From: Aminobacter aminovorans
GTDB taxonomy: Bacteria; Pseudomonadota; Alphaproteobacteria; Rhizobiales; Rhizobiaceae
Direction of reading: 5' to 3'
DNA: 64,000 nucleotides
NCBI RefSeq assembly: GCF_900445235.1
Contig: NZ_UFSM01000001.1
Location: forward strand, 3,673,501-3,737,500
This document shows, piece after piece, positions 1-64,000 of this stretch (the stretch's first letter is position 1; every line of letters starts with the position of its first letter). The translations under genes and the position numbers were made by a program. Below the pieces are notes generated by a model. It searched no databases and was not told the DNA's origin. It was given only the letters and a program-made list of their open reading frames with translations.

Positions 1-984
1 CAGGGCTTCGCGGAAGGCGTCGGCGTCGTCGAGCTTGCCGCCGGTGGCCTTCAGCGCCGAGGCGTAGGCAAGGGCAGCGTCATAACCCTGGCTGGCGTAG
101 TAGGTCACGGGACGGTTGTAGGCCTTGTTCCAGGCTGCCATGAACTTCTTGTTGGCGGCGTTGTCGAAGTCCGCGTTCCAGTGGCTGGTCACGTTGAGGC
201 CGATGGCGGCATCGCCAACCGCGGCAAGAGTGACGCCATCCATCGACGGCTCGGCCACGACCATCGGGATTTCCTTCATCAGGCCCGACTGCTCGTACTG
301 GCGCAGGAAGGTGATGCCGAGGCCGCCCGGATGGAACTGGAACACCACGTCCGGCTTGGCGGCGCGGACCTGGGCGAGCTCGGCGGCGAAATCGGTCTGG
401 TCGAGGCGGGTATAGATTTCGCCTGCGATCTCGCCCTTGAAATAGCGCTTGAAGCCGGCGATGGCATCCTTGCCGGCCTGGTAGTTCGGCGCCAAGACAA
501 AGGCCTTCTTGTAGCCGAGATTGGTGGCGTTCTGGCCGGCACTCTCATGCAGGCTGTCGTTCTGCCAGGAGACGACGAAGTAGTTCGGGTTGCACTCCTT
601 GCCGGCCATGTTCGACGGCGCGGCATTGGGGCTGACATAGAAGGCATCGTTGTCGACGATATCGGGCACGGTGGCGCCGGCGACGTTGGAGAAGACGATG
701 CCGGTAAACAGCTTTATGCCTTCTTCGCCCATGAAGCGTTCGGCGATCTGCTTGCCCTGGCCGGGCTTCAGGCCGTCATCTTCGACCACCAGTTCGACAG
801 GCACGCCGCCAAGCTTGCCCTCCTCCAGCGCCAGCATGAAGCCGTCGCGGATGTCCTGGCCGAGATAGCCGGCCGGGCCAGACAGCGTGGTGATCATACC
901 GATCTTGACGGGATCGGCAGCAATTGCCGGAAACGTCGCAAGGCCCGCGATCGATGCGGCAAGAAGTGTTGTCCTCACATTCAT
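1..984 (-). CDS. ABC transporter substrate-binding protein, branched-chain amino acid type (3' end outside window)
   Basis: Periplasmic ligand-binding protein of the Leu/Ile/Val (Peripla_BP_6) family, cut off by the left edge, so only the N-terminal 328 residues are visible. The start at 984 (MNVRTTLL) gives a Sec signal peptide ending near FPAIAA, followed by the family opening KIGMITTLSGPAGYLGQDI. It is a close paralogue of the proteins at 2000-3169 and 11828-13000. It lies 27 bp after the metallo-beta-lactamase gene and is probably the last visible gene of the operon that starts at 6301. Permease and ATPase genes are not in the window and may lie beyond position 1. The ligand is unknown; the neighbours suggest an aromatic or heteroaromatic compound. 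Confidence 0.9.
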   Translation of the reverse strand, partial: MNVRTTLLAASIAGLATFPAIAADPVKIGMITTLSGPAGYLGQDIRDGFMLALEEGKLGGVPVELVVEDDGLKPGQGKQIAERFMGEEGIKLFTGIVFSNVAGATVPDIVDNDAFYVSPNAAPSNMAGKECNPNYFVVSWQNDSLHESAGQNATNLGYKKAFVLAPNYQAGKDAIAGFKRYFKGEIAGEIYTRLDQTDFAAELAQVRAAKPDVVFQFHPGGLGITFLRQYEQSGLMKEIPMVVAEPSMDGVTLAAVGDAAIGLNVTSHWNADFDNAANKKFMAAWNKAYNRPVTYYASQGYDAALAYASALKATGGKLDDADAFREAL

Positions 985-1011
985 CCTCAGTTCTCCTCTG
1001 ATCGGCGCATT

Positions 1012-1986
1012 TCAGCGCGCATTGTTGATTGCCAGGTCGGTCGCAAGCCGGTCGGTTGCCTCGATGTCGAGAGGCACGAACCGGAACGAAGCCGCCTCTG
1101 CCTTGAGCCGGCCGAAGACAGGAGCGGGAAAATGGTAGGGCGCGAGCACGGTGCCACTGGCTGCCGCAGCACCCAGCAGCCCGATCCGCGTCGCGCGCGC
1201 CAGGACCGGGTCCTCGCAGAAGTTGCAGACGATGCCGTCGTCACCGAGCTGCAGCGGATGATGCACGGCGTCGGCCAGGAATAGTACCTCGCCCTCTTCA
1301 CTGTCGAGCGCGACCACCACCATGCCGGGCGAATGTCCCGGCGCCGGCTTCAGCCGCAAACCTGCCGCCACCTCGGCGTCCGAAGCCACCGCCTCGAAGC
1401 CGACCGATCGGATGATGGGCAACACGCTATCCGCAAAGGCGCCATGCAGCGTGTTGCCGTCGACCGAGGCCTCATGGACCTTGGTCCAGTGGGCCAGCTC
1501 GGTTTCGGCGACGACATAGCGCGCATTGGGAAAGGTCGGCCGCCAGGTTTCGCCTTCCCGCCTTGTGTTCCAGCCGACATGGTCGGCGTGCAGATGCGTG
1601 TTGATGACGATGTCGACGCGCTCGGGCGAGATCCCGATCGCGGCGAGCGTGTCGAGGAACATCGTCTCGCGGCGATGCCAGGCCGGCCGGTGCGGCCGCT
1701 CCTTGCCATCGCCGATGCCGCCGTCGATCAGCGCGACATAGTCAGGTGTCTCGATGACGTAGCAGTTGAAGCTGAGCGCCACCGTCTCACCCGCGGGATC
1801 GACGGTGCCTTCGGGCGAACGCCTGAAAGCAGCTTCCAGATCTTCGCGCGAAAGCCCCGCGAAGATCGCCTTTGCCGGCCAGGCGACATTGGCCATGTCA
1901 GGGATGCAGGTCACCACAACCGGGCCAGCGTGCAGCTGCTCCAGTTCGATGTCGAGTTCACTTATGCGCCGACGCGTGACCTTCAT
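1012..1986 (-). CDS. Metallo-beta-lactamase-fold hydrolase
   Basis: 324-residue MBL-fold protein with the zinc motif HLHADH at residues 131-136 and further metal-ligand histidines downstream (APGHSPG, ADAVHH). The layout resembles AiiA-type lactonases and other MBL hydrolases that open lactones or amides. Start 1986 (MKVTRRR) is chosen over the longer frame from 2034 because it avoids overlapping the end of the preceding binding-protein gene (stop at 2000). It sits between two binding-protein genes in the dioxygenase operon, so a hydrolytic step on a pathway intermediate, or on a related signal molecule, is plausible. The substrate is inferred from context only. Confidence 0.85.
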   Translation of the reverse strand: MKVTRRRISELDIELEQLHAGPVVVTCIPDMANVAWPAKAIFAGLSREDLEAAFRRSPEGTVDPAGETVALSFNCYVIETPDYVALIDGGIGDGKERPHRPAWHRRETMFLDTLAAIGISPERVDIVINTHLHADHVGWNTRREGETWRPTFPNARYVVAETELAHWTKVHEASVDGNTLHGAFADSVLPIIRSVGFEAVASDAEVAAGLRLKPAPGHSPGMVVVALDSEEGEVLFLADAVHHPLQLGDDGIVCNFCEDPVLARATRIGLLGAAAASGTVLAPYHFPAPVFGRLKAEAASFRFVPLDIEATDRLATDLAINNAR

Positions 1987-1999
1987 GCCGCAAGCCGCC

Positions 2000-3169
2000 T
2001 CAAAGGTCGCATTCGCCGGCGAAGGGATCGCCATGCGCGCTCAGCAGCTTCTTGCGGGTCTTGAGCGTCATCTCGCCGGCGGCGTCCTTGACCACCTGCA
2101 TGGCGTACCAGTCCTGCACGGGATGCTGGTTCTTGCCGAAGCTGAAGCTGCCGCGTGTGGTCTTGAACTCGGTCTTGAGCAGCGCCGCACGGAAGGCCTC
2201 GATGTCCTCGACATCGCCTTCCGTCTGCTTGAGCGCCGAGGCGATGGCGAGCGCCGTATCGTAGCCCTGCGCCGCATACATGGTCGGCGTGCGCTTGTAG
2301 GTGTCTGCGAACTTGGCGACGAACTCGCGATTGGTCTCGTTGTCCAAGTCGGTGTTCCATGAACCCGATACGTTCAAACCCGCAGCCGCTTCGCCAACAG
2401 CCTTGAGGATGGCATGATCCATCGACGGCTCGGCAATCACCATCGGCACCGTGCCGAGCAGGCCGGACTGCTGGTACTGGCGCAGAAATGCGATACCCAG
2501 GCCACCTGGCTGAAACTGGAAAACCACGTCAGGGTTGGCGGCCTTGATCTGTGCCATTTCGGCGGCGAAATCGGTCTGATCGAGGCGCGTATAGATCTCG
2601 CCTGCGACCTCGCCCTTGAAGTAGCGCTTGAAGCCCGCGATGGCGTCCTTGCCGGCCTGGTAATTCGGCGCCAGCACGAAGGCCTTCTTGTAGCCGAGAT
2701 CGGTGGCGTTCTGGCCGGCGCTGCCCTGCATCGTGTCGGTCAACCACGACATGACGAAATAGTTTGGATGACAGCCCTTGCCGGCAAATTCGGATGGGCC
2801 GGCATTGGGGCTGACGAAAATCGCATCGGCGTCGACGATCTCGGGAACGGTGGCACCGGCAACGTTCGAGAAGACGATGCCGGTGAACAGCTTCACGCCC
2901 TCGTCGTTCAGAAACTTTTCGGCGATTTGCCGGCCATTGCCCGGCTTGAGGCCGTCGTCCTCCACCAGCACCTTGACCGGCACACCACCAAGCTTGCCAC
3001 CTTCCATGTCGATCGCCAGCTGGAAACCGTCGCGCACGTCCTGGCCGAGATAGCCAGCCGGTCCGGAAAGCGTCGTGATCATGCCGATCTTGAGCGGCTC
3101 TTGGGCAAGCGCACCGGATGCGAAGAACGAGCCGGCCACGAGCGAGACCAGCGAAGACGTCAGTTTCAT
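2000..3169 (-). CDS. ABC transporter substrate-binding protein, branched-chain amino acid type
   Basis: Complete 389-residue periplasmic binding protein. The N-terminus MKLTSSLVSLVAG...GALAQ is a typical Sec signal peptide, and the mature part begins EPLKIGMITTLSG. Start 3169 is preferred to the frame start at 3199 because it gives a normal signal peptide with an AGGAG element upstream. It shares long identical stretches with the copies at 1-984 and 11828-13000, so the three are paralogues. It lies 66 bp after the 3-hydroxyanthranilate dioxygenase gene and 13 bp before the MBL hydrolase, which argues for uptake of the compound the operon degrades. No permease or ATPase for it is visible. Confidence 0.92.
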   Translation of the reverse strand: MKLTSSLVSLVAGSFFASGALAQEPLKIGMITTLSGPAGYLGQDVRDGFQLAIDMEGGKLGGVPVKVLVEDDGLKPGNGRQIAEKFLNDEGVKLFTGIVFSNVAGATVPEIVDADAIFVSPNAGPSEFAGKGCHPNYFVMSWLTDTMQGSAGQNATDLGYKKAFVLAPNYQAGKDAIAGFKRYFKGEVAGEIYTRLDQTDFAAEMAQIKAANPDVVFQFQPGGLGIAFLRQYQQSGLLGTVPMVIAEPSMDHAILKAVGEAAAGLNVSGSWNTDLDNETNREFVAKFADTYKRTPTMYAAQGYDTALAIASALKQTEGDVEDIEAFRAALLKTEFKTTRGSFSFGKNQHPVQDWYAMQVVKDAAGEMTLKTRKKLLSAHGDPFAGECDL

Positions 3170-3235
3170 GCCTTGGAAGCTCCTGCGTTGGAGCGGCACG
3201 CCATCTGGCGAGCCACAGTCAGAAATGCGAACGGA

Positions 3236-3826
<591 letters not shown>

Positions 3827-3890
3827 TCAGGCCCCAGTCGTCTGGCCCAATGTCGTCAGGCCCAAATCGTCAGGCCGAAGCCTTCAGGCC
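3827..3890. repeat. Short tandem repeat, about 14 bp period, five units
   Basis: The heptamer TCAGGCC (once TCTGGCC) recurs at 3827, 3841, 3856, 3870 and 3884, that is every 14-15 bp. The array covers the junction between the DapA-family gene and the dioxygenase gene. The stop codon of the former (TCA at 3870-3872, TGA on the minus strand) lies inside one unit, so the array also encodes the last residues of that protein. It may have arisen by slipped-strand expansion. Confidence 0.8.
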
Positions 3891-4829
3891 ACAGGCCTCG
3901 AATGCGGCACGGGTGGCGCGCTTCTCTGCCTCGGTCAGTTCCAGCAGCGGCGGGCGGACGCGTCCACCCGCCTGCCCCAAAAGCTCCTGCCAATACTTCT
4001 GGTGCGAATGCGGCTTCTCGGCCGGGCGCGTGTTCTTGAGCGCTGAACGTACCGGGTCGAGGCTGGCGCTGATGCGGCGCGCCTCTTCGGCTTTTCCTGA
4101 TAAGGCAAGGTCGGTGTATTCGCGCATGCGCTTGTCGTGCCTGGTCTGGATCAGATAGGGCGGCGACGAGCAGAGATAGAGCTGCCAGTTGAGCTCGAGA
4201 ATGTTGTCGAGCCATTCTTCCTCGGAGGCCGTGCTGACGAGGATGCGGTCGCCGGCAAGTTCCGTCAGTTCCTTGTACATCGGACGCGGCACAGAATACT
4301 TGATGGCGACGACGTTCTCGATGTCGGCGAGCTTGTTGCAAAGACCGGGGCTCATCAGGTAGCCGCTGTCGGGATGGCTCCAGAGTGCTATGCCGATGTC
4401 CACCTTGTCGGCGATGGTGCGGTAGTAGTTGAGCAGCGTCTCGTCCTGCTCCTTGAAGAAGTGCAGGATCGGCGCGTGCACGACGATGTAGTCGGCGCCG
4501 CACTTCTGGGCATGTTTTGCCAGATCGATGACCACGTCCATGTTCTGGTCGGAGCAGGACATGATGGTCTGGGCGCGACCGGCGCAGGCGTCGACGGCGA
4601 GGTCGAAGCTGCGCTTGCGCTCGTCAAGCGACATCGAGAAGAACTCGCCCTGCTTGCCGGCGATGAAAAAGCCGTCGATGCCGAGGTCGCCGATCCAGTG
4701 GTCGACATTGCTGCGGAAACCGTCCTCGTCGATCGAAAGATCATCCTTGAACGGCATCAGGGCGGCAGCCCAGATGCCCTTCATCGTTGCCCTCGAATGG
4801 GCCTTGGCATTCTTCTTGTCGTATTTCAT
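3870..4829 (-). CDS. DapA-superfamily aldolase/hydratase-lyase
   Basis: 319-residue class I (Schiff-base) TIM-barrel protein of the dihydrodipicolinate synthase/N-acetylneuraminate lyase superfamily. The Schiff-base lysine is K177 in VVAIKYS, and the family N-terminal motif GKQGEF is at 58-63. The strand that normally carries the catalytic tyrosine (LYNVP type) reads ALWSHP, with W150 in its place, so true DapA activity is unlikely. A retro-aldol or hydratase-aldolase step on a 2-oxo acid is more likely. An alternative start at 4784 (MKGIWAA), with GAGGG upstream, would give a more standard N-terminus. It lies 38 bp after the aldehyde dehydrogenase gene, so the aldehyde could pass between the two enzymes (inference). 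Confidence 0.88.
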   Translation of the reverse strand: MKYDKKNAKAHSRATMKGIWAAALMPFKDDLSIDEDGFRSNVDHWIGDLGIDGFFIAGKQGEFFSMSLDERKRSFDLAVDACAGRAQTIMSCSDQNMDVVIDLAKHAQKCGADYIVVHAPILHFFKEQDETLLNYYRTIADKVDIGIALWSHPDSGYLMSPGLCNKLADIENVVAIKYSVPRPMYKELTELAGDRILVSTASEEEWLDNILELNWQLYLCSSPPYLIQTRHDKRMREYTDLALSGKAEEARRISASLDPVRSALKNTRPAEKPHSHQKYWQELLGQAGGRVRPPLLELTEAEKRATRAAFEACGLKASA

Positions 4830-4867
4830 CGAATTGCGAACCTTTACGAGGCGATTGCAGGCTTCGG

Positions 4868-6301
4868 CTAGATTGCCATGCGGTGCGAGACGTTCTTGGC
4901 CACCATGTAGTGCAGGATGCCTTCGACACCGCCTTCGCGACCGAAACCGCTCTCCTTGACGCCGCCGAATGGCGTCTCGGCGACCGAGGCCTCAAGCGTG
5001 TTGATCGAGACGTTGCCCGCTTCCAGATCGTCGGTGATCTGGTCGACATTGGCGGCCGAGTTGGTGAAGGCATAGGCAGCGAGGCCGAAAGGCACGCCGT
5101 TGGCCTTCTCGATCGCCTCCTCGAGCGAGGATACGGGATTGATCACCGCCAGCGGGCCGAACGGCTCTTCGCGCATGACGCGGGCATCGTCGGGCAGATC
5201 GGCGAGGATCGTCGGCGGATAGAAATAGCCGCTGTTGCGGGGCCGTTCGCCGCCGAGCAGCAGCTTGGCGCCCTTCGAGACGGCGTCGGCGACCAGCATT
5301 TCCATTGCCTCGACGCGGCGATGATTGGCCACCGGGCCCATCTCGACACCCTCTTCCAGACCATTGCCGACCCTTACGGCGCGGGCACGCTCGATGAAGG
5401 CTTCGGTGAACGACTTGTAGACGCTCTCATGGACGAAGAAGCGGGTCGGCGAGGTGCAGACCTGGCCGGAATTGCGCACTTTGCGGATGGCCGAGGCGAT
5501 GCCGGCCTTCACCGGATCGGCGTCGTCGCAAACGAGCACCGGGGCATGGCCGCCGAGTTCCATCAGCGTCGGCTTCACGTAGCGGGAGGCAAGGCCGGTC
5601 AAGGTCCTGCCGACGGCGGTCGAGCCGGTGAAGGCGATCAGGCGAACCTGCTCCTGCGGGATGAGATACTCGGAAATCTGCGCCGGAATGCCGAAGACGA
5701 GGTTGAGCACGCCGGCGGGAAGGCCGGCATCATGGAAGGCCCGCGCAATGTGCAGGCAGCCGGCAGGCGTCTCTTCCGCCGCCTTGATGATGATCGAGCA
5801 GCCGGCGGCCAAGGCACCGGCGATCTTGCGCGCCGGCTGGCTCATCGGGAAGTTCCACGGCGAAAACGCCGCTACCGTGCCGATCGGCTGGTGATGGACG
5901 ATGTAGCGGATGCCCGGCTCGCTCGGGATGACGCGGCCATAGGTGCGCTGGGCTTCGCCGGCGTCCCATTCGAAGAACTCGGCGCCGCGAATGACTTCGA
6001 GCCGGGCCTGTTGGAACGGCTTGCCGTGCTCGCGAGTGATATCCCTGGCGACCTCGTCGATGCGCTCGCGCAGAAGCGCTGCCGCCTTGCGCAGCACCTC
6101 GGCGCGGCGGGCGGGCGAGGTCTTGCGCCAGACGGCAAAGCCGCGCTCGGCGGCTTCGAGGGCCGCATCCAGATCTCCGGTGGAGGCCACCGGAACGGCG
6201 CCGATCACGCTCTCGTCGGCCGGGTTGATGACGGGCAGCGTTTCCGCAGTCCGCCGCCAGGCGCCACCGATATAGAGCTGGAGATCGGGGTAGTTGGACA
6301 T
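4868..6301 (-). CDS. NAD(P)-dependent aldehyde dehydrogenase
   Basis: 477-residue ALDH-superfamily enzyme, closest in appearance to the succinate-semialdehyde/GabD branch. Visible motifs are SPWNFP (148-153), the TGSTAVG cofactor loop, general base E248 in MELGG and nucleophile C282 in SGQVCTSP. Start 6301 (MSNYPDLQLYIGG) has GAGG seven bases upstream; a longer frame from 6328 is possible. It is the first gene of the minus-strand operon and diverges from a LysR gene. In this context it may oxidise a ring-cleavage semialdehyde, in the role of aminomuconate-semialdehyde dehydrogenase, or an aldehyde released by the DapA-like lyase. The exact substrate cannot be read from sequence. Confidence 0.92.
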   Translation of the reverse strand: MSNYPDLQLYIGGAWRRTAETLPVINPADESVIGAVPVASTGDLDAALEAAERGFAVWRKTSPARRAEVLRKAAALLRERIDEVARDITREHGKPFQQARLEVIRGAEFFEWDAGEAQRTYGRVIPSEPGIRYIVHHQPIGTVAAFSPWNFPMSQPARKIAGALAAGCSIIIKAAEETPAGCLHIARAFHDAGLPAGVLNLVFGIPAQISEYLIPQEQVRLIAFTGSTAVGRTLTGLASRYVKPTLMELGGHAPVLVCDDADPVKAGIASAIRKVRNSGQVCTSPTRFFVHESVYKSFTEAFIERARAVRVGNGLEEGVEMGPVANHRRVEAMEMLVADAVSKGAKLLLGGERPRNSGYFYPPTILADLPDDARVMREEPFGPLAVINPVSSLEEAIEKANGVPFGLAAYAFTNSAANVDQITDDLEAGNVSINTLEASVAETPFGGVKESGFGREGGVEGILHYMVAKNVSHRMAI

Positions 6302-6406
6302 CGGGCGCCTCGGCTTCGCAATTGGCATTAAATTCGACAGTGCCGGGCATCGGCCCGTGCCGTCTTGGTGCCAACATCGGCGGAAACCATTATATCGACA
6401 AGATGG

Positions 6407-6421
6407 ATTTATCTGATAAAT
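6407..6421. promoter_or_regulatory. Candidate LysR operator between ALDH operon and LysR gene
   Basis: A perfect inverted repeat, ATTTATC-T-GATAAAT, fits the T-N11-A pattern of LysR-type sites. It lies in the 190-bp divergent intergenic region, which is notably AT-rich compared with its surroundings. It probably binds the LysR protein encoded from 6492 and may control both directions. Confidence 0.55.
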
Positions 6422-6491
6422 TAAGACTGTTTTCTGTATAAGTTAGCGATGAAATGGCCAGGCCGTCCAAGCCTGCGCCGCGGAGACCGCC

Positions 6492-7403
6492 GTGAAGATC
6501 ACGATCAAGCAAATCCAGCAGTTCCTGGCGGTCGCCGAGCTCGGCAGTTTTTCGCGCGCCTCGAAGCGGCTTGGAACCGCGCAACCGGCGCTGTCGCAGG
6601 CAATCCGTGATCTCGAAGCGGAATTGTCGGTGCGCCTGTTCGACCGCACCACGCGCCGGGTCGAACTGACCGATGCGGGACGAGAGTTCCAGAACTCGGC
6701 AACCAAGGTGATCGAGGAGTTGGAGCATGCGGTCGAGGGCGTGCACATGCTGGCCGAACGCCGGCGCGGACGCCTGCGCATCGCCGCCCCGCCGCTGCTC
6801 GCCTCGGTCGTGCTGCCGCAGGCCATCGCCGAGTTCCAGAGGAGTTATCCCGGCATATCGGTGCAACTCGCCGACGTCGGCACCGAGCAGATCGTCGAAA
6901 GCGTGCGCAGCGGCCAGGCCGATTGCGGCCTCGGCACCTTCTCACCTGCTGAGGACGGCATCGAGCGGCTGTCTCTGGTGCGCGACAGCCTGATGCTGTT
7001 CTGCGACCACGACAGCCCGTTTCATGGGGCGGAGACCGTCAAATGGGCCGCTCTGGCGGAACAGCCGTTGATCACGCTGACGCGCGACAGCGGCATCCGG
7101 CTGCTCGTCGAAGTCGGCTTCGAGATGGCGCAGATCCCGTTCAAGCCGGCCTATGAGGTGACGCAGGTGACGACGGCCATCGCCCTTGTCGAGGCAGGCC
7201 TCGGCATTGCCGTCCTGCCCACCTATGCTCTGGCGGCGGCGCGTTTCAGGAAGGTCGCCGGCAAGCCCTTGGCCGAGCCCACCATCTCGCGCGAGGTGTC
7301 GCTGATCCACGCCACCGGGCGCTCGGTGTCGCCTGCCGTCTCGGCCTTTGCCGGCGTCGTGCGCCGCTATGCCCAGCAACTGACGCCACGCGAAGCCAAC
7401 TGA
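6492..7403 (+). CDS. LysR family transcriptional regulator
   Basis: 303-residue LysR-type regulator. The N-terminal winged helix-turn-helix spans about residues 3-62 (QQFLAVAELGSFSRASKRL ... FDRTTRRVELT), followed by a periplasmic-binding-like effector domain. The start is GTG at 6492. It diverges from the ALDH-DapA-dioxygenase operon with a palindromic T-N11-A site between them, so it is most likely the activator of that operon, with a pathway compound as co-inducer. A copy of a dispersed repeat follows its stop codon. Confidence 0.93.
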   Translation: MKITIKQIQQFLAVAELGSFSRASKRLGTAQPALSQAIRDLEAELSVRLFDRTTRRVELTDAGREFQNSATKVIEELEHAVEGVHMLAERRRGRLRIAAPPLLASVVLPQAIAEFQRSYPGISVQLADVGTEQIVESVRSGQADCGLGTFSPAEDGIERLSLVRDSLMLFCDHDSPFHGAETVKWAALAEQPLITLTRDSGIRLLVEVGFEMAQIPFKPAYEVTQVTTAIALVEAGLGIAVLPTYALAAARFRKVAGKPLAEPTISREVSLIHATGRSVSPAVSAFAGVVRRYAQQLTPREAN

Positions 7404-7408
7404 CGCAT

Positions 7409-7510
7409 AGAGCGGCTACGCTTTTCTTCGAATCGCGGAACAACTCCATGTTCCTGTTTTTGCGCGGTTCCGGACGGAAAACCGCTGCGCACTTGTCCTG
7501 GAATTGCTCA
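7409..7510. repeat. Dispersed intergenic repeat, copy 1 (family also at 52914 and 55366)
   Basis: About 100 bp with conserved blocks: an AGAGC-like left end, CTTTTCTTCGAATCGC near the left end, CCGGACGGAAAACCGCTG in the middle and GGAATTGCTC at the right end. The same blocks recur at 52914-53013 and 55366-55469. It fills the gap between the convergent LysR and alpha/beta hydrolase genes and reaches the hydrolase stop codon (7508-7510). Confidence 0.85.
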
Positions 7511-8377
7511 GCCCTTGATCAGGCGGAGCAACGCCTGCGACAGGACACTATCCTCGGAGGCAAGGTCGAGCAGCACGTCGAAATGGTTGCGGCCGGGGAT
7601 TTCCATCAGCTGCGAGGCGAAGCCCGCCTCGCGCCACATCTGGTCATAGGCGGTCGACTGCCGCCGGAAGCCGTCAGGCTCGCCATCGGCATAGGCAACG
7701 ACGATCTGGCAGCCGATCCGTGGCAGGTTCGCCGCCGGGCTCAGCCGTTCGACCGCCGCCTCGTCAAGCTTGATCCAGTCCTGCACGAACGATCTTGCAA
7801 TCGGCGCAAGATGGAACAGGCCGCTGATCGGCAGCGCCCCCTTGATGACGTCTTCCGGCACGCCAGCCTCGACGTGCCAGCCGCCCGAGAGCACGGCCCC
7901 CGTCAGGTGCCCGCCGGCGGAGCTGCCGCCGACATGAATGCGTTCGGGATCGATGCCGAACTCGCGACCGTTCTTCCACAAGAAGCCGATCGCCGCCCTC
8001 ACCTCGCGCACGATCTCGTCGAGCGACGCCTCGGGCGCCAGCCGGTAATCGACCACGGCGGTGGCGATGCCGTTCTTGGCCAGCATCGCCGCCATGAAGG
8101 CGGAATCATGCTTGGACAGCATGCGCCAGTAGCCGCCATGGACGAAGACGAAGACCGGCCGCGGCTCGCCCGAGGTGCCATAGATATCGATCGTCTGGCC
8201 GCTCTGCTCGTCATAGACGACGTCGAGATGCGTGGCATGGTCCCGCATCTCCTCGGAGCGGCTTCGGTAGTCACGCATCGCCGCCTCGAAGACCTCAGGC
8301 GTCACGGAAGCCCGCGCGCCATAGTCGCGGTCGAGGACGTCACGCGGCCAGTTGGCTTCTTCGGCAAGCACGCTCAT
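7508..8377 (-). CDS. Alpha/beta hydrolase of the arylformamidase/esterase type (AqdA-like)
   Basis: 289-residue alpha/beta hydrolase. The oxyanion motif HGGYW is at 80-84, the nucleophile elbow GSSAG has S153, and the probable catalytic histidine is H265 in GRNHF. This HGG(F/Y)W type includes kynurenine formamidases and HSL-like esterases. ATG at 8377 has AGGAGG five bases upstream; a GTG two codons earlier is less likely. It is the third gene after a flavin monooxygenase and a HOD-like dioxygenase, 12 bp after the latter. That is the gene set of bacterial alkylquinolone degradation, in which such a hydrolase cleaves N-acylanthranilate to anthranilate and a fatty acid. This role is inferred from context. 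Confidence 0.85.
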   Translation of the reverse strand: MSVLAEEANWPRDVLDRDYGARASVTPEVFEAAMRDYRSRSEEMRDHATHLDVVYDEQSGQTIDIYGTSGEPRPVFVFVHGGYWRMLSKHDSAFMAAMLAKNGIATAVVDYRLAPEASLDEIVREVRAAIGFLWKNGREFGIDPERIHVGGSSAGGHLTGAVLSGGWHVEAGVPEDVIKGALPISGLFHLAPIARSFVQDWIKLDEAAVERLSPAANLPRIGCQIVVAYADGEPDGFRRQSTAYDQMWREAGFASQLMEIPGRNHFDVLLDLASEDSVLSQALLRLIKG

Positions 8378-8389
8378 GCGCACCTCCTG

Positions 8390-9178
8390 TCAGGCGACGA
8401 AGGCACGGATGGTGTCGGCCACCACCTTGGGCTGCTCGAGCGTCGGGAAGTGCGTCCTGCCGGGCAGCTTGTTGGGCTGGTACCAGTCGTTGCCGGCGGC
8501 GAAATCGAGCTGCGCCTGGGCATATTCGGGCTCGAAGGGCTGCGAATAGATGTGGGTGATCGGACGCTTGTCCTTGAGTGCTGCCATGCGCTGCATCGGA
8601 TTGCCCCATTTGCGATAGGCCTTGCCGATCTCGCGGCCGGACCGCGCCCACATTTCGAAGCTGTATTTGGCCATCTCGTTGTTGACGTGATTGACGATGT
8701 CCTGGTTCTCGGTGTCGCCGATCCAGTAGTTGAAGAAATCGCCGCGGCCATTCTCCCAGTTTGTGCGATCCTGGATGTGGTCGATCATGCGGAAGAAGTC
8801 TTCGTTCGGCGTGGTCTGGATCCAGTCGATGACGACGGTACGCGGGATGCGCGCCACATCAAGACGGTCGGTCACCTCGATGTTGGCCCAGCCGCCATGC
8901 GAGGTCGACACCGGCACCAGCCTGTCGATGTTCATCTTGTCGAGGAAGGCGACGACGTCGGACGCCTGGTCGTCGACGGTGAAGTCGCCGTCATGTTCTC
9001 GGTTCTCGCCATGGCCGCGCCAGTCCAGGCGGATGACGCGATGGGTCCTGGCAAGCTCGGGCGCCAGCGTCTTGAACAGGCGGTGGTCCTGGCACCAGCC
9101 CGACAGAAGCAGCAGCACCTCGCCCTCGCCGGCCTCGTCATAAGAAAGCATGTTGGCGCCGATCTCGATGGATTTCAT
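8390..9178 (-). CDS. Cofactor-free 2,4-dioxygenase of the HOD/QDO/AqdC type
   Basis: 262-residue alpha/beta-hydrolase-fold protein resembling 1H-3-hydroxy-4-oxoquinaldine 2,4-dioxygenase (Hod), as recalled from memory. That family cleaves 3-hydroxy-4(1H)-quinolones with O2 and no metal or flavin, releasing CO and an N-acylanthranilate. Shared blocks are GWCQDHR (27-33), WRGHG, SHGGW with S93 and H94, the dyad aspartate D118 in VVIDWI, WARSGREI, SQPFEPEY and the catalytic base H243 in RTHFP. The serine, histidine and aspartate of the family are therefore kept. Start 9178 has GGAGA upstream. It sits between the flavin monooxygenase and the amidase-like hydrolase. Family assignment is strong; the 2-substituent of the substrate is unknown. 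Confidence 0.88.
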   Translation of the reverse strand: MKSIEIGANMLSYDEAGEGEVLLLLSGWCQDHRLFKTLAPELARTHRVIRLDWRGHGENREHDGDFTVDDQASDVVAFLDKMNIDRLVPVSTSHGGWANIEVTDRLDVARIPRTVVIDWIQTTPNEDFFRMIDHIQDRTNWENGRGDFFNYWIGDTENQDIVNHVNNEMAKYSFEMWARSGREIGKAYRKWGNPMQRMAALKDKRPITHIYSQPFEPEYAQAQLDFAAGNDWYQPNKLPGRTHFPTLEQPKVVADTIRAFVA

Positions 9179-9225
9179 CTGATGTCTCCGAATTCTGGGG
9201 CGCATCGCACCCTATGTTCCCTTGG

Positions 9226-10383
9226 TCAGGCGAGCGGCTCGGTGGCGGTCGGCGCATGACGAGCAGTCTTCATGCGCTCAGCGCCGAGTTCGCGGCTCTT
9301 GCCGGTAATCTTCATCACTTGCGAGCGCAGATCGTCAGGCCAGAAATTCATGTCCCCGAGGCGTTCGGCGGTGTCCTGGGTGTGCTCGGTGATCGGCCGT
9401 TCGCGCTCTTCCCAGGCAGCCAGCGCCTGCTCGATGTCGGCCGCATTTGCAACGGCGGCGGCGAGCCCAAGGCCGTTCATCAGCGCGCAGCCGCCGCCCT
9501 GCCCGAGATAAGGCGGCATGGCATGCGCTGCATCGCCCAGGATCGCCGCGCGGCCCTTGCTCCACTTCTTGAGCTTGACCACCTCGAAGGCATCCCAACG
9601 ACCGGCGTCTCCGAAACGCGAGACAAGGTGGGCGAGATGCGGGAAGGATTCGGTCCACAGCGCCCGGTCGGCCGGAACCTTGAGCGCGGCAGCGTCATCG
9701 GCGGCGCAGCACAGCGCAACATAGAGGTCGGTGGCGCTGGCCGGGGTGTAGAGAATGCGACGGGTGCCGGTGAAATATTCGATGTAGCGGTCGCGGTCCT
9801 CTGCCGGCACGTCGGCATCGTCGCGGCCGATCAGCATGCGGATCGCGCCATAGCCGAGATGCTTGCGGTACATCATCAGGTCGAGCGAGTCGCGCACCTT
9901 TGAGTTGATGCCATCGGCGCCGACGACGAGGTCGGCCTTGCGTCGCGCACCGTCGGCCAGCAGCAACTCGCCCTCTGGCGTCGCGCCCACCGCTTCCGAA
10001 TTGGTCATGATCTCGACACCGCTGCGGCGGCAGGTGTCGACCAGTGAATTGATCAGCTGCTCGCGCAGGATGGTGATCAGCCTGGCGTCGCCCTGAGCGT
10101 TGATGGGGATTTCCTCCATCGTGGTGTTGTGGTGGTCGCGAGTATGGAACTGCGGTCCGATATGGGCGCCGACGACGGCCTGCTCATAGGCGCCGATCGC
10201 CTTCAGCACGCGCAGGCCGTTGCTCCAGATGTAGATGCCGGCGCCAAAGGTGCGCAGGTTCGGCGCGCGCTCGTGCACTGTCACCGACCAGCCACGCTGG
10301 GCCAATGCGGCAGCCGTGGTCAGGCCGCCAATTCCAGCGCCTGCGATCTCCGCGTGGCGCCCGGCTCCGGTTTTCTCGGTCAT
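9226..10383 (-). CDS. Group A FAD-dependent aromatic monooxygenase (MHPCO/PqsH/AqdB-like)
   Basis: 385-residue single-component flavoprotein hydroxylase. The dinucleotide motif GAGIGG is at 15-20, the DG motif GADG near 155-158 and the GD motif ILGDAAHAMPP at 281-291. The N-terminal third strongly resembles 2-methyl-3-hydroxypyridine-5-carboxylate oxygenase of mesorhizobial vitamin B6 catabolism (shared block FGAGIYIW.NGLRVL). Start 10383 (MTEKTG) follows a GGAGGACAA ribosome-binding site. It is the first gene of the three-gene operon, so the likely job is to hydroxylate the N-heteroaromatic ring at C3 and so supply the HOD-like dioxygenase. Direct ring opening, as in MHPCO, is an alternative. 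Confidence 0.9.
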   Translation of the reverse strand: MTEKTGAGRHAEIAGAGIGGLTTAAALAQRGWSVTVHERAPNLRTFGAGIYIWSNGLRVLKAIGAYEQAVVGAHIGPQFHTRDHHNTTMEEIPINAQGDARLITILREQLINSLVDTCRRSGVEIMTNSEAVGATPEGELLLADGARRKADLVVGADGINSKVRDSLDLMMYRKHLGYGAIRMLIGRDDADVPAEDRDRYIEYFTGTRRILYTPASATDLYVALCCAADDAAALKVPADRALWTESFPHLAHLVSRFGDAGRWDAFEVVKLKKWSKGRAAILGDAAHAMPPYLGQGGGCALMNGLGLAAAVANAADIEQALAAWEERERPITEHTQDTAERLGDMNFWPDDLRSQVMKITGKSRELGAERMKTARHAPTATEPLA

Positions 10384-10530
10384 GTCTGGATTGTCCTCCC
10401 CGTGCGGCAAATCCTGCCGACGTCTGGGGCCCGGCCGCAACGAGGCGACTCGAGCCGAAATGCCTCCGCGTGCTGGCAACGCCCCGCACCGCCAACACGC
10501 CTCCTGACGGCAAGTTTCCAGTGATTGGAC

Positions 10531-10546
10531 ATTCAGACAAGTGAAT
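10531..10546. promoter_or_regulatory. Candidate LysR operator in the monooxygenase/LysR divergent region
   Basis: A perfect inverted repeat with arms ATTCA and TGAAT around a 6-bp centre matches the T-N11-A form of LysR boxes. It lies 68 bp upstream of the LysR start at 10614 and about 150 bp upstream of the monooxygenase start. Further A/T-rich half-site-like elements (GGAAATTCC at 10552-10560) follow it. Confidence 0.5.
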
Positions 10547-10613
10547 TCTCTGGAAATTCCTATGAGGATTTGGAATATCAACTTGGACGCAACGACTTGA
10601 AGGCAAGGCTCCG

Positions 10614-11549
10614 ATGAAACTCGTCACCAGCCGTCTCACCATCCGCCATCTGCGCATGGTCGTGGCAATCGTCGAAGAGGGCAATCTGGTGCGCGCCGCC
10701 AAGCGCCTGAACATGACCCAGTCGGCGGTGACCAAGGCGCTGCAGGAAATCGAGGCGTTGACCAAGGCGAGGCTGTTCGACCGCACCAATCGTGGCGTCG
10801 TGCCGACGATGTTCGGCGACACGCTGGCCGAGCACGCGCGCCTCGTCATCACCCAGCTGGCGCATGCCGAGGAACATCTCGCCGACCTGCGCGACGGCAC
10901 CGGTGGGCGCGTCGCCATCGGCACCTTGCTGTCGGCGTCGGCCGAATTGCTGCCGACGGCCATCGCCCGCCTGCGCAAGGAGCGGCCCAAGCTCGTGGTC
11001 AAGATCGTCGAGGGCACCAATGACGTCTTGATCCCGGCATTGCGCGCCGGCGAACTGGACATGGTGGTCGGGCGCCTGTCCGAACAGCGCGACCGGCTGA
11101 ATGTCGTCCAGGAGGTGCTGATGGACGACATCGCCTGTGTCGTGGCGCGTCGCGGCCATCCGCTGGCCGAGCGCAGCGAGCTCAACCTCGCCGACCTGAT
11201 CGGCTGGGAATGGATCCTGCCGCCGCAGGAAACCAGCCTGCGCCGACAGATCGACATCGCCTTCCGCGAGGAAGGGCTGGAGCCGCCGTCGCATGCGGTG
11301 GATTCCGTCTCGCTACTGACCAACAGGGCGCTGTTGATCGACGCCGACTATCTCGGCGTGTTTCCCGCCCAGGTCGCGCGCCGCGAGGCCGCCGCCGGCG
11401 CCATCGTCATACTGCCGGTGACCTTGCGCGCCACGGCCATGCCGATGGGCATCACCACCCGGACCAATGCGAGGCTGTCGCCGGCTGCCGAAGTGCTGGT
11501 GGAAACGCTGCGACGGACCGCCGCCGACCTGGCGCGCCATGACGTATAA
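10614..11549 (+). CDS. LysR family transcriptional regulator
   Basis: 311-residue LysR-type regulator with an N-terminal winged helix (LTIRHLRMVVAIVEEGNL ... LFDRTNRGVVPT, residues 8-66) and a C-terminal inducer-binding domain. The N-terminal style matches the GbpR/PcaQ subgroup found near aromatic and sugar catabolism genes. It diverges from the monooxygenase-dioxygenase-hydrolase operon and precedes a binding-protein gene on the same strand. It is the expected regulator of the operon and perhaps of the transporter component. Confidence 0.92.
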   Translation: MKLVTSRLTIRHLRMVVAIVEEGNLVRAAKRLNMTQSAVTKALQEIEALTKARLFDRTNRGVVPTMFGDTLAEHARLVITQLAHAEEHLADLRDGTGGRVAIGTLLSASAELLPTAIARLRKERPKLVVKIVEGTNDVLIPALRAGELDMVVGRLSEQRDRLNVVQEVLMDDIACVVARRGHPLAERSELNLADLIGWEWILPPQETSLRRQIDIAFREEGLEPPSHAVDSVSLLTNRALLIDADYLGVFPAQVARREAAAGAIVILPVTLRATAMPMGITTRTNARLSPAAEVLVETLRRTAADLARHDV

Positions 11550-11827
11550 GTAATCGCTGCACGATTGATATTCCCGGCCGTCATGGCTGGATGACGAGTT
11601 TTCCATTTACCGGAATGCTGGTTGGGCCAAGCTTGGCCGATTGGACAACACTGCGGAGGAGCAGCTGTTGCCTGACGGTCTCTGCCCCGGAAAGCTGGCG
11701 CGTTGATGCCCCAGCCCCGTGGAAGCGCGCCGCCTGCCCCGCTGCACCTCCCTTTGAAATGTCCGCTGCAATGGCAAGCAAAACGCGCCGGAGCGGCGGC
11801 GAATTTTGGGGAAGAGGAATAAATCTG

Positions 11828-13000
11828 ATGCATTTCAAGGGAATCTTGTCGGCCGCCGTCATGGCACTGTCGGTCAGCGCGGCTTATGCCGAAGACCCGC
11901 TCAAGATCGGCATGATCACGACGCTTTCGGGGCCGGCCGGCTATCTTGGCCAGGACATCCGCGACGGCTTCCAGTTGGCCATCGACTCCAACAAAGGACA
12001 GCTTGGCGGCAAGGCCGTCGAACTGGTTGTCGAGGACGACAGCCTGAAGCCGGGCAACGCCAAGCAGATCGCCGACAAGATGCTGTCTGAGCAAGGCATC
12101 AAGCTGTTCACCGGCATGGTGTTCGCCAACGTCGCCTTCGCCGCCCTGCCCGACATTCTCGACGGCGATGCGATCTATATCAGCGCCAACACGGCATCGG
12201 CCACCTTCGCCGGCAAGGAATGCCACCCGAACTACTTCGTCAGCTCCTGGCAGGACGACAGCCAGGGCGAGAGCGCCGGCGCGCTGGCCCAATCTCTCGG
12301 CTACAAGAAGGCCTTCCTGATCGCGCCGAACTACCAGGCCGGCAAGGAAACGATGGGCGCCTTCAAGCGCTTCTACAAGGGAGAGGTCGTCGGCGAGACC
12401 TATACCGGCCTCGACCAGACCGACTTCGCCGCCGAGATGGCACAGATCCGCGCCGCCAAGCCCGACGTCGTCTACGAGTTCGAGCCGGGCGGCCTCGGCA
12501 TCGCCTTCATGCGCCAGTACCAGCAGGCCGGCCTACTCAAGGACATCCCGATGGTCGTCCATCCGGCGTCCCTCGACCAGGTCATCGTCGGTGCCGTCGG
12601 CGACGCCGCGCTCGGCGTGAAGGTCACCAGCCACTGGAACGACGACTTCGACAATCCTGTGAACAAGGACTTCGTCGCGGCTTGGAAGGCCAAGTTCGGC
12701 GACCGTCCGATCACCTATTATGCCGCCCAAGGCTATGACGCAGCACTTTTGATCGGCACCGGCCTTGAAAAGGCAAATGTCGACGACCTGCCGGCCTTCC
12801 GCAAGGCGCTGCTGACGTCGGAAATTCCGTCGGTGCGCGGTTCGTTCAAGTTCGGCCCCAACCAGCACCCGGTGCAGGACTGGTATTCGCTCAAGGCGGA
12901 AAAAGGCGCTGACGGCAAGATGGTGCTCAAGACCGAGGCCAAGGTGCTGACGGCGCATAGCGACAGCTATGCCGCCGACTGCAAGATGCCGACGGACTAG
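11828..13000 (+). CDS. ABC transporter substrate-binding protein, branched-chain amino acid type
   Basis: 390-residue periplasmic protein, third paralogue of the pair at 1-984 and 2000-3169. The signal peptide MHFKGILSAAVMALSVSAAYA precedes EDPLKIGMITTLSG. ATG 11828 has an AAGAGGA ribosome-binding site. The 278 bp between it and the LysR gene contain no further gene that I can support. It points away from the HOD operon but is next to its regulator, so it probably imports the substrate of that operon. It ends at a perfect hairpin at 13016-13046. Confidence 0.92.
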   Translation: MHFKGILSAAVMALSVSAAYAEDPLKIGMITTLSGPAGYLGQDIRDGFQLAIDSNKGQLGGKAVELVVEDDSLKPGNAKQIADKMLSEQGIKLFTGMVFANVAFAALPDILDGDAIYISANTASATFAGKECHPNYFVSSWQDDSQGESAGALAQSLGYKKAFLIAPNYQAGKETMGAFKRFYKGEVVGETYTGLDQTDFAAEMAQIRAAKPDVVYEFEPGGLGIAFMRQYQQAGLLKDIPMVVHPASLDQVIVGAVGDAALGVKVTSHWNDDFDNPVNKDFVAAWKAKFGDRPITYYAAQGYDAALLIGTGLEKANVDDLPAFRKALLTSEIPSVRGSFKFGPNQHPVQDWYSLKAEKGADGKMVLKTEAKVLTAHSDSYAADCKMPTD

Positions 13001-13426
13001 TAGCCAGAGGAGACACGCGTCCCGGGGCGGGTGGTACCGGGACGCGCATTCGACCAGGATGCGCGACGGGGCCTGCAGCCCCGGCAGCAGTGGCCAGGCT
13101 CTCGCTGAGCGACTGGCGTCAGGCAGTTGCAGCGTGGCTGCCGACGTAGAAGACCTCGCGGTCAAGCAAACCGATGTCCTTGGTATCGATGCTGCTTCCG
13201 GGGCTGGTCAGCATTTCCCCACACACGCGTCCGCTTCTTGCCAGCCCGGCGAGACAGCTTTACCCATCGTCACGCTGTAATCCCCCTCGGCATGTGGATT
13301 TTCTTGGCTTTACAGGCCAATAGCCATCAAACACTTGATGTGATGAAGGTCGGCGGCAGGCGATTGGGTGTTGACCTTTGATCCATCTGGCTTTCCGATT
13401 GCAGCCGGAAATCGACGAAGGGCAAG
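13001..13426. other. 426-bp gap between binding-protein gene and NAD regulator
   Basis: Apart from the hairpin at 13016-13046 no recognised gene is present. On the minus strand a 31-codon frame (13214-13119, MLTSPGSSIDTKDIGLL...) has protein-like composition but a weak ribosome-binding site. A 19-codon frame beginning ATG GGT AAA overlaps its start. Both may be chance or relics, so they are not called as genes. The stretch just before 13427 must hold the regulator promoter. Confidence 0.5.
13016..13046 (+). terminator. Perfect 10-bp hairpin after binding-protein gene
   Basis: Arms CGCGTCCCGG (13016-13025) and CCGGGACGCG (13037-13046) are exactly complementary around an 11-nt loop, 15 bp after the stop codon. 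No U tract follows, so it may end transcription with a factor or protect the mRNA 3' end. Confidence 0.6.
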
Positions 13427-14371
13427 ATGCTGAAGACATCAGGGGCGGACAAGGAAGGTGCAGCTGAGCGTCGTGCGATCAGCGCGGATCTGATTGCGGT
13501 GCTTGTCGCTGCACCCAACGGAAATCCTGTCGTCCTGACGGTCAAGGAAGGCACCACCCTGCCCTCCGGCCCGTTCGCGCTTGGTCACCGTTCGCTGCAA
13601 TCAGGTCTGCGCGATTGGGTGGAGCAGCAGACCGGCCACCCGCTTGGATACATCGAGCAGCTCTACACCTTCGCCGACCGCGACCGCAGCATCGAGGAAG
13701 CCACCCGTCGGGTGATTTCGATCAGCTATCTCGGCCTGACGCGCGAAGAGCCCTCGCATCGCACGCCGCCGGGCAGCTGGCGCAACTGGTACGAATTCTT
13801 CCCCTGGGAGGACCATCGTACGGGCGCGCCCGCAATCCTCGACGACATCATCGTGCCGCGCCTGCGTCAGTGGGCCGATGCTGCCGAGCAAGAGGACAAG
13901 CGGCAGAACCGTCTGCGCCGCGCCGCCGGCGCTTTCGGCTTCGACGACCGTCACTGGAACGAAGAGCTGGTGCTGCAGCGCTACGAGTTGCTGTTCGAGG
14001 CAGGTCTGGTCGAAGAGGCGGTGCGCGCCAAAGGCGAGGCTGCCGTTTCATCCGTGCCGGGCCGAACCATGACCGGCGATCACAGGCGAATCCTCGCCAC
14101 CGGCATCGGCCGCCTCCGGACCAAGATCAAATATCGCCCCGTGGTGTTCGAGCTGATGCCGCCGGCCTTCACGCTGCTGCAGCTGCAGCGCGCGGTCGAA
14201 GCACTGGCAGGCGTTACCGTGCACAAGCAGAATTTCCGCCGCCTTATCGAGCAGCAGGACCTGGTCGAGGAAACCGGCGAAATGAGCGCCGACACCGGTG
14301 GACGCCCGGCGAAACTGTTCCGTTTCCGCCACGCCGTGCTCGACGAACGTCTGATCGCCGGAACCAAATAA
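13427..14371 (+). CDS. NadQ/NrtR-like Nudix-related transcriptional regulator of NAD synthesis
   Basis: 314-residue protein with an N-terminal Nudix-like domain (about 18-150; no intact catalytic Nudix box) and a C-terminal winged helix (about 225-310, FTLLQLQRAVEALAGV ... FRRLIEQQDLVEE ... GRPAKLFRF). This is the architecture of NrtR-type NAD repressors, in which the former hydrolase domain senses an NAD-related metabolite. It lies directly upstream of nadABC with two palindromes in between (14397-14413 and 14422-14444). It probably represses nadA-led transcription when NAD is sufficient. Assignment comes from architecture and context. Confidence 0.85.
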   Translation: MLKTSGADKEGAAERRAISADLIAVLVAAPNGNPVVLTVKEGTTLPSGPFALGHRSLQSGLRDWVEQQTGHPLGYIEQLYTFADRDRSIEEATRRVISISYLGLTREEPSHRTPPGSWRNWYEFFPWEDHRTGAPAILDDIIVPRLRQWADAAEQEDKRQNRLRRAAGAFGFDDRHWNEELVLQRYELLFEAGLVEEAVRAKGEAAVSSVPGRTMTGDHRRILATGIGRLRTKIKYRPVVFELMPPAFTLLQLQRAVEALAGVTVHKQNFRRLIEQQDLVEETGEMSADTGGRPAKLFRFRHAVLDERLIAGTK

Positions 14372-14384
14372 GCGAAATCGTGGG

Positions 14385-14444
14385 TTGACAGAGGTTATGC
14401 TCATGCTAAGCATATGTCCCAATTATACTCACTGCGAGCATAAT
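14385..14444 (+). promoter_or_regulatory. nadABC promoter with two regulator palindromes
   Basis: A TTGACA -35-like box is at 14385-14390. Operator 1 (14397-14413) has arms ATGCT and AGCAT. Operator 2 (14422-14444) has arms ATTATACTC and GAGCATAAT around five bases, with one mismatch. The two share the half-site ATGCTC/GAGCAT. Operator 2 ends just before the AGGAG ribosome-binding site (14445-14449) of nadA, so bound protein could block both transcription and translation start. Confidence 0.65.
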
Positions 14445-14454
14445 AGGAGTAACG

Positions 14455-15429
14455 ATGTCTGGCATGACCCCTTCCGCCGCCTCGCTCTATGACCGCGTCC
14501 AGCGCGTCATTCCCGCCATCGAGTGGCCGGTATTCTCCGATGACATCGACGCCATACTGAGGCTCAAGCGCGAGCGCAACGCCGTCATCCTGGCGCATAA
14601 CTACCAGACCCCGGAGATCTTCCATTGCGTGGCCGATATCGTCGGCGACAGCCTGGCGCTCGCCCGCAAGGCGATGGAGGTCGAGGCCGACGTGATCGTG
14701 CTCGCCGGCGTGCATTTCATGGCCGAGACGGCCAAGCTGCTGAACCCGTCCAAGACGGTGCTGATCCCCGACATGGGCGCCGGCTGCTCGCTCGCCGATT
14801 CGATCACGCCCGAAGACATCCGCCTGCTGCGCCAGCGCTATCCCGGCGTGCCCGTCGTCACCTATGTCAACACTTCGGCTGCGGTGAAGGCGGAATCGGA
14901 CATCTGCTGCACCTCGGGCAATGCCAAGGCGGTCGTGGAATCGCTCGGCGTGCCGCGCGTGCTGATGCTGCCGGACGAGTATCTGGCGCAGAACATCGCT
15001 GCCCAGACCGATGTCGAGATCATCGCCTGGAAGGGCCATTGCGAGGTGCATGAGCGCTTCACGCCCGAGGATATCCGCGAGATGCGCGCCGCCCATCCCG
15101 GCGTCACCGTGCTGGCCCATCCCGAATGCCCGCCGGAGGTCGTTGCCGAAGCCGATTTCGCCGGCTCGACGGCCGCAATGTCCGACTATGTCGGCCGGGT
15201 GAAGCCGGCCCGCGTCGTTTTGGTGACGGAATGCTCGATGAGCGACAATGTCGCGGTCGACCATCCCGATGTCGAGTTCATTCGCCCCTGCAATCTGTGC
15301 CCGCACATGAAGCTGATCACGCTCGGCAACATCCGCTCCGCCCTGGAACGCAACGAACACGCCGTGACCATCGACCCAGCCGTCGCGGTGCGCGCGCGCC
15401 TCGCCGTCGAGCGGATGCTCGCGGTATGA
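14455..15429 (+). CDS. nadA: Quinolinate synthase A
   Basis: 324-residue [4Fe-4S] enzyme that condenses iminoaspartate with dihydroxyacetone phosphate to quinolinate. Recognisable blocks are [29 protein letters not shown] and the late cysteine segment [10 protein letters not shown]. Conserved cysteines for the cluster are present ([20 protein letters not shown]). ATG 14455 has AGGAG six bases upstream. It is the first gene of nadABC, and the stop overlaps the nadB start (ATGA at 15426). Confidence 0.97.
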
Positions 15430-16964
15430 ACGACATCGTTCGCCTGGCCGGCCGCCCCGTCATCATCGGCGGCGGGCTCGCAGGCCTGATGACGGCGCTC
15501 GAACTGGCACCGGAGCCGGTCGTGCTGCTGTCGGCAACTCCGCTGGGTGGCGAAGCCTCAAGCGCACTCGCGCAAGGCGGGCTTGCGGCGGCGATCGGCA
15601 ACGACGACTCGCCCGAACTGCATCTCGCCGACACGCTGGCTGCCGGCGATGGCCTGTGCGACGAAACAGTCGTCCGGCGCATCGTCGAGGCAGCGCCATT
15701 GGCCATCGAGAGGCTCGCGGAACTTGGCGTCGCCTTCGACCGCGACGCCAACAGCGTCTTGTCGCTGGGGCTCGAGGCTGCCCATTCCCGCAGGCGCATC
15801 GTCCACGCGGCGGGTGCTGCAACCGGGCGCGAACTGATGCGCGCGCTCGTGGCCGCTGTCCGCAACAGGGCTTCGATAACGGTCGTCGAAGGGTTCGCGG
15901 CGCGCCGGCTGCTCGTCGAGGACGATGCGATAGCCGGTGTGCTCGCTGAAGACGGCTTCGGCAGCACGGTGTTTGCCAGCAGCCGCGTCGTGATCGCCAC
16001 GGGTGGCGTCGGCGGGCTGTTTCGCGACACGACGAACCCGCTCGGCTGCTTCGGCCAGGGGCTGGCACTCGCCGCCCGCGCAGGCGCGGCCTTTGCCGAC
16101 CTCGAATTCGTCCAGTTTCACCCGACCGCACTCGACGGCCTGCTGCGGCCGATGCGGCTGGTAAGCGAGGCGGTGCGCGGCGAAGGTGCCGTGCTGATCG
16201 ACGAAACCGGACGGCGCTTCCTCGCCGACCTGCCCGGTGCCGAACTTGGCACCCGCGACGCGGTTGCACGCGGCGTCCATCGCCATCTCGCCCGCGGCCA
16301 CCGGGTGTTTCTCGACGCCCGAGCCTGCCTGGGCAAAAGCTTCGCTGACCGCTTTCCGACAATTGCCGGCTACTGCCACGAAGCAGGGATCGACCCCGCG
16401 CAAGACCCGATTCCGGTACGGCCTGCCGCCCATTATCACATGGGCGGCGTCGCGGTAGACCGCGAGGGCCGCAGCACCGTATCTGGCTTGTGGGCCTGCG
16501 GCGAAGTCGCCTCGACCGGGCTGCATGGCGCCAACCGCCTTGCCAGCAACTCCCTCACCGAAGCCGTCGTCATGGCCGGCTGGGTGGCACGGAGCGTCGC
16601 CGCCACTCGGGACACGAGCCGCATGACAACCGCCTTGCCGCCAGCACCAATGCATCCCGATCCACGCGATGCATGCAAGATCGTCTCGTCTTCGCTCGGC
16701 GTCCTGCGCGACGGCGAGAGCCTGCGCCAGGCGGCGACGGCACTGCTGCCGATTGCCAGCGGCAATTCGCCGGCAGCCGATCCAGCCGCTGTCGCGCTGA
16801 TGATGGCCATTTCGGCACTCGGCCGCGAGGAAAGCCGCGGCGCCCATTGCCGCAGCGACTTTCCCTTGCGAAGCGCGGTCGCGCGCCGGTCGCACATCAC
16901 ACTCGATGCAGCGCTGCAGGCCGCAGCTTCGCTCGATTTCTTGCCCATTGCCCGGAGCGCCTGA
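15426..16964 (+). CDS. nadB: L-aspartate oxidase
   Basis: 512-residue FAD enzyme that oxidises aspartate to iminoaspartate for NadA. It has an N-terminal GGGLAG dinucleotide motif, the succinate-dehydrogenase-like core [10 protein letters not shown], substrate arginines in RGEGA and the C-terminal [10 protein letters not shown] flavin motif. The length is normal. It overlaps nadA by four bases and is followed two bases later by nadC, so the three should be co-translated. Confidence 0.97.
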
Positions 16965-16966
16965 CG

Positions 16967-17818
16967 ATGCACCTCACACCCCTGCCGCGGATCATGCTCG
17001 AGCCGCTGGTGCGTGCAGCCCTGCTGGAAGACCTCGGCCGCGCCGGCGACATCACCACAGATGCCATCGTGCCGGCGGACCACCGGGCGTCAGTCGTGCT
17101 CGCCTCGCGCCAGCAGGGTGTCGTCGCTGGTCTCGACCTGGCAGCGCTTGCCTTCAGCCTGATCGAGCCCGCAATCGAGATGAAGGTCGAGAAACCCGAC
17201 GGCAGCCGCCTGGTCCCGGGCGATGTCATCGCCACACTCAGCGGGCCTGCGCGTGGCTTGCTGACCGGCGAGCGCGTGGCACTGAACTTCCTGTCCCATC
17301 TCAGCGGCATCGCCACCGCCACCGCTGGCATCGTCGATGCTGTTGCCGGCCACAAGGCGCGCATCGTCTGCACACGGAAAACGACGCCCGGCCTGCGCGC
17401 GCTGGAGAAATACGCGGTGCGCTGCGGCGGCGGCTCCAACCATCGCTTCGGCCTCGACGACGCGGTGCTGATCAAGGACAACCACATCGCCATTTCGGGC
17501 GGTGTTCGCCCGGCCATCGAGCGCGCCCGGGCCAATGTCGGCCATCTGGTGAAGATCGAGGTCGAGGTCGACAGACTGGAACAGCTGGACGAAGTGCTTA
17601 AGCTCGGCGTCGACGCCGTCCTGCTCGACAACATGTCTCCGGAAACCCTGACGACGGCAGTCCGAATGGTCGCCGGACGGGCGATCACCGAAGCCTCGGG
17701 CCGGGTCAACCTCACCACCGCCGCCGCCATTGCCGCCAGCGGTGTCGACCTCATTTCCGTCGGCTGGCTGACGCACAGCGCGCCGATCCTCGATATAGGA
17801 CTGGACACGCCCCCCTGA
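16967..17818 (+). CDS. nadC: Nicotinate-nucleotide pyrophosphorylase (quinolinate phosphoribosyltransferase)
   Basis: 283-residue cytosolic enzyme converting quinolinate and PRPP to nicotinate mononucleotide. Family motifs are present: [53 protein letters not shown] and the PRPP-binding EASGRVNL. It is the end product of the nadABC unit. It could also consume quinolinate formed spontaneously from the product of the dioxygenase at 3236-3781, a possible link between region 1 and NAD synthesis (inference). Confidence 0.97.
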
Positions 17819-17880
17819 CCGGGGCAATGGTCCCGCCCCGAGTGGGGATGGCAAGGACACGTCTTGGCAATGGAGAGCGC

Positions 17881-18978
17881 ATGAACGCCGATTTGCACCT
17901 GAACGCAGCCGCAACCGAGATCGATGCCGCGCTGCCGCAGTGGAGCCGCGCGGAAGCCCAGGCGATCTACGATTCGCCCTTCAACGACCTGCTGTTTCGG
18001 GCACAGACTGTCCATCGCGAGAATTTCGACCCCAACCGGGTGCAGATGTCGCGCCTGCTGTCGATCAAGACAGGCGGCTGCCCCGAGGATTGCGGCTATT
18101 GCAGCCAGTCGTCGCGTCATGAATCCGGCCTCAAGGCCTCCAAGCTGATGGAGGTGCAGCGTGTTATGGCTGAGGCCAGGAAGGCGAAGGACGCCGGCGC
18201 CACGCGCTATTGCATGGGTGCAGCCTGGCGCAGCCCCAAGGAGCGCGACATGGATGCCGTTGTCGCCATGATCGAGGGCGTCAAGGAACTCGGCATGGAA
18301 ACCTGCATGACGCTCGGCATGCTCGATCTCGGCCAGGCGCAGCGGCTGAAGCAGGCCGGCCTCGACTACTACAACCACAACATCGACACCTCCGAGCGCT
18401 ACTACAACGAGATCATCACCACCCGCACCTTTGCCGACCGGCTGGATACACTCGCCAATGTCCGCGACAGCGGCATCAAGGTCTGCTGCGGCGGCATCGT
18501 CGGCATGGGCGAGGAGAAGGCCGACCGGGTCGACATGCTGGTGACGCTCGCCAACCTGCCCGAGCATCCTGACAGCGTGCCGATCAACATGCTGATCCCG
18601 ATCGAGGGCACGCCGCTGGGTGAAGCAGACCCGATCGAGCCGATCGAGTTCGTGCGTACCATCGCACTTGCCCGTATCATGATGCCGAAGTCGCATGTGC
18701 GCCTGTCGGCCGGCCGCACGGCGATGAGCGACGAGATGCAGGCGCTGTGCTTCTTTGCCGGTGCCAATTCGATCTTTGTCGGCGACACGCTTCTGACCGC
18801 CGAAAATCCCGGCGAAGACAAGGACACGGCGCTGTTCCGTCGTCTCGGCATCCAGCCGATGGAGCTCGACACCTGCGCATCGGCCCGAGAATCGGAACCG
18901 ATTCTGGGTGAGCACGATGCGCAGACTGAAAGTGCCAGAGCGTCCTTTGCGCGTCCCGCAGGACGCGCGGCGCTCTAG
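17881..18978 (+). CDS. bioB: Biotin synthase
   Basis: Radical SAM enzyme that inserts sulfur into dethiobiotin. The SAM-cluster motif C67-x3-C71-x2-C74 and the auxiliary-cluster region are intact. ATG 17881 with GGAGAG upstream is preferred to an in-frame start at 17827. The protein has 365 residues, longer than usual. Residues 332-365 are encoded entirely by a dispersed palindromic repeat (18874-18978) that also supplies the stop codon, so the tail is probably a non-functional extension. The stop overlaps the GTG start of bioF by one base. Confidence 0.96.
18874..18978. repeat. RIME-like palindromic repeat inside the bioB 3' end (copy A)
   Basis: It aligns over about 100 bp with 35940-36043. 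The left part forms the hairpin AGAATCGG-AA-CCGATTCT. The right part has the nested hairpin GCGCGTCC-CGCA-GGACGCGC, flanked by AGAGCG and CGCTCT and ending in TAG. It encodes the last 34 residues and stop codon of BioB. Confidence 0.85.
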
Positions 18979-20114
18979 TGAGCGGACGAGCCCTGCTCGA
19001 CCGCTACCGGGCCAGCCTGAGCGGGCTGGCCCGCAAGAGCCGGCTGCGTGCACTCAGCGGCCGCGCCGGGCTCGATTTCGCTTCGAATGATTATCTCGGC
19101 CTGGCGGGCAGCAAGCGCATGGCCGACGCGGTCGCCACCGCTCTGGCCAATGGTACGCCCGTCGGCGCCACCGGCTCGCGCCTGCTGCGCGGCAACGACC
19201 CCGAGCATGAGGCGCTGGAAGCAAAAGCCGCCAGCTTCTTCGGCGCAGAACGGGCGCTGTTCTTCGGCGGCGGCTATGTCGCCAACTTTGCCGTGCTCAC
19301 CACCCTGCCCCAGAAGGGCGATCTGATCGTGCTCGACGAGTTGATCCATGCCAGCGCCCATGAGGGCGCCCGTGCCGGCCGCGCCGAGGTGGTGGAAGCC
19401 AGACACAACGACGCCAATGCAGTGGAAGACGCCGTCAAGACCTGGCGCGCGGACGGTGGCACCGGACGTGCCTGGATCATCACTGAAAGCCTCTATTCGA
19501 TGGACGGGGACCGCGCGCCGCTGGACGACCTCGCCGCCGTCGCCGACCGGCACGACGCCTTCCTGTTCGTCGACGAGGCGCATGCGACTGGCGTCTATGG
19601 TCCCGATGGCCGCGGACTGGCGCATCATCTCGAAGGCCGCGACAATGTCGTCGTTCTGCACACGTGCGGCAAGGCACTGGGCGCTTCGGGCGCGCTGGTC
19701 ACGGCGCCAGCCCTGTTGTGCGACTATCTCGTCAACCGCTGCCGGCCCTTCATCTACGCCACAGCCCCCTCGCCGCTGATGGCGGTGGCGTCGGCTACAG
19801 CGCTCGACATCGTCGGCGACGAGCCCGACCGCCGCGACCAGCTGGCCAGGCTGGTGAAGCTGGCAGGCGAGAAGGCCGGAACACTGGGCTTCGCGCCGAG
19901 CGGCTCGCAGATCCTGCCCATCATCATCGGCGACAATGCGCGCGCCATGCAACTTGCCGAAGCGCTGCAGGCACGCGGCTTCGACGTGCGCGGCATCCGC
20001 CCGCCGACCGTGCCCGAGGGTACCGCGCGGCTGAGGATTTCGCTGACGCTCAATGTCGGCGAAGAAGATCTAGCGGCGCTGTTCGACGCCCTTTCCGAGG
20101 AGTGCTCGCGATGA
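18978..20114 (+). CDS. bioF: 8-amino-7-oxononanoate synthase
   Basis: 378-residue PLP enzyme of the alpha-oxoamine synthase family, joining L-alanine to the pimeloyl thioester. The N-terminal SNDYLGL-type motif ([10 protein letters not shown]), the cofactor-binding [10 protein letters not shown] and the Schiff-base lysine in [12 protein letters not shown] are present. The start is GTG 18978, overlapping the bioB stop. It ends in an ATGA overlap with bioD. Confidence 0.96.
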
Positions 20115-20791
20115 CGGCACAGAAGTTGGCGAAGATCGTCGTGACCGGCACCGACACCGGCATCGGCAAGACCGTGTTCGCCGCTGGCCTGACCGCCCTG
20201 CTCGACGGCGTCTACTGGAAGCCAGTGCAGTCAGGCATCGAGGAAGAGACCGACAGCGAGATCGTCGCCCGCCTAACCGGCCTTGCGCCGGAGCGTGTGC
20301 TGGCTGAAGCCTGGCGGCTGAAGGAGCCGCTGTCGCCGCACCGCGCCGCCGAGCGCGACGGCGTCGAGATCGATGCCGACGCGCTCGCCCTGCCCGCCGC
20401 CGCACGGCCGCTGATCGTCGAGGGCGCCGGCGGGCTGATGGTGCCGATCAACCGGCGCACGCTCTATATCGACGTCTTCGCCCGCTGGTCGGCACCCGTT
20501 GTGCTCTGCGCCCGTACCGGGCTCGGCACGATCAACCACACGCTGCTGTCCATCGAGGCGTTGCGCGCCCGCTCGGTCCCGCTGCTGGGCGTCGCCTTCA
20601 TCGGCGACGAGATGGCAGACACTCAACGCACCATCGCCGAGATGGGCAATGTGCGCGTGCTTGGCCGCCTGCCCCGGCTCGCCCCGCTGACGCCCGAAAC
20701 GCTTGCCGAGGCCATGCGGACGCACTTCAACGCGGCCGACTTCCTGGAGGGCCGGTTCTTCGAGGCCCAGTTATTCGAGGCAAAGTCATGA
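20111..20791 (+). CDS. bioD: Dethiobiotin synthetase
   Basis: 226-residue ATP-dependent carboxylase/cyclase forming dethiobiotin from diaminopelargonic acid. The P-loop GTDTGIGKT is at about 12-20, the substrate region reads YWKPVQSG, and [10 protein letters not shown] follows. ATG 20111 overlaps the bioF stop, and the stop overlaps the bioA start. Confidence 0.95.
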
Positions 20792-22053
20792 GCCGTTCGT
20801 CGGTCTGGCATCCCTTCACCCAGCACGCCACCGAGCCCGTGCCGCCCGTCATCGCGCGCACTGAGGGGGCCTATGTCGAGACAGCTGACGGCAAGCGCAT
20901 CCTCGACGCGATCTCGTCCTGGTGGGTCATCACCCACGGCCACCGCCACCCGAAAATCGTCAATGCGATCCGCAACGCCACCGAAACGCTCGACCAGGTC
21001 ATCTTCGCCGGCCTGACCCATGAGCCGGCGGAACGGCTGGCGTCGGCACTGGTAGGGATGGCGCCTTCAGGCCTCGACTGGGTGTTTTATTCCGACAGCG
21101 GCTCGACCAGCGTCGAGGTGGCGCTGAAGATGGCGCTCGGCTTCCACCGCAACAATGGCGCCGCTCGTACGCGCCTGGTCGTGATGGAGCACAGCTACCA
21201 TGGCGACACCATCGGCACGATGAGCGTCGGCGCGCGTGGGGTGTTCAACGCCGCCTACGACCCGTTGCTGTTCGAGGTCGACACCATCCCCTTCCCCGCG
21301 CCCGGTCGCGAGCAGGAAACGCTCGACCGCTTCGAGGCGCTGACCCGCGAGGGCAAGGCTGCTGCCTTAATCGTCGAGCCGCTGGTGCTCGGTGCGGGCG
21401 GCATGCTGATGTATCCGGCCCAGGTGCTGACCGAGCTGAAGCGCATCGCCGAAAAGTCCGGCACGCTGTTCATCGCCGACGAGGTGATGACCGGATGGGG
21501 CCGCACCGGCACCATGTTTGCCTGCGAGCAGGCAGGCATCTCGCCCGACATCCTCTGCACCTCCAAGGGCTTGACCGGCGGCTCGATGCCGCTGGCGGCG
21601 ACACTTGCGACCGACGCAATCTTCCGGGCGCATTTTTCGACCGACCGCGCCAAGACCTTCTTTCATTCAAGCTCCTATACGGCGAACCCCATCGCTTGCG
21701 CCGCTGCCCTTGCCAATGTCGGGATCTGGCAAGACGAGCCGGTGGCCGAGCGCGTGACGGCATTGGCGAAGATGCAGGCGGAGAAGGTCGCGCGCTTCCG
21801 CGACGACTCGCGCTTCGAGAATGTGCGCACGGCCGGCACGATTGCCGCGCTCGACCTGCGTGTCGGCAAGGCGGGCTATCTCGCCGATGTCGGGCCGAAG
21901 CTGCGGGCGTTCTTCCTCGAGCGCGGGCTGCTGGTCCGGCCACTCGGCAATGTCGTCTACCTATTGCCGCCCTATTGCGTGACGGCAGGCGAACTCGACC
22001 GGCTCTATGACGCCGTCGACGAGGCCGCAGAACTTGCTGGCGGCGTCGGATGA
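20788..22053 (+). CDS. bioA: Adenosylmethionine-8-amino-7-oxononanoate transaminase
   Basis: 421-residue fold-type I aminotransferase using SAM as amino donor. It begins WHPFTQH, typical of BioA, and has [14 protein letters not shown], the [12 protein letters not shown] phosphate loop, [11 protein letters not shown] and the PLP lysine in CTSKGLTGG. It overlaps bioD and bioZ by four bases each. Confidence 0.97.
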
Positions 22054-23033
22054 ACGGCACTGCGCGAATCGCCGGCTTCGGGCACCATGTGCCGGGCCGC
22101 AAGGTCGGCAACGCCGAGATCGAGGCGAGCCTCGGGCTCGACGCCGGCTGGATCGAAGGCCGCACCGGCATTCGCTCGCGCTACTGGGCCGAGCCTCGGG
22201 ATACGCTTTCCGACCTCGCCGCCAAGGCAGGCGAGATGGCGCTGCAGCAGGCCGGCATCGCACGCGACGATATCGGCCTGCTGCTGCTCGCCACGTCGAC
22301 ACCCGACCACCTGCTGCCACCAAGCGCGCCGCTGGTCGCCCACAAGCTCGGCCTTGCCAGGTCGGGCGGCATCGATCTCGCCGGGGCCTGCGCCGGCTTC
22401 ATCTATGCGCTGACCTTCGCCGACGGCTTCGTGCGACTACACAACAAGCCTGCCATCGTCATTGCCGCCAACATCCTCAGCCGCCGCATCAATCCCGCCG
22501 AGCGGGCAAGTGCGGTGCTGTTCGCCGACGCCGCAGGGGCAGTCGTGCTCACGCCCGCCGACGACCCCGGCCACGGTATTCTCGGCGCCTCGGTCGCGGC
22601 CGATGGCGGCGGCTACGGCCTGATCCAGATTCCGGCCGGCGGCAGCAACCGGCCTTTCTCAGACGAACTCGACATCGCCGAAACGCGCATGACCATCGCA
22701 GATGGGCGGGCGGTTTTCGCCAAGGCGGTCGAGATGATGAGCCGTTGCTCCACGGAGGCGCTCGCCGCGGCTGGCCTGGAAACGTCTGCCATCAACCGCT
22801 TCGTGCCGCACCAGGCCAATGCCCGCATCTTCAATGCAGTGGGCAAGTCGCTCGGCATCGCCGACGACAGGATCGTCAAGACGATCGCCGACTACGGCAA
22901 TTCATCGGCCGCCACGATCCCACTGTCATTGTCGCTGGCGCATCTGAAAGCGCCGTTCCAGCGCGGCGAAAAGCTGCTGCTTTCGGCAGCCGGCGCGGGT
23001 CTCACCGGCGGTGCGCTGGTGGTTGGAATATAG
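22050..23033 (+). CDS. bioZ: BioZ, FabH-like 3-oxoacyl-ACP synthase for pimeloyl thioester formation
   Basis: 327-residue thiolase-fold condensing enzyme with the KAS III triad C114 (GACAGFI), H254 (VPHQANAR) and N284 (YGNSSAAT). A FabH homologue inside a bio operon is the rhizobial BioZ arrangement. Published work on Agrobacterium BioZ showed condensation of glutaryl-CoA with malonyl-ACP to start pimelate synthesis, bypassing BioC/BioH, and no bioC or bioH is seen here. It overlaps bioA by four bases. Confidence 0.93.
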
Positions 23034-23065
23034 CTTCGCGCCGGCTGGCGTATCAGGGAGGAACA

Positions 23066-23518
23066 ATGCGCAAGATCGTAGCGGGCAAGCTGCATGGCAT
23101 CCACGTCACCGAAGCCAACCTCAACTATCACGGCTCGATCACGCTCGACCCCGACCATTGCGAAGAAGCCGGCATCCTGCCGATGGAGTTCGTCGAGATC
23201 TGGAACAAGAGCTCCGGCGCGCGGATTTCGACCTATGTCATCCTCGGCGAACGCGGCTCGCGTTGCTGTATCCTCAACGGTGCCGCCGCCCGCACCTGCC
23301 AGGCCGGCGACCAGGTCATCATCTGCAATTCGGTATATGTGAACGAAAGCGAGATCACCGCGCTCAAGCCGCGCGTGCTGACCTTCGACAAGGACAACCG
23401 CATCGCCGACCGGCTGAGCTATTCGGTCGAGCGCGACCAGGCCGGCCGCTACAGCTTCTCGATACTGGACGAGGCCAGTGCCAGGCTTCCGATCCCGGCA
23501 CTGGTCAGCAGTCACTAG
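23066..23518 (+). CDS. panD: Aspartate 1-decarboxylase (pyruvoyl enzyme precursor)
   Basis: 150-residue proenzyme that self-cleaves between G23 and S24 (NYHGSIT) to make the pyruvoyl group. It decarboxylates aspartate to beta-alanine for pantothenate and Co[15 protein letters not shown] and the later RISTY segment match the family. It is about 25 residues longer than typical PanD at the C-terminus. GGGAGGAACA precedes the ATG. It follows bioZ by 32 bp on the same strand, so aspartate is used at both ends of this cofactor block (nadB and panD). Confidence 0.9.
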
Positions 23519-23675
23519 CAGCATTCCTCCGGGGACAAAGCTTCTGCGGGCGTTCATGACCAGACCTCGGCAGGCAATGCAATCGCATGCCGGCTCTCGG
23601 TAATTGCAACGCCGCTAAATTTCCCACACAAGTAGCATCACAGCTTGGCGCAGACGGAAGGATCATCGGGACTGC

Positions 23676-24449
23676 ATGCAAGGCAACACCGGGGAAGCTG
23701 TCAATTTCATATGGATCGGTGACAGGCTTGGCGGATTGCATGCAGCATGCATCCGCTCGTTTCAGCGGCACGGCTATCGCCCGGTGTTGCACACGTTCGA
23801 CGCACCCGGCGACACCCCTGACGGCGTCGAAATTTTCGACGCCTCGCAACTGCTGTCAAGGCATGAGATCGTTGCCTACAGACGTGAGAAGAGCCTGGCA
23901 CTGACGGCGAACATCTACCGCTACAGGCTGCTGGGCGCCGGGCTTGGCCTTTATGCCGACTGCGACGTCTACTGCCTGAAGCCGTTTCCCCGACAAGACT
24001 GGCTATTTGGCTGGGAGACGAATGGCGTGATCAATAATGCCGTGTTGAAGGCACCAGCCGACAGCGAGTTGGTGAAAAGCCTCGTCAAGAGCACCACTGG
24101 CCGGCATTTCATCGCCCCATGGTGGTCGCCGAGAAAGAAGGCGGCCTACGGTCAGCTTCAGAAACTCGGGATTGGACGCGACATCAAGCGGACCAAATGG
24201 GGCACGACCGGCCCTCGGCTCCTCACCCATTTCATCAAGGAATATGACCTGGCAGACAAGGCGCTCCCCATGGACGCATTCTACCCGGTCCATCAAAAGA
24301 TGACCGATCTTCTGTTCGACAGCAAGCTATCGATCAAGGACATCACGACACCGAGAACCTACGCGATCCACCTGTACAACAACTCGATCTCACCAACACT
24401 CCATCCGCCGGCAGGCAGCCCCCTTGCCGAGATCCTTGCTGTTTCCTAG
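23676..24449 (+). CDS. Glycosyltransferase with DXD motif (GT32/OCH1-like)
   Basis: 257-residue putative sugar transferase. The opening VNFIWIGDRLGGLHAACIRSF, the central YRYRLLGAGLGLYADCDVYCL with the metal-binding DXD (DCD), and the late HLYNNS match the sugar-binding-region glycosyltransferases related to OCH1 and Gb3 synthases. No signal peptide or membrane segment is visible. It stands alone after the bio/pan block with 157 bp upstream. The acceptor is unknown; a surface glycan is likely. Confidence 0.8.
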   Translation: MQGNTGEAVNFIWIGDRLGGLHAACIRSFQRHGYRPVLHTFDAPGDTPDGVEIFDASQLLSRHEIVAYRREKSLALTANIYRYRLLGAGLGLYADCDVYCLKPFPRQDWLFGWETNGVINNAVLKAPADSELVKSLVKSTTGRHFIAPWWSPRKKAAYGQLQKLGIGRDIKRTKWGTTGPRLLTHFIKEYDLADKALPMDAFYPVHQKMTDLLFDSKLSIKDITTPRTYAIHLYNNSISPTLHPPAGSPLAEILAVS

Positions 24450-24542
24450 CGCAAGGAAGCTGGAGGGGCGGAGTGGCGACCGCCACCGGCGCAAAAGACA
24501 CGCCGGTGGGTTTCAGGCTGACACGAAGCGACGAATGACGCC

Positions 24543-25049
24543 TTAGCGGCGTTCAAGGTGCTCGACTGCGAGGAAGGCAGCCTTGGCTGCCAGCGACAGC
24601 TGCTTGGCGGAATCGACACGGGCCGGCGTGTAATAATGCTCCTCGTGCAGCATGTTGACCGTGCCGAGCATGATGTCGCCGACGAAGACCGGCCAATTGA
24701 GCACCGAACCGCAGCCGAGCGACCAGATCAGCTCGTGATCGGGGAAGACGTCGGCAATGTCCTTGATGGTGTTGGCGACGAAGGGCTGGCGCTGGACATG
24801 AATCGTCTCGAACCAGTGGGTGCGGTTGATCGGCTTGGTGCCCGAGACGGGATAGGCATCGGGATGGCTGGTATAGGTGCGGCCGGAGACCTCGGTGGCC
24901 CAGTCGAGCTTCATCACGGTGAACAGCTTGGCGCCGACGACGACGTCGGCCAGAGCCTGCAGCGCCGCCCACACGCCTTCGACCTCCGATGTGGTCGCAA
25001 TGGCGGCATCAAAGGCGGCCAGCGCCTCGGCGAAATTGGTCTCTGTCAT
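24543..25049 (-). CDS. GAF domain protein
   Basis: 168 residues that consist of little more than one GAF domain (about 20-160; blocks KLFTVMKLDW, VLNWPVFVGDIMLGTVNMLHEE). There is no output domain. It is the last gene of the minus-strand peptide-type ABC transporter operon, 14 bp after an ATPase gene. It may bind a small ligand imported by the transporter or modulate it, but no function can be read from the sequence. Confidence 0.8.
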   Translation of the reverse strand: MTETNFAEALAAFDAAIATTSEVEGVWAALQALADVVVGAKLFTVMKLDWATEVSGRTYTSHPDAYPVSGTKPINRTHWFETIHVQRQPFVANTIKDIADVFPDHELIWSLGCGSVLNWPVFVGDIMLGTVNMLHEEHYYTPARVDSAKQLSLAAKAAFLAVEHLERR

Positions 25050-25063
25050 GGTGTACCTCTATT

Positions 25064-25807
25064 TCAAGTCTTGGGTAGAGACGCGCTGAACCTGGTCAGT
25101 TCGCGCGAATAGGCATCGACGAGTTGGCCGCGCTTGAGCTGGTCGACACTGGCTACCTCGACGACGCGGCCATGGCGCATCACCGCAAGGCGGTCGCACA
25201 GGAACGAAACGACCGGCAGATTGTGCGTTACCATCAGATAGGTCAGCCCCTGCTCGCGGCGCAAGCGCTTGAGCAAATTGAGGATTTCCGCCTGCACCGA
25301 GACGTCGAGCGCCGACGTCGGCTCGTCGAGCAACAGCATCCTCGGCTTGAGAATCAATGCGCGCGCAATGGCTACGCGCTGGCGCTGGCCACCCGAAAGC
25401 TGGTGCGGGAAGCGGAACCGGAAGCGGCGGTCGAGGCCGACCCACTGCATGACTTCGTCGACGCGCTCGCCGCTGTTGCCGATGCCGTGGATGGTCAGCG
25501 GCTCGCTCAGCGTCGCATCGACAGTCTTGCGCGGATGCAGCGAGCCGTAAGGGTCCTGGAACACCATCTGGCATTGCTTGGCAAAAGCACGGTCGATGCC
25601 ATGGGTGCGCGGCTCGCCAAAGACCGAGATCGAGCCGGTCCAGCTTTTGGCCATGCCGGCAATGGCCTTGAGCACCGTGGTCTTGCCCGAGCCGCTTTCG
25701 CCGACAAGCGCGAAGCTCTCGCCTTGTGCGACCTCGAAGCCGATGCCGTGGGTGACCTTCGAATCGCCGTAGGAGATGTCGAGGTTGTCGATCGCCAGCG
25801 CGTTCAT
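25064..25807 (-). CDS. Peptide-type ABC transporter ATP-binding protein (DppF/OppF-like)
   Basis: 247-residue ATPase with Walker A GESGSGKTT, signature LSGGQRQRVAIARAL, Walker B LLLDEPTSALD and the H-loop MVTHN. Start 25807 (MNALAIDNLD) is chosen because it overlaps the stop of the preceding ATPase gene and fits the family N-terminus; a longer upstream frame exists. It pairs with the ATPase at 25804-26634. It is shorter than many OppF proteins and lacks the usual C-terminal oligopeptide-binding extension. Confidence 0.92.
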   Translation of the reverse strand: MNALAIDNLDISYGDSKVTHGIGFEVAQGESFALVGESGSGKTTVLKAIAGMAKSWTGSISVFGEPRTHGIDRAFAKQCQMVFQDPYGSLHPRKTVDATLSEPLTIHGIGNSGERVDEVMQWVGLDRRFRFRFPHQLSGGQRQRVAIARALILKPRMLLLDEPTSALDVSVQAEILNLLKRLRREQGLTYLMVTHNLPVVSFLCDRLAVMRHGRVVEVASVDQLKRGQLVDAYSRELTRFSASLPKT

Positions 25808-26634
25808 GTCGAAGCCCCAGTACGTTCGAGGACAGGAAGCTCGTCGCGGCTTTCGTCGAGGCGCGGGATCGAGGCGAGCAGGCCCTGCGTATAGGGATGC
25901 TTGGCGTTCCTGAGTTCGCCGGCATCGCATTCCTCGACCACCTCGCCGCTGCGCATCACCAGGATGCGATCGCAATAGGCCGAGACGAGGTCGAGGTCGT
26001 GGCTGATCAGGATCAGCCCCATGCCCTTGCGCTTGACCAGGTCGTCAATGATCTCGAGCACCTGGGCCTGGACGGAAACGTCGAGCGCCGAGGTCGGCTC
26101 GTCGGCGATCAGAAGATCGGGCTCCGGGATGAGCATCATGGCGATCATGACGCGCTGGCCCATGCCGCCCGAGACCTCGTGCGGGTAGAGGCCGAGCACG
26201 CGCTCCGGATCGTTGATGCGCACGGCTTCCAGCATGGCAAGCGTGCGGCTGCGGATATCGCTGCGGCCCAGCCTCTGGTGGGTCAGCAATGCTTCGGCGA
26301 TCTGATCGCCGATGGTCATGACCGGGTTGAGCGAGAACTTGGGGTCCTGCATGACCATAGAAATGCGCGCGCCGCGGATCGAGCGCATCTGCTTTTCCGA
26401 CAGCGACAGAAGATCGGTGCCATTGAAGCTCATCTCGTCTGCGGTGACCCGGCCTGGCGACCGGATCAGCCGCAGGATCGAGCGGCCGGTCATCGACTTT
26501 CCTGAGCCGCTCTCGCCGACGATGCCGAGGCGTTCGCGGCCAAGCGTCAGCGACAGGCCCTTGACCACGTCGACCGGACCACGCGCCGTCGGGAACGTGA
26601 CCTTCAGGTTGCGTATTTCAAGCAGCGGGTTCAT
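25804..26634 (-). CDS. Peptide-type ABC transporter ATP-binding protein (DppD/OppD-like)
   Basis: 276-residue ATPase with Walker A GESGSGKSMTG, signature VSGGMGQRVMIAMML, Walker B LLIADEPTSALD and the H-loop ISHDL. Start 26634 (MNPLLEIRNLKVTF) overlaps the preceding permease stop by four bases, and its own stop overlaps the next gene. It supplies energy to the permease pair at 26631-28624. Confidence 0.93.
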   Translation of the reverse strand: MNPLLEIRNLKVTFPTARGPVDVVKGLSLTLGRERLGIVGESGSGKSMTGRSILRLIRSPGRVTADEMSFNGTDLLSLSEKQMRSIRGARISMVMQDPKFSLNPVMTIGDQIAEALLTHQRLGRSDIRSRTLAMLEAVRINDPERVLGLYPHEVSGGMGQRVMIAMMLIPEPDLLIADEPTSALDVSVQAQVLEIIDDLVKRKGMGLILISHDLDLVSAYCDRILVMRSGEVVEECDAGELRNAKHPYTQGLLASIPRLDESRDELPVLERTGAST

Positions 26635-27536
26635 TGCCGATCTCCATGCTTGGGGTCGAGCACATCGCGCAGACCGTCTCCGAGGAAACAGAAGCCGAGG
26701 CTGACGATGACGATGGCAAAGCCGGGCATCGTCGCCACCCACCACTGGTCGAGGATGAAGGAGCGGCCGCGCGAGATCATCGCGCCCCATTCCGGCAGCG
26801 GCGGCTGGGCGCCGAGCCCGATGAAGCCGAGGCCGGCGGCCGTCAGGATGATGCCGGCCATGTCGAGCGTGACCCGGATGATCATCGAGGACGTGCAGAG
26901 CGGCAAGATGTGGTTGACGATGACACGGAACGACGAGGCGCCCTGCAACTCGACGGCCGAGACGAACTCCGAGTTACGGATGGTCAGGGTTTCGGCTCGG
27001 GCGATGCGGGCATAACCGGGCCAGGTCGCAATCGCGATGGCGATGATCGCGTTCTGGATGCCGGGTCCGAGTGCTGCCACGAAAGCCAGCGCCAGGATCA
27101 GCTTCGGCATCGACAGGAAGATGTCGGTGATGCCCATCAGGATGCGATCGACCCAGCCGCCGAAATAACCGGCGACAGCGCCGATGATCAGGCCGACGGG
27201 CGCGGCAAGCACGGCCACCAGCGCCACGATCATCAGCGTAATGCGCGCGCCGTAGACCACCCGGCTCCAGATGTCGCGGCCGAGCTCGTCCGTGCCCATC
27301 CAGTTGTCCCAGCTCGGCGGCTTGAGCCGCATGGCGAGGTCCTGGCCAACAGGCGAATGGGTGGCGATCCACGGCGCAAACAGCGCCACCAGGATCAGCG
27401 TCAGCACAATGACCGCACCGACCATGGCCAGCGGGTTGCGCGCCAGCGCGCGGCTCAGCCGGTAGCTGCGGCCAAGCCGGGCCTGCAGGCGCGAGGACGG
27501 CGAATCGTCAAGAAGCCAGTCACGTGTCGTAGCCAT
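26631..27536 (-). CDS. Peptide-type ABC transporter permease (DppC/OppC-like)
   Basis: 301-residue inner-membrane protein. A cytoplasmic N-terminus and first membrane helix near residue 40 are followed by MGTDELGRDIWSRVVYGARITL and five further helices. The EAA loop ELQGASSFRVIVNHILP couples it to the ATPases. It starts on the last base of the dppB-like gene stop region (27536). Confidence 0.93.
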   Translation of the reverse strand: MATTRDWLLDDSPSSRLQARLGRSYRLSRALARNPLAMVGAVIVLTLILVALFAPWIATHSPVGQDLAMRLKPPSWDNWMGTDELGRDIWSRVVYGARITLMIVALVAVLAAPVGLIIGAVAGYFGGWVDRILMGITDIFLSMPKLILALAFVAALGPGIQNAIIAIAIATWPGYARIARAETLTIRNSEFVSAVELQGASSFRVIVNHILPLCTSSMIIRVTLDMAGIILTAAGLGFIGLGAQPPLPEWGAMISRGRSFILDQWWVATMPGFAIVIVSLGFCFLGDGLRDVLDPKHGDRQ

Positions 27537-28624
27537 CAGCGTGCCCTCGGGTCGAGGACGCGGTAGAGCACGTCCGAAATCTTGTTGATGCCGATGAAGA
27601 CGGCGCCGATGACCAGCGTCGCGCCCAGAACGGCATTCATGTCGGCGTTGAGCAGCGCCGTCGTCAGGTAGTTGCCGATGCCCGGCCAGGAGAACACGGT
27701 CTCGATCATCACCGACCCTTCGAGCAGGCCGGCATAGGACAGGCCGATGACGGTGATCAGCGGCACGAGGATCGGCCGGAAGGCGTGGCGCCACAGCACC
27801 AGCCGCTCCGACACGCCCTTGACCCGGGCGGTAGTGACATATTCCTGCGCCAGTTGGTCGAGCATGAAGGAACGCGTCATGCGGGCGATGTAGGCAAGGC
27901 TGAAGAAGCCGAGCACCGCTGCCGGCAGCGCGATATGGGTCAGCGCGTTGACGAAGATCTCGGTGTCGCCGGCAAGCAGGCTGTCGATCAAAAGCAAGCC
28001 GGTAACCGGCTCGACGAGGCCATCATAGAAGATGTCGATGCGGCCGGGACCGCCGACCCATTGCAGCTTGGCATAAAACAGCGCCAGACCGACTAGGCCG
28101 AGCCAGAACGCCGGCACCGAATAGCCGAGCAGGCCGACGACGCGGATGACCTGGTCGACGAGACTGCCCTGACGGCTGGCGGCATAGACGCCCATCGGCA
28201 CGCCCATCAGCACGCCGATGATGATGCCGATCGTCGCCATCTCCAGCGTTGCGGGAAAGACGCGGGCCAGATCCTCGGCGACGGGCCGGCCCGTCGAGAC
28301 CGACATGCCGAGGTCACCCGTCAGCACGTTGCCGACATAGTGGAAGAACTGGACGATCAGCGGCTTGTCCAGGCCCATCTCGATGCGGACGGCCTCGTAG
28401 ACGGCGCGCGGGGCACGGTCGCCGACGACGGCGAGGACCGGATCGATCGGTACGACCCGGCCGATGAAGAAGGTGATGGCGAGGAGGCCGAGGAAGGTGA
28501 AGGCGACGGCGACGATGACGCCAAGCACGCCCTTCACTGTCTTCCAGGCGTGCCGCGCATTGCGCGACGAGCCGCCAGGCCCTGTTGGAAGCGCCTTAGC
28601 GGCGGAGTCGATTTCTGATGCCAC
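27536..28624 (-). CDS. Peptide-type ABC transporter permease (DppB/OppB-like)
   Basis: About 362-residue inner-membrane permease with an N-terminal helix (LGVIVAVAFTFLGLLAITFFIGRVVPIDPVLAVVG), the typical GLDKPLIVQFFHYVGNVLTGDLGMS segment and an EAA loop (ARVKGVSERLVLWRHAFRP). No good ATG is present; GTG 28624 (VASEIDSAAK) with AGGAAC upstream is the best start, and GTG 28669 is an alternative. It is the first gene of the five-gene transporter operon and diverges from the XRE-cupin regulator. Confidence 0.88.
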   Translation of the reverse strand: MASEIDSAAKALPTGPGGSSRNARHAWKTVKGVLGVIVAVAFTFLGLLAITFFIGRVVPIDPVLAVVGDRAPRAVYEAVRIEMGLDKPLIVQFFHYVGNVLTGDLGMSVSTGRPVAEDLARVFPATLEMATIGIIIGVLMGVPMGVYAASRQGSLVDQVIRVVGLLGYSVPAFWLGLVGLALFYAKLQWVGGPGRIDIFYDGLVEPVTGLLLIDSLLAGDTEIFVNALTHIALPAAVLGFFSLAYIARMTRSFMLDQLAQEYVTTARVKGVSERLVLWRHAFRPILVPLITVIGLSYAGLLEGSVMIETVFSWPGIGNYLTTALLNADMNAVLGATLVIGAVFIGINKISDVLYRVLDPRAR

Positions 28625-28684
28625 GCGGTCTTTGTTCCTACCACATTGGCCGCGTCGCGGATGCGGCACGGATGTTTTCTGTCG

Positions 28685-28741
28685 AGCAAAATTCTGCTTG
28701 GACTATACAAATAATTTTGCTTAGATCAAAAAAAATTTGAT
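28685..28741. promoter_or_regulatory. Palindrome cluster in the transporter/regulator divergent promoter
   Basis: Inverted arms AGCAAAATT (28685-28693) and AATTTTGCT (28713-28721) are perfectly complementary across 19 bp. A second palindrome, ATCAAA-N5-TTTGAT, lies at 28725-28741, and another AGCAAA follows at 28745. The stretch is very AT-rich relative to the flanking genes. These are likely binding sites of the XRE-cupin regulator controlling both directions. Confidence 0.6.
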
Positions 28742-28756
28742 GGGAGCAAAAAAAGC

Positions 28757-29410
28757 GTGTCCTCGGAGGCCAGCAAAAACACGCCGTCGAGCCAGCCCAA
28801 GGTTGGCGCGCTGATCCGTGCCCGCCGTCGCCAGCTGTCGATGACGTTGCAGGAATTGTGTGATGCCGCAGGCATTTCGGTCGGCTACCTCAGCCAGGTC
28901 GAACGCGATCACGCCACCCCCTCGCTTGGCACCCTCGCCCAGATCGCCCGCAGCCTCGACGTGGGTGTGTATTACTTCATCGCCACGCCCAGCGCGGAAG
29001 ACGGACTGACGCGGGCGGCCGAGCGCAACCGATTCTCGGTCGACGGCTCGTCGATCGTCTACGAGCGCATCGCTGCCGACTTCACCGGCAACGTGCTGTC
29101 GTCCTTCGTCCTCAACGTCCCGCCAGGCTACCGCTCCGAGACGGTCAGCCATGAAGGCGAGGAAATCCTGTTCATCCTCGAGGGTTCGATCACCCAGCGC
29201 CTCGAGGACGAAGAGATGGTGCTTTCGCCCGGCGACAGCCTGCACTTCCGCGGCAATCGTCCGCATTCCTGGTCGAACGACACCCAACAGTTCGCGCGCA
29301 TGCTCTGGACCGGCACCTTGCCGATGTTCAGGTCGCGCACGGAGCATCCGGCCCTGCGCGGTTCAAGGGCCGAAGAGAAGACAACGGGAACCAAAAAGGA
29401 GAGAAAATGA
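28757..29410 (+). CDS. XRE-family regulator with C-terminal cupin domain
   Basis: 217 residues. The helix-turn-helix is at about 16-70 (GALIRARRRQLSMTLQELCDAAGISVGYLSQVERD...), and a cupin_2 sensor is at about 110-185 (HEGEEILFILEGS...LSPGDSLHFRGNRPHSW). Regulators of this type sense small ligands and usually control adjacent transport or catabolic genes. The start is GTG 28757. The stop overlaps the ATG of the binding-protein gene, so it is co-translated with the transporter's own receptor. Confidence 0.92.
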   Translation: MSSEASKNTPSSQPKVGALIRARRRQLSMTLQELCDAAGISVGYLSQVERDHATPSLGTLAQIARSLDVGVYYFIATPSAEDGLTRAAERNRFSVDGSSIVYERIAADFTGNVLSSFVLNVPPGYRSETVSHEGEEILFILEGSITQRLEDEEMVLSPGDSLHFRGNRPHSWSNDTQQFARMLWTGTLPMFRSRTEHPALRGSRAEEKTTGTKKERK

Positions 29411-31002
29411 TGAAACTGTTCAAAGCCGCGCTGCTCGCCGCGGCGCTGGCGATGCCGATGACGCCCGCTATCAGCCTTGCAGCCACGCCCGCAGGCGTGC
29501 TCGTGGTGGCGCAGAACATCGACGACATCGTCAGCATCGACCCGGCCGAGGCCTACGAGTTCTCGTCGGGCGAATATGTCTCCCAGACCTATGACCGTCT
29601 CGTCCAGTACGACGCCGCCGACACCAAGACGCTGGCCGCTGGCCTCGCCAAGGAATGGGCCGTCGACGACGCCAACAAGACAATCACTTTCACGCTGCGC
29701 GACGGCGTCAAGTTCACCTCGGGCAACCCGCTGCGCGCGGAGGACGTGGTCTATTCGTTCAAGCGCGTCATCGTACTGAACAAGGCGCCGGCCTTCATCC
29801 TGACCCAGCTCGGCTGGACGCCCGAGAATTTCGATTCGATGGTCAAGGCCGACGGCAACAAGGTCGTCATCAAGTATGCGGGCGACTTCGCTTCGGCCTT
29901 CGTGCTCAACGTGCTGGCCGCCCGTCCGGGCTCGATCGTCGATGCGGTGACGCTGCAGGCCAACGAGGCCAATGGCGACATGGGCAATGCCTGGCTGAAG
30001 TCGAACTCGGCTGGCACCGGCCCGTTCGTGCTCAAGGCTTTCCGCCCCGGCGAGCTGATCAACCTGACCGCCAACCCCGACTATTTCAACGGCGCGCCCG
30101 CGATCAAGGGCGTCATCATCCGCCACGTCGCCGAAGCCGCGACCCAGCAGCTGCTGCTGCAGTCGGGCGATGTCGACATGGCCAAGAACCTGACCTCGGA
30201 CCAGATCGCGACGCTTGCCGGCAACGACAAGGTGACGACCGAGACCTATCCGCAGGCGGCCGTGCACTTCCTGTCGTTCAACCAGAAGACCGAAACGCTG
30301 ACGCCGCCGGCCGTCTGGGACGCCGCCCGTTACCTGGTCAACTACCAGGGCATGACCGACACCTTCCTCAAGGGCCAGATGCAGACGCACCAGGCTTTCT
30401 GGCCGAAGGGTTTCCCGGGTTCGCTCGACGAGACGCCCTACAGCTACGATCCCGCCAAGGCCAAGCAGATCCTGGCTGACGCCGGCATCAAGACGCCGAT
30501 CAAAGTGACGCTCGACGTCATCAACTCGACGCCGTTCACCGACATGGCGCAGTCGCTGCAGGCAAGCTTCGCCGAAGCCGGCATCAACTTCGACATCGTG
30601 CCGGGCACCGGTTCGCAGGTGATCACCAAGTACCGCGCCCGCACGCATGAGGCGATGCTGCTGTACTGGGGCCCTGATTTCATGGACCCGCACTCCAACG
30701 CCAAGGCCTTCGCCTACAACACCGACAACTCGGACGGAAACTACCAGTCGACCACCACGTGGCGTAACGGCTGGGCCGTTCCGGAAGAGCTGAACAACGA
30801 GACCAAGGCAGCTCTCGCCGAGGCCGACCCGGCCAAGCGCAGCGCGATGTATGTCGACCTGCAGAAGAAGGTGCAGGAGAAGTCGCCGATCGTCATCATG
30901 TTCCAGGCCGCGACCCAGGTTGCGCGTGCCAAGAACGTCGAGGGCTACGTCAACGGCGCGACGTCCGACTTCGTCTATTACCGTCTCGTCAAGAAGAACT
31001 GA
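29407..31002 (+). CDS. Peptide-type ABC transporter substrate-binding protein (SBP_bac_5)
   Basis: 531-residue periplasmic receptor with signal peptide MMKLFKAALLAAALAMPMTPAISLAA. The family signature region is TLRDGVKFTSGNPLRAEDVVYSFKR, with a long two-lobed body. AAGGAG precedes the tandem ATGATG start, which overlaps the regulator stop. It is the receptor for the permeases and ATPases encoded divergently at 24543-28624. The following Xaa-Pro peptidase gene suggests peptide or amide ligands. A hairpin at 31018-31041 follows. Confidence 0.93.
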   Translation: MMKLFKAALLAAALAMPMTPAISLAATPAGVLVVAQNIDDIVSIDPAEAYEFSSGEYVSQTYDRLVQYDAADTKTLAAGLAKEWAVDDANKTITFTLRDGVKFTSGNPLRAEDVVYSFKRVIVLNKAPAFILTQLGWTPENFDSMVKADGNKVVIKYAGDFASAFVLNVLAARPGSIVDAVTLQANEANGDMGNAWLKSNSAGTGPFVLKAFRPGELINLTANPDYFNGAPAIKGVIIRHVAEAATQQLLLQSGDVDMAKNLTSDQIATLAGNDKVTTETYPQAAVHFLSFNQKTETLTPPAVWDAARYLVNYQGMTDTFLKGQMQTHQAFWPKGFPGSLDETPYSYDPAKAKQILADAGIKTPIKVTLDVINSTPFTDMAQSLQASFAEAGINFDIVPGTGSQVITKYRARTHEAMLLYWGPDFMDPHSNAKAFAYNTDNSDGNYQSTTTWRNGWAVPEELNNETKAALAEADPAKRSAMYVDLQKKVQEKSPIVIMFQAATQVARAKNVEGYVNGATSDFVYYRLVKKN

Positions 31003-31017
31003 CGAGCCGGCCTGGCA

Positions 31018-31041
31018 GGGACCGCCCATTGCGGCGGTCCC
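31018..31041 (+). terminator. Hairpin after binding-protein gene
   Basis: Arms GGGACCGCC and GGCGGTCCC pair perfectly around a 6-nt loop, 15 bp after the stop. No U tract follows. In ABC operons such hairpins often stabilise the receptor mRNA and reduce read-through; here it would separate receptor and peptidase expression. Confidence 0.6.
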
Positions 31042-31057
31042 ATCGCCCTTACCTGAC

Positions 31058-31110
31058 ACATTACCCACTCCCCAAACATTACCCCCTCCCAAACATTACC
31101 CCCCTCCCCA
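31058..31110. repeat. Three-unit tandem repeat before the peptidase gene
   Basis: ACATTACCC(A/C)CTCCC-like units start at 31058, 31076 and 31093 (18- and 17-bp periods) and end 20 bp before the peptidase ATG. The top strand is C-rich without G. The array may be a slippage product or may affect leader structure. Confidence 0.8.
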
Positions 31111-31130
31111 ACTCCGAGAAGGCAGAGACG

Positions 31131-32237
31131 ATGTACGAAGAGCGGATGGCGCGGTTGCGCGAGCGCATGGCTGAGACGGGAACCGACCTTGTGGTCGTTG
31201 GCCCCTCCTCGCACCTTGTCTGGCTCGCCGGCATGTCGCCCCATGGCGACGAACGCCCGGTATTGCTGATCGTGTCGCAGAAGCATGCGGGCTTCCTGAT
31301 GCCGGTGCTGAACGCCGACAGCCAGCGCCCCTTCACCAAGCTGCCCTTCTATCCCTGGGCCGATGCCGACGGCCCGCAGGCGGCCCTGTCGCAGCTGCTC
31401 GCCGATTGCGGCATCAATCGTGGCGTTGATGGCGGCACCGTCTCGGTTGCCCTCGACGAGACCATGCGCGCCGATTTCGCGCTGCTCGCGCTCGATGCCC
31501 TGCCCGGCGCCAAGCGCAGCTTCCTGAACGATACGGTGAGCTTCCTGCGCGGCAAGAAGGACGAGGCCGAGTACGCCCTGCTCAAGATGAACGCGGTGCT
31601 CAATGACGGCGCCATGAAGGCAGGCTTCGCCGCGCTGAAGGAAGGCGTGACCGAGCTCGAGGTCGGCAAGGCCATCCGTGACTTCTATGCGGCCAATGGC
31701 GCGACCGGCGAATTCGTCAGCGTCTGCTTCGGCGAGAACGGTGCCTTCCCGCACCATCACACCGGCAACCGCAAGCTTAAGGCCAACGAGGCCGTGCTGA
31801 TCGACATCGGCGGCCGCAAGGACGGCTATCCCTCCGACATGACCCGCGTCGGTGTGTTCGGCGACAAGCCGGAAGGGTTCGACGAGGTGCATGGCGTCCT
31901 AGAACGTGCGGTGCAGGCTGCGATTGCCGCCGCAAAGCCCGGCGTTGCCGCCAAGGAAGTCGACAAGGCTGCCCGCGACGTCATCACCGCCGCCGGCTAC
32001 GGCCCGAACTTCCTGCACCGCACCGGCCACGGCCTCGGCATCGACATCCACGAGCAGCCCTACATCACCGGCACGTCGGAGACGATCCTGCAGGAAGGCA
32101 ATGTGTTCTCGATCGAGCCCGGCATCTATCTGCAGGGCCGCTTCGGCCTGCGCCTCGAGGAGATTGTCATCCTGCGCGGCAACCGCGCCGAGGTGTTGTC
32201 CGACCTGCCGCGCGAGGCATTTCTGGTCAAGGCGTAG
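31131..32237 (+). CDS. M24 family metallopeptidase (Xaa-Pro aminopeptidase/dipeptidase type)
   Basis: 368 residues: an N-terminal creatinase-like domain (about 1-125) and a C-terminal pita-bread domain. Metal and active-site blocks are visible: LIDIGGRKDGYPSDMTR, HRTGHGLGIDIHE and FSIEPGIYL. ATG 31131 with GAAGGCAGAG upstream is chosen; the frame from 31029 would run through the tandem repeat. It follows a peptide-type binding protein, so it may hydrolyse the imported compound in the cytoplasm. Confidence 0.9.
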   Translation: MYEERMARLRERMAETGTDLVVVGPSSHLVWLAGMSPHGDERPVLLIVSQKHAGFLMPVLNADSQRPFTKLPFYPWADADGPQAALSQLLADCGINRGVDGGTVSVALDETMRADFALLALDALPGAKRSFLNDTVSFLRGKKDEAEYALLKMNAVLNDGAMKAGFAALKEGVTELEVGKAIRDFYAANGATGEFVSVCFGENGAFPHHHTGNRKLKANEAVLIDIGGRKDGYPSDMTRVGVFGDKPEGFDEVHGVLERAVQAAIAAAKPGVAAKEVDKAARDVITAAGYGPNFLHRTGHGLGIDIHEQPYITGTSETILQEGNVFSIEPGIYLQGRFGLRLEEIVILRGNRAEVLSDLPREAFLVKA

Positions 32238-32263
32238 ACCTTCACCGAACCAGTCGAACACGG

Positions 32264-32290
32264 AAAAGGGCCGCAGCAGCGGCCCTTTTT
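32264..32290 (+). terminator. Rho-independent terminator after peptidase
   Basis: Stem GGGCCGC / GCGGCCC with a 4-nt loop, preceded by AAAA and followed by TTTTT. It begins 26 bp after the peptidase stop. Confidence 0.9.
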
Positions 32291-32361
32291 GTTGGCGCTT
32301 TCGCCCCCCGTTCTGTTGCCCCAAGTTTGCGTTCCGGTGCTATCCTGGCACTCGCGAAACC

Positions 32362-32802
32362 GTGGAATTGTGCTGGAGGGGTTGTGCGTTCTTTGCTCGT
32401 GGGGTGTTCGCCCTGATCTCGATCGATGCACGCGCCGTAGAACAGAGCTTCCCGGCCGACGGCGGCGTCATCTATTTCAATATGCCGTCGGGCAATGTCG
32501 GCTGCCAGTACACGCCTGCGGGCGGCTCGGAGGTCTACAAACCCGAAGATGGCGGGCCGGAACTTGGCTGCGACCGTATCGAGCCGACCTATCTCAGGTT
32601 TGTCCTCGGAAAATCAGGAAAAGCCAAGCGTTATCAGAATGTTGGCGACACCGGATGCTGCGACGGCTCGCATAGGCTTGAATATGGCAACAGCTGGAAA
32701 AAGGGCCCCTTCAGCTGCACGTCCGACAAGGCCGGATTGAGCTGCGTCCGCGATGATGGCCACGGCTTCTTCATCAGCCGGTCGAAAACTCAGGTCTACT
32801 GA
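32362..32802 (+). CDS. Secreted hypothetical protein (DUF6636-like)
   Basis: About 146 residues. GTG 32362 gives a signal-like N-terminus (ELCWRGCAFFARGVFALISIDARA) with an ARA cleavage site; GTG 32404 is a shorter alternative. The mature part (VIYFNMPSGNVGCQYTP ... LGCDR ... CCDG ... FSCTS) has six cysteines and resembles small secreted proteins with an SPSGNIxC motif. It follows the peptidase terminator and ends before a bidirectional terminator. Function unknown. Confidence 0.65.
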   Translation: MELCWRGCAFFARGVFALISIDARAVEQSFPADGGVIYFNMPSGNVGCQYTPAGGSEVYKPEDGGPELGCDRIEPTYLRFVLGKSGKAKRYQNVGDTGCCDGSHRLEYGNSWKKGPFSCTSDKAGLSCVRDDGHGFFISRSKTQVY

Positions 32803-32842
32803 GCCGTAGGGCCGCCGTTACGCCTCCATTCCGAGGCAAAAG

Positions 32843-32866
32843 AAAAGCCGGGCAAGCCCGGCTTTT
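32843..32866. terminator. Bidirectional terminator between convergent genes
   Basis: Arms AAAAGCCGGGC (32843-32853) and GCCCGGCTTTT (32856-32866) are perfectly complementary, with A and T runs on both sides. It can end the secreted-protein gene on the plus strand and hupB on the minus strand. Confidence 0.9.
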
Positions 32867-32892
32867 CAGTCATGATGTCGGCAAGAAAGCGA

Positions 32893-33165
32893 TCAGTTGA
32901 CCGCGTCCTTGAGGCCCTTGCCGGCCGAGAACTTCGGGACCGTGCGAGCCGGGATCTTGACTTCCGCACCCGTCTGCGGGTTACGGCCAGTCGACTCCGC
33001 GCGTTTTGACACGGTGAAATTTCCGAAACCGACGAGCCGGACATCGCCGCCGTTCTTCAGTTCGCCGGTGATGACGGAAAAAACAGCGTCGACAGCGGAC
33101 TGCGCGTCACCCTTCGAGAGCTTGGAAGCCTCGGCGACGGCGGACACTAGTTCGTTCTTGTTCAT
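32893..33165 (-). CDS. hupB: DNA-binding protein HU
   Basis: 90-residue histone-like protein, full family length. It starts MNKNELVSAVAEASKLSKGDA and contains the DNA-binding arm block GFGNFTVSKRAESTGRNPQTG. It compacts and bends DNA as a dimer. It lies downstream of lon on the same strand, as in many alphaproteobacteria, but has its own terminators on both sides. Confidence 0.97.
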   Translation of the reverse strand: MNKNELVSAVAEASKLSKGDAQSAVDAVFSVITGELKNGGDVRLVGFGNFTVSKRAESTGRNPQTGAEVKIPARTVPKFSAGKGLKDAVN

Positions 33166-33295
33166 TCAAATTCCCTTCCATGAGAAAACCGGGACATAGA
33201 CTCAGCCGGTAGGACACGGACTTTAGGAAAAAGTGCGGGCACAACCAAGTCGAAAAGGCGCAAAAAGCCCAGAATTCCGCGGTTTCTTCACATGA

Positions 33296-33323
33296 AAAAG
33301 CCGGGCATGAGCCCGGCTTTTTG
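33296..33323 (-). terminator. Terminator between lon and hupB
   Basis: Stem AAAAAGCCGGGC / GCCCGGCTTTTT with the 4-nt loop ATGA, 24 bp after the lon stop on the minus strand. Symmetric A/T tails make it usable in both directions. Confidence 0.9.
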
Positions 33324-33347
33324 TTTTGGCGGTGACTTTAGATACAA

Positions 33348-35762
33348 CTAATGAGCGAAACCCTTGCCGGCATCCTCGCCGGCATCCGGCTTGGAGGCCG
33401 GGACGTCGACCGGCTCGGTCCACTCAATCGGCTCAGGCATCCTGACCAGTGCATGACGCAGCACTTCACCGACCCGGGAAACCGGGATGATCTCCATGCC
33501 GCTCTTCACGTTTTCCGGAATCTCCGCCAGATCCTTGGCGTTGTCTTCCGGAATCAGCACCTTCTTGATGCCGCCCCGCAGCGCTGCGAGGAGTTTCTCC
33601 TTCAGGCCACCGATCGGCAAGATACGGCCGCGAAGCGTGATCTCGCCGGTCATCGCCACATCGGCCCTGACCGGAATGCCGGTCAGGATCGAAACAATCG
33701 CAGTCGCCATGGCGGCACCTGCGGACGGACCGTCCTTCGGCGTGGCGCCCTCGGGCAGGTGCACGTGGATGTCACGCTTGTCGAACAGAGGTGGCTCGAC
33801 ACCGAAATCAAGCGCTCTGCTGCGGACATAGGATGCCGCCGCAGAAATCGATTCCTTCATGACGTCGCGCAGATTGCCGGTGACCGTCATCTTGCCCTTG
33901 CCGGGCATCATCACGCCTTCGATCGTCAGCAACTCGCCGCCGACCTCGGTCCAGGCAAGCCCGGTGACGACGCCGACCTGATCTTCGCCTTCGACCTGGC
34001 CGAAGCGATAACGCTGCACGCCGAGATAATCGTCCAAATTGGCGGCGGTGACCTTCACCGACTTCTTCTTGGTCTTGATGATCTCGGTGACGGCCTTGCG
34101 CCCGAGCTTCATCAGCTCGCGCTCGAGGCTGCGCACGCCCGCTTCACGGGTGTAGGTCTGGATCACGGCACGGATGGCATCCTCGGAAACCGAGAATTCC
34201 TTGGGCTGAAGCGCGTGGTCGCGAACAACCTTAGGCATCAGGTGCCGCTTGGCGATCTCGACCTTCTCGTCCTCGGTGTAGCCGGCGATGCGGATGATCT
34301 CCATGCGGTCCATGAGGGGCGCAGGGATGTTCAGCGTGTTTGCCGTCGTCACGAACATCACGCTCGACAGGTCGTATTCGACCTCGAGATAGTGGTCCAT
34401 GAACGTTGCGTTCTGTTCCGGATCGAGCACCTCGAGCAGCGCCGACGACGGATCGCCGCGGAAGTCCTGGCCCATCTTGTCGATCTCGTCGAGCAGGAAG
34501 AGCGGATTGGACTTCTTCGCCTTCTTCATCGACTGGATGACCTTGCCGGGCATCGAGCCGATATAGGTGCGGCGGTGACCGCGGATCTCGGCCTCGTCAC
34601 GCACGCCGCCGAGCGCCATGCGCACGAACTCTCGGCCGGTCGCCTTGGCGATCGACTTTCCGAGCGAGGTCTTGCCGACGCCGGGAGGACCGACGAGGCA
34701 CAGGATCGGCCCCTTCAGCTTCTTCTGGCGGCTCTGCACGGCGAGATACTCGACGATGCGGTCCTTTACCTTGTCGAGGCCGTAGTGGTCGGTGTCGAGC
34801 ACCTCCTGGGCGAAGTTCAGGTCCTGCTTGACCTTGGAGTTCTTGCCCCACGGGATCGACAGGATCCAGTCGAGATAGTTGCGCACGACGGTGGCTTCAG
34901 CCGACATGGGCGACATCGAACGCAGCTTCTTGAGCTCGGCATCCGCCTTTTCGCGGGCCTCCTTCGACAGCTTGGTCTTCTTGATGCGCGCCTCGATCTC
35001 GGCGGACTCGTCACGGCCGTCTTCGCCTTCGCCGAGTTCCTTCTGGATCGCCTTCATCTGCTCGTTGAGATAGTACTCGCGCTGGGTCTTCTCCATCTGC
35101 CGCTTGACGCGGCTGCGGATGCGCTTTTCCACCTGCAGGACGGAGATTTCGGCTTCCATGAAGCCCATCGCCTTTTCGAGCCGCTCCTTGACGGACAGCG
35201 TGCCGAGCATCTCCTGCTTCTCGGTAATCTTGATCGCGAGGTGCGATGCCACCGTGTCGGCAAGCTTGGAATAGTCCTCGATCTGGCTGGCGGCACCAAC
35301 CACTTCGGGCGAAATCTTCTTGTTCAGCTTGACGTAGTTTTCGAAGTCGGAAACCACCGAACGCGCCAGCGCCTCAACCTCGACCTCTTCCTCTTCAGGC
35401 TCGCTCAGGATGAGAGCGTGGGCCTCGTGGAAGTCGGTCTTGTCGGTGAAGGACTGGATCTTGGCACGCGTCGTGCCTTCGACCAGCACCTTGACGGTGC
35501 CATCAGGGAGCTTCAGCAGCTGCAACACGTTGGCGAGCGTGCCGATGTCGTAGATCGCATCGGGCTCGGGATCGTCGTCGGCGGCATTCATCTGGGTCGC
35601 AAGCAGGATCTGCTTTTCCTGACCCATCACCTCTTCCAGGGCCTTGATCGACTTTTCACGTCCCACGAACAGCGGGACGATCATGTGCGGGAACACGACG
35701 ATGTCGCGCAACGGCAGGACTGCGAAGGTACCTTCGCTGGAAGAGCGGGATATTTTGGCCAT
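33348..35762 (-). CDS. lon: ATP-dependent protease La (Lon)
   Basis: 804-residue cytosolic AAA+ serine protease. It has an N-terminal substrate-recognition domain ([23 protein letters not shown]), a coiled middle, an AAA+ core with Walker [14 protein letters not shown] and Walker B-like FLLDEIDKM, and a C-terminal protease domain with catalytic Ser in PKDGPSAG and a Lys further on. Start 35762 (MAKISRSS) is preferred to 35777. It degrades misfolded and regulatory proteins. It is part of the clpP-clpX-lon-hupB set. Confidence 0.98.
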
Positions 35763-35939
35763 TGTCCAACCTTTCATTTCGCAGCCGCGCGAGCGCCAAC
35801 CGCGAATCTCATATTAACGACCATGGACGGTTCCGCCTACCGCCGATTACCGCGCGGCATTACAGCACGAAAACCCACCCATCGCCTCTTCTTCCGTTAG
35901 TTGGAGCTTCGCCGGGTAAACATCAAGGCCAATCACGCT

Positions 35940-36043
35940 TGTGCACGACCCCGAAAATCGGAATCGATTTTCGGAAAGGATCATGCACCGCTTCAAACCT
36001 CCACAGCGTCCTTTGCGCATCCAGGGACGCACGGCGCTGTAGC
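35940..36043. repeat. RIME-like palindromic repeat, copy B
   Basis: It aligns over about 100 bp with the element inside bioB (18874-18978). The left hairpin is GAAAATCG-GAAT-CGATTTTC, and the right block begins AGCGTCCTTTGCGCATCC and ends GGCGCTGTAG. Arm changes relative to copy A are largely compensatory, which supports a conserved hairpin form. Confidence 0.85.
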
Positions 36044-36079
36044 GTTTGCCGGCCCGAACCGACGAGGCTCCAAAATGCC

Positions 36080-36102
36080 AACGGCGCCGCTGGGGCGCCG
36101 TT
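36080..36102 (-). terminator. Hairpin downstream of clpX
   Basis: Arms AACGGCGCC and GGCGCCGTT around a 5-nt loop. On the minus strand it starts 33 bp after the clpX stop and is followed by GGCATTTTGG, a weak U tract. Confidence 0.6.
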
Positions 36103-36135
36103 CGCTGGAGCGGTTCCAAGGGAAACGGCCAGGCC

Positions 36136-37410
36136 TCAGGCGCTGACGTTGCCCTTCTTTTCCTTCTGCTCGGAGTAGATGTAGAGCGGCCGGGCGCTGC
36201 CGGTCACCACCTCTTCCGAGATAACCACTTCCTGCACGCCTTCCAGCGCCGGAAGCTCGAACATGGTGTCGAGCAGGATCGCTTCCATGATCGAACGCAG
36301 GCCGCGAGCGCCGGTCTTGCGCTCGATGGCGCGCTTGGCGATCGCCGACAGCGCGTTCTCGTGGAAGGTCAGGTCGACATTTTCCATCTCGAACAGGCGC
36401 TGGTACTGCTTGACCAGCGCGTTCTTCGGCTCGGTCAGGATCTGGATCAGCGCAGGCTCATCGAGGTCCTCGAGCGTCGCCAGCACAGGCAGACGGCCGA
36501 CGAACTCGGGGATCAGGCCGAACTTCAGCAGATCCTCCGGTTCAACCAGACGGAACACCTCACCGCTGCGACGGTCTTCCGGCGAAGCGACGGTGGCGCC
36601 GAAGCCGATCGATGTCTTGCGGCCGCGATCCGAGATGATCTTGTCGAGGCCGGCAAAGGCGCCGCCGCAGATGAACAGGATGTTGGCGGTGTCGACCTGC
36701 AGGAATTCCTGCTGCGGGTGCTTGCGGCCACCCTGGGGCGGCACGGAAGCGACGGTGCCTTCCATGATCTTCAGCAGCGCCTGCTGCACGCCCTCGCCGC
36801 TGACGTCGCGGGTGATCGAAGGATTGTCAGACTTGCGGCTGATCTTGTCGATTTCGTCGATATAGACAATGCCGCGCTGGGCGCGTTCGACATTGTAGTC
36901 GGCCGACTGCAACAGCTTGAGGATGATGTTCTCGACATCCTCGCCGACATAACCGGCTTCGGTCAGCGTCGTCGCATCCGCCATGGTGAACGGCACGTCG
37001 ATGATGCGGGCCAGCGTCTGGGCGAGCAGCGTCTTGCCGCAGCCGGTCGGGCCGATCAGCAGGATGTTGGACTTCGCCAACTCGACGTCATTGCTCTTGG
37101 AGGCGTGTGCCAGGCGCTTGTAGTGATTGTGGACGGCCACCGACAGCACGCGCTTGGCGTAAGGCTGACCAATGACGTAGTCGTCCAGAACCTTGAGGAT
37201 TTCCTGCGGGGTCGGCACGCCCTCGCGCGACTTCACCATCGAGGTCTTGTTCTCCTCGCGGATGATGTCCATGCACAGTTCGACGCACTCATCGCAGATG
37301 AAGACGGTCGGGCCGGCGATGAGTTTGCGTACCTCATGCTGGCTCTTGCCGCAGAACGAGCAATAGAGCGTGTTCTTGGAGTCGCCGCCGCCGTTGCTGA
37401 CCTTGCTCAT
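36136..37410 (-). CDS. clpX: ATP-dependent Clp protease ATP-binding subunit ClpX
   Basis: 424-residue AAA+ unfoldase of normal length. It has an N-terminal zinc-binding domain with four cysteines (YCSFCGKSQ ... [10 protein letters not shown]), Walker A GPTGCGKT, Walker [10 protein letters not shown], the pore loop GYVGED and the sensor region SIGFGA. Start 37410 (MSKVSNGGG) is preceded by AGGA; the longer frame starts with TTG. It unfolds tagged substrates for ClpP, encoded 300 bp upstream on the same strand. Confidence 0.98.
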
Positions 37411-37710
37411 CTTGTCCAAGTCCTTTCACTGCCGCCCGGCCGAAGGTCTGGCTCCGGGGCGCATATGCAATCTAACGACGGACGCCGCCACCGCCATCCC
37501 ATGGCCGCCGCAACGAGCTCCGTACACTCACATTCCAGAAGTCGCTGCAACGAGTCGCGGCACCCTTGAACAACGCTAAGCCGTCGAAGCTCAACGCCAC
37601 CTTAACGTAGGCCGACGCTTCCACCGAGGGAACAGCAAAATGTGTCCGAAATGCCGCAGGGCACCTCAAAAATGCGAGATGTTGCCCTGCAGGCAGGTCG
37701 AAGCATCCAA
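37411..37710. other. clpP-clpX intergenic region (300 bp)
   Basis: No gene is seen. An inverted repeat GCAGGGCA (37656-37663) / TGCCCTGC (37683-37690) with a 19-nt loop lies just after the clpP stop on the minus strand and may be a weak terminator or processing hairpin. The 3' part should hold a separate clpX promoter, which I cannot place with confidence. Confidence 0.5.
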
Positions 37711-38343
37711 TCACGAAGCCGTGGCACCCTCGGCGACGTCGCGGCTTTCGATGACCTTGTCGATCAATCCGAAGTCGCGAGCCTCGTCCGCGGTCATGAA
37801 ATGGTCGCGGTCGAGCGTCTTTTCAATGGTCTCGTAGTCCTTGCCGGTATGCTTGACATAGATCTCGTTGAGACGGCGCTTGAGCTTGACGATGTCCTGG
37901 GCGTGACGCTCGATGTCGGAGGCCTGCCCCTGGAAGCCGCCAGAAGGCTGGTGCACCATGATGCGGGCGTTCGGCGTCGCGAAACGCATGTCCTTGTGGC
38001 CGGCGCAGAGCAGCAGCGAGCCCATCGAAGCGGCCTGGCCGATGCACAGCGTCGAAACCGCCGGCTTGATGAACTGCATGGTGTCGTAGATCGCCATGCC
38101 CGAGGTAACCACGCCGCCGGGCGAGTTGATGTAGAGGTTGATCTCTTTCTTCGGGTTCTCGGCTTCGAGGAACAGCAGCTGGGCACAGACCAGCGTCGCC
38201 ATGCCGTCTTCGACCGGACCGGTGATGAAGATGATGCGCTCTTTGAGCAGGCGCGAGAAGATATCGTAGGCGCGCTCGCCGCGGTTGGTCTGCTCGACCA
38301 CCATCGGAACGAGGTTCATGTATGTTTCGACGGGGTTCTTCAT
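37711..38343 (-). CDS. clpP: ATP-dependent Clp protease proteolytic subunit
   Basis: 210-residue serine peptidase forming the ClpP barrel. The Ser is in [11 protein letters not shown], the His in IMVHQPSGG, and the Asp of the triad further on. The N-terminus [33 protein letters not shown] is typical of rhizobial ClpP1. It works with ClpX. A heat-shock-like promoter lies about 70-100 bp upstream. Confidence 0.98.
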
Positions 38344-38413
38344 CGACTATCCCTTTATCGTGAGGGGATTCCGGCGCCGGACGGGCAGAATCGGTTCAGA
38401 GGCTTTGCCCTGT

Positions 38414-38443
38414 AAATAGGATGCCGCCTCACCATTGCGCAAG
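38414..38443 (-). promoter_or_regulatory. Candidate sigma-32-type promoter of clpP
   Basis: On the minus strand CTTG (38443-38440) and CCTATTT (38420-38414) resemble the alphaproteobacterial heat-shock boxes (CTTG / CYTATnT). The spacer is 19 nt, one or two longer than the consensus I recall. Confidence 0.4.
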
Positions 38444-38639
38444 GCCGGTGAACACCCATGATTTCAGCTATTGCTAACTTTCGCTGCGACAGCTGGCTCA
38501 ATGCTCGGTACTGGAACTTTCCATGCCTGCTGCGGTAGTGGCTCCTCTCAAATGACGCTCGGCTGTCGGTTGAGCGGATATGCGGGCTTGATGACGATCT
38601 CGATGGCCTGTTTTGCGGACACCAGCTATCGGAGCGATC

Positions 38640-39242
38640 GTGAGGGAAGCCAAAGACCAGGAAACGATCCGGTTCTACTCGAACGAGGCAGAAACCTACA
38701 CGGCAAGGGGCCAGCCGGCGAGCAGGCACCATCTCCACGACTTCATGGCCCGCCTGCCCGCCGGCGGCCGCGTGCTGGAACTCGGATGCGGCGCGGGACA
38801 AGACAGCGAGGCCATGCTTGCCGAGGGCTTCGACGTAACGCCGTCAGATGGTACGGAGGCAATCGCGGCGGCGGCCGCGAGACGCCTTGGCCGAACCGTC
38901 AAGGTCCTTCTGTTTGACGACATCGACGAAGTCGACGCCTATGACGGCGTGTGGGCCAATGCCTGCCTGCTGCATGTGCCGCGCGAACATCTACCGGCAG
39001 TCATTTCCCGTGTTCAGCGGGCGCTGGTCCGCGGAGGGGTGTTTTATGCAAGCTTCAAGGCTGGCGAGGCCGAGGGGCGTGACCGCTTCGGAAGGTACTA
39101 TAACTACCCTTCCCCGGAATGGCTGGCAGGCGCATATGGCGACCGCGGCTGGAACGGGCAAATCGAAATCACCAGCCGCAGAGGCAGCGGCTACGACCGC
39201 CAGCCAACCAACTGGCTTCATGTATTCGCCACCAAAGCCTGA
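38640..39242 (+). CDS. Class I SAM-dependent methyltransferase
   Basis: 200-residue Rossmann-fold methyltransferase. Motif I is VLELGCGAGQDSEAM, followed by an acidic TPSDGTEA loop, NACLLHVPREHLPAVISRV and RGGVFYASFK. GTG 38640 with GGAG upstream is preferred to TTG 38613. The gene diverges from clpP and precedes a hexapeptide acetyltransferase on the same strand by 32 bp. The substrate is unknown; a small-molecule or detoxification role is possible. Confidence 0.85.
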   Translation: MREAKDQETIRFYSNEAETYTARGQPASRHHLHDFMARLPAGGRVLELGCGAGQDSEAMLAEGFDVTPSDGTEAIAAAAARRLGRTVKVLLFDDIDEVDAYDGVWANACLLHVPREHLPAVISRVQRALVRGGVFYASFKAGEAEGRDRFGRYYNYPSPEWLAGAYGDRGWNGQIEITSRRGSGYDRQPTNWLHVFATKA

Positions 39243-39274
39243 GTGGCTGGGGTGCGCCCCGAGGATCTAAAGCA

Positions 39275-39922
39275 ATGAAAAACGACGCCAAGCACTGGTC
39301 CAAGGTGGAACTGCTGCACGAGACCGTGACAAACCCGAACATCCATGTTCGCGGCACACACAGCTATTACAGCGACGCGTGGTCGGGGTCGTTCGAAGAC
39401 AGCGTGGTGCGCTATCTCTATGGCGACGAATACAGCCTCAAGGCTTGGCAGCCCGCCTGGCCGATCGACCAGCTCCATATCGGCGACTATGTCTGCATCG
39501 GCGCCGAGGCGGTGATCCTGCTTGGCGGCAACCATACGCACCGCACGGACTGGTTCAGCCTTTATCCCTTCCCGGAGTTCATTCTGGATGCCTATGCCGG
39601 CAAGGGCGACACGATCATCGGCGATGGCGCCTGGATCGGCATGCGCGCCATGATCATGCCCGGCGTGAACATCGGCGAAGGCGCCATCATTGCTTCCGGT
39701 GCGATCGTCACCAAGAACGTGGCGCCCTACACCATCGTTGCTGGAAATCCGGCCGTGCCGATCAAGACGCGCTTTCCGCAAGCCGTTGTCGACAAATTGC
39801 TGGGGCTCAAGGTCTACGGATGGCCTGCGGAGAAGTTCGAGGCGCTGAAGCCGCTCCTCTGCGCCAACGAGATCGACGCGCTGGAAGAGGCAGCGGAAAA
39901 ATTCGACACGGGAAAAAGCTGA
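39275..39922 (+). CDS. Xenobiotic acetyltransferase (CatB/Vat-type left-handed beta-helix)
   Basis: 215 residues with the XAT-family N-terminus (NPNIHVRGTHSYYSDAW ... VRYLYGDE), the imperfect loop GGNHTHRTDWFSLYPF that supplies the catalytic histidine in CatB/Vat enzymes, and hexapeptide repeats (IGDGAWIGMRAMIMPGVNIGEGAII) building the acetyl-CoA site. Family members acetylate chloramphenicol or streptogramin A; many chromosomal copies have unknown substrates. It follows the methyltransferase gene directly. Confidence 0.88.
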   Translation: MKNDAKHWSKVELLHETVTNPNIHVRGTHSYYSDAWSGSFEDSVVRYLYGDEYSLKAWQPAWPIDQLHIGDYVCIGAEAVILLGGNHTHRTDWFSLYPFPEFILDAYAGKGDTIIGDGAWIGMRAMIMPGVNIGEGAIIASGAIVTKNVAPYTIVAGNPAVPIKTRFPQAVVDKLLGLKVYGWPAEKFEALKPLLCANEIDALEEAAEKFDTGKS

Positions 39923-39925
39923 CGC

Positions 39926-40270
39926 TCAGAGGCGGATCACATATTCCTTGCGAGTCGTTTCAAGCACTTCCCAGCTTCCTTTGAAGCCGGGCCTGAGGAC
40001 GAAGCTGTCGCCGGCCCGCACAGTGCGGGCTTCGCCACCCTCCTCCGCGATGACAGAGACACCCGACAGGATGTGGCAGAACTCCCATTCGTCATAATCG
40101 ATGCGCCATTTGCCCGGCGTCGACTGCCAGATGCCGGCATAGAGGCCGCCGTCGGCCTCCTCGGCATTCCAGGTGCTGAATTTCGGGTCGCCCGAAATCA
40201 GCCGGTCGCTGGCCGGCGCGCCCGCTTCCGGCTCGATGCCATTGACGTCGATGGTAAGAAATCTCGGCAA
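39926..40270 (-). CDS. Small cupin-domain protein (EutQ-like fold)
   Basis: About 114 residues forming one cupin barrel (WRIDYDEWEFCHILSGVSVIAEEGGEARTVRAGDSFVLRPGFKGSWEV). TTG 40270 is the likely start because it follows the metY terminator; the frame continues upstream through the hairpin. The end is 3 bp from the acetyltransferase stop (convergent). Function unknown; a metal-binding or ligand-sensing role is common in this family. Confidence 0.7.
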   Translation of the reverse strand: MPRFLTIDVNGIEPEAGAPASDRLISGDPKFSTWNAEEADGGLYAGIWQSTPGKWRIDYDEWEFCHILSGVSVIAEEGGEARTVRAGDSFVLRPGFKGSWEVLETTRKEYVIRL

Positions 40271-40289
40271 GATCGAACTCCCAAACAGC

Positions 40290-40321
40290 AAAAGGCCCCG
40301 GCAGCGCAATCTGCCGGGGCC
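40290..40321 (-). terminator. Rho-independent terminator of metY
   Basis: Arms GGCCCCGGCAG and CTGCCGGGGCC around a 6-nt loop, followed on the minus strand by TTTT. It lies 18 bp after the metY stop and just before the cupin start. Confidence 0.9.
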
Positions 40322-40338
40322 AAGTCTTGCACGGCCGA

Positions 40339-41652
<1,314 letters not shown>

Positions 41653-41767
41653 TCAGCTGGCATCTTTGGCCAAGGCTGCGGCGGAAAGCAAAGACGAAAA
41701 TTTCACATCTGCCGGAGCAGGCAGAGATTATTTGCGCGGCATTGCAAAAACGCGCACGGATGCCGGA

Positions 41768-42289
41768 TTATCTTGCGCGGATGCCAAAACTCTGGAAACC
41801 CTCGCGCATCACCGGGCGCTTCGCGGAGAGCATACCGGAATTGACGCCGTTCCAGCCGATTTCTCCGGCAAGCCGCGCATATTCGATCTTGGGGCAGCGG
41901 TTCATGACGACCTTGATGCCGGCGGCCTCGGCACGCGCAGCAGCCTCGTCATGGCGAACGGTGAGTTGCATCCAGATGACCTTGGGCAGCGGATCGAGCC
42001 TGAGCACCTCGTCGACGATACCAGGCACAGCCGCCGAGGCGCGGAAGACGTCGACCATGTCGATTGAGGCTGGGATGTCGGAAAGGCTGGCATATGCCAT
42101 GCGGCCGAGGATGTCCTTGCCGGCATGCCCCGGATTGACCGGAAAGACTTCATAGCCCTTGTCGATCAGGTATTTTGTGACGAAATAGCTCGGCCTCACC
42201 TCATTGGCCGAGGCGCCTACGACCGCGATCGTCTTCACCGAATTCAGGATGCCGGCGATATAGTCATTGTCGTAGCTGTCGTGGTTCAT
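41768..42289 (-). CDS. CoA-binding domain protein
   Basis: 173-residue Rossmann-fold protein of the small CoA_binding family (KTIAVVGASANEVRPSYFVTKYLIDKGYEVFPVNPGHAG ... VIWMQLTVRHDEAAARAEAAGIKVVMNRCPKIEY). ATG 42289 with GAGG upstream is preferred to 42340. Genes of this type often accompany metY in alphaproteobacteria, as here, but the biochemical role is not settled. Confidence 0.88.
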   Translation of the reverse strand: MNHDSYDNDYIAGILNSVKTIAVVGASANEVRPSYFVTKYLIDKGYEVFPVNPGHAGKDILGRMAYASLSDIPASIDMVDVFRASAAVPGIVDEVLRLDPLPKVIWMQLTVRHDEAAARAEAAGIKVVMNRCPKIEYARLAGEIGWNGVNSGMLSAKRPVMREGFQSFGIRAR

Positions 42290-42352
42290 GGCGGCCTCGT
42301 TCGACGGCTCCTCGATACCGGCTTTCGGCAGGGCCTGCAAACCTATCGCCCC

Positions 42353-42775
42353 TTACGGCAGCAAGATGCTGCCATCCTCCGCTATAGGGAAATCGGGATT
42401 GTGGGCCACTTCCCACAGATGGCCTTCGGTGTCTGCGAAGTAGCCGTACCAGCCGCCCCAGAAGGCCCGTTGCGCCGGCTTGACGATGCGGCCGCCGGCT
42501 TTCTCGGCAGTCGCCAGGATCTCGTCGACCTCCGCCTCGGAACGGGTGTTGTAGGCAATGGACACGCCCGAGAAGCCTCCCTTGCCGTTGGGAACCCCGG
42601 CGTCGGATGCCAGTTGTTCGCGCCCCCAGAGACCGAGCACGATCCCTCCCATCTGGAAGAAGGCGACGCCTTCGGTGACCGACTGGTTTCGCTTCAGCCC
42701 CATCGCTTCGTAGAAGCGCACGGCACGGCCGAGATCGTCCACTCCAAGGGTTACAAGCGAAAGGCGCTGTTCCAA
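42353..42775 (-). CDS. VOC-family (glyoxalase/bleomycin-resistance-like) protein
   Basis: 140 residues with two beta-alpha-beta-beta-beta modules (LSLVTLGVDDLGRAVRFYEAMGL ... GFSGVSIAYNTRSEAEVDEILATAEKAGG ... YFADTEGHLWEVAHNP). The start is TTG at 42775, with AGGAG inside the end of the preceding enoyl-CoA hydratase gene, so the two are translationally coupled. The glyoxalase metal residues cannot be confirmed by eye; substrate unknown. Confidence 0.85.
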   Translation of the reverse strand: MEQRLSLVTLGVDDLGRAVRFYEAMGLKRNQSVTEGVAFFQMGGIVLGLWGREQLASDAGVPNGKGGFSGVSIAYNTRSEAEVDEILATAEKAGGRIVKPAQRAFWGGWYGYFADTEGHLWEVAHNPDFPIAEDGSILLP

Positions 42776-42777
42776 AC

Positions 42778-43599
42778 CTATTCTCCTGTCCAGTTGGCCT
42801 GGCGCTTTTCGATAAAGGCGCCAATACCCTCCTCGGCATCCTTTGCCAGCATGTTGTCGACCATCACGCGTGCCGCATGATCATAGGCCTCGGCGAGCCC
42901 CATCTCGGCCTGGGCATAGAATGCCTCCTTGCCGATTTTCAGCGTCAAAGGTGATTTTGAAACAATGGTTTGCGTATATTTTCCAACAATGTGATTCAGG
43001 TATTCGCGCGGCACGACGCGGTTGATCAAGCCGAAGTCGCGCGCCGTCGTGGCGTCGATGGTCTCGCCGGTCAAAAGCATCTCCATCGCCTGCTTGCGCG
43101 AAACGTTGCGCGACAGGGCAACCATCGGCGTCGAACAGAACAGACCGATATTGACGCCAGGCGTGCAGAAGGCGGACTGGTCGGAGGCAATGGCCAGGTC
43201 GCAACTGGCGACGAGTTGCAGGCCGGCGGCGGTGGCGAGGCCATCGACCTCGGCTACGACAGGCTTGGGGTGGCGCACGATGCTCTGCATCAGCGCCGAA
43301 CAGCGCGACATTGTGAGTTCGAAGAAGGCGCGACCACGATCGGCGTCGCTGCGGCGCGCCGTCAGCTCCTTGAGATCATGACCGGCACAGAACACGTTGC
43401 CTTGCGCAGCGATCACGATGACGCGGACCGCCTCGTCGTCCTGGGCGCCGTCGAGCTGGGCCTGAAGGGCCGCCATCGTCGCGATCGAGAGTACGTTGGC
43501 CGGCGGATTGGAGAGCACGAGACGCAGCACGCCCTTGTCGAGGCTGGCCCAAACCGGACCTTCCGGTGTGCTACGCTTGATGGCGACTATTTCTGCCAT
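42778..43599 (-). CDS. Enoyl-CoA hydratase/isomerase family protein
   Basis: 273-residue crotonase-fold protein with the oxyanion-hole segments FCAGHDLKEL and EVDGLATAAGLQLVASCDLAIAS. The second catalytic region reads GVNIGLFCSTPMVALSRNV, lacking the usual catalytic glutamate of hydratases and matching the ECHDC3-like branch, so activity may differ from classical hydration. First gene of a two- to three-gene minus-strand unit. Upstream (43664-43677) is the palindrome GTTTG-CACA-CAAAC, a possible operator. Confidence 0.88.
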   Translation of the reverse strand: MAEIVAIKRSTPEGPVWASLDKGVLRLVLSNPPANVLSIATMAALQAQLDGAQDDEAVRVIVIAAQGNVFCAGHDLKELTARRSDADRGRAFFELTMSRCSALMQSIVRHPKPVVAEVDGLATAAGLQLVASCDLAIASDQSAFCTPGVNIGLFCSTPMVALSRNVSRKQAMEMLLTGETIDATTARDFGLINRVVPREYLNHIVGKYTQTIVSKSPLTLKIGKEAFYAQAEMGLAEAYDHAARVMVDNMLAKDAEEGIGAFIEKRQANWTGE

Positions 43600-43777
43600 G
43601 GTGTCCCCAAAGTGAGTTCAGCGCGGCGAAGACGAATCGCCAAAGTGAGCCTCAGCCATATACGTTTGCACACAAACTTGGTTCCCAACTAGGTGATTGC
43701 AGCACCACCAAAGGTTCATGCGTTCCGACGAAAAATGAGGCCTGAGCGCGCAACCGGAAAGTCGATGGAAAGAGCTA

Positions 43778-44224
43778 ATGCCCGAGCAGCACGGATTGAA
43801 GCCGAAGATGACGGCAACCGAGGTCAACGACCTTCTGAGGCAGGTCTACCCCCAGCTCAACGAGCATCATGATTTCTACCGGGTGACCGAGGTCTTTCCG
43901 GGCGGCTGCACCGTTCGCCTCAATGCCGACGAACGCCATCTCCGGCCCGGCGGCACAGTCTCGGGCCCATCGCTTTTCACGCTCGCCGACATTGGCGGAT
44001 ATGTCTGCGTGCTGAGCCACGCCGGCCCCGACGCGCTGTCGGTGACGACCAATCTCAACATTAACTTCATGCGCAAGGCCGAAGCCGGACCGATCGACGG
44101 CCACTGCCGCATCCTCAAGCTCGGCAAGAGCCTGATGGTTTTCGACATCGATATCGTCGCCGGCCCGGACCGGCAGACAGTGGCGCACGCAACCGGCACC
44201 TATTCGATCCCGCCGAAGCGCTGA
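43778..44224 (+). CDS. PaaI-type hotdog thioesterase
   Basis: 148-residue hotdog-fold protein with the family segments RHLRPGGTVSGPSLFTLADIGGYVCVLSHAG and TTNLNINFMRKAEAGPI. It probably hydrolyses an acyl- or aryl-CoA. It diverges from the enoyl-CoA hydratase-like gene across a 178-bp gap, and both would act on CoA thioesters. GGAAAGAGC precedes the ATG. Confidence 0.88.
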   Translation: MPEQHGLKPKMTATEVNDLLRQVYPQLNEHHDFYRVTEVFPGGCTVRLNADERHLRPGGTVSGPSLFTLADIGGYVCVLSHAGPDALSVTTNLNINFMRKAEAGPIDGHCRILKLGKSLMVFDIDIVAGPDRQTVAHATGTYSIPPKR

Positions 44225-44258
44225 GCGCGCTGGCAGGACGCTTGCTTATGGGTATGGT

Positions 44259-45104
44259 TCAGGCGTCGAGGCGCACGGCTATGTCGCCGATCGACTGCTC
44301 CAGCGAGCGCGGCACCTTGCCCGACAGCACTTCGACGGCGTCGGTTACGCCTGACGTCCAGCCCTCGGCAACGGGCTGGAAGATAGCCGCCAGGAGCTCG
44401 GCGTAGCCTGGCGTCAGCCCGGCCGCGACCACTTCCGCAACAAAGGTGCGATCGTCGATCGGCGTATAGCCGACAGGACGTCCAAGGGCCGCGGACAGGA
44501 GCCTCGCCGCTTCGGCATAGCTGTAGGCCACCGGACCGGTCAGCGCGAAGGCCTTGCCGTCGTGCTGGTGGCTGGTCAGCGCACCGGCAGCAGCGGCGGC
44601 CACATCGCGGGCATCGACGAAACTCGACCTGCCCTCGCCTGCCGGCACGCGGATTTCGCCGCGCCTGACATCGTTCGCCCAGTAGGTGGCGAAGTTGTCG
44701 CTGAACCAGTTGGGACGCAGGATGACATGTGGCGCAGCCGAGGCCTGCAGCTTTAGTTCCAGCTGTCTGAGCGGGATGGCATCATTGGCGTCAACGCCAA
44801 GGGCCGTCTGCAGCACGATCTTGATGTCGCGCGCTGCTGCCGCCTCGAGTACGGGCGCGAGCAGGCCGACGGGATCGAGATAGCCGGTCGGCGACAAGGC
44901 AAAGATGCGGTCCACGCCTTCCAGTGCCACAGCGAGGTTCCGCGGATCGGAAAGGTCGAGCCGTACGGCCTCGGCACCGGTTGCGAGCGACGCAACACTA
45001 CGACTGGCGGCCATGACCTTCTCTCCCCGGCGCAACAGTTCGGAGACCAGCGGTGCGCCAACATTGCCGGTGGCTGCAAGGACGAGGATCTTTCCTTCAG
45101 GCAT
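44259..45104 (-). CDS. NmrA/SDR-type NAD(P)-binding protein
   Basis: 281-residue atypical short-chain dehydrogenase. The nucleotide motif ATGNVGAPL is near the N-terminus, followed by ILRPNWFSDNFATYW and a C-terminal substrate region. ATG 45104 with GGAG six bases upstream is chosen over several upstream in-frame starts that run through a direct-repeat array. It diverges from an HxlR regulator gene, a common pairing in which HxlR senses electrophiles or quinones and controls the reductase. Confidence 0.88.
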   Translation of the reverse strand: MPEGKILVLAATGNVGAPLVSELLRRGEKVMAASRSVASLATGAEAVRLDLSDPRNLAVALEGVDRIFALSPTGYLDPVGLLAPVLEAAAARDIKIVLQTALGVDANDAIPLRQLELKLQASAAPHVILRPNWFSDNFATYWANDVRRGEIRVPAGEGRSSFVDARDVAAAAAGALTSHQHDGKAFALTGPVAYSYAEAARLLSAALGRPVGYTPIDDRTFVAEVVAAGLTPGYAELLAAIFQPVAEGWTSGVTDAVEVLSGKVPRSLEQSIGDIAVRLDA

Positions 45105-45114
45105 ATCAAGCTCC

Positions 45115-45164
45115 ATGTGCTTTCTTCGGGGAACATGTGCTTTCTTCAGGGAATATGTGCTTTC
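45115..45164. repeat. 20-bp direct repeats in the NmrA/HxlR promoter region
   Basis: ATGTGCTTTC recurs at 45115, 45135 and 45155, an exact 20-bp period; the first two units match at 18 of 20 bases and the third is partial. An inverted repeat GGAAA-GTGAG-TTTCC follows at 45169-45183. HxlR proteins bind repeated sites, so this is a candidate operator array. Confidence 0.75.
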
Positions 45165-45299
45165 CCTTGGAAAGTGAGTTTCCAATGGCTGCTTGATAGC
45201 GAAACGTTACATGGGTAAAAAGAAGGCACTTTCCGGTAATGAGGTGGCCTATGACGCCACCAGCTTACCTCCAGGAAATCACCCTTCGGGAATGCCGCG

Positions 45300-45728
45300 A
45301 TGCCCGTCTACGACGTCTACGCCAAGAATTGCCCGACCAGGATGCTGCTCGACCACATCGCCGACAAATGGACGTCGCTGGTGCTGTGGAAGATTTCCGA
45401 AGGACCGGTGCGCTTCAACCAACTGCGCCGCGACGTCGAGGGTATTTCGACCAAGGTGCTGTCGCAGACACTGAAGCGGCTCGGCCGCGACGGCCTGATA
45501 AACCGCGAGGTGTTTGCGACCGTGCCGGTGACGGTGGAATATTCGATCACCCCGCTCGGCCGGACGCTTTCCGAGAAGATCTCGATCATTGCCGAATGGG
45601 CTGAAACCAACGTCGAGGCCGTGCTGGCTGCACAGCAGCGCTTCGACACTGAGGCCGGCGCCGAGTCAGCTGCGACTATGCCCGGCGGCGCAAAACGCGG
45701 CCTCATCCCAGCCGCAGGCATGCGGTAA
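45300..45728 (+). CDS. HxlR-family transcriptional regulator
   Basis: 142-residue winged-helix dimeric regulator: CPTRMLLDHIADKWTSLVLWKISEGPVRFNQLRRDVEGISTKVLSQTLKRLGRDGLINREV. The conserved N-terminal cysteine of this family (C11) is present. The ribosome-binding site is weak. It diverges from the NmrA-like gene, which it probably controls through the repeats at 45115-45183. Confidence 0.92.
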   Translation: MPVYDVYAKNCPTRMLLDHIADKWTSLVLWKISEGPVRFNQLRRDVEGISTKVLSQTLKRLGRDGLINREVFATVPVTVEYSITPLGRTLSEKISIIAEWAETNVEAVLAAQQRFDTEAGAESAATMPGGAKRGLIPAAGMR

Positions 45729-45795
45729 AATAATACCACATATATATGCTATTGTTTTCGTTTATCTTTTTGCCACGACTTCCGGCTTCGTCCGC

Positions 45796-45824
45796 TTGAC
45801 GCATCAACGACCCTCGCCTATAAG
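45796..45824 (+). promoter_or_regulatory. Sigma-70-type promoter of rplM-rpsI
   Basis: TTGACG (45796-45801) and TATAAG (45819-45824) are separated by exactly 17 bp, which fits a strong housekeeping promoter. A GCGGCC/GGCCGC hairpin (45838-45855) lies at the expected transcript start, within the roughly 110-nt leader. Confidence 0.75.
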
Positions 45825-45947
45825 CCCATCCAAAGCAGCGGCCCGCAATGGCCGCGGTTTTGTTATTGGCGGCGAATTCCGGTTTTTCGTCAATGAAAGC
45901 AACAAGAAACGCCTTCTCCTGAAGGTCCGAACCGAAAGCATATGACC

Positions 45948-46412
45948 ATGACAACCTTTTCGCAGAAGCCTGCGGACGTGGTGAAGAAGTGGGTGCTGAT
46001 CGACGCCGAAGGTCTCGTCGTCGGCCGTCTCGCCACCATCGTCGCCAACATCCTCCGCGGCAAGAACAAGCCTACCTTCACGCCTCACGTCGACGACGGT
46101 GACAATGTCATCATCATCAACGCCGACAAGGTCGCCTTCACCGGCAAGAAGTTCACCGACAAGGTGTACTACTGGCACACCGGTCACCCAGGCGGCATCA
46201 AGGAGCGCACCGCGCGCCAGCTGCTCGAGGGCCGTTTCCCCGAGCGCGTCCTGGAGAAGGCCGTTGAGCGCATGATCCCGCGTGGTCCGCTCGGCCGTCG
46301 CCAGATGAAGAATCTCCGCGTCTATGCAGGCGCCGAACATCCGCATGTCGCTCAGCAGCCAGTGACGCTCGACGTCGGCGCGATGAACGTCAAGAACAAG
46401 AAGGCCTCGTAA
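45948..46412 (+). CDS. rplM: 50S ribosomal protein L13
   Basis: 154-residue L13 ([20 protein letters not shown]...), ending in the family C-terminus. Start 45948 matches the usual alphaproteobacterial length; ATG 45942 two codons earlier is equally possible. It is an early assembly protein of the large subunit and is co-transcribed with rpsI 2 bp downstream. Confidence 0.97.
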
Positions 46413-46414
46413 TC

Positions 46415-46891
46415 ATGGCTGATCTCAGCTCGCTCGCAGAACTCGGCACCGTCGCTGCAGCCGCACAGCCGGCAGCTCCGGTCCACGTCCAGAAGCTCGA
46501 CAAGAGCGGCCGCGCCTATGCCACCGGCAAGCGCAAGAACGCCATTGCTCGCGTCTGGATCAAGCCAGGCACCGGCAAGATCATCGTCAACGGCAAGGAA
46601 TTCGCGACTTACTTCGCGCGCCCCGTGCTGCAGATGATCCTGAACCAGCCGATCGTCGCGGCTGCCCGCGTCGGCCAGTACGACGTCATCGCCACCGTCG
46701 TTGGCGGCGGTCTCTCGGGCCAGGCCGGCGCTGTTCGTCACGGCGTCTCCAAGGCGCTGACCTACTACGAGCCGACGCTGCGCGGCGTGCTCAAGAAGGG
46801 CGGCTTCCTGACCCGCGACAGCCGTGTCGTCGAGCGTAAGAAGTACGGTAAGGCCAAGGCCCGCCGTTCGTTCCAGTTCTCGAAGCGCTAA
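46415..46891 (+). CDS. rpsI: 30S ribosomal protein S9
   Basis: 158-residue S9 with the conserved [20 protein letters not shown] block and the basic C-terminal tail ending SKR that reaches the P-site tRNA. An alanine-rich N-terminal extension of about 30 residues is normal for this group. It is followed by a strong terminator. Confidence 0.98.
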
Positions 46892-46914
46892 GCGTTTCGC
46901 AGTCCGGATTTTGG

Positions 46915-46941
46915 AAAAGGCCGCCTTCGGGCGGCCTTTTT
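46915..46941 (+). terminator. Rho-independent terminator of rplM-rpsI
   Basis: Stem AAAAGGCCGCC / GGCGGCCTTTT with a UUCG tetraloop and a T run, 24 bp after the rpsI stop. Confidence 0.93.
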
Positions 46942-47016
46942 CTTTTCTGCATGTCGTTCCGGCGTGCCTGGCTTATGCTTGGAAGCGCAAACTTCAGGCC
47001 GCCCGGGGAGACCGCC

Positions 47017-47292
47017 ATGCTCCGCATGCTCGCACTGGCATTAGCCATATCCTTCGTCGCAGCCCCAGCCGAGGCCGCTTCGAACAAGTTTCTCAAGCGG
47101 GCAACCTCGTTCGACAGCTGCTGGATGCGCGCCTACGACAAGGCGATCGAAAAGGGTGCCGACGCACGAAAGGCCGCAGGCAAAGCAGACAGTCACTGCA
47201 GGAAAAAGGGCAAGCAGCTTCTTAAGGAGGGCGGCTCGAAATATTCGCTCAAGGACCGGCGCAAGGCGCTACGGGGCTCGAGAGCGTATTAG
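47017..47292 (+). CDS. Small secreted basic protein, hypothetical
   Basis: 91 residues. ATG 47017 with GGGGAGA upstream gives a clear signal peptide (MLRMLALALAISFVAAPAEA, cleavage after AEA). The mature protein is lysine/arginine rich with two cysteines (SCWMRAYDK ... DSHCRKKG) that could form a disulfide. No family recognised. It ends 15 bp from a convergent glycerophosphodiesterase gene. Confidence 0.75.
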   Translation: MLRMLALALAISFVAAPAEAASNKFLKRATSFDSCWMRAYDKAIEKGADARKAAGKADSHCRKKGKQLLKEGGSKYSLKDRRKALRGSRAY

Positions 47293-47307
47293 CCCCTTCC
47301 CGCGACG

Positions 47308-48378
47308 TCAGTTGGTCGGCAGCTGAGAGGCGCCCGTCCCTGCGACAGAGGCCACGGGTTTCTCGACCTCGGCATAAGGCACGCGATAGCCATTGGCGGC
47401 CAGCCAGTTGATGGCTGCACGCGGCTCGTCGGTCTGGATCATCGTCGCGCCACGTTCGACCCAGAAGCCGAACACCTCGTTGGGGAAGCCGGCAGCAACC
47501 GCCAGTTCGTCGCCGCGGCCGCCGGCAAGATAGCCGCCCGGCTTGTTGACGATGGCATGGGTGTCGACCCAGATGTGCCAGTCGCCACGAACGGCCGCAG
47601 CCTTGACCTTGACCGAAAACAACGGCCCGCCAGACACGGTCATGCTTTCGGCGTCGCCGCGCCAGGCAATCATCTCCAAGGCATTGGCGGCGAAAGCCTT
47701 GCCCGATGCCTCAACGAAAGCCGGGTCACGCACCGCATCGTCGGCCATGATCGGCATGAACTGGAAGCCCTGCCCCACCCGCGCCATCACAGCCTTGACG
47801 GTAGCGACACGCTCGGCATTCCAGAGGTTCGCCTTGACCACCACCTGCTCTTCCATCTCCATGGCGCGCGCCAGCGCAACCATGTCGACGAGATCGGCGG
47901 TTTCGAGCTTGTTGTCGAGATTGACCAGGATCTTGCCCCTGGCAACCGAGAGATATTCCCTCAGGGTCGGCACCGGCTCGGCGGTGACGTTGCCGGTACC
48001 CTCGACGACCAGCCGGCATTTCCTGAGTTCGTCCATCGCACGGGTGACGACTTCGCCCTTGCAGTCGGTGGTGCGGTCGAGCCAGCTGTCATGCATGACG
48101 ATCAGCTCGCCGTCGGCTGAGCGGCGGATGTCGATCTCGACCATCTCGGCACCGAGCGAGATCGCATCATGCAGGGCGGCGATGGAGTTTTCGGCAAAGC
48201 GCCGCTTGCCGTCCTGCAGGCCACCTGCCCTGTGCGCCACGACCATCACATGGTCGCGCCACTGATTGGCATTTTCGAAGCGCGCGAGAATCTCTTCGGA
48301 ACGAGAACCGGCATGGCCGGATGTCGCCAGACCGAGGGTCAGCAAGACCGAGACTGCGCCTCCCAGAACTGCCCGCAT
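47308..48378 (-). CDS. Glycerophosphodiester phosphodiesterase
   Basis: 356-residue secreted TIM-barrel enzyme with signal peptide MRAVLGGAVSVLLTLGLATSGHA. Catalytic blocks are VVAHRAGG and ENSIAALHDAISLGAEMVEIDIRRSADGELIVMHDSWLDRTTD, with the two active-site histidines and acidic metal ligands, then ILVNLDNK. It would hydrolyse glycerophosphodiesters in the periplasm. Stand-alone gene. Confidence 0.92.
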   Translation of the reverse strand: MRAVLGGAVSVLLTLGLATSGHAGSRSEEILARFENANQWRDHVMVVAHRAGGLQDGKRRFAENSIAALHDAISLGAEMVEIDIRRSADGELIVMHDSWLDRTTDCKGEVVTRAMDELRKCRLVVEGTGNVTAEPVPTLREYLSVARGKILVNLDNKLETADLVDMVALARAMEMEEQVVVKANLWNAERVATVKAVMARVGQGFQFMPIMADDAVRDPAFVEASGKAFAANALEMIAWRGDAESMTVSGGPLFSVKVKAAAVRGDWHIWVDTHAIVNKPGGYLAGGRGDELAVAAGFPNEVFGFWVERGATMIQTDEPRAAINWLAANGYRVPYAEVEKPVASVAGTGASQLPTN

Positions 48379-48567
48379 GGGAATCGCTCCATGGCTGAAG
48401 ATGCTGGGAACGACCTAGAAGGCGGCGATGACATGGGCGTGAAAGGTCGATGACAGGGCGATGAATGCAGCTGTCACACGCAATTCGCCATGGGGCTGGC
48501 ATGTTGTGGCAGGCTTCTGTAGTTCTTGCGCCTCGAAATTCCGAAAGACCGAACAAGGAGACTGCCC

Positions 48568-49524
48568 ATGCCCTCTTCGTCGATCGATCACGCCTTTACC
48601 GCACGCACCCCCAAGGGGCGCTCGGGTGATCCGACCTATGCAGGGGCATTGTCCTTCATGCGCCGCAAATACTCGAAGAACGTCGCCGGCGCCGACGCGG
48701 TCGTCTGGGGCATCCCCTTCGACGCCGCCGTCACCAACCGGCCGGGCGCGCGCTTCGGCCCACAGGCCATCCGCCGCGCCTCGGCGATCTTCGATTGCGA
48801 TCCGCAATACCCGTTCAGCCGCGACCTGTTCGACGACCTCGCCGTCATCGACTATGGCGACTGCCTGCTCGACAGCGGCAATCACCAGAAGACACCGGCA
48901 ACGATCGAACGCGAGGCGGCCAAGATCCTGAAATCGGGCGCTTTCCTTTTGACGCTTGGCGGCGACCATTTCGTGACCTGGCCGGTGCTGAAGGCGCATG
49001 CGGCGATCCACGGCCCGATGGCGCTGGTGCAGTTCGACGCCCACCAGGACACCTGGCCTGACGACGGCAAGCGCATCGACCATGGCTCGTTCGTGGCCCG
49101 TGCCGTCAAGGACGGCATCATCGACCCCGACCGCTCGATCCAGATCGGCATTCGCACGCATGCACCCGACGACTGCGGCATCAAGATCCTCTACGGCCAC
49201 GAGGTCGAGGAGATGCGCGCCGCCGACATCGCCTATGCGATCGCCGAACGCACCGGCGGCAAGAAGACCTATGTCACCTTCGACATCGACTGTCTCGACC
49301 CGGCCTATGCGCCGGGAACCGGCACGCCGGTGGCGGGCGGGCCGTCCTCGGCCAGGATCCTGTCGGTGCTGCGCCAGATGACCCAGATCGACATCGTCGG
49401 CGCCGACGTCGTCGAGGTTGCGCCGGCCTATGACCATGCCGATATTACGGCAATCGCCGGCTCGACGGTCGCGATGCATTATCTTGGTCTGCTGGCCGAG
49501 AGGAAGGCGCGCGACAAGGCCTGA
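48568..49524 (+). CDS. speB: Agmatinase / ureohydrolase
   Basis: 318-residue Mn-dependent ureohydrolase. Metal-ligand motifs are present: GGDHF, QFDAHQDT and TFDIDCLDPAYAPGTGTP. It probably converts agmatine to putrescine and urea, although other guanidino substrates are known in the family. ATG 48568 (MPSSSIDHAF) with AAGGAG upstream is preferred to 48526. It lies 86 bp upstream of argC. Confidence 0.9.
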   Translation: MPSSSIDHAFTARTPKGRSGDPTYAGALSFMRRKYSKNVAGADAVVWGIPFDAAVTNRPGARFGPQAIRRASAIFDCDPQYPFSRDLFDDLAVIDYGDCLLDSGNHQKTPATIEREAAKILKSGAFLLTLGGDHFVTWPVLKAHAAIHGPMALVQFDAHQDTWPDDGKRIDHGSFVARAVKDGIIDPDRSIQIGIRTHAPDDCGIKILYGHEVEEMRAADIAYAIAERTGGKKTYVTFDIDCLDPAYAPGTGTPVAGGPSSARILSVLRQMTQIDIVGADVVEVAPAYDHADITAIAGSTVAMHYLGLLAERKARDKA

Positions 49525-49610
49525 GGGACTGAATCAAGAGCCTGCGGACCTGAGTCCGAATTTGGCCATAACTGACTGAAATAACGAATTTTTCGACGGA
49601 CGGCAGAACA

Positions 49611-50549
49611 ATGACACCGAAAATATTCATCGACGGCGAACACGGCACCACCGGCCTCCAGATCCGCACGCGTCTCGCTGCCCGCGACGACCTCGACGTG
49701 TTGTCGATCCCGGAAGCAGAACGCCGCAACGTCGACCTCAGGGCCGAGCGCCTGCATGAGGCTGATGTCGCCATCCTTTGCCTGCCCGACGATGCCTCGA
49801 AGGAAGCTGTGCGCATCCTCGAGGGCAACAATTCGACCCGCATCATCGACACGTCGACGGCGCATCGCGTCCACCCCGACTGGGCCTACGGCTTTGCCGA
49901 GATGGACGCTGCCCAGCGCAAGCGCATCGCCGATGCCCGGCTGGTCGCCAACCCCGGCTGCTATCCGACCGGCGCGATCTCGCTGATCCGTCCGCTTGTG
50001 GCGGCCGGCACCCTCCCCGCCGACTATCCGGTCAGCGTCAACGCCGTTTCCGGCTACACCGGCGGCGGCAAGCAGATGATCGGCCAGATGGAGGACGCCT
50101 CCCGCCCCGACCACATCGCTTCGCCGCATTTCCTCTATGGCCTGCCACTGATGCACAAGCACGTCGCCGAGATGAAGCAGCATGGCCTGCTCGAGCGGCG
50201 TCCGATCTTCGCGCCGTCGGTCGGCCGTTTTGCCCAGGGCATGATCGTCCAGGTGCCGCTGCATCTCGCCGACCTCAATGGCTCGGCCTCGATCGGCGAC
50301 ATCCACGCCACGCTTGCCGCGCATTATGCCGGACAGGACATCGTCGAGGTCGTGCCGCTGGCGGTCAGCTCCAAGCTCGACCGGCTTGACCCGACCGAGC
50401 TTGCCGACACTGACCGGATGCAGCTCTATGTCTTTGGCACGGAAGGCCAGGGTCAGGTCAACCTGGTGGCACTGCTCGACAACCTCGGCAAGGGCGCCTC
50501 GGGTGCCGCCGTCCAGAACATGGACCTGATGCTCGGGCTCAAGCACTAG
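49611..50549 (+). CDS. argC: N-acetyl-gamma-glutamyl-phosphate reductase (type 2)
   Basis: 312-residue NADP enzyme of arginine synthesis. The N-terminal [15 protein letters not shown] differs from the Rossmann start of type 1 ArgC and marks the short type 2 family. The catalytic cysteine lies in [10 protein letters not shown], followed by [10 protein letters not shown] and the histidine in [14 protein letters not shown] phosphotransferase gene starts 1 bp after its stop. Confidence 0.96.
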
Positions 50550-50550
50550 G

Positions 50551-51441
50551 ATGGATCAGGCTGTCATTCCAGATCCCGGGCCAGATCACGGGCCAGATGC
50601 CGGGCCAGATCGCTGGCCTGCGCGGTGGAATGTCAGTGATCCGCAGCTCATTGCCGAGACCTTTTCCAGCCGCATCTGGAAGGTGCGCCTGACCGACGGC
50701 AAGCCGGCGGTGGTCAAGGCGCTCAAGCCGTTCGACGATGTCGCCGACGAATTGCGCGGCGCACATTATCTGAGCTGGCGCGACGGCGTTGGAGCCGTGC
50801 GCCTGCTCGGCTTCGAGGGGCACGATATGCTGCTCGAATATGCCGGCGACCGGCTGCTTGTCGACGAATTGAACGAGCATGGCGACCGCCACGCCACCGA
50901 CATCGCCAACGAGGTGATGGCCAGGCTGTTTTCGCCGTCCGACGTGACTCCTCCCGCCGATCTGCAGCCGCTGCGGGCGCGCTTTGCCAGCCTATTCAAC
51001 AAAGCCGAGCTGGATCGCGATGCCGGGCTGGAAAGCCCTTATCGGGACGCTGCCGTCATTGCGGAACGGCTGCTTTCGAATCCGCACGAGTTGCGCGTGC
51101 TGCATGGCGACCTGCACCACGACAACCTCCTGCTCGGCGAACGCGGCTGGCTGGTCATCGATCCCAAGGGCATAATTGGCGATCCCGGCTTCGACGCGGC
51201 GAACTTCTTCTACAACCCGCTCGACCGACACGACGACCTCTGCATCGATCCGCAGCGCATCGCCTATATGGCGGAAGCTTTCGCCAAAACGCTGGGCCAG
51301 CGCCCTGACACCATGCTGGATCACGCCATTGCCTGGGGCTGCCTGTCGTCGTCCTGGCATGCCGAGGACGACAACGGCGAGGACGAGGCGAGCGAGTTGT
51401 CCGTCGTGGCGGCTGTCAGGGCGGTACGCGCTAGCTTCTGA
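50551..51441 (+). CDS. Aminoglycoside/hydroxyurea phosphotransferase-family kinase (APH(6)-like)
   Basis: 296 residues of the choline-kinase-like fold. The catalytic loop is [11 protein letters not shown] and the metal-binding loop [17 protein letters not shown], the form seen in streptomycin 6-kinases. The first 22 residues are a Pro/Gly/Asp-rich repeat encoded by a 12-bp tandem array (50578-50613), so the functional start could lie further in. It is tightly coupled to argC and overlaps ctaA at its 3' end by 11 bp (convergent). A resistance role is possible but unproven. Confidence 0.85.
50578..50613. repeat. 12-bp tandem repeat in the 5' end of the kinase gene
   Basis: GGGCCAGAT plus three variable bases occurs at 50578, 50590 and 50602. 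The array is in frame, encoding Gly-Pro-Asp-rich units. Confidence 0.8.
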
Positions 51442-52525
51442 CGGCGACGTCGTTTTCCAGGGGATAAGCCCCCTTGGTCGCGCGCCAGTGCGCGGTGGCA
51501 AAGATCAGCACGATCAGCGCAAAGCCCTGATGCAGCAGCGCCCAGTGCATATGCGCCTGCATCAGCAGAGTGCCGACGCCGATGGCCGCCTGGACCACGA
51601 TCAGAAGAGCCAGCAGCAAGGCGCGGCGCGCATGGGTCCTGCGCGGTGCCAGGGTCATGGTCGCAAAGGCGTGCCAAAGTGCCACGATCAACACCGTATA
51701 GGCGAACATGCGGTGGACGAACTGCACGGTCTTCGGACTTTCGAAGAAATTGCGCCAGACCGGTTCGATCACCAGCAGGTCGCCGGGGATGATGGCGCCG
51801 TCCATCAGCGGCCAGGTGTTGTAGCTGAGCCCGGCATGCAAGCCGGCAACCAGCGCGCCGAGATAGATCTGGAACAGCACCAGCAGCACCATGACGCCGG
51901 AGAAGCGCTGGATCCGGCGGTCCGCCGGCACCTCCGAATAGGTCGCAAGGCCGCGCGCTATATAGGCGACAGCCGTGACGATGATGCAGGCAAAGGTAAG
52001 ATGGATCGCCAGCCGGTACTGGCTGACCGACACGCGCTCCGAGAGCCCCGAGGCGACCATCCACCAGCCGATGAAGCCTTGCAGACCACCCAGCGCCAGC
52101 AGGCCGACAAGCCGCGGCTTCAGCCTTCGCTCGAGGCGGCCTGAGATCCAGAAGAAGGCAAGTGGAATGGCGACGAGGAAACCTACGCCGCGTGCGAGCA
52201 GGCGGTGGCCCCATTCCCACCAGAAGATGCCCTTGAACTCGTCAACGGTCATTCCCTTGTTGATCTGCTCATATTGCGGGATCTGCTGGTATTTTTCGAA
52301 CTCCTCCTGCCATTCGGCCTGATTGAGCGGCGGAATGACGCCGTGGATCGGCTTCCATTCGGTGATGGAGAGCCCGGAGCCGGTCATGCGGGTTGCGCCG
52401 CCGACCATGACGAGCGCAAACAGCACCAGCAGGACGAGATAAAGCCAGCCGCGGACCAGCGTACGGTTGCGCAGTTCCCTGTTGCGCTCGGCAAGCGGTG
52501 CGGCAGTGTTGGTCATGGCTGACAT
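51431..52525 (-). CDS. ctaA: Heme A synthase (COX15/CtaA)
   Basis: 364-residue polytopic membrane enzyme oxidising heme O to heme A for cytochrome oxidase. It has about eight hydrophobic helices, the conserved histidine segments [28 protein letters not shown] and [10 protein letters not shown], and the [18 protein letters not shown] signature of the alphaproteobacterial type. ATG 52525 is chosen; its GGGAAAG ribosome-binding element lies in a 13-bp duplication (52528-52553). Confidence 0.96.
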
Positions 52526-52696
52526 AGCAATCTTTCCCGGCAATCTTTCCCGGCTCATCGAAACCGCGGAACTGGTGGACCATGGCGGCCCCGCTGGCAA
52601 GTTCAGCCCACGCGACACGCAGTCGCGCCGACCACCCTACCCGGTTGCACCGGCTGGCCAGAGCGACTATGCGAAGCCTGGACAAAGGATGAAGAA

Positions 52697-52915
52697 ATGC
52701 CCGTGCGCGTCAAGAAGCTGATCGGAACCGTGCTGCTGGTGCTGCTGGTCATCGTATACGCGCTGGTTGCCACCATGGTGGCGGTCGCTCAGCTGTCGCA
52801 GTCCGGCCCGGTGGCCCATCTGCTGTTCTTCTTCCTCAGCGGCCTTCTCTGGATCCTGCCGGCGATGTGGATCATCAAATGGATGGTCAAGCCATCCAAG
52901 ACCGCGGGCCACTAG
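52697..52915 (+). CDS. DUF2842 membrane protein
   Basis: 72 residues with two transmembrane helices (about 8-30 and 40-62) and a short basic tail. It matches small alphaproteobacterial DUF2842 proteins. It diverges from ctaA, so a link with respiratory-chain assembly is possible but not shown. The stop codon TAG coincides with the left end of a dispersed repeat. Confidence 0.85.
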   Translation: MPVRVKKLIGTVLLVLLVIVYALVATMVAVAQLSQSGPVAHLLFFFLSGLLWILPAMWIIKWMVKPSKTAGH

Positions 52916-53013
52916 AGCGCTGCCACTTTTCTCCTAGTTGCGGAATCGCTCTAACTTTTTTGTCTCCGCAATTCCGGACGGAAAACCGCTGACAGTTTTC
53001 CCGGAATTGCTCT
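52914..53013. repeat. Dispersed intergenic repeat, copy 2
   Basis: Shares with copies at 7409 and 55366 a TTTTCT-rich left block, CCGGACGGAAAACCGCTG and GGAATTGCTC. Ends AGAGC and GCTCT are inverted. The left end overlaps the stop codon of the DUF2842 gene. Confidence 0.85.
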
Positions 53014-53018
53014 GGAAG

Positions 53019-54068
53019 CTACACAGTCACCAGCCTGCGACCGCCATTGGTCATCAGCGTGGTCGCGCCGGACAGCATGGCGCGGATGGCGGCAAGATCC
53101 TGATGGCGGCCATTGACCGAAATCCGCGGTAGCGCATGCAGATGCGCGGCATGGCCCGGTACCAGGACACCGTGCCGGGTCGTGACGGCCGACACGAAAC
53201 CCGCCTCGCGCGCCAGATGGGTCTCGCGCATGCCGGCCGCGGCTTCGTAACCATAGGGATAGGCGAAATGCTGCGGCGCCTCGCCCAGTTCGGCCTCGAT
53301 CATGCTGCGCGAGCGATGCATCTCACGCAGTGCCTTGCCGGCCTCGAGGCGCTTGAGATTGCAGTGATGGACAGTATGGGCGCCGATCGTGACCAACGGA
53401 TGGCTCGCCGCACGCCTGACTTCGGTCCAATCCATCAACAGCTCCCGGTTTGGAGCCGAGGCGTCGACGCCGGCCTGTTCGGCCAAGCCGCGCAGCACCT
53501 GGCGATGATCTTCTTCCAACACTTCCGACGTCAGCCAATCGGACAGTGCGAGGAAAGCGCCTTTGCGGCCAGCCGGCGTCGAGCATTCGAACGTTCGCCG
53601 CTTGCCCGCAATCGTTGCCGTCACCGGCTTGCCCGCCTCGACGATCGCGTCGAGAACCTCCCACCACAGGTCGGCGGCACCCGAGGTGAGCCCCGGCGCG
53701 ACATAGATGGTGATGGGCGCGCCATGGCTTTCGAGAACCGGCAAGGCCTCGACGAGATTGTCACGGTAGGCATCGTCGGCGGTGAGTGCTGCGAACGGGC
53801 CGCTGCTCCGGCCGGAGCGCAGGCGAGCGACGACCTCATCCATCGAGACGAAGGCGTAGCCGAGCCGCTTCATCTCGCCGACAATCAGGTCGAGGAACGC
53901 GGGCGTGATCGTCAGATGGCGATTGGGACCGTCAGGCCGGTCAAGCAACGCACTGACCCGGTGCAGCATCAGGATGACACCGACGCTGCCCACCAACGGC
54001 TTGGCCAGCGCGCCAAGACCGCCATATCCGATCAGCAGGAAAGCCAGCTTCCGGGCTATGTCGATCAT
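53019..54068 (-). CDS. Polysaccharide deacetylase-family protein
   Basis: 349 residues with a NodB-homology domain. The motif 1 variant TADDAYRDN (family TFDDG) keeps the aspartates, motif 2 is HTVHHCNL (HxxxH type), and PYGYEAAA provides the later motif. The N-terminal hydrophobic segment LAFLLIGYGGLGALAKPLVGSVGVILML may anchor it. Start 54068 (MIDIARKL). It lies at the edge of the polysaccharide locus and probably modifies N-acetylated sugars of that polymer. Confidence 0.87.
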   Translation of the reverse strand: MIDIARKLAFLLIGYGGLGALAKPLVGSVGVILMLHRVSALLDRPDGPNRHLTITPAFLDLIVGEMKRLGYAFVSMDEVVARLRSGRSSGPFAALTADDAYRDNLVEALPVLESHGAPITIYVAPGLTSGAADLWWEVLDAIVEAGKPVTATIAGKRRTFECSTPAGRKGAFLALSDWLTSEVLEEDHRQVLRGLAEQAGVDASAPNRELLMDWTEVRRAASHPLVTIGAHTVHHCNLKRLEAGKALREMHRSRSMIEAELGEAPQHFAYPYGYEAAAGMRETHLAREAGFVSAVTTRHGVLVPGHAAHLHALPRISVNGRHQDLAAIRAMLSGATTLMTNGGRRLVTV

Positions 54069-54158
54069 TCCTTCACCTTTGGCGCTTAGGCTCGGTGGCA
54101 TCGAGCATAGCGAGGAATGCTCAATATGTGCCGATCAATAGCCGGCAAGGATTGAAGT

Positions 54159-55367
54159 ATGGTTGACGCTACTGCCCCCAGCGAAAACAACACATTGCTT
54201 CGTCACGCTGCCACCACCGGCGACGCGACAACGGCAATTGCCCTGCCGGTGTCGCGCGATGTGTTGAGCGCCTACGGCAAGTTCACCAGCATCTACGCGC
54301 CGGCCCAGAGCCCGGAATGGGTGTCGACCTGGATCGACGCCAACAAGCCCGACGCGATGCTCGCCACCTTGAGCACCAATGGGCGACCGGTGCTGTCGGT
54401 CGCCCTCGAGGTCGGCCGCGAAGGGCCGTTCCGCATCGCCAGGTTCCTGGGCGGCAAGCACGCCAACGGAAATTTTCCGGCCTCCGACAAGAACTGGCTG
54501 GTAGCGGCCAATGCCCAAGACATCGGCGTACTCGTCCGCGCAATCGGCAAAGCCCGGCCCGATATCGATCTTGTCGCGTTCGACCGCCTGATCGGCGACT
54601 TCAAGGGCCTGCCCAATCCTTTGCTCAAGCTGCCGTCGGCACAGAGCCCCAATGTCGCGCTTGCCGTCGATCTCGACGGCGGCTTCGAGCAGGTGCTGAC
54701 GCGAACCAGCGGCAAGAAGAAACGCAAGCGACATCGCAGCCAGGAGCGAAAATACGAAGCCGTCGGCGGCGCACGGCGTATCATGGCAACGACCACGGCC
54801 GAGGCCAACGCCATGCTCGACGCGTTTTACGCCATGAAGGAACAGCGGTTCGGTGCCATGGGCATCACCGATGTGTTCGCCGATGCCAGCGTGCGCAGCT
54901 TCTTTCGCAAGCTGTTCGTCGATGCGCTTGCGCGGGAAGATCGCGCCTTCGTGCTGCACGGGCTCGAGGTCGGCGGCAAATATCGCGCGGTCACCGGCTC
55001 GAGCCGAGCGGGGAACCGGCTTGTCTGCGAATTCGGCGCAATTGCCGACGACGAACTGGCCTATGCCAGCCCTGGCGAATACCTGTTCTTCGACAACATT
55101 GCCGAGGCCAGCGACCAGGGTTTCGATATCTACGATTTCAGTGTCGGGGATGAGCCTTACAAGCGGCAGTGGTGCGACCTTGAGATCCAGCATGCCGATG
55201 TGCTGGTGCCGCTGACGACCAAAGGCCGCCTCTATGCGCTCGGCCTGAGGTCGCTGTCGCGTGTCAAAGCCACGGTCAAGAACAACGACAGGCTGTGGGC
55301 GCTGATCAAGCGATTGCGGTCGGTCTTGCGCGGCAAGCCGGCGGCGACAGCAGCCGAAGAAGACTAG
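54159..55367 (+). CDS. CelD-like acyltransferase (GNAT-type, polysaccharide modification)
   Basis: 402 residues. The C-terminal half (DAFYAMKEQRFGAMG ... VRSFFRKLFVDALARE ... LHGLEVGGKYRAVTGSS ... YLFFDNIAEASDQGFDIYDFSVGDEPYKRQW) is the Acetyltransf_6/CelD pattern common in exopolysaccharide loci. It probably acylates a polymer or its lipid-linked precursor. It diverges from the deacetylase gene (90 bp gap). The stop codon coincides with the left end of repeat copy 3. Confidence 0.85.
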   Translation: MVDATAPSENNTLLRHAATTGDATTAIALPVSRDVLSAYGKFTSIYAPAQSPEWVSTWIDANKPDAMLATLSTNGRPVLSVALEVGREGPFRIARFLGGKHANGNFPASDKNWLVAANAQDIGVLVRAIGKARPDIDLVAFDRLIGDFKGLPNPLLKLPSAQSPNVALAVDLDGGFEQVLTRTSGKKKRKRHRSQERKYEAVGGARRIMATTTAEANAMLDAFYAMKEQRFGAMGITDVFADASVRSFFRKLFVDALAREDRAFVLHGLEVGGKYRAVTGSSRAGNRLVCEFGAIADDELAYASPGEYLFFDNIAEASDQGFDIYDFSVGDEPYKRQWCDLEIQHADVLVPLTTKGRLYALGLRSLSRVKATVKNNDRLWALIKRLRSVLRGKPAATAAEED

Positions 55368-55469
55368 GGCGTTTCAGCTTTTCTTCGAATCGCAGACTCT
55401 CTCTATCACCCTGCTTTTGCGCGATCCCGGACGGATTACCTCTGCACGCTTTTCCTGGGATAGCTCCGG
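55366..55469. repeat. Dispersed intergenic repeat, copy 3
   Basis: Same blocks as copies 1 and 2 in diverged form (CTTTTCTTCGAATCGC, CCCGGACGG, CTTTTCCTGG). It starts at the TAG stop of the CelD-like gene and ends at the 3' end of the chain-length protein gene. Confidence 0.8.
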
Positions 55470-55470
55470 C

Positions 55471-57699
55471 TCAGGCAGCCGACCGTGTCGGCTCAGGCCT
55501 TGTCGGCAAGTCATGGCCGACCGGGGTCACCAACATGACGTCCTCATAGCCGCCGGCACGCAGATCGTCGGCGACATAGGCAATCTCATCGTCATGGTGA
55601 AGGAAGCTGACCAGCACCTCCGTGCCATCGCCAACAAGCCGCGCAATTTCGCCGGCATCGGCGGGACCGCATTCAACGACGACGAGATCATAGGCGGTCG
55701 TCAGCGATTCCATGATGATCGGCAGGCGGTCGGCGGCACGCATGGCACGTGCCGGATCGGCCGTACCGACCGGCATGACATCGCAATCCGAATAATGGTC
55801 AGCGCGGATGACGTCGGTGAACTGGGCTTCGGATGCCAGAAGATTCGTGATGCCGGGATAACGGCCGCCGTCGAGCATCGGGCCAGCCGCGGCACCCGAG
55901 GCGGTGAGGTCGAGCAACAACACGCGCAGGCCGGAATCGGCGACTTCGCGTGCAACCAGCACGGCAGTCGCGGCGGCATCATCGCCTTCGGGTGAAACGA
56001 AGATGGCGCGGGCAGCACCACTCGTTATGAGCTTTTCTGCTGCCGTCTCGATGCTGATGCCGCCATGTGCCGGCGCGAGCGCCGTTTCAAAGGGCTGCTC
56101 ATCGGCGGCGACAGCCAGGTCGTGCTGCGCATCGACGAGTGTCCGTGGCTCGCCATCGGCGTCGGCGGTGTCGAGCTGCACGGCGACTGCCGGCTCTTCC
56201 GCTTCGGCCCAGGCCTGGGCCGCGTCATCTTGCGGCAGGCCGGCGACGCGGCGCACCGGCATCTCCACCTGCGTGACCGGGGTGACGCGAGCGCCGGCTG
56301 CGGGTCGCATGGCGCGGCCGGAAAACAACTCCTGCAGCAGCGTGAAGATCGCCATCAGGAGCAGCGAGCCGACAAAGGCTGCGCCGACAATCGGAACGAT
56401 CTTGGGGAAATAGGCTTCGGAAGGAACGATCGCGGTCGAAAACACCCGCGCGTCGACCGGCAGATAGTTGCGGTCCTGACGCGAGGCCGCTTCGCGGTAG
56501 CGGGTAAGATAGGATTCGAGCAACGCCCGCTGGGCGGCTGCCTCGCGCTCAAGGGCACGCAGTTCGACCTCTTCTTCCGAAACGCGCCCGGATTCCACCT
56601 TCAACCTGTTGAGGTCGGCGACAAGCTGCTTTTCGCGAAGGTCGGCGCCATTCGCCTCGTTGACCAATCCGACAAGTACCTTTTCTGCCTCCGACCGGAT
56701 TTGCGTGTCGAGGTCGGCGAGCTGCGAGTTGAGTGCCTTGATGCGGGGATGGTTGGGCAAAAGCGTCGTCGAAAGGTCGGCAATGTCGGTCCGCAGCTGG
56801 ATCTGGCGTTCGCGCAGGCGCTGGATGAGGCCGGACGACAGCACTTCCGGAATGGCGTCGATCGACCCGCCGCCCTTCAAAGCCTGGCGCACGCTCTGGG
56901 CCGTGGCTTCGGCGGCCGACCGGCTAGCACGGACCCGCGACAGCTCGCTGGAGAGTTCGGACAGCTGCTGGGTGGCGAGCGCGGAATTGTTCTGCCCGAC
57001 GAGCAGGTCGGACTGCGAGCGGAAGCTGGCGACCTTCGCCTCGGCATCCTTGACGCGCTTGTTGAGGTCGGCGATCTCCGGCTTCAGCCAGTCGGTCGCC
57101 TCGGTGCTCGACTCAAGCTTGGAGCCGCGCTGGAAATCGAGATAGGCCTGAGCGATCGCGTTCGGCACGGCTGCGGCAAGCTTGGGATCGGCCGAAGAGA
57201 ACTGGATGACGATGACGCGCGATTTCTCGACGCGGTAGACGGTCAGCTTTTCGCGGAATGCCTTGAGCACACGCTCTTCGGGCGGTAGCTCGCCGGGATC
57301 GCTCTTCAGCCCGGCAATGACCAGCAGGCGCGAAATCGCCGACATTTCCGAAGCGGCATCGAACTCCGGCAGGCTGGCGAGATCGAGCTTCTTGGCAACC
57401 TGCTTGAGGATATCAGTCGAGCCGATGACCTCGACCTGGCTCGTCACCCCTTCCTCGTCGAGGATCGGCCGCTCGTTTTCGCCGCTGCCGTCGGGCCGTG
57501 TGAAGACCGACTCGCGCGTTTCGATCAGAAGCCGGGTCTCGGCGCGATACTTCGGCGTCGCCAGCGAGGCCAGCACGAAGGCAAGCGCGGTGACGGCAAC
57601 AGCAAACAGCACCAGGCGCAGCCAGTTCCTCGCAAGACTGGCGAAGAGCTGGCGCAGATCGACATCGACATCACCGGCAGTGGATTGGACGCCAGACAT
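55471..57699 (-). CDS. Polysaccharide chain-length/co-polymerase protein with degenerate kinase domain (GumC/ExoP-like)
   Basis: 742-residue inner-membrane Wzz-type protein. A first helix near residues 25-45 and a second near 445 flank a large periplasmic coiled-coil region with a GNVR-like segment. The cytoplasmic C-terminal part resembles BY-kinase/CpsD, but its Walker A region reads FVSPEGDDAAAT (about 565-576) instead of a GxGKS/T loop, and the Walker B aspartate position reads VVVECGP. No tyrosine cluster ends the protein. It is probably structural or regulatory and not an active kinase. Start 57699 with TAGGAA upstream. It diverges from the export lipoprotein gene. Confidence 0.9.
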   Translation of the reverse strand: MSGVQSTAGDVDVDLRQLFASLARNWLRLVLFAVAVTALAFVLASLATPKYRAETRLLIETRESVFTRPDGSGENERPILDEEGVTSQVEVIGSTDILKQVAKKLDLASLPEFDAASEMSAISRLLVIAGLKSDPGELPPEERVLKAFREKLTVYRVEKSRVIVIQFSSADPKLAAAVPNAIAQAYLDFQRGSKLESSTEATDWLKPEIADLNKRVKDAEAKVASFRSQSDLLVGQNNSALATQQLSELSSELSRVRASRSAAEATAQSVRQALKGGGSIDAIPEVLSSGLIQRLRERQIQLRTDIADLSTTLLPNHPRIKALNSQLADLDTQIRSEAEKVLVGLVNEANGADLREKQLVADLNRLKVESGRVSEEEVELRALEREAAAQRALLESYLTRYREAASRQDRNYLPVDARVFSTAIVPSEAYFPKIVPIVGAAFVGSLLLMAIFTLLQELFSGRAMRPAAGARVTPVTQVEMPVRRVAGLPQDDAAQAWAEAEEPAVAVQLDTADADGEPRTLVDAQHDLAVAADEQPFETALAPAHGGISIETAAEKLITSGAARAIFVSPEGDDAAATAVLVAREVADSGLRVLLLDLTASGAAAGPMLDGGRYPGITNLLASEAQFTDVIRADHYSDCDVMPVGTADPARAMRAADRLPIIMESLTTAYDLVVVECGPADAGEIARLVGDGTEVLVSFLHHDDEIAYVADDLRAGGYEDVMLVTPVGHDLPTRPEPTRSAA

Positions 57700-57900
57700 G
57701 CAGTTCCTACTCCGAGGCTGAGCAGACTGCACGGTAAACAAACATGGTAACCCATGCGTTAACATTGCCGCACGGCATACAAGCTGAGCCGGGCAAGACG
57801 AGTACGTCCTTTACCGGGCATTAACCCTAACAAGTCGATAACTGGCGCGAACCAATATTCCGCTGCGTGGCGGCAAGCCGTCGAAGGTGTGTCTGCAGAA

Positions 57901-58467
57901 ATGAAAAGCTCCCTTCCCATCTGCCATGCGCTTCTCGCCGCCATGCTGGTCGTAAGCGGTTGCTCGAGCTATCGCCCTGCGCCTGCCGCCTTTCATGAAG
58001 TGCTCGACCAGCCCTACCGTCTCGGCGCGGGCGACCGCATCCGCGTCACCGTCTTCGAGCAGGAAGGCCTGACCAACACCTATAGTGTCGACCAGTCGGG
58101 CTACATCTCCTTCCCGCTCGTCGGCGGCGTGCCGGCCCGCGGTTTTACCGCACAGGAAGTCGAGAAGGCCTTGGCCGCCAAATTGCGGCAGGGTTACCTG
58201 CGCGACCCCGACGTATCGGTCGAGGTCGATCGCTACCGGCCGATCTTCGTCATGGGCGAAGTGGGTGCTGCCGGTCAATATTCCTATGTGCCCGGCCTGA
58301 CCGTGCAGAAAGCCGTGGCGATGGCAGGCGGCTACAGCGCCCGCGCCAACCAGGGCAATGTCGACATTACCCGCGACATCAATGGCAAGGTGATGACCGG
58401 CCGCGTGCTGACCACCGACCCGCTTCTGCCCGGCGACACGATCTATGTCCGCGAGCGGCTGTTCTAA
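57901..58467 (+). CDS. Polysaccharide export outer-membrane lipoprotein (Wza/GumB-like)
   Basis: 188 residues. Lipoprotein signal peptide MKSSLPICHALLAAMLVVSGC with the lipobox cysteine at 21, then a Poly_export domain (YRLGAGDRIRVTVFEQEGLTNTYSVDQSGYISFPLVG) and a SLBB-type segment (VMGEVGAAGQYSYVPGLTVQKAVAMAGGY). It forms the outer-membrane exit for the polymer together with the Wzz protein encoded divergently. ATG 57901 gives the best signal; GTG 57889 is an alternative. Confidence 0.94.
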   Translation: MKSSLPICHALLAAMLVVSGCSSYRPAPAAFHEVLDQPYRLGAGDRIRVTVFEQEGLTNTYSVDQSGYISFPLVGGVPARGFTAQEVEKALAAKLRQGYLRDPDVSVEVDRYRPIFVMGEVGAAGQYSYVPGLTVQKAVAMAGGYSARANQGNVDITRDINGKVMTGRVLTTDPLLPGDTIYVRERLF

Positions 58468-58473
58468 GCCGCC

Positions 58474-59625
58474 GTGCAGCAGACCCCGCCCCGCCAGCTC
58501 AGGATCGTTCACTGCTTCAGGTCGCCGGTCGGCGGCATCTTCAGGCATGTGCGCGACCTGACCGAAGCCCAGGTGGCAGCAGGCCATCAGGTCGGCATCA
58601 TCTGCGACTCAACCACCGGCGGGGAACATGAGGAACGCCTGTTCGAGGCGATCCGCCCGATGCTGGCGCTTGGCATCAAGCGCACGTCGATGCAGCGCCA
58701 TATCGGGCCCGGCGACATCGCCGCCGGCTGGCGCACGTACAAGATCATCAAGGAATTGCGGCCGGACGTGCTGCATGGGCACGGCGCCAAAGGTGGTGCC
58801 TATGCGCGTGCGTTCGGCTCACTGTTGCGGGTTTCAAGGTATTGCGTGGCCCGCCTCTATTCGCCGCATGGCGGCTCTCTGCACTATGATGAGAGGACGA
58901 TGACCGGAAAGCTGTTCTTCGGGCTCGAACGCCTGATGGAGCGCTTCACCGATCATCTGCTTTTCGTCTCTGAGTACGAGCGCCGCACCTTTATCCGCAA
59001 GGTCGGCGAACCGCGCGTGCCCAACAGCCTGGTCTATAACGGCCTGCGCGACGCGGAATTCGAACCGGTGGCAGCACAGCCTGATGCCGCCGACTTTCTC
59101 TATATCGGCATGATGCGCGACCTGAAGGGTCCCGACATGTTCATCGACGCCATCAGCGCGGCGCGGCAAAAGCTCGACCGCGACGTCACCGCGGTGATGG
59201 TCGGCGACGGCGAGGATCTGCCGCGCTACCACGCACAGGTCGCAAGGCTCGAACTCGACGGCAAGATCCGTTTCCTGGCGCCAATGCCGGCACGCCAGGC
59301 CTTTGCCCTTGCCCGCTTCGTCGTCGTGCCGTCGCGTGCGGAAGCCATGCCCTACATCGTTCTGGAGACACTCGCCGCCGGCAAGCCGATCGTGGCCACC
59401 TCAGTCGGCGGCATTCCGGAAATTCTCGGGGCGCAGTCTCCTGCCCTGGTAAACCCTGATGCCGGCGAAATAGGCCGGAAGATGATCGAGGCGTTTCAGT
59501 CGCCTGCAGCCTATGCCGCGGCGATGCCCGACATCACCGAGCTGAAAGCACGTTTCGGTGTAGAAGTGATGGCCAGCGAAGTCGAGAAAGCCTATTTCTC
59601 GGCGCTGCCATCTCGCCGCGTCTGA
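58474..59625 (+). CDS. GT4-family glycosyltransferase
   Basis: 383-residue GT-B enzyme. N-terminal domain with GGIFRHVRDLTEAQVAAGHQVGIIC; C-terminal domain with the nucleotide-sugar block VVPSRAEAMPYIVLETLAAGKPIVATSVGGIPEIL, carrying the EX7E-like motif. The start is GTG 58474, 6 bp after the export gene. It adds one sugar to the lipid-linked repeat unit; donor unknown. Confidence 0.92.
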   Translation: MQQTPPRQLRIVHCFRSPVGGIFRHVRDLTEAQVAAGHQVGIICDSTTGGEHEERLFEAIRPMLALGIKRTSMQRHIGPGDIAAGWRTYKIIKELRPDVLHGHGAKGGAYARAFGSLLRVSRYCVARLYSPHGGSLHYDERTMTGKLFFGLERLMERFTDHLLFVSEYERRTFIRKVGEPRVPNSLVYNGLRDAEFEPVAAQPDAADFLYIGMMRDLKGPDMFIDAISAARQKLDRDVTAVMVGDGEDLPRYHAQVARLELDGKIRFLAPMPARQAFALARFVVVPSRAEAMPYIVLETLAAGKPIVATSVGGIPEILGAQSPALVNPDAGEIGRKMIEAFQSPAAYAAAMPDITELKARFGVEVMASEVEKAYFSALPSRRV

Positions 59626-59721
59626 ACTGCGGCAAAGACAAGTTTGTTGTTCAAGGGTTTCTTAGCTCATCTTTGATATGTCAATCTGGCAAACGGGCGA
59701 CCAGCCAACAGATCGACGACG

Positions 59722-61257
59722 ATGAACAACTTCGACCCAAAGCGCCGCTTCACCCCGGACGCCGTCAAGGCAGCTGACGGCGACGGCAAGCCATCCGACA
59801 AGGCCAAGCTGAGCAATGTCGCGCAAGAGGTGGCAGCCCAGTACCGTCGCGACACCATGTCCCCTGTCATGCTCAGCGGCATTTTACGCCTGACCGAATT
59901 CGGCTTGCTTTTTGTCACCGGTCTGGCGCTTTACGCCTATCACGTCGGATTTCTGGGCCATCTCGGCTGGCAATATCCGCTGGTCATTCTGGCAGCCTCC
60001 GTGGCTGCGACCGTCCTTTTCGAGATCATGGACTGCTATCAGCTGCAGTCCATGATGCGGCCGGGCGTCTCGCTGGGACGAATGGCGCTTTGCTGGGCAA
60101 CCACCTTCGCCCTGATGGCGGTTACCGCCTTCTTCATGAAGGTTTCGGCAGAATTCTCCCGCCTGCTGTTCGGTGGCTGGTTCGTCATCGGGCTGGCGCT
60201 GGTCGTTTGCCTGCGCCTGATCCTGGCGCGCTTCATCCGGCTTTGGGCCCGCAACGGACGCATGGAACGCCGGGCCGTCATCGTCGGCGGCGGCAAGGCA
60301 GCAGAGGTGCTGATCCGCTCGATCGAGCAGCAGCCCTACAATGACATTCGTATCTGCGGCATCTTCGACGACCGCGACGACAAGCGCTCGCCGCCGATCG
60401 TCGCCGGCTATCCCAAGCTCGGCACTGTCTCCGAATTGCTCGAGTTCGCACGCATCGCACGCATCGACATGCTGATCGTGTCGCTGCCGCTGACCGCCGA
60501 AACCCGCGTGCTTCAGCTGCTCAAGAAGCTGTGGGTGCTGCCCGTCGACATCCGGCTGTCGGCGCACTCCAACCAGCTGCAGTTCCGACCGCGCTCCTAT
60601 TCCTACATCGGCGCAGTGCCGATGCTCGACATTTTCGACAAGCCGATCAACGACTGGGATTCGGTCGCCAAGCGAGCCTTCGACATCATCTTCAGCCTGT
60701 TCGGCATCGTCGTCTTTTCGCCCGTCATGCTGGCGACCGCCATCGCCATCAAGCTCGACAGCAAGGGCCCGGTGCTGTTCAAGCAGAAGCGCCACGGCTT
60801 CAACAACGAGGTGGTCGAGGTCTACAAGTTCCGCTCGATGTTCACCGAGCTGTCCGATCCCTCGGCGAAAAAGACCGTGACCAAGAACGACCCCCGCGTC
60901 ACCCGCGTCGGCCGCATCATCCGCAAGACCTCGATCGACGAGCTGCCGCAGTTCTTCAATTCCCTGTTCGGCAGCCTGTCCTTGGTCGGTCCACGCCCAC
61001 ACGCCATCGCCGCACAGTCGCACAACCTGCTCTATAACGAGGTGGTCGACGGCTACTTCGCCCGCCACAAGGTCAAGCCCGGCGTTACCGGCTGGGCCCA
61101 GATCAATGGCTGGCGCGGGGAGATGGACACGGACGAGAAGATCCGCAAGCGCACCGAGTTCGACCTCTATTACATCGAGAACTGGTCGCTCTGGTTCGAC
61201 ATCAAGATCCTGTTCCTGACGCCGATCCGCTTGCTCGACACGGAAAACGCCTATTGA
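59722..61257 (+). CDS. Undecaprenyl-phosphate sugar-1-phosphate transferase (initiating enzyme)
   Basis: 511-residue polyisoprenyl-phosphate hexose-1-phosphate transferase (WcaJ/ExoY type). Four N-terminal helices, a CoA-binding-like Rossmann domain ([19 protein letters not shown]), a fifth hydrophobic segment ([26 protein letters not shown]) and the catalytic block [11 protein letters not shown] ... [27 protein letters not shown] ... [17 protein letters not shown]. It starts repeat-unit synthesis on undecaprenyl phosphate. It overlaps the next gene by four bases. Confidence 0.95.
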
Positions 61258-62492
61258 GCGCGATCAGCTATGATCTGCCGCGAGCCGCGATCAACGCCAA
61301 GCTGATCGCGCTCGTTTCCACCGGCGCCATTGCGCTGGGCGTGCTGCTGTCGGGCTTCGTCATCCGCGAGCCCGCACCTTACGAACTCTATATGGCCGGG
61401 CTGATCGCGGTTTGGTCGCTCTTCGGCCTGCGTATCTCGCGTGCCATCACCCCGTTGCTCGTGCTCATCGTCATGTTCAACATCGGCGGGATGATTGCGA
61501 TGACGCAGATGGCGGAGCTGATGAACACCCCGCTCTATCTCGCGGTATCCCTGTTCCTCGGCTTCACCGCCATCTTCTTCGCCGCGGTCACGGAAGCCGA
61601 CCCCAGACTGTTCAGGGTGATCTTCCTGTCCTGGGTGGCATCAGCCGTGGTCACCTCGGTGCTTGGCATGTTGGGCTATTTCGGTGCGATACCGGGAGCC
61701 GAGATGTTCACCAAGTTCGGTCGTGCCGCAGGCGCCTTCCAGGATCCGAACGTCTTCGGCCCCTTCCTCACCTTGCCCGGCATCTACCTGCTCTACCGCG
61801 TGCTGACGGGCAATCCGCTCAAGATGGCGATCTACGCCGTCCCGTTGCTCATTGTCACCGGCGGCATCTTCCTGTCGTTCTCACGTGGCGCGTGGGGACT
61901 GTTTGGCGCCTCGGCCATCCTGCTCACCGGCTTCCTGTTCCTGCAAAGCGACAGCGGCAAGTTCCGGCTGCGGATCGTGATGATGAGCATCGCTGCGATA
62001 GCGCTGCTGACCGTGGCGCTGCTGATCGTGCTGCAGATCCCCAGCATCGCCGAACTGTTCACCACGCGCGCCCAGCTCGTCCAGGACTATGACGGGGCGC
62101 GCCTCGGCCGCTTCGCCCGCTACGGCATCGGCTTCCTCCTGGCGACGGAGAAACCTTTCGGCATCGGAGCGCTGGTGTTCGGCCAGATCTATGGCGAAGA
62201 CACCCACAACATCTGGCTGAAGACGCTGATGGATTATGGCTGGCTCGGCTTTGCCAGCTACCTGACGCTGATCGTCTGGACCGTCGCCGCGGGGTTCCGC
62301 ATCCTGCTGCGCAACAGGCCCTGGCAGCCCTATCTGCTGTCGGCCTATGTCGTTTTCCTCGGACATATCGCGCTGGGCACGGTCATCGACACCGACCACT
62401 GGCGTCACTTCTACCTGCTGCTCGGCCTGATCTGGGGCTCGATCGCCCTTGAGGCCCGCCACCAGCGCGCCTTGGCCTCGCCGACCTTCTGA
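61254..62492 (+). CDS. O-antigen ligase/Wzy-like polymerase
   Basis: 412-residue membrane protein with about ten to twelve helices and a periplasmic loop containing GAFQDPNVFGP, SFSRGAWG and DTHNIWLKTLMDYGWLG, typical of the Wzy/WaaL superfamily. The start is TTG 61254, overlapping the transferase stop. It probably polymerises repeat units or ligates the chain. No Wzx flippase is present in the window. Confidence 0.88.
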   Translation: MSAISYDLPRAAINAKLIALVSTGAIALGVLLSGFVIREPAPYELYMAGLIAVWSLFGLRISRAITPLLVLIVMFNIGGMIAMTQMAELMNTPLYLAVSLFLGFTAIFFAAVTEADPRLFRVIFLSWVASAVVTSVLGMLGYFGAIPGAEMFTKFGRAAGAFQDPNVFGPFLTLPGIYLLYRVLTGNPLKMAIYAVPLLIVTGGIFLSFSRGAWGLFGASAILLTGFLFLQSDSGKFRLRIVMMSIAAIALLTVALLIVLQIPSIAELFTTRAQLVQDYDGARLGRFARYGIGFLLATEKPFGIGALVFGQIYGEDTHNIWLKTLMDYGWLGFASYLTLIVWTVAAGFRILLRNRPWQPYLLSAYVVFLGHIALGTVIDTDHWRHFYLLLGLIWGSIALEARHQRALASPTF

Positions 62493-62623
62493 CTCGCCGG
62501 CGACTGGCCGCCGTTGCACACAAGATTCCCGTTTTGTGAACGGTCCGGCACCGGTTTGCCGGCTCAACTCAGCGTGACCGCTTTGTGAATCAGAGTGACC
62601 GATCCGTCTATGGCAATCGGAAA

Positions 62624-62637
62624 GGTAGGCGCCTATC
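62624..62637. promoter_or_regulatory. Conserved palindrome upstream of DUF1344 gene 1
   Basis: GGTAGGCGCCTATC is a near-perfect inverted repeat at the same distance from its gene as the GATAGG-TG-CCTATC copy at 63337-63350. Conservation in both duplicated promoters suggests an operator. Confidence 0.55.
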
Positions 62638-62707
62638 TCACAGTGGTCAGCGAGACGACAAAACAAAAACCGCCGCCTCGCTACCGAATAATGAAAGGAC
62701 TACTCCA

Positions 62708-62944
62708 ATGAATAAGATCATCCTCGCAGCTTCTGCAATCGCTCTGATGTCTGGTGCAGCATTTGCTTCATCGGCTGAAGGTGTTGTTGCCAAGTTTGAC
62801 CCAGCCGTCCGCGTCATTACGCTCGAAAGCGGCCAGAGCTATTCGGTTCCGCGTGACGTTGCTATCCCGTCGATCCAGACCGGCGAGAAGGTATCGATCC
62901 AGCTCAACGACGAAGGCGACAAGGTCCAGGGCGTCCTCCGCTAA
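62708..62944 (+). CDS. DUF1344 small secreted protein, copy 1
   Basis: 78 residues: signal peptide MNKIILAASAIALMSGAAFA, then a compact 58-residue domain (VVAKFDPAVRVITLESGQSYSVPRDVAIPSIQTGEKVSIQLNDE...) matching DUF1344. It is probably periplasmic; function unknown. A second copy at 63422 differs at few positions. GAAAGGA precedes the start, and a strong terminator follows 37 bp after the stop. Confidence 0.88.
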   Translation: MNKIILAASAIALMSGAAFASSAEGVVAKFDPAVRVITLESGQSYSVPRDVAIPSIQTGEKVSIQLNDEGDKVQGVLR

Positions 62945-62981
62945 GCGGAACCGCCATACCCTTCAACTGCCTTTACCTCCG

Positions 62982-63015
62982 AAAAAGCCACGGGCCCTCC
63001 CACCCGTGGCTTTTT
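62982..63015 (+). terminator. Terminator after DUF1344 copy 1
   Basis: Arms AAAAAGCCACGGG and CCCGTGGCTTTTT around the loop CCCTCCCA. The same loop is kept in the terminator of copy 2 with a compensating C-G to T-A change in the stem. Confidence 0.93.
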
Positions 63016-63336
63016 TCGTTTGTGACGCAGCGCACATTTGGCAATCCGCCGTCGGCTCCACAAGGCGCCCCGCGCTCCATCCAACGCCGCATTGCCCAGC
63101 CAGCGCGATCGAGCAACCGACCTGCATCCAGATGCAGGCTCGCTCCTGCACACTTTCACTATCCTCCACGATGAAGCGGGCTCGCGTCTCACCGCCGCGA
63201 GCAGATTCGTTTTCCCGGCCGGGCCGTTGCGCACAGTTGTGCCGATTTGTGAACGGTCCGACACCCGTTTGCCGGCTCAACTCAGCGTGACCGCTTTGTG
63301 ACTCAGAGTGACCACCCAGCCTATGGAAATTCGAAA

Positions 63337-63350
63337 GATAGGTGCCTATC
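63337..63350. promoter_or_regulatory. Conserved palindrome upstream of DUF1344 gene 2
   Basis: GATAGG-TG-CCTATC, a perfect 6-bp-arm inverted repeat, 71 bp before the ATG; equivalent to 62624-62637. Confidence 0.55.
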
Positions 63351-63421
63351 TATAAGTGGTAAGCGAAACGACAAAACAACAAACCGTCGATCCGCTACCG
63401 AACATTGAAAGGACCAAAACA

Positions 63422-63658
63422 ATGAAGAAGATCATCCTTGCCGCTTCGGCTATCGCCATGATGTCTGGCGCTGCATTTGCTTCGTCTGCAAATGGCGTTG
63501 TTGCCAAGTTCAACGAACAGGCACGCGTCATTACGCTCGAGAGCGGCCAGAGCTACACCGTTCCGCGTGATGTCGCCATCCCGGCGATCCAGGCTGGCGA
63601 AAAGGTATCGATCCAGCTCAACGGCGAAGGCGACAAGGTCAATGCCGTTCTCCGCTAA
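63422..63658 (+). CDS. DUF1344 small secreted protein, copy 2
   Basis: 78 residues with signal peptide MKKIILAASAIAMMSGAAFA and the same mature domain as copy 1 (VVAKFNEQARVITLESGQSYTVPRDVAIPAIQAGEKVSIQLNGE...). Differences are mostly conservative, which suggests both copies remain functional. Ribosome-binding site GAAAGGA. Terminator follows 51 bp after the stop. Confidence 0.88.
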   Translation: MKKIILAASAIAMMSGAAFASSANGVVAKFNEQARVITLESGQSYTVPRDVAIPAIQAGEKVSIQLNGEGDKVNAVLR

Positions 63659-63972
63659 GGCGGATCAGCATTGATGGTCCGACTTACCCCAAGCCGGCCT
63701 CACCTCGACAAAAAGCCATGGGCCCTCCCACCCATGGCTTTTTTGCGTTCCAGGACATGGCGATGCCAAATCATCGGCATTGAAAATGCCCCGCGCGAAC
63801 GGCAACTCGCCACCAGAGTTTCACCGCCGCGCGGCAAGTTCACGTGATCAAAACGTGTCTAGAGTTTACCTGTTGGCGCGTAACAAGCACCGACGTCGGA
63901 TCGTAGTTGATGGTGTCAGCAAGGTGTCCCGCAACAAGCAGCACCTCGCATAACCCCATCAGGAGAACGATC
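63659..63972. other. 314-bp spacer between DUF1344 copies 2 and 3
   Basis: It contains the terminator 63710-63743, then sequence that no longer matches the duplicated promoter, so copy 3 has a different upstream region. The ribosome-binding site AGGAGAACG is directly before 63973. No other gene seen. Confidence 0.6.
63710..63743 (+). terminator. Terminator after DUF1344 copy 2
   Basis: Arms AAAAAGCCATGGG and CCCATGGCTTTTT around CCCTCCCA; covaries with terminator 1. Confidence 0.93.
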
Positions 63973-64000
63973 ATGAACAAGCTCATTCTGGCTGCAGCCG
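63973..64000 (+). CDS. Start of a third small secreted protein (partial)
   Basis: ATG 63973 after AGGAGAACGATC begins MNKLILAAA and runs off the right edge. The opening resembles the signal peptides of the two preceding DUF1344 genes, so it is probably a third family member, but only nine codons are visible. Confidence 0.6.

Follow-up and report, generated by a model that had tools for sequence, protein, structure and literature searches.

Among the described systems closest to the locus analysed here, the Hod quinaldine pathway of Arthrobacter sp. Rue61a leads to N-acetylanthranilate, and Qdo (1H-3-hydroxy-4-oxoquinoline 2,4-dioxygenase) of Pseudomonas putida 33/1 acts on plain 3-hydroxy-4-quinolone. 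The nba-type pathway for 3-hydroxyanthranilate comprises 3-hydroxyanthranilate 3,4-dioxygenase (HAO), ACMSD (the usual next enzyme after HAO), a semialdehyde dehydrogenase and a deaminase. The aqdRABC clusters of Rhodococcus and Mycobacteroides hold a monooxygenase, a cofactor-free dioxygenase and a hydrolase together, and are described in sections of PMC5332414 with a TetR regulator and a type B carboxylesterase, AqdA. The window studied here, a 64-kb stretch of DNA from Aminobacter aminovorans, likewise encodes a group A flavin monooxygenase (FMO), a cofactor-free dioxygenase and an alpha/beta hydrolase (ABH), separated by gaps of 47 and 12 bases (Table 1).

Table 1. Features of the Aminobacter aminovorans locus (positions in the window unless a locus is given).
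Feature	Position	Strand	Remarks
Aspartate-dehydrogenase homologue NadX	L083:9064-9891	-	left of window
Third binding protein	1..984	-	Peripla_BP_6; runs past window edge
Metallo-beta-lactamase-fold protein	1012..2034	-	HAO operon; found in a minority of loci
Periplasmic binding protein SBP1	2000..3199	-	
HAO	3236..3781	-	
DapA-superfamily lyase	3870..4829	-	linked to HAO
Aldehyde dehydrogenase (ALDH)	4868..6328	-	succinate/ketoglutarate-semialdehyde type
LysR regulator 1	6492..7403	+	divergent from HAO operon
HGGYW alpha/beta hydrolase (ABH)	7508..8377	-	presumed N-formyl-(3-hydroxy)anthranilate amidohydrolase; BD-FAE/Abhydrolase_3
Qdo-type cofactor-free 3-hydroxy-4-quinolone 2,4-dioxygenase	8390..9178	-	262 aa
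FMO	9226..10383	-	385 aa; presumed 4-quinolone 3-hydroxylase; FAD_binding_3
Conserved element	10539..10579	n/a	between FMO and LysR regulator 2; candidate LysR operator; 26 aligned intergenic regions
LysR regulator 2	10614..11549	+	divergent from FMO; PcaQ-like, score under PcaQ cut-off
Periplasmic binding protein SBP2	11828..13000	+	Peripla_BP_6; 3' of LysR regulator 2

The original prediction, of three consecutive genes on one strand with their own LysR regulator and binding protein, agrees with the open reading frames that we find on the minus strand, with a divergent LysR gene next to the trio and, beyond it, a gene for a binding protein. The HGGYW motif that it gave to the hydrolase is present in the sequence, and the dioxygenase has all four of the residues named, S93, H94, D118 and H243, which are invariant in 23/23 aligned sequences (the window's own included). 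The three genes are thus real, but they are not the self-contained cassette that had been described: a 3-hydroxyanthranilate module, which that account did not include, adjoins them (1-6328). The most likely starts are the ATG at 9178 for the dioxygenase and the ATG at 8377 for ABH, and the start of SBP2 was set at an ATG with a signal-peptide-like N-terminus. The alignment behind the candidate operator includes the window's own intergenic region among its 26.

By sequence, the dioxygenase is a Qdo-type enzyme and not an AqdC/Hod-type alkylquinolone enzyme. Its closest solved match is Qdo (3ibt, 1.4e-80), with 124/261 identical residues (47.5%) against 102/254 for Hod and 98/254 for AqdC, and its alpha/beta-hydrolase fold is closest to those of the same three enzymes. 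The equivalents of Hod Ser101, His102, Asp126, His251, Trp36 and Trp160 are S93, H94, D118, H243, W28 and W152, so that Qdo shares both the fold and the Ser/His/Asp/His set; in the pocket, Q30 and T92 are the same as the Gln and Thr of Qdo, whereas Hod and AqdC have His at both positions. A Cys of Qdo corresponds to Gly181 here. In a tree with six outgroup hydrolases, the dioxygenase groups with Qdo with support of 99/99, although the tree program flags long branches for Qdo, Hod and AqdC; five of the six outgroup hydrolases fall outside and the sixth lies inside on a branch of 7.95. We therefore set aside the reading of this protein as an ordinary esterase, given its position with Qdo and its Qdo-like fold and catalytic residues. 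These comparisons place it in the Qdo/Hod/AqdC group, as had been proposed, and support the claim that a cassette for quinolone-type ring cleavage, with a 2,4-dioxygenase that needs no cofactor, exists beyond the aqd clusters of actinobacteria. CO-releasing, O2-dependent ring cleavage, the reaction logic of the Hod pathway, would be expected of such an enzyme.

The best solved relative of the FMO is MHPC oxygenase of vitamin B6 breakdown (3.1e-77, 140/329 identical), an enzyme that we take to be from Mesorhizobium loti; its gene neighbourhood differs, and its Tyr82 is replaced by Phe79 in the FMO. For the FMO as for the dioxygenase, a family assignment this strong lies far outside chance expectation. 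For ABH, the best solved relatives are a lipase (9n8r), an esterase (2pbl) and kynurenine formamidase (4e11). Its BD-FAE score is 75.2 bits (cut-off 26.8), and it does not exceed the cut-off for a type B carboxylesterase (COesterase, 26.4 bits against 27).

The adjoining HAO is well above the cut-offs of two curated models (NF009763, 277.5 bits against 220; the second, 268.6 against 145.95) and is the single match in the Aminobacter genome. Past the left edge of the window, the HAO operon also encodes two permeases of the Liv type, two ATPases and the NadX homologue. The last is assigned to the aspartate dehydrogenase family by a curated subfamily cut-off (NF009828, 223.4 against 177), while it stays under the cut-offs of equivalog models; its nearest structures are 2dc1 and 1j5p. 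The ALDH scores 294.6 bits against TIGR03216 (cut-off 693.25) and hence is not of the 2-hydroxymuconic type. In the DapA-like lyase, the Schiff-base Lys177 is invariant in 39/39 sequences, but the protein reaches only 87 bits against the DapA equivalog model (cut-off 206.15), and an invariant Trp150 occupies the position of the Tyr that is catalytic in DapA. Judged from its sequence, it has neither the equivalog score nor the catalytic Tyr of 4-hydroxy-tetrahydrodipicolinate synthase.

The linkage between the two gene sets recurs in relatives. FMO and dioxygenase occur together in 26/26 rhizobial loci and ABH completes the trio in 24 of them (one of these, L033, has a broken dioxygenase frame); HAO is found in 22/26. 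Shared descent means that these rhizobial counts are not independent. Within the family Rhizobiaceae, HAO is present in 11 of the 13 genomes with a Qdo-type gene, in each case less than 6 kb from the dioxygenase (gaps of 3.1-5.6 kb), and absent in the other two, compared with 18/284 genomes without such a gene (Fisher 7e-11). In other groups, HAO accompanies 5/23 dioxygenase loci, with none in view at the remaining 18. On the dioxygenase tree, the HAO state changes at least six times. The genomes that have HAO without the dioxygenase, and the presence of ABH in 6/19 such HAO loci, indicate that the modules are separable.

A tighter association exists between HAO and the DapA-like gene, which occurs in 27/297 family genomes, always with HAO (27/27), and in 24 of them no more than 200 bases away. 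ACMSD and the DapA-like gene were never found in one locus, either among 46 HAO loci or among 29 outside the family. When the whole Aminobacter genome was searched with a protein whose solved relatives identify it as ACMSD, no convincing ACMSD emerged (best match 27% identity, 53.4 bits). Because the DapA-like gene is always with HAO, and never with ACMSD, at the examined loci, an uncharacterised ACMSD-free lower route is suggested, and the 27/27 pairing raises the question of how aminocarboxymuconate semialdehyde is removed without ACMSD. The DapA-type HAO loci share HAO ring opening and an aldehyde dehydrogenase with the nba-type pathway, but in place of ACMSD, a RidA-type deaminase, a hydratase and an aldolase, they have the DapA-like lyase and the NadX homologue. 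The Aminobacter dioxygenase also differs from Qdo in its linkage to HAO and the DapA-like lyase.

We consider it an even call that the locus is a two-part catabolic pathway, in which the Qdo cassette yields 3-hydroxyanthranilate for the HAO route. For the substrates, products, direction of flow and lower chemistry, we infer the following. The FMO would place a hydroxyl group on C3 of a 4(1H)-quinolone; the His243/Asp118 pair of the dioxygenase would deprotonate the resulting 3-hydroxy-4-quinolone, and O2 would cleave at C2 and C4, with C3 lost as CO; the HGGYW hydrolase would then take off the N-formyl group. If the product of the trio is handed to HAO, the substrate is most likely 8-hydroxylated, and the adjacency of the cassette to a 3-hydroxyanthranilate module points to the same kind of quinolone. 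It would carry no C2 alkyl or carboxyl group (e.g. 4,8-dihydroxyquinoline), and the product would be 3-hydroxyanthranilate, not anthranilate. The second gene set probably degrades this 3-hydroxyanthranilate through the uncharacterised route suggested above. HAO would convert it to aminocarboxymuconate semialdehyde, on which the DapA-like lyase, ALDH and NadX homologue may act in place of ACMSD. Taken as 3-(3-oxopropenyl)-aminofumarate, the ring-opened product has an iminosuccinate unit; the lyase could hydrate it and cleave C3-C4 by a retro-aldol reaction into iminosuccinate and a C3 aldehyde, NadX could reduce iminosuccinate to aspartate, and ALDH could oxidise the C3 piece. Only tentatively do we extend this to the full proposal that HAO, DapA-like lyase, NadX and ALDH form an unrecognised ACMSD-free 3-hydroxyanthranilate route, fed by the Qdo cassette from 8-hydroxy-4-quinolones in Aminobacter and its relatives with release of CO and formate.

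A possible, though rather doubtful, alternative is that FMO, dioxygenase and formamidase convert unsubstituted 4-quinolone to anthranilate in the classical manner, and that the HAO operon serves tryptophan or kynurenine breakdown and is merely co-located. The activity of Qdo on the plain 3-hydroxy-4-quinolone favours it, as do the HAO genes found without a dioxygenase, three loci in which HAO-DapA adjoins kynureninase, and homologues of tryptophan dioxygenase and kynureninase in the Aminobacter genome. However, no anthranilate 1,2-dioxygenase exceeds its cut-off in that genome, which counts against that anthranilate route alone, and the linkage is seen again in other phyla, there with an HAO module of another kind, the ACMSD type. 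One example is a run in Paenibacillus (L045) with every gene on the plus strand. It holds HAO (244.8 bits, cut-off 220), ACMSD (323.9 bits against a structure named as ACMSD), ALDH, a RidA-type protein, a BD-FAE hydrolase, a Qdo-type enzyme and FMO, together with acetaldehyde dehydrogenase, 4-hydroxy-2-oxovalerate aldolase and hydratase/decarboxylase-type proteins that score under their cut-offs, but no further oxygenase from base 3 to 16201. In another locus with ACMSD, L050, the ALDH is of the muconic-semialdehyde type (745.7 bits, cut-off 693.25), unlike that of the window. The tryptophan-dioxygenase and kynureninase homologues could also be an alternative source of 3-hydroxyanthranilate or anthranilate.

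Improbable, in our view, is a direct route from the 2-carboxylated 4-quinolones kynurenate or xanthurenate through N-oxalyl-(3-hydroxy)anthranilate to (3-hydroxy)anthranilate. Xanthurenate is a well-known natural 8-hydroxy-4-quinolone, and the FMO retains Arg182, Arg209 and Tyr221 at positions that we take to be substrate-binding in MHPC oxygenase, an enzyme that acts on a carboxylate. Xanthurenate is also named in a passage of PMC3053476. Yet the hydrolase is formamidase-like, and Asp, Glu, Lys and Arg are all absent from the 19 dioxygenase positions that map to ligand contacts of Hod, so that a kynurenate-like substrate, one of those first suggested, is not favoured.

Degradation of alkylquinolone signals (HHQ/PQS) by an aqd-like cassette, also part of the original prediction, is very unlikely, and we set it aside: the dioxygenase is nearest Qdo by residues and tree rather than AqdC-type, a LysR regulator stands where aqd has TetR, and the hydrolase is closer to BD-FAE proteins, a lipase and kynurenine formamidase than to a type B carboxylesterase. 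The analogy with aqd is thus not supported. Equally remote is a non-catabolic role of HAO in making quinolinate for NAD. It is favoured by nadA and nadC homologues that lie beside an NrtR-type regulator some 11-13 kb off, but we set it aside too, since NadA is already there, nadA is in view near only 3/26 rhizobial loci, and HAO belongs to a gene run that also includes the DapA-like gene, ALDH and an ABC transporter.

If the two-part pathway is correct, cofactor-free 2,4-dioxygenases have a second product line that leads to 3-hydroxyanthranilate rather than anthranilate, bacteria of soil and plants have a link between quinolone breakdown and the metabolism of tryptophan, and there is a concrete, testable candidate for ACMSD-free removal of aminocarboxymuconate semialdehyde. 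Among the open-access papers listed, we found no report of a rhizobial Qdo cassette, of a quinolone route to 3-hydroxyanthranilate or of a DapA-HAO route, which is weak evidence of novelty. Counting against this pathway, no pocket residue that would read an 8-hydroxyl was found in the dioxygenase, and no gene that would make it in the window. Elsewhere, a P450 in Streptomyces (L043) and an extra two-component oxygenase in Brevibacillus (L040) might be candidate hydroxylators.

The original prediction had placed three consecutive genes on one strand, accompanied by their own LysR regulator and binding protein, and this arrangement was confirmed (see table). The class of the middle enzyme, a Qdo-type cofactor-free 2,4-dioxygenase, we regard as secure with high confidence. 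Its closest relatives, in Aminobacter carboxidus (98%) and Aminobacter ciceronei (97%), place the genome in or near Aminobacter, and it is single-copy in the 5-contig, 5.89 Mb genome (the window lies on contig 1), where the 6 other matches are all partial with at most 33% identity. The group A flavin monooxygenase (FMO) has MHPC oxygenase as its nearest solved relative (140 of 329 residues identical). The HGGYW alpha/beta hydrolase (ABH) is similar to BD-FAE proteins as well as to a lipase, an esterase and kynurenine formamidase, and it reaches no type B carboxylesterase cut-off, which speaks against the proposed analogy with the actinobacterial alkylquinolone (aqd) clusters; alkylquinolones are disfavoured as substrates. 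A formamidase-like ABH fits a quinolone unsubstituted at C2, which would give an N-formyl product.

Features of the window discussed in the text
Feature	Position	Strand or orientation	Details
Aldehyde dehydrogenase (ALDH), DapA-superfamily protein, 3-hydroxyanthranilate 3,4-dioxygenase (HAO), two binding proteins, metallo-beta-lactamase-fold protein	1-6328	minus, as three-gene set	
FMO, dioxygenase, ABH	7508-10383	minus	385, 262, 289 residues; gaps 47 and 12 bases
PcaQ-like LysR gene	10614-11549	divergent from three-gene set	
Peripla_BP_6 binding-protein gene	11828-13000		after PcaQ-like LysR gene
NrtR-type regulator, nadA, nadC, biotin-type cluster	13427-23033		right of quinolone genes; nadA in view at 3/26 rhizobial loci, each one Aminobacter
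Polysaccharide genes	55471-62492		Wzz-domain protein, sugar transferase, O-antigen-ligase-like protein

The HAO of the neighbouring operon scores 277.5 bits (cut-off 220) and is the only match in a whole-genome search; the operon extends beyond the left window edge, where genes for two Liv-type permeases, two ATPases and an aspartate-dehydrogenase (NadX) homologue follow. A dioxygenase profile retrieved 50 loci, of which L057 (a partial match, 33%) was excluded. At the 26 rhizobial loci we found FMO in 26, ABH in 24 and HAO in 22, the exceptions for HAO being L018, L023, and L019 and L024, whose contigs stop early; HAO is present at 5 of the 23 other loci (L039, L043 and L050 of Actinomycetota, L040 and L045 of Bacillota). 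Within the family, 13 of 297 genomes carry the dioxygenase and 32 have HAO over the family cut-off, of which we counted the 29 with at least 148 bits, excluding three with 26-28 bit matches that all lack the dioxygenase. In the 11 genomes with both genes, these share a contig at gaps of 3.1-5.6 kb, and a Fisher test of the association, which ignores shared ancestry, gives 7e-11. On the dioxygenase tree, excluding L033 and six short-contig loci, the HAO state changes at least six times across 43 rows. In Brucella cytisi (L033:10001) the dioxygenase frame ends after 13 codons, with the neighbouring genes still there. A dioxygenase-FMO pair of greater divergence (45-48% and 42-43% identity) was found in two family genomes (L077, L078); Liv-type transporter genes accompany it, HAO is absent, and it may serve another quinolone substrate.

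The substrate of HAO is 3-hydroxyanthranilate, and a plain 4-quinolone would yield anthranilate. The simplest reading is a flow from 8-hydroxy-4-quinolone through 3-hydroxyanthranilate to central metabolism. For anthranilate 1,2-dioxygenase, the one anthranilate route examined, nothing in the genome exceeds the cut-off (115.8 vs 671.9). In Paenibacillus (L045), a single plus-strand run comprises an IclR regulator, HAO (244.8 bits, cut-off 220), ACMSD (the usual next enzyme; 323.9 bits, its nearest solved relatives bearing that name), a RidA-type protein, ALDH, two hydratase/decarboxylase-type proteins (one was scanned with NCBIfam and scores under its cut-off), acetaldehyde dehydrogenase and 4-hydroxy-2-oxovalerate aldolase (each above cut-off), a BD-FAE hydrolase, the dioxygenase and a monooxygenase. 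Of the 12 gaps between HAO and an amidohydrolase gene, 10 are shorter than 60 bases and the other two measure about 215-220. The stretch between base 3 and 16201 showed no additional oxygenase. Against a flow from the 8-hydroxy-quinolone, however, stand a P450 in L043, an extra two-component oxygenase in L040, the lack of HAO in view at most non-rhizobial loci, and the presence of HAO in 18 of 284 dioxygenase-less family genomes, with ABH at 6 of 19 such loci. Homologues of tryptophan dioxygenase and kynureninase occur elsewhere in the genome; of the kynureninase homologues, that at G000:C3:136730-137893 is above cut-off, and that at G000:C4:144093-145260, about 5 kb from the tryptophan dioxygenase homologue, is in two pieces in different frames.

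Searched with a query that is itself an ACMSD judging by its solved relatives, the genome gave no convincing ACMSD (best match 27% identity, 53.4 bits). The DapA-like protein occurs in 27 of 297 family genomes (E 1e-60 or better), all within the 29 with HAO, and lies at most 200 bases from HAO in 24, at 4.3 kb in one and on another contig in two. Of the two HAO genomes lacking it, G122 carries an ACMSD-type cluster, and in G062 the divergent HAO has a stop in frame. Across 46 HAO loci, 32 have the DapA-like protein (at least 50% identity), 4 have ACMSD and none has both; outside the family, 29 loci (about 1.5 kb flanks) gave 6, 5 and none, with neither in 18. A NadX homologue (at least 40%) is seen at 18 of the 32 DapA-like loci; of the other 14, three hold one at 35-39%, and in 11 transporter genes reach the edge of the fetched sequence. 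Kynureninase adjoins HAO-DapA at three loci, which supports 3-hydroxyanthranilate as the substrate of the module. The window ALDH falls far under the 2-hydroxymuconic-semialdehyde cut-off, which the ALDH of the ACMSD-type locus L050 exceeds. The DapA-like protein scores far under the DapA cut-off, and its model is a generic NAL/DHDPS superfamily fit; the Schiff-base lysine K177 is kept (39/39), and an invariant Trp occupies the position of DapA's Tyr. The interest of the system, as far as sequence can tell, lies in this tight DapA-HAO pairing and the link to 3-hydroxyanthranilate.

We propose that FMO would carry out 3-hydroxylation, followed by base-catalysed, cofactor-free dioxygenation with release of CO, deformylation, and ring opening by HAO, after which the lyase, ALDH and NadX homologue would process what ring opening yields. 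This order of reactions and a retro-aldol cut to iminosuccinate are suggested on chemical grounds, given that an iminosuccinate unit is part of the ring-opened product and that no classical deaminase, hydratase or aldolase was seen among the DapA-type loci. The main alternative is that the DapA-like enzyme decarboxylates the ring-opened product instead.

An acyl-CoA-dehydrogenase-like protein is encoded close to the dioxygenase gene at five actinobacterial loci (L039, L042, L052, L053, L054), clustered with a flavin reductase in L042 and L054, and this could be a two-component hydroxylase in place of FMO, although the curated name of the L042 protein, well above cut-off, is HsaA, a steroid enzyme. 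At 14 of 23 non-rhizobial loci (L035, L037, L039, L040, L042, L043, L045, L046, L050-L055), the sequence in view around the Qdo-type gene includes a TRZ/ATZ-type amidohydrolase, atrazine chlorohydrolase being the nearest solved relative of that in L050; it perhaps performs ring deamination or dehalogenation ahead of hydroxylation. A molybdenum hydroxylase large subunit adjoins LysR1, the regulator diverging from the HAO operon, in L026, L028, L064, L068 and L070, taking the place held elsewhere by ALDH, and homologues (44-53%) also adjoin HAO in L102, L103 and L109.
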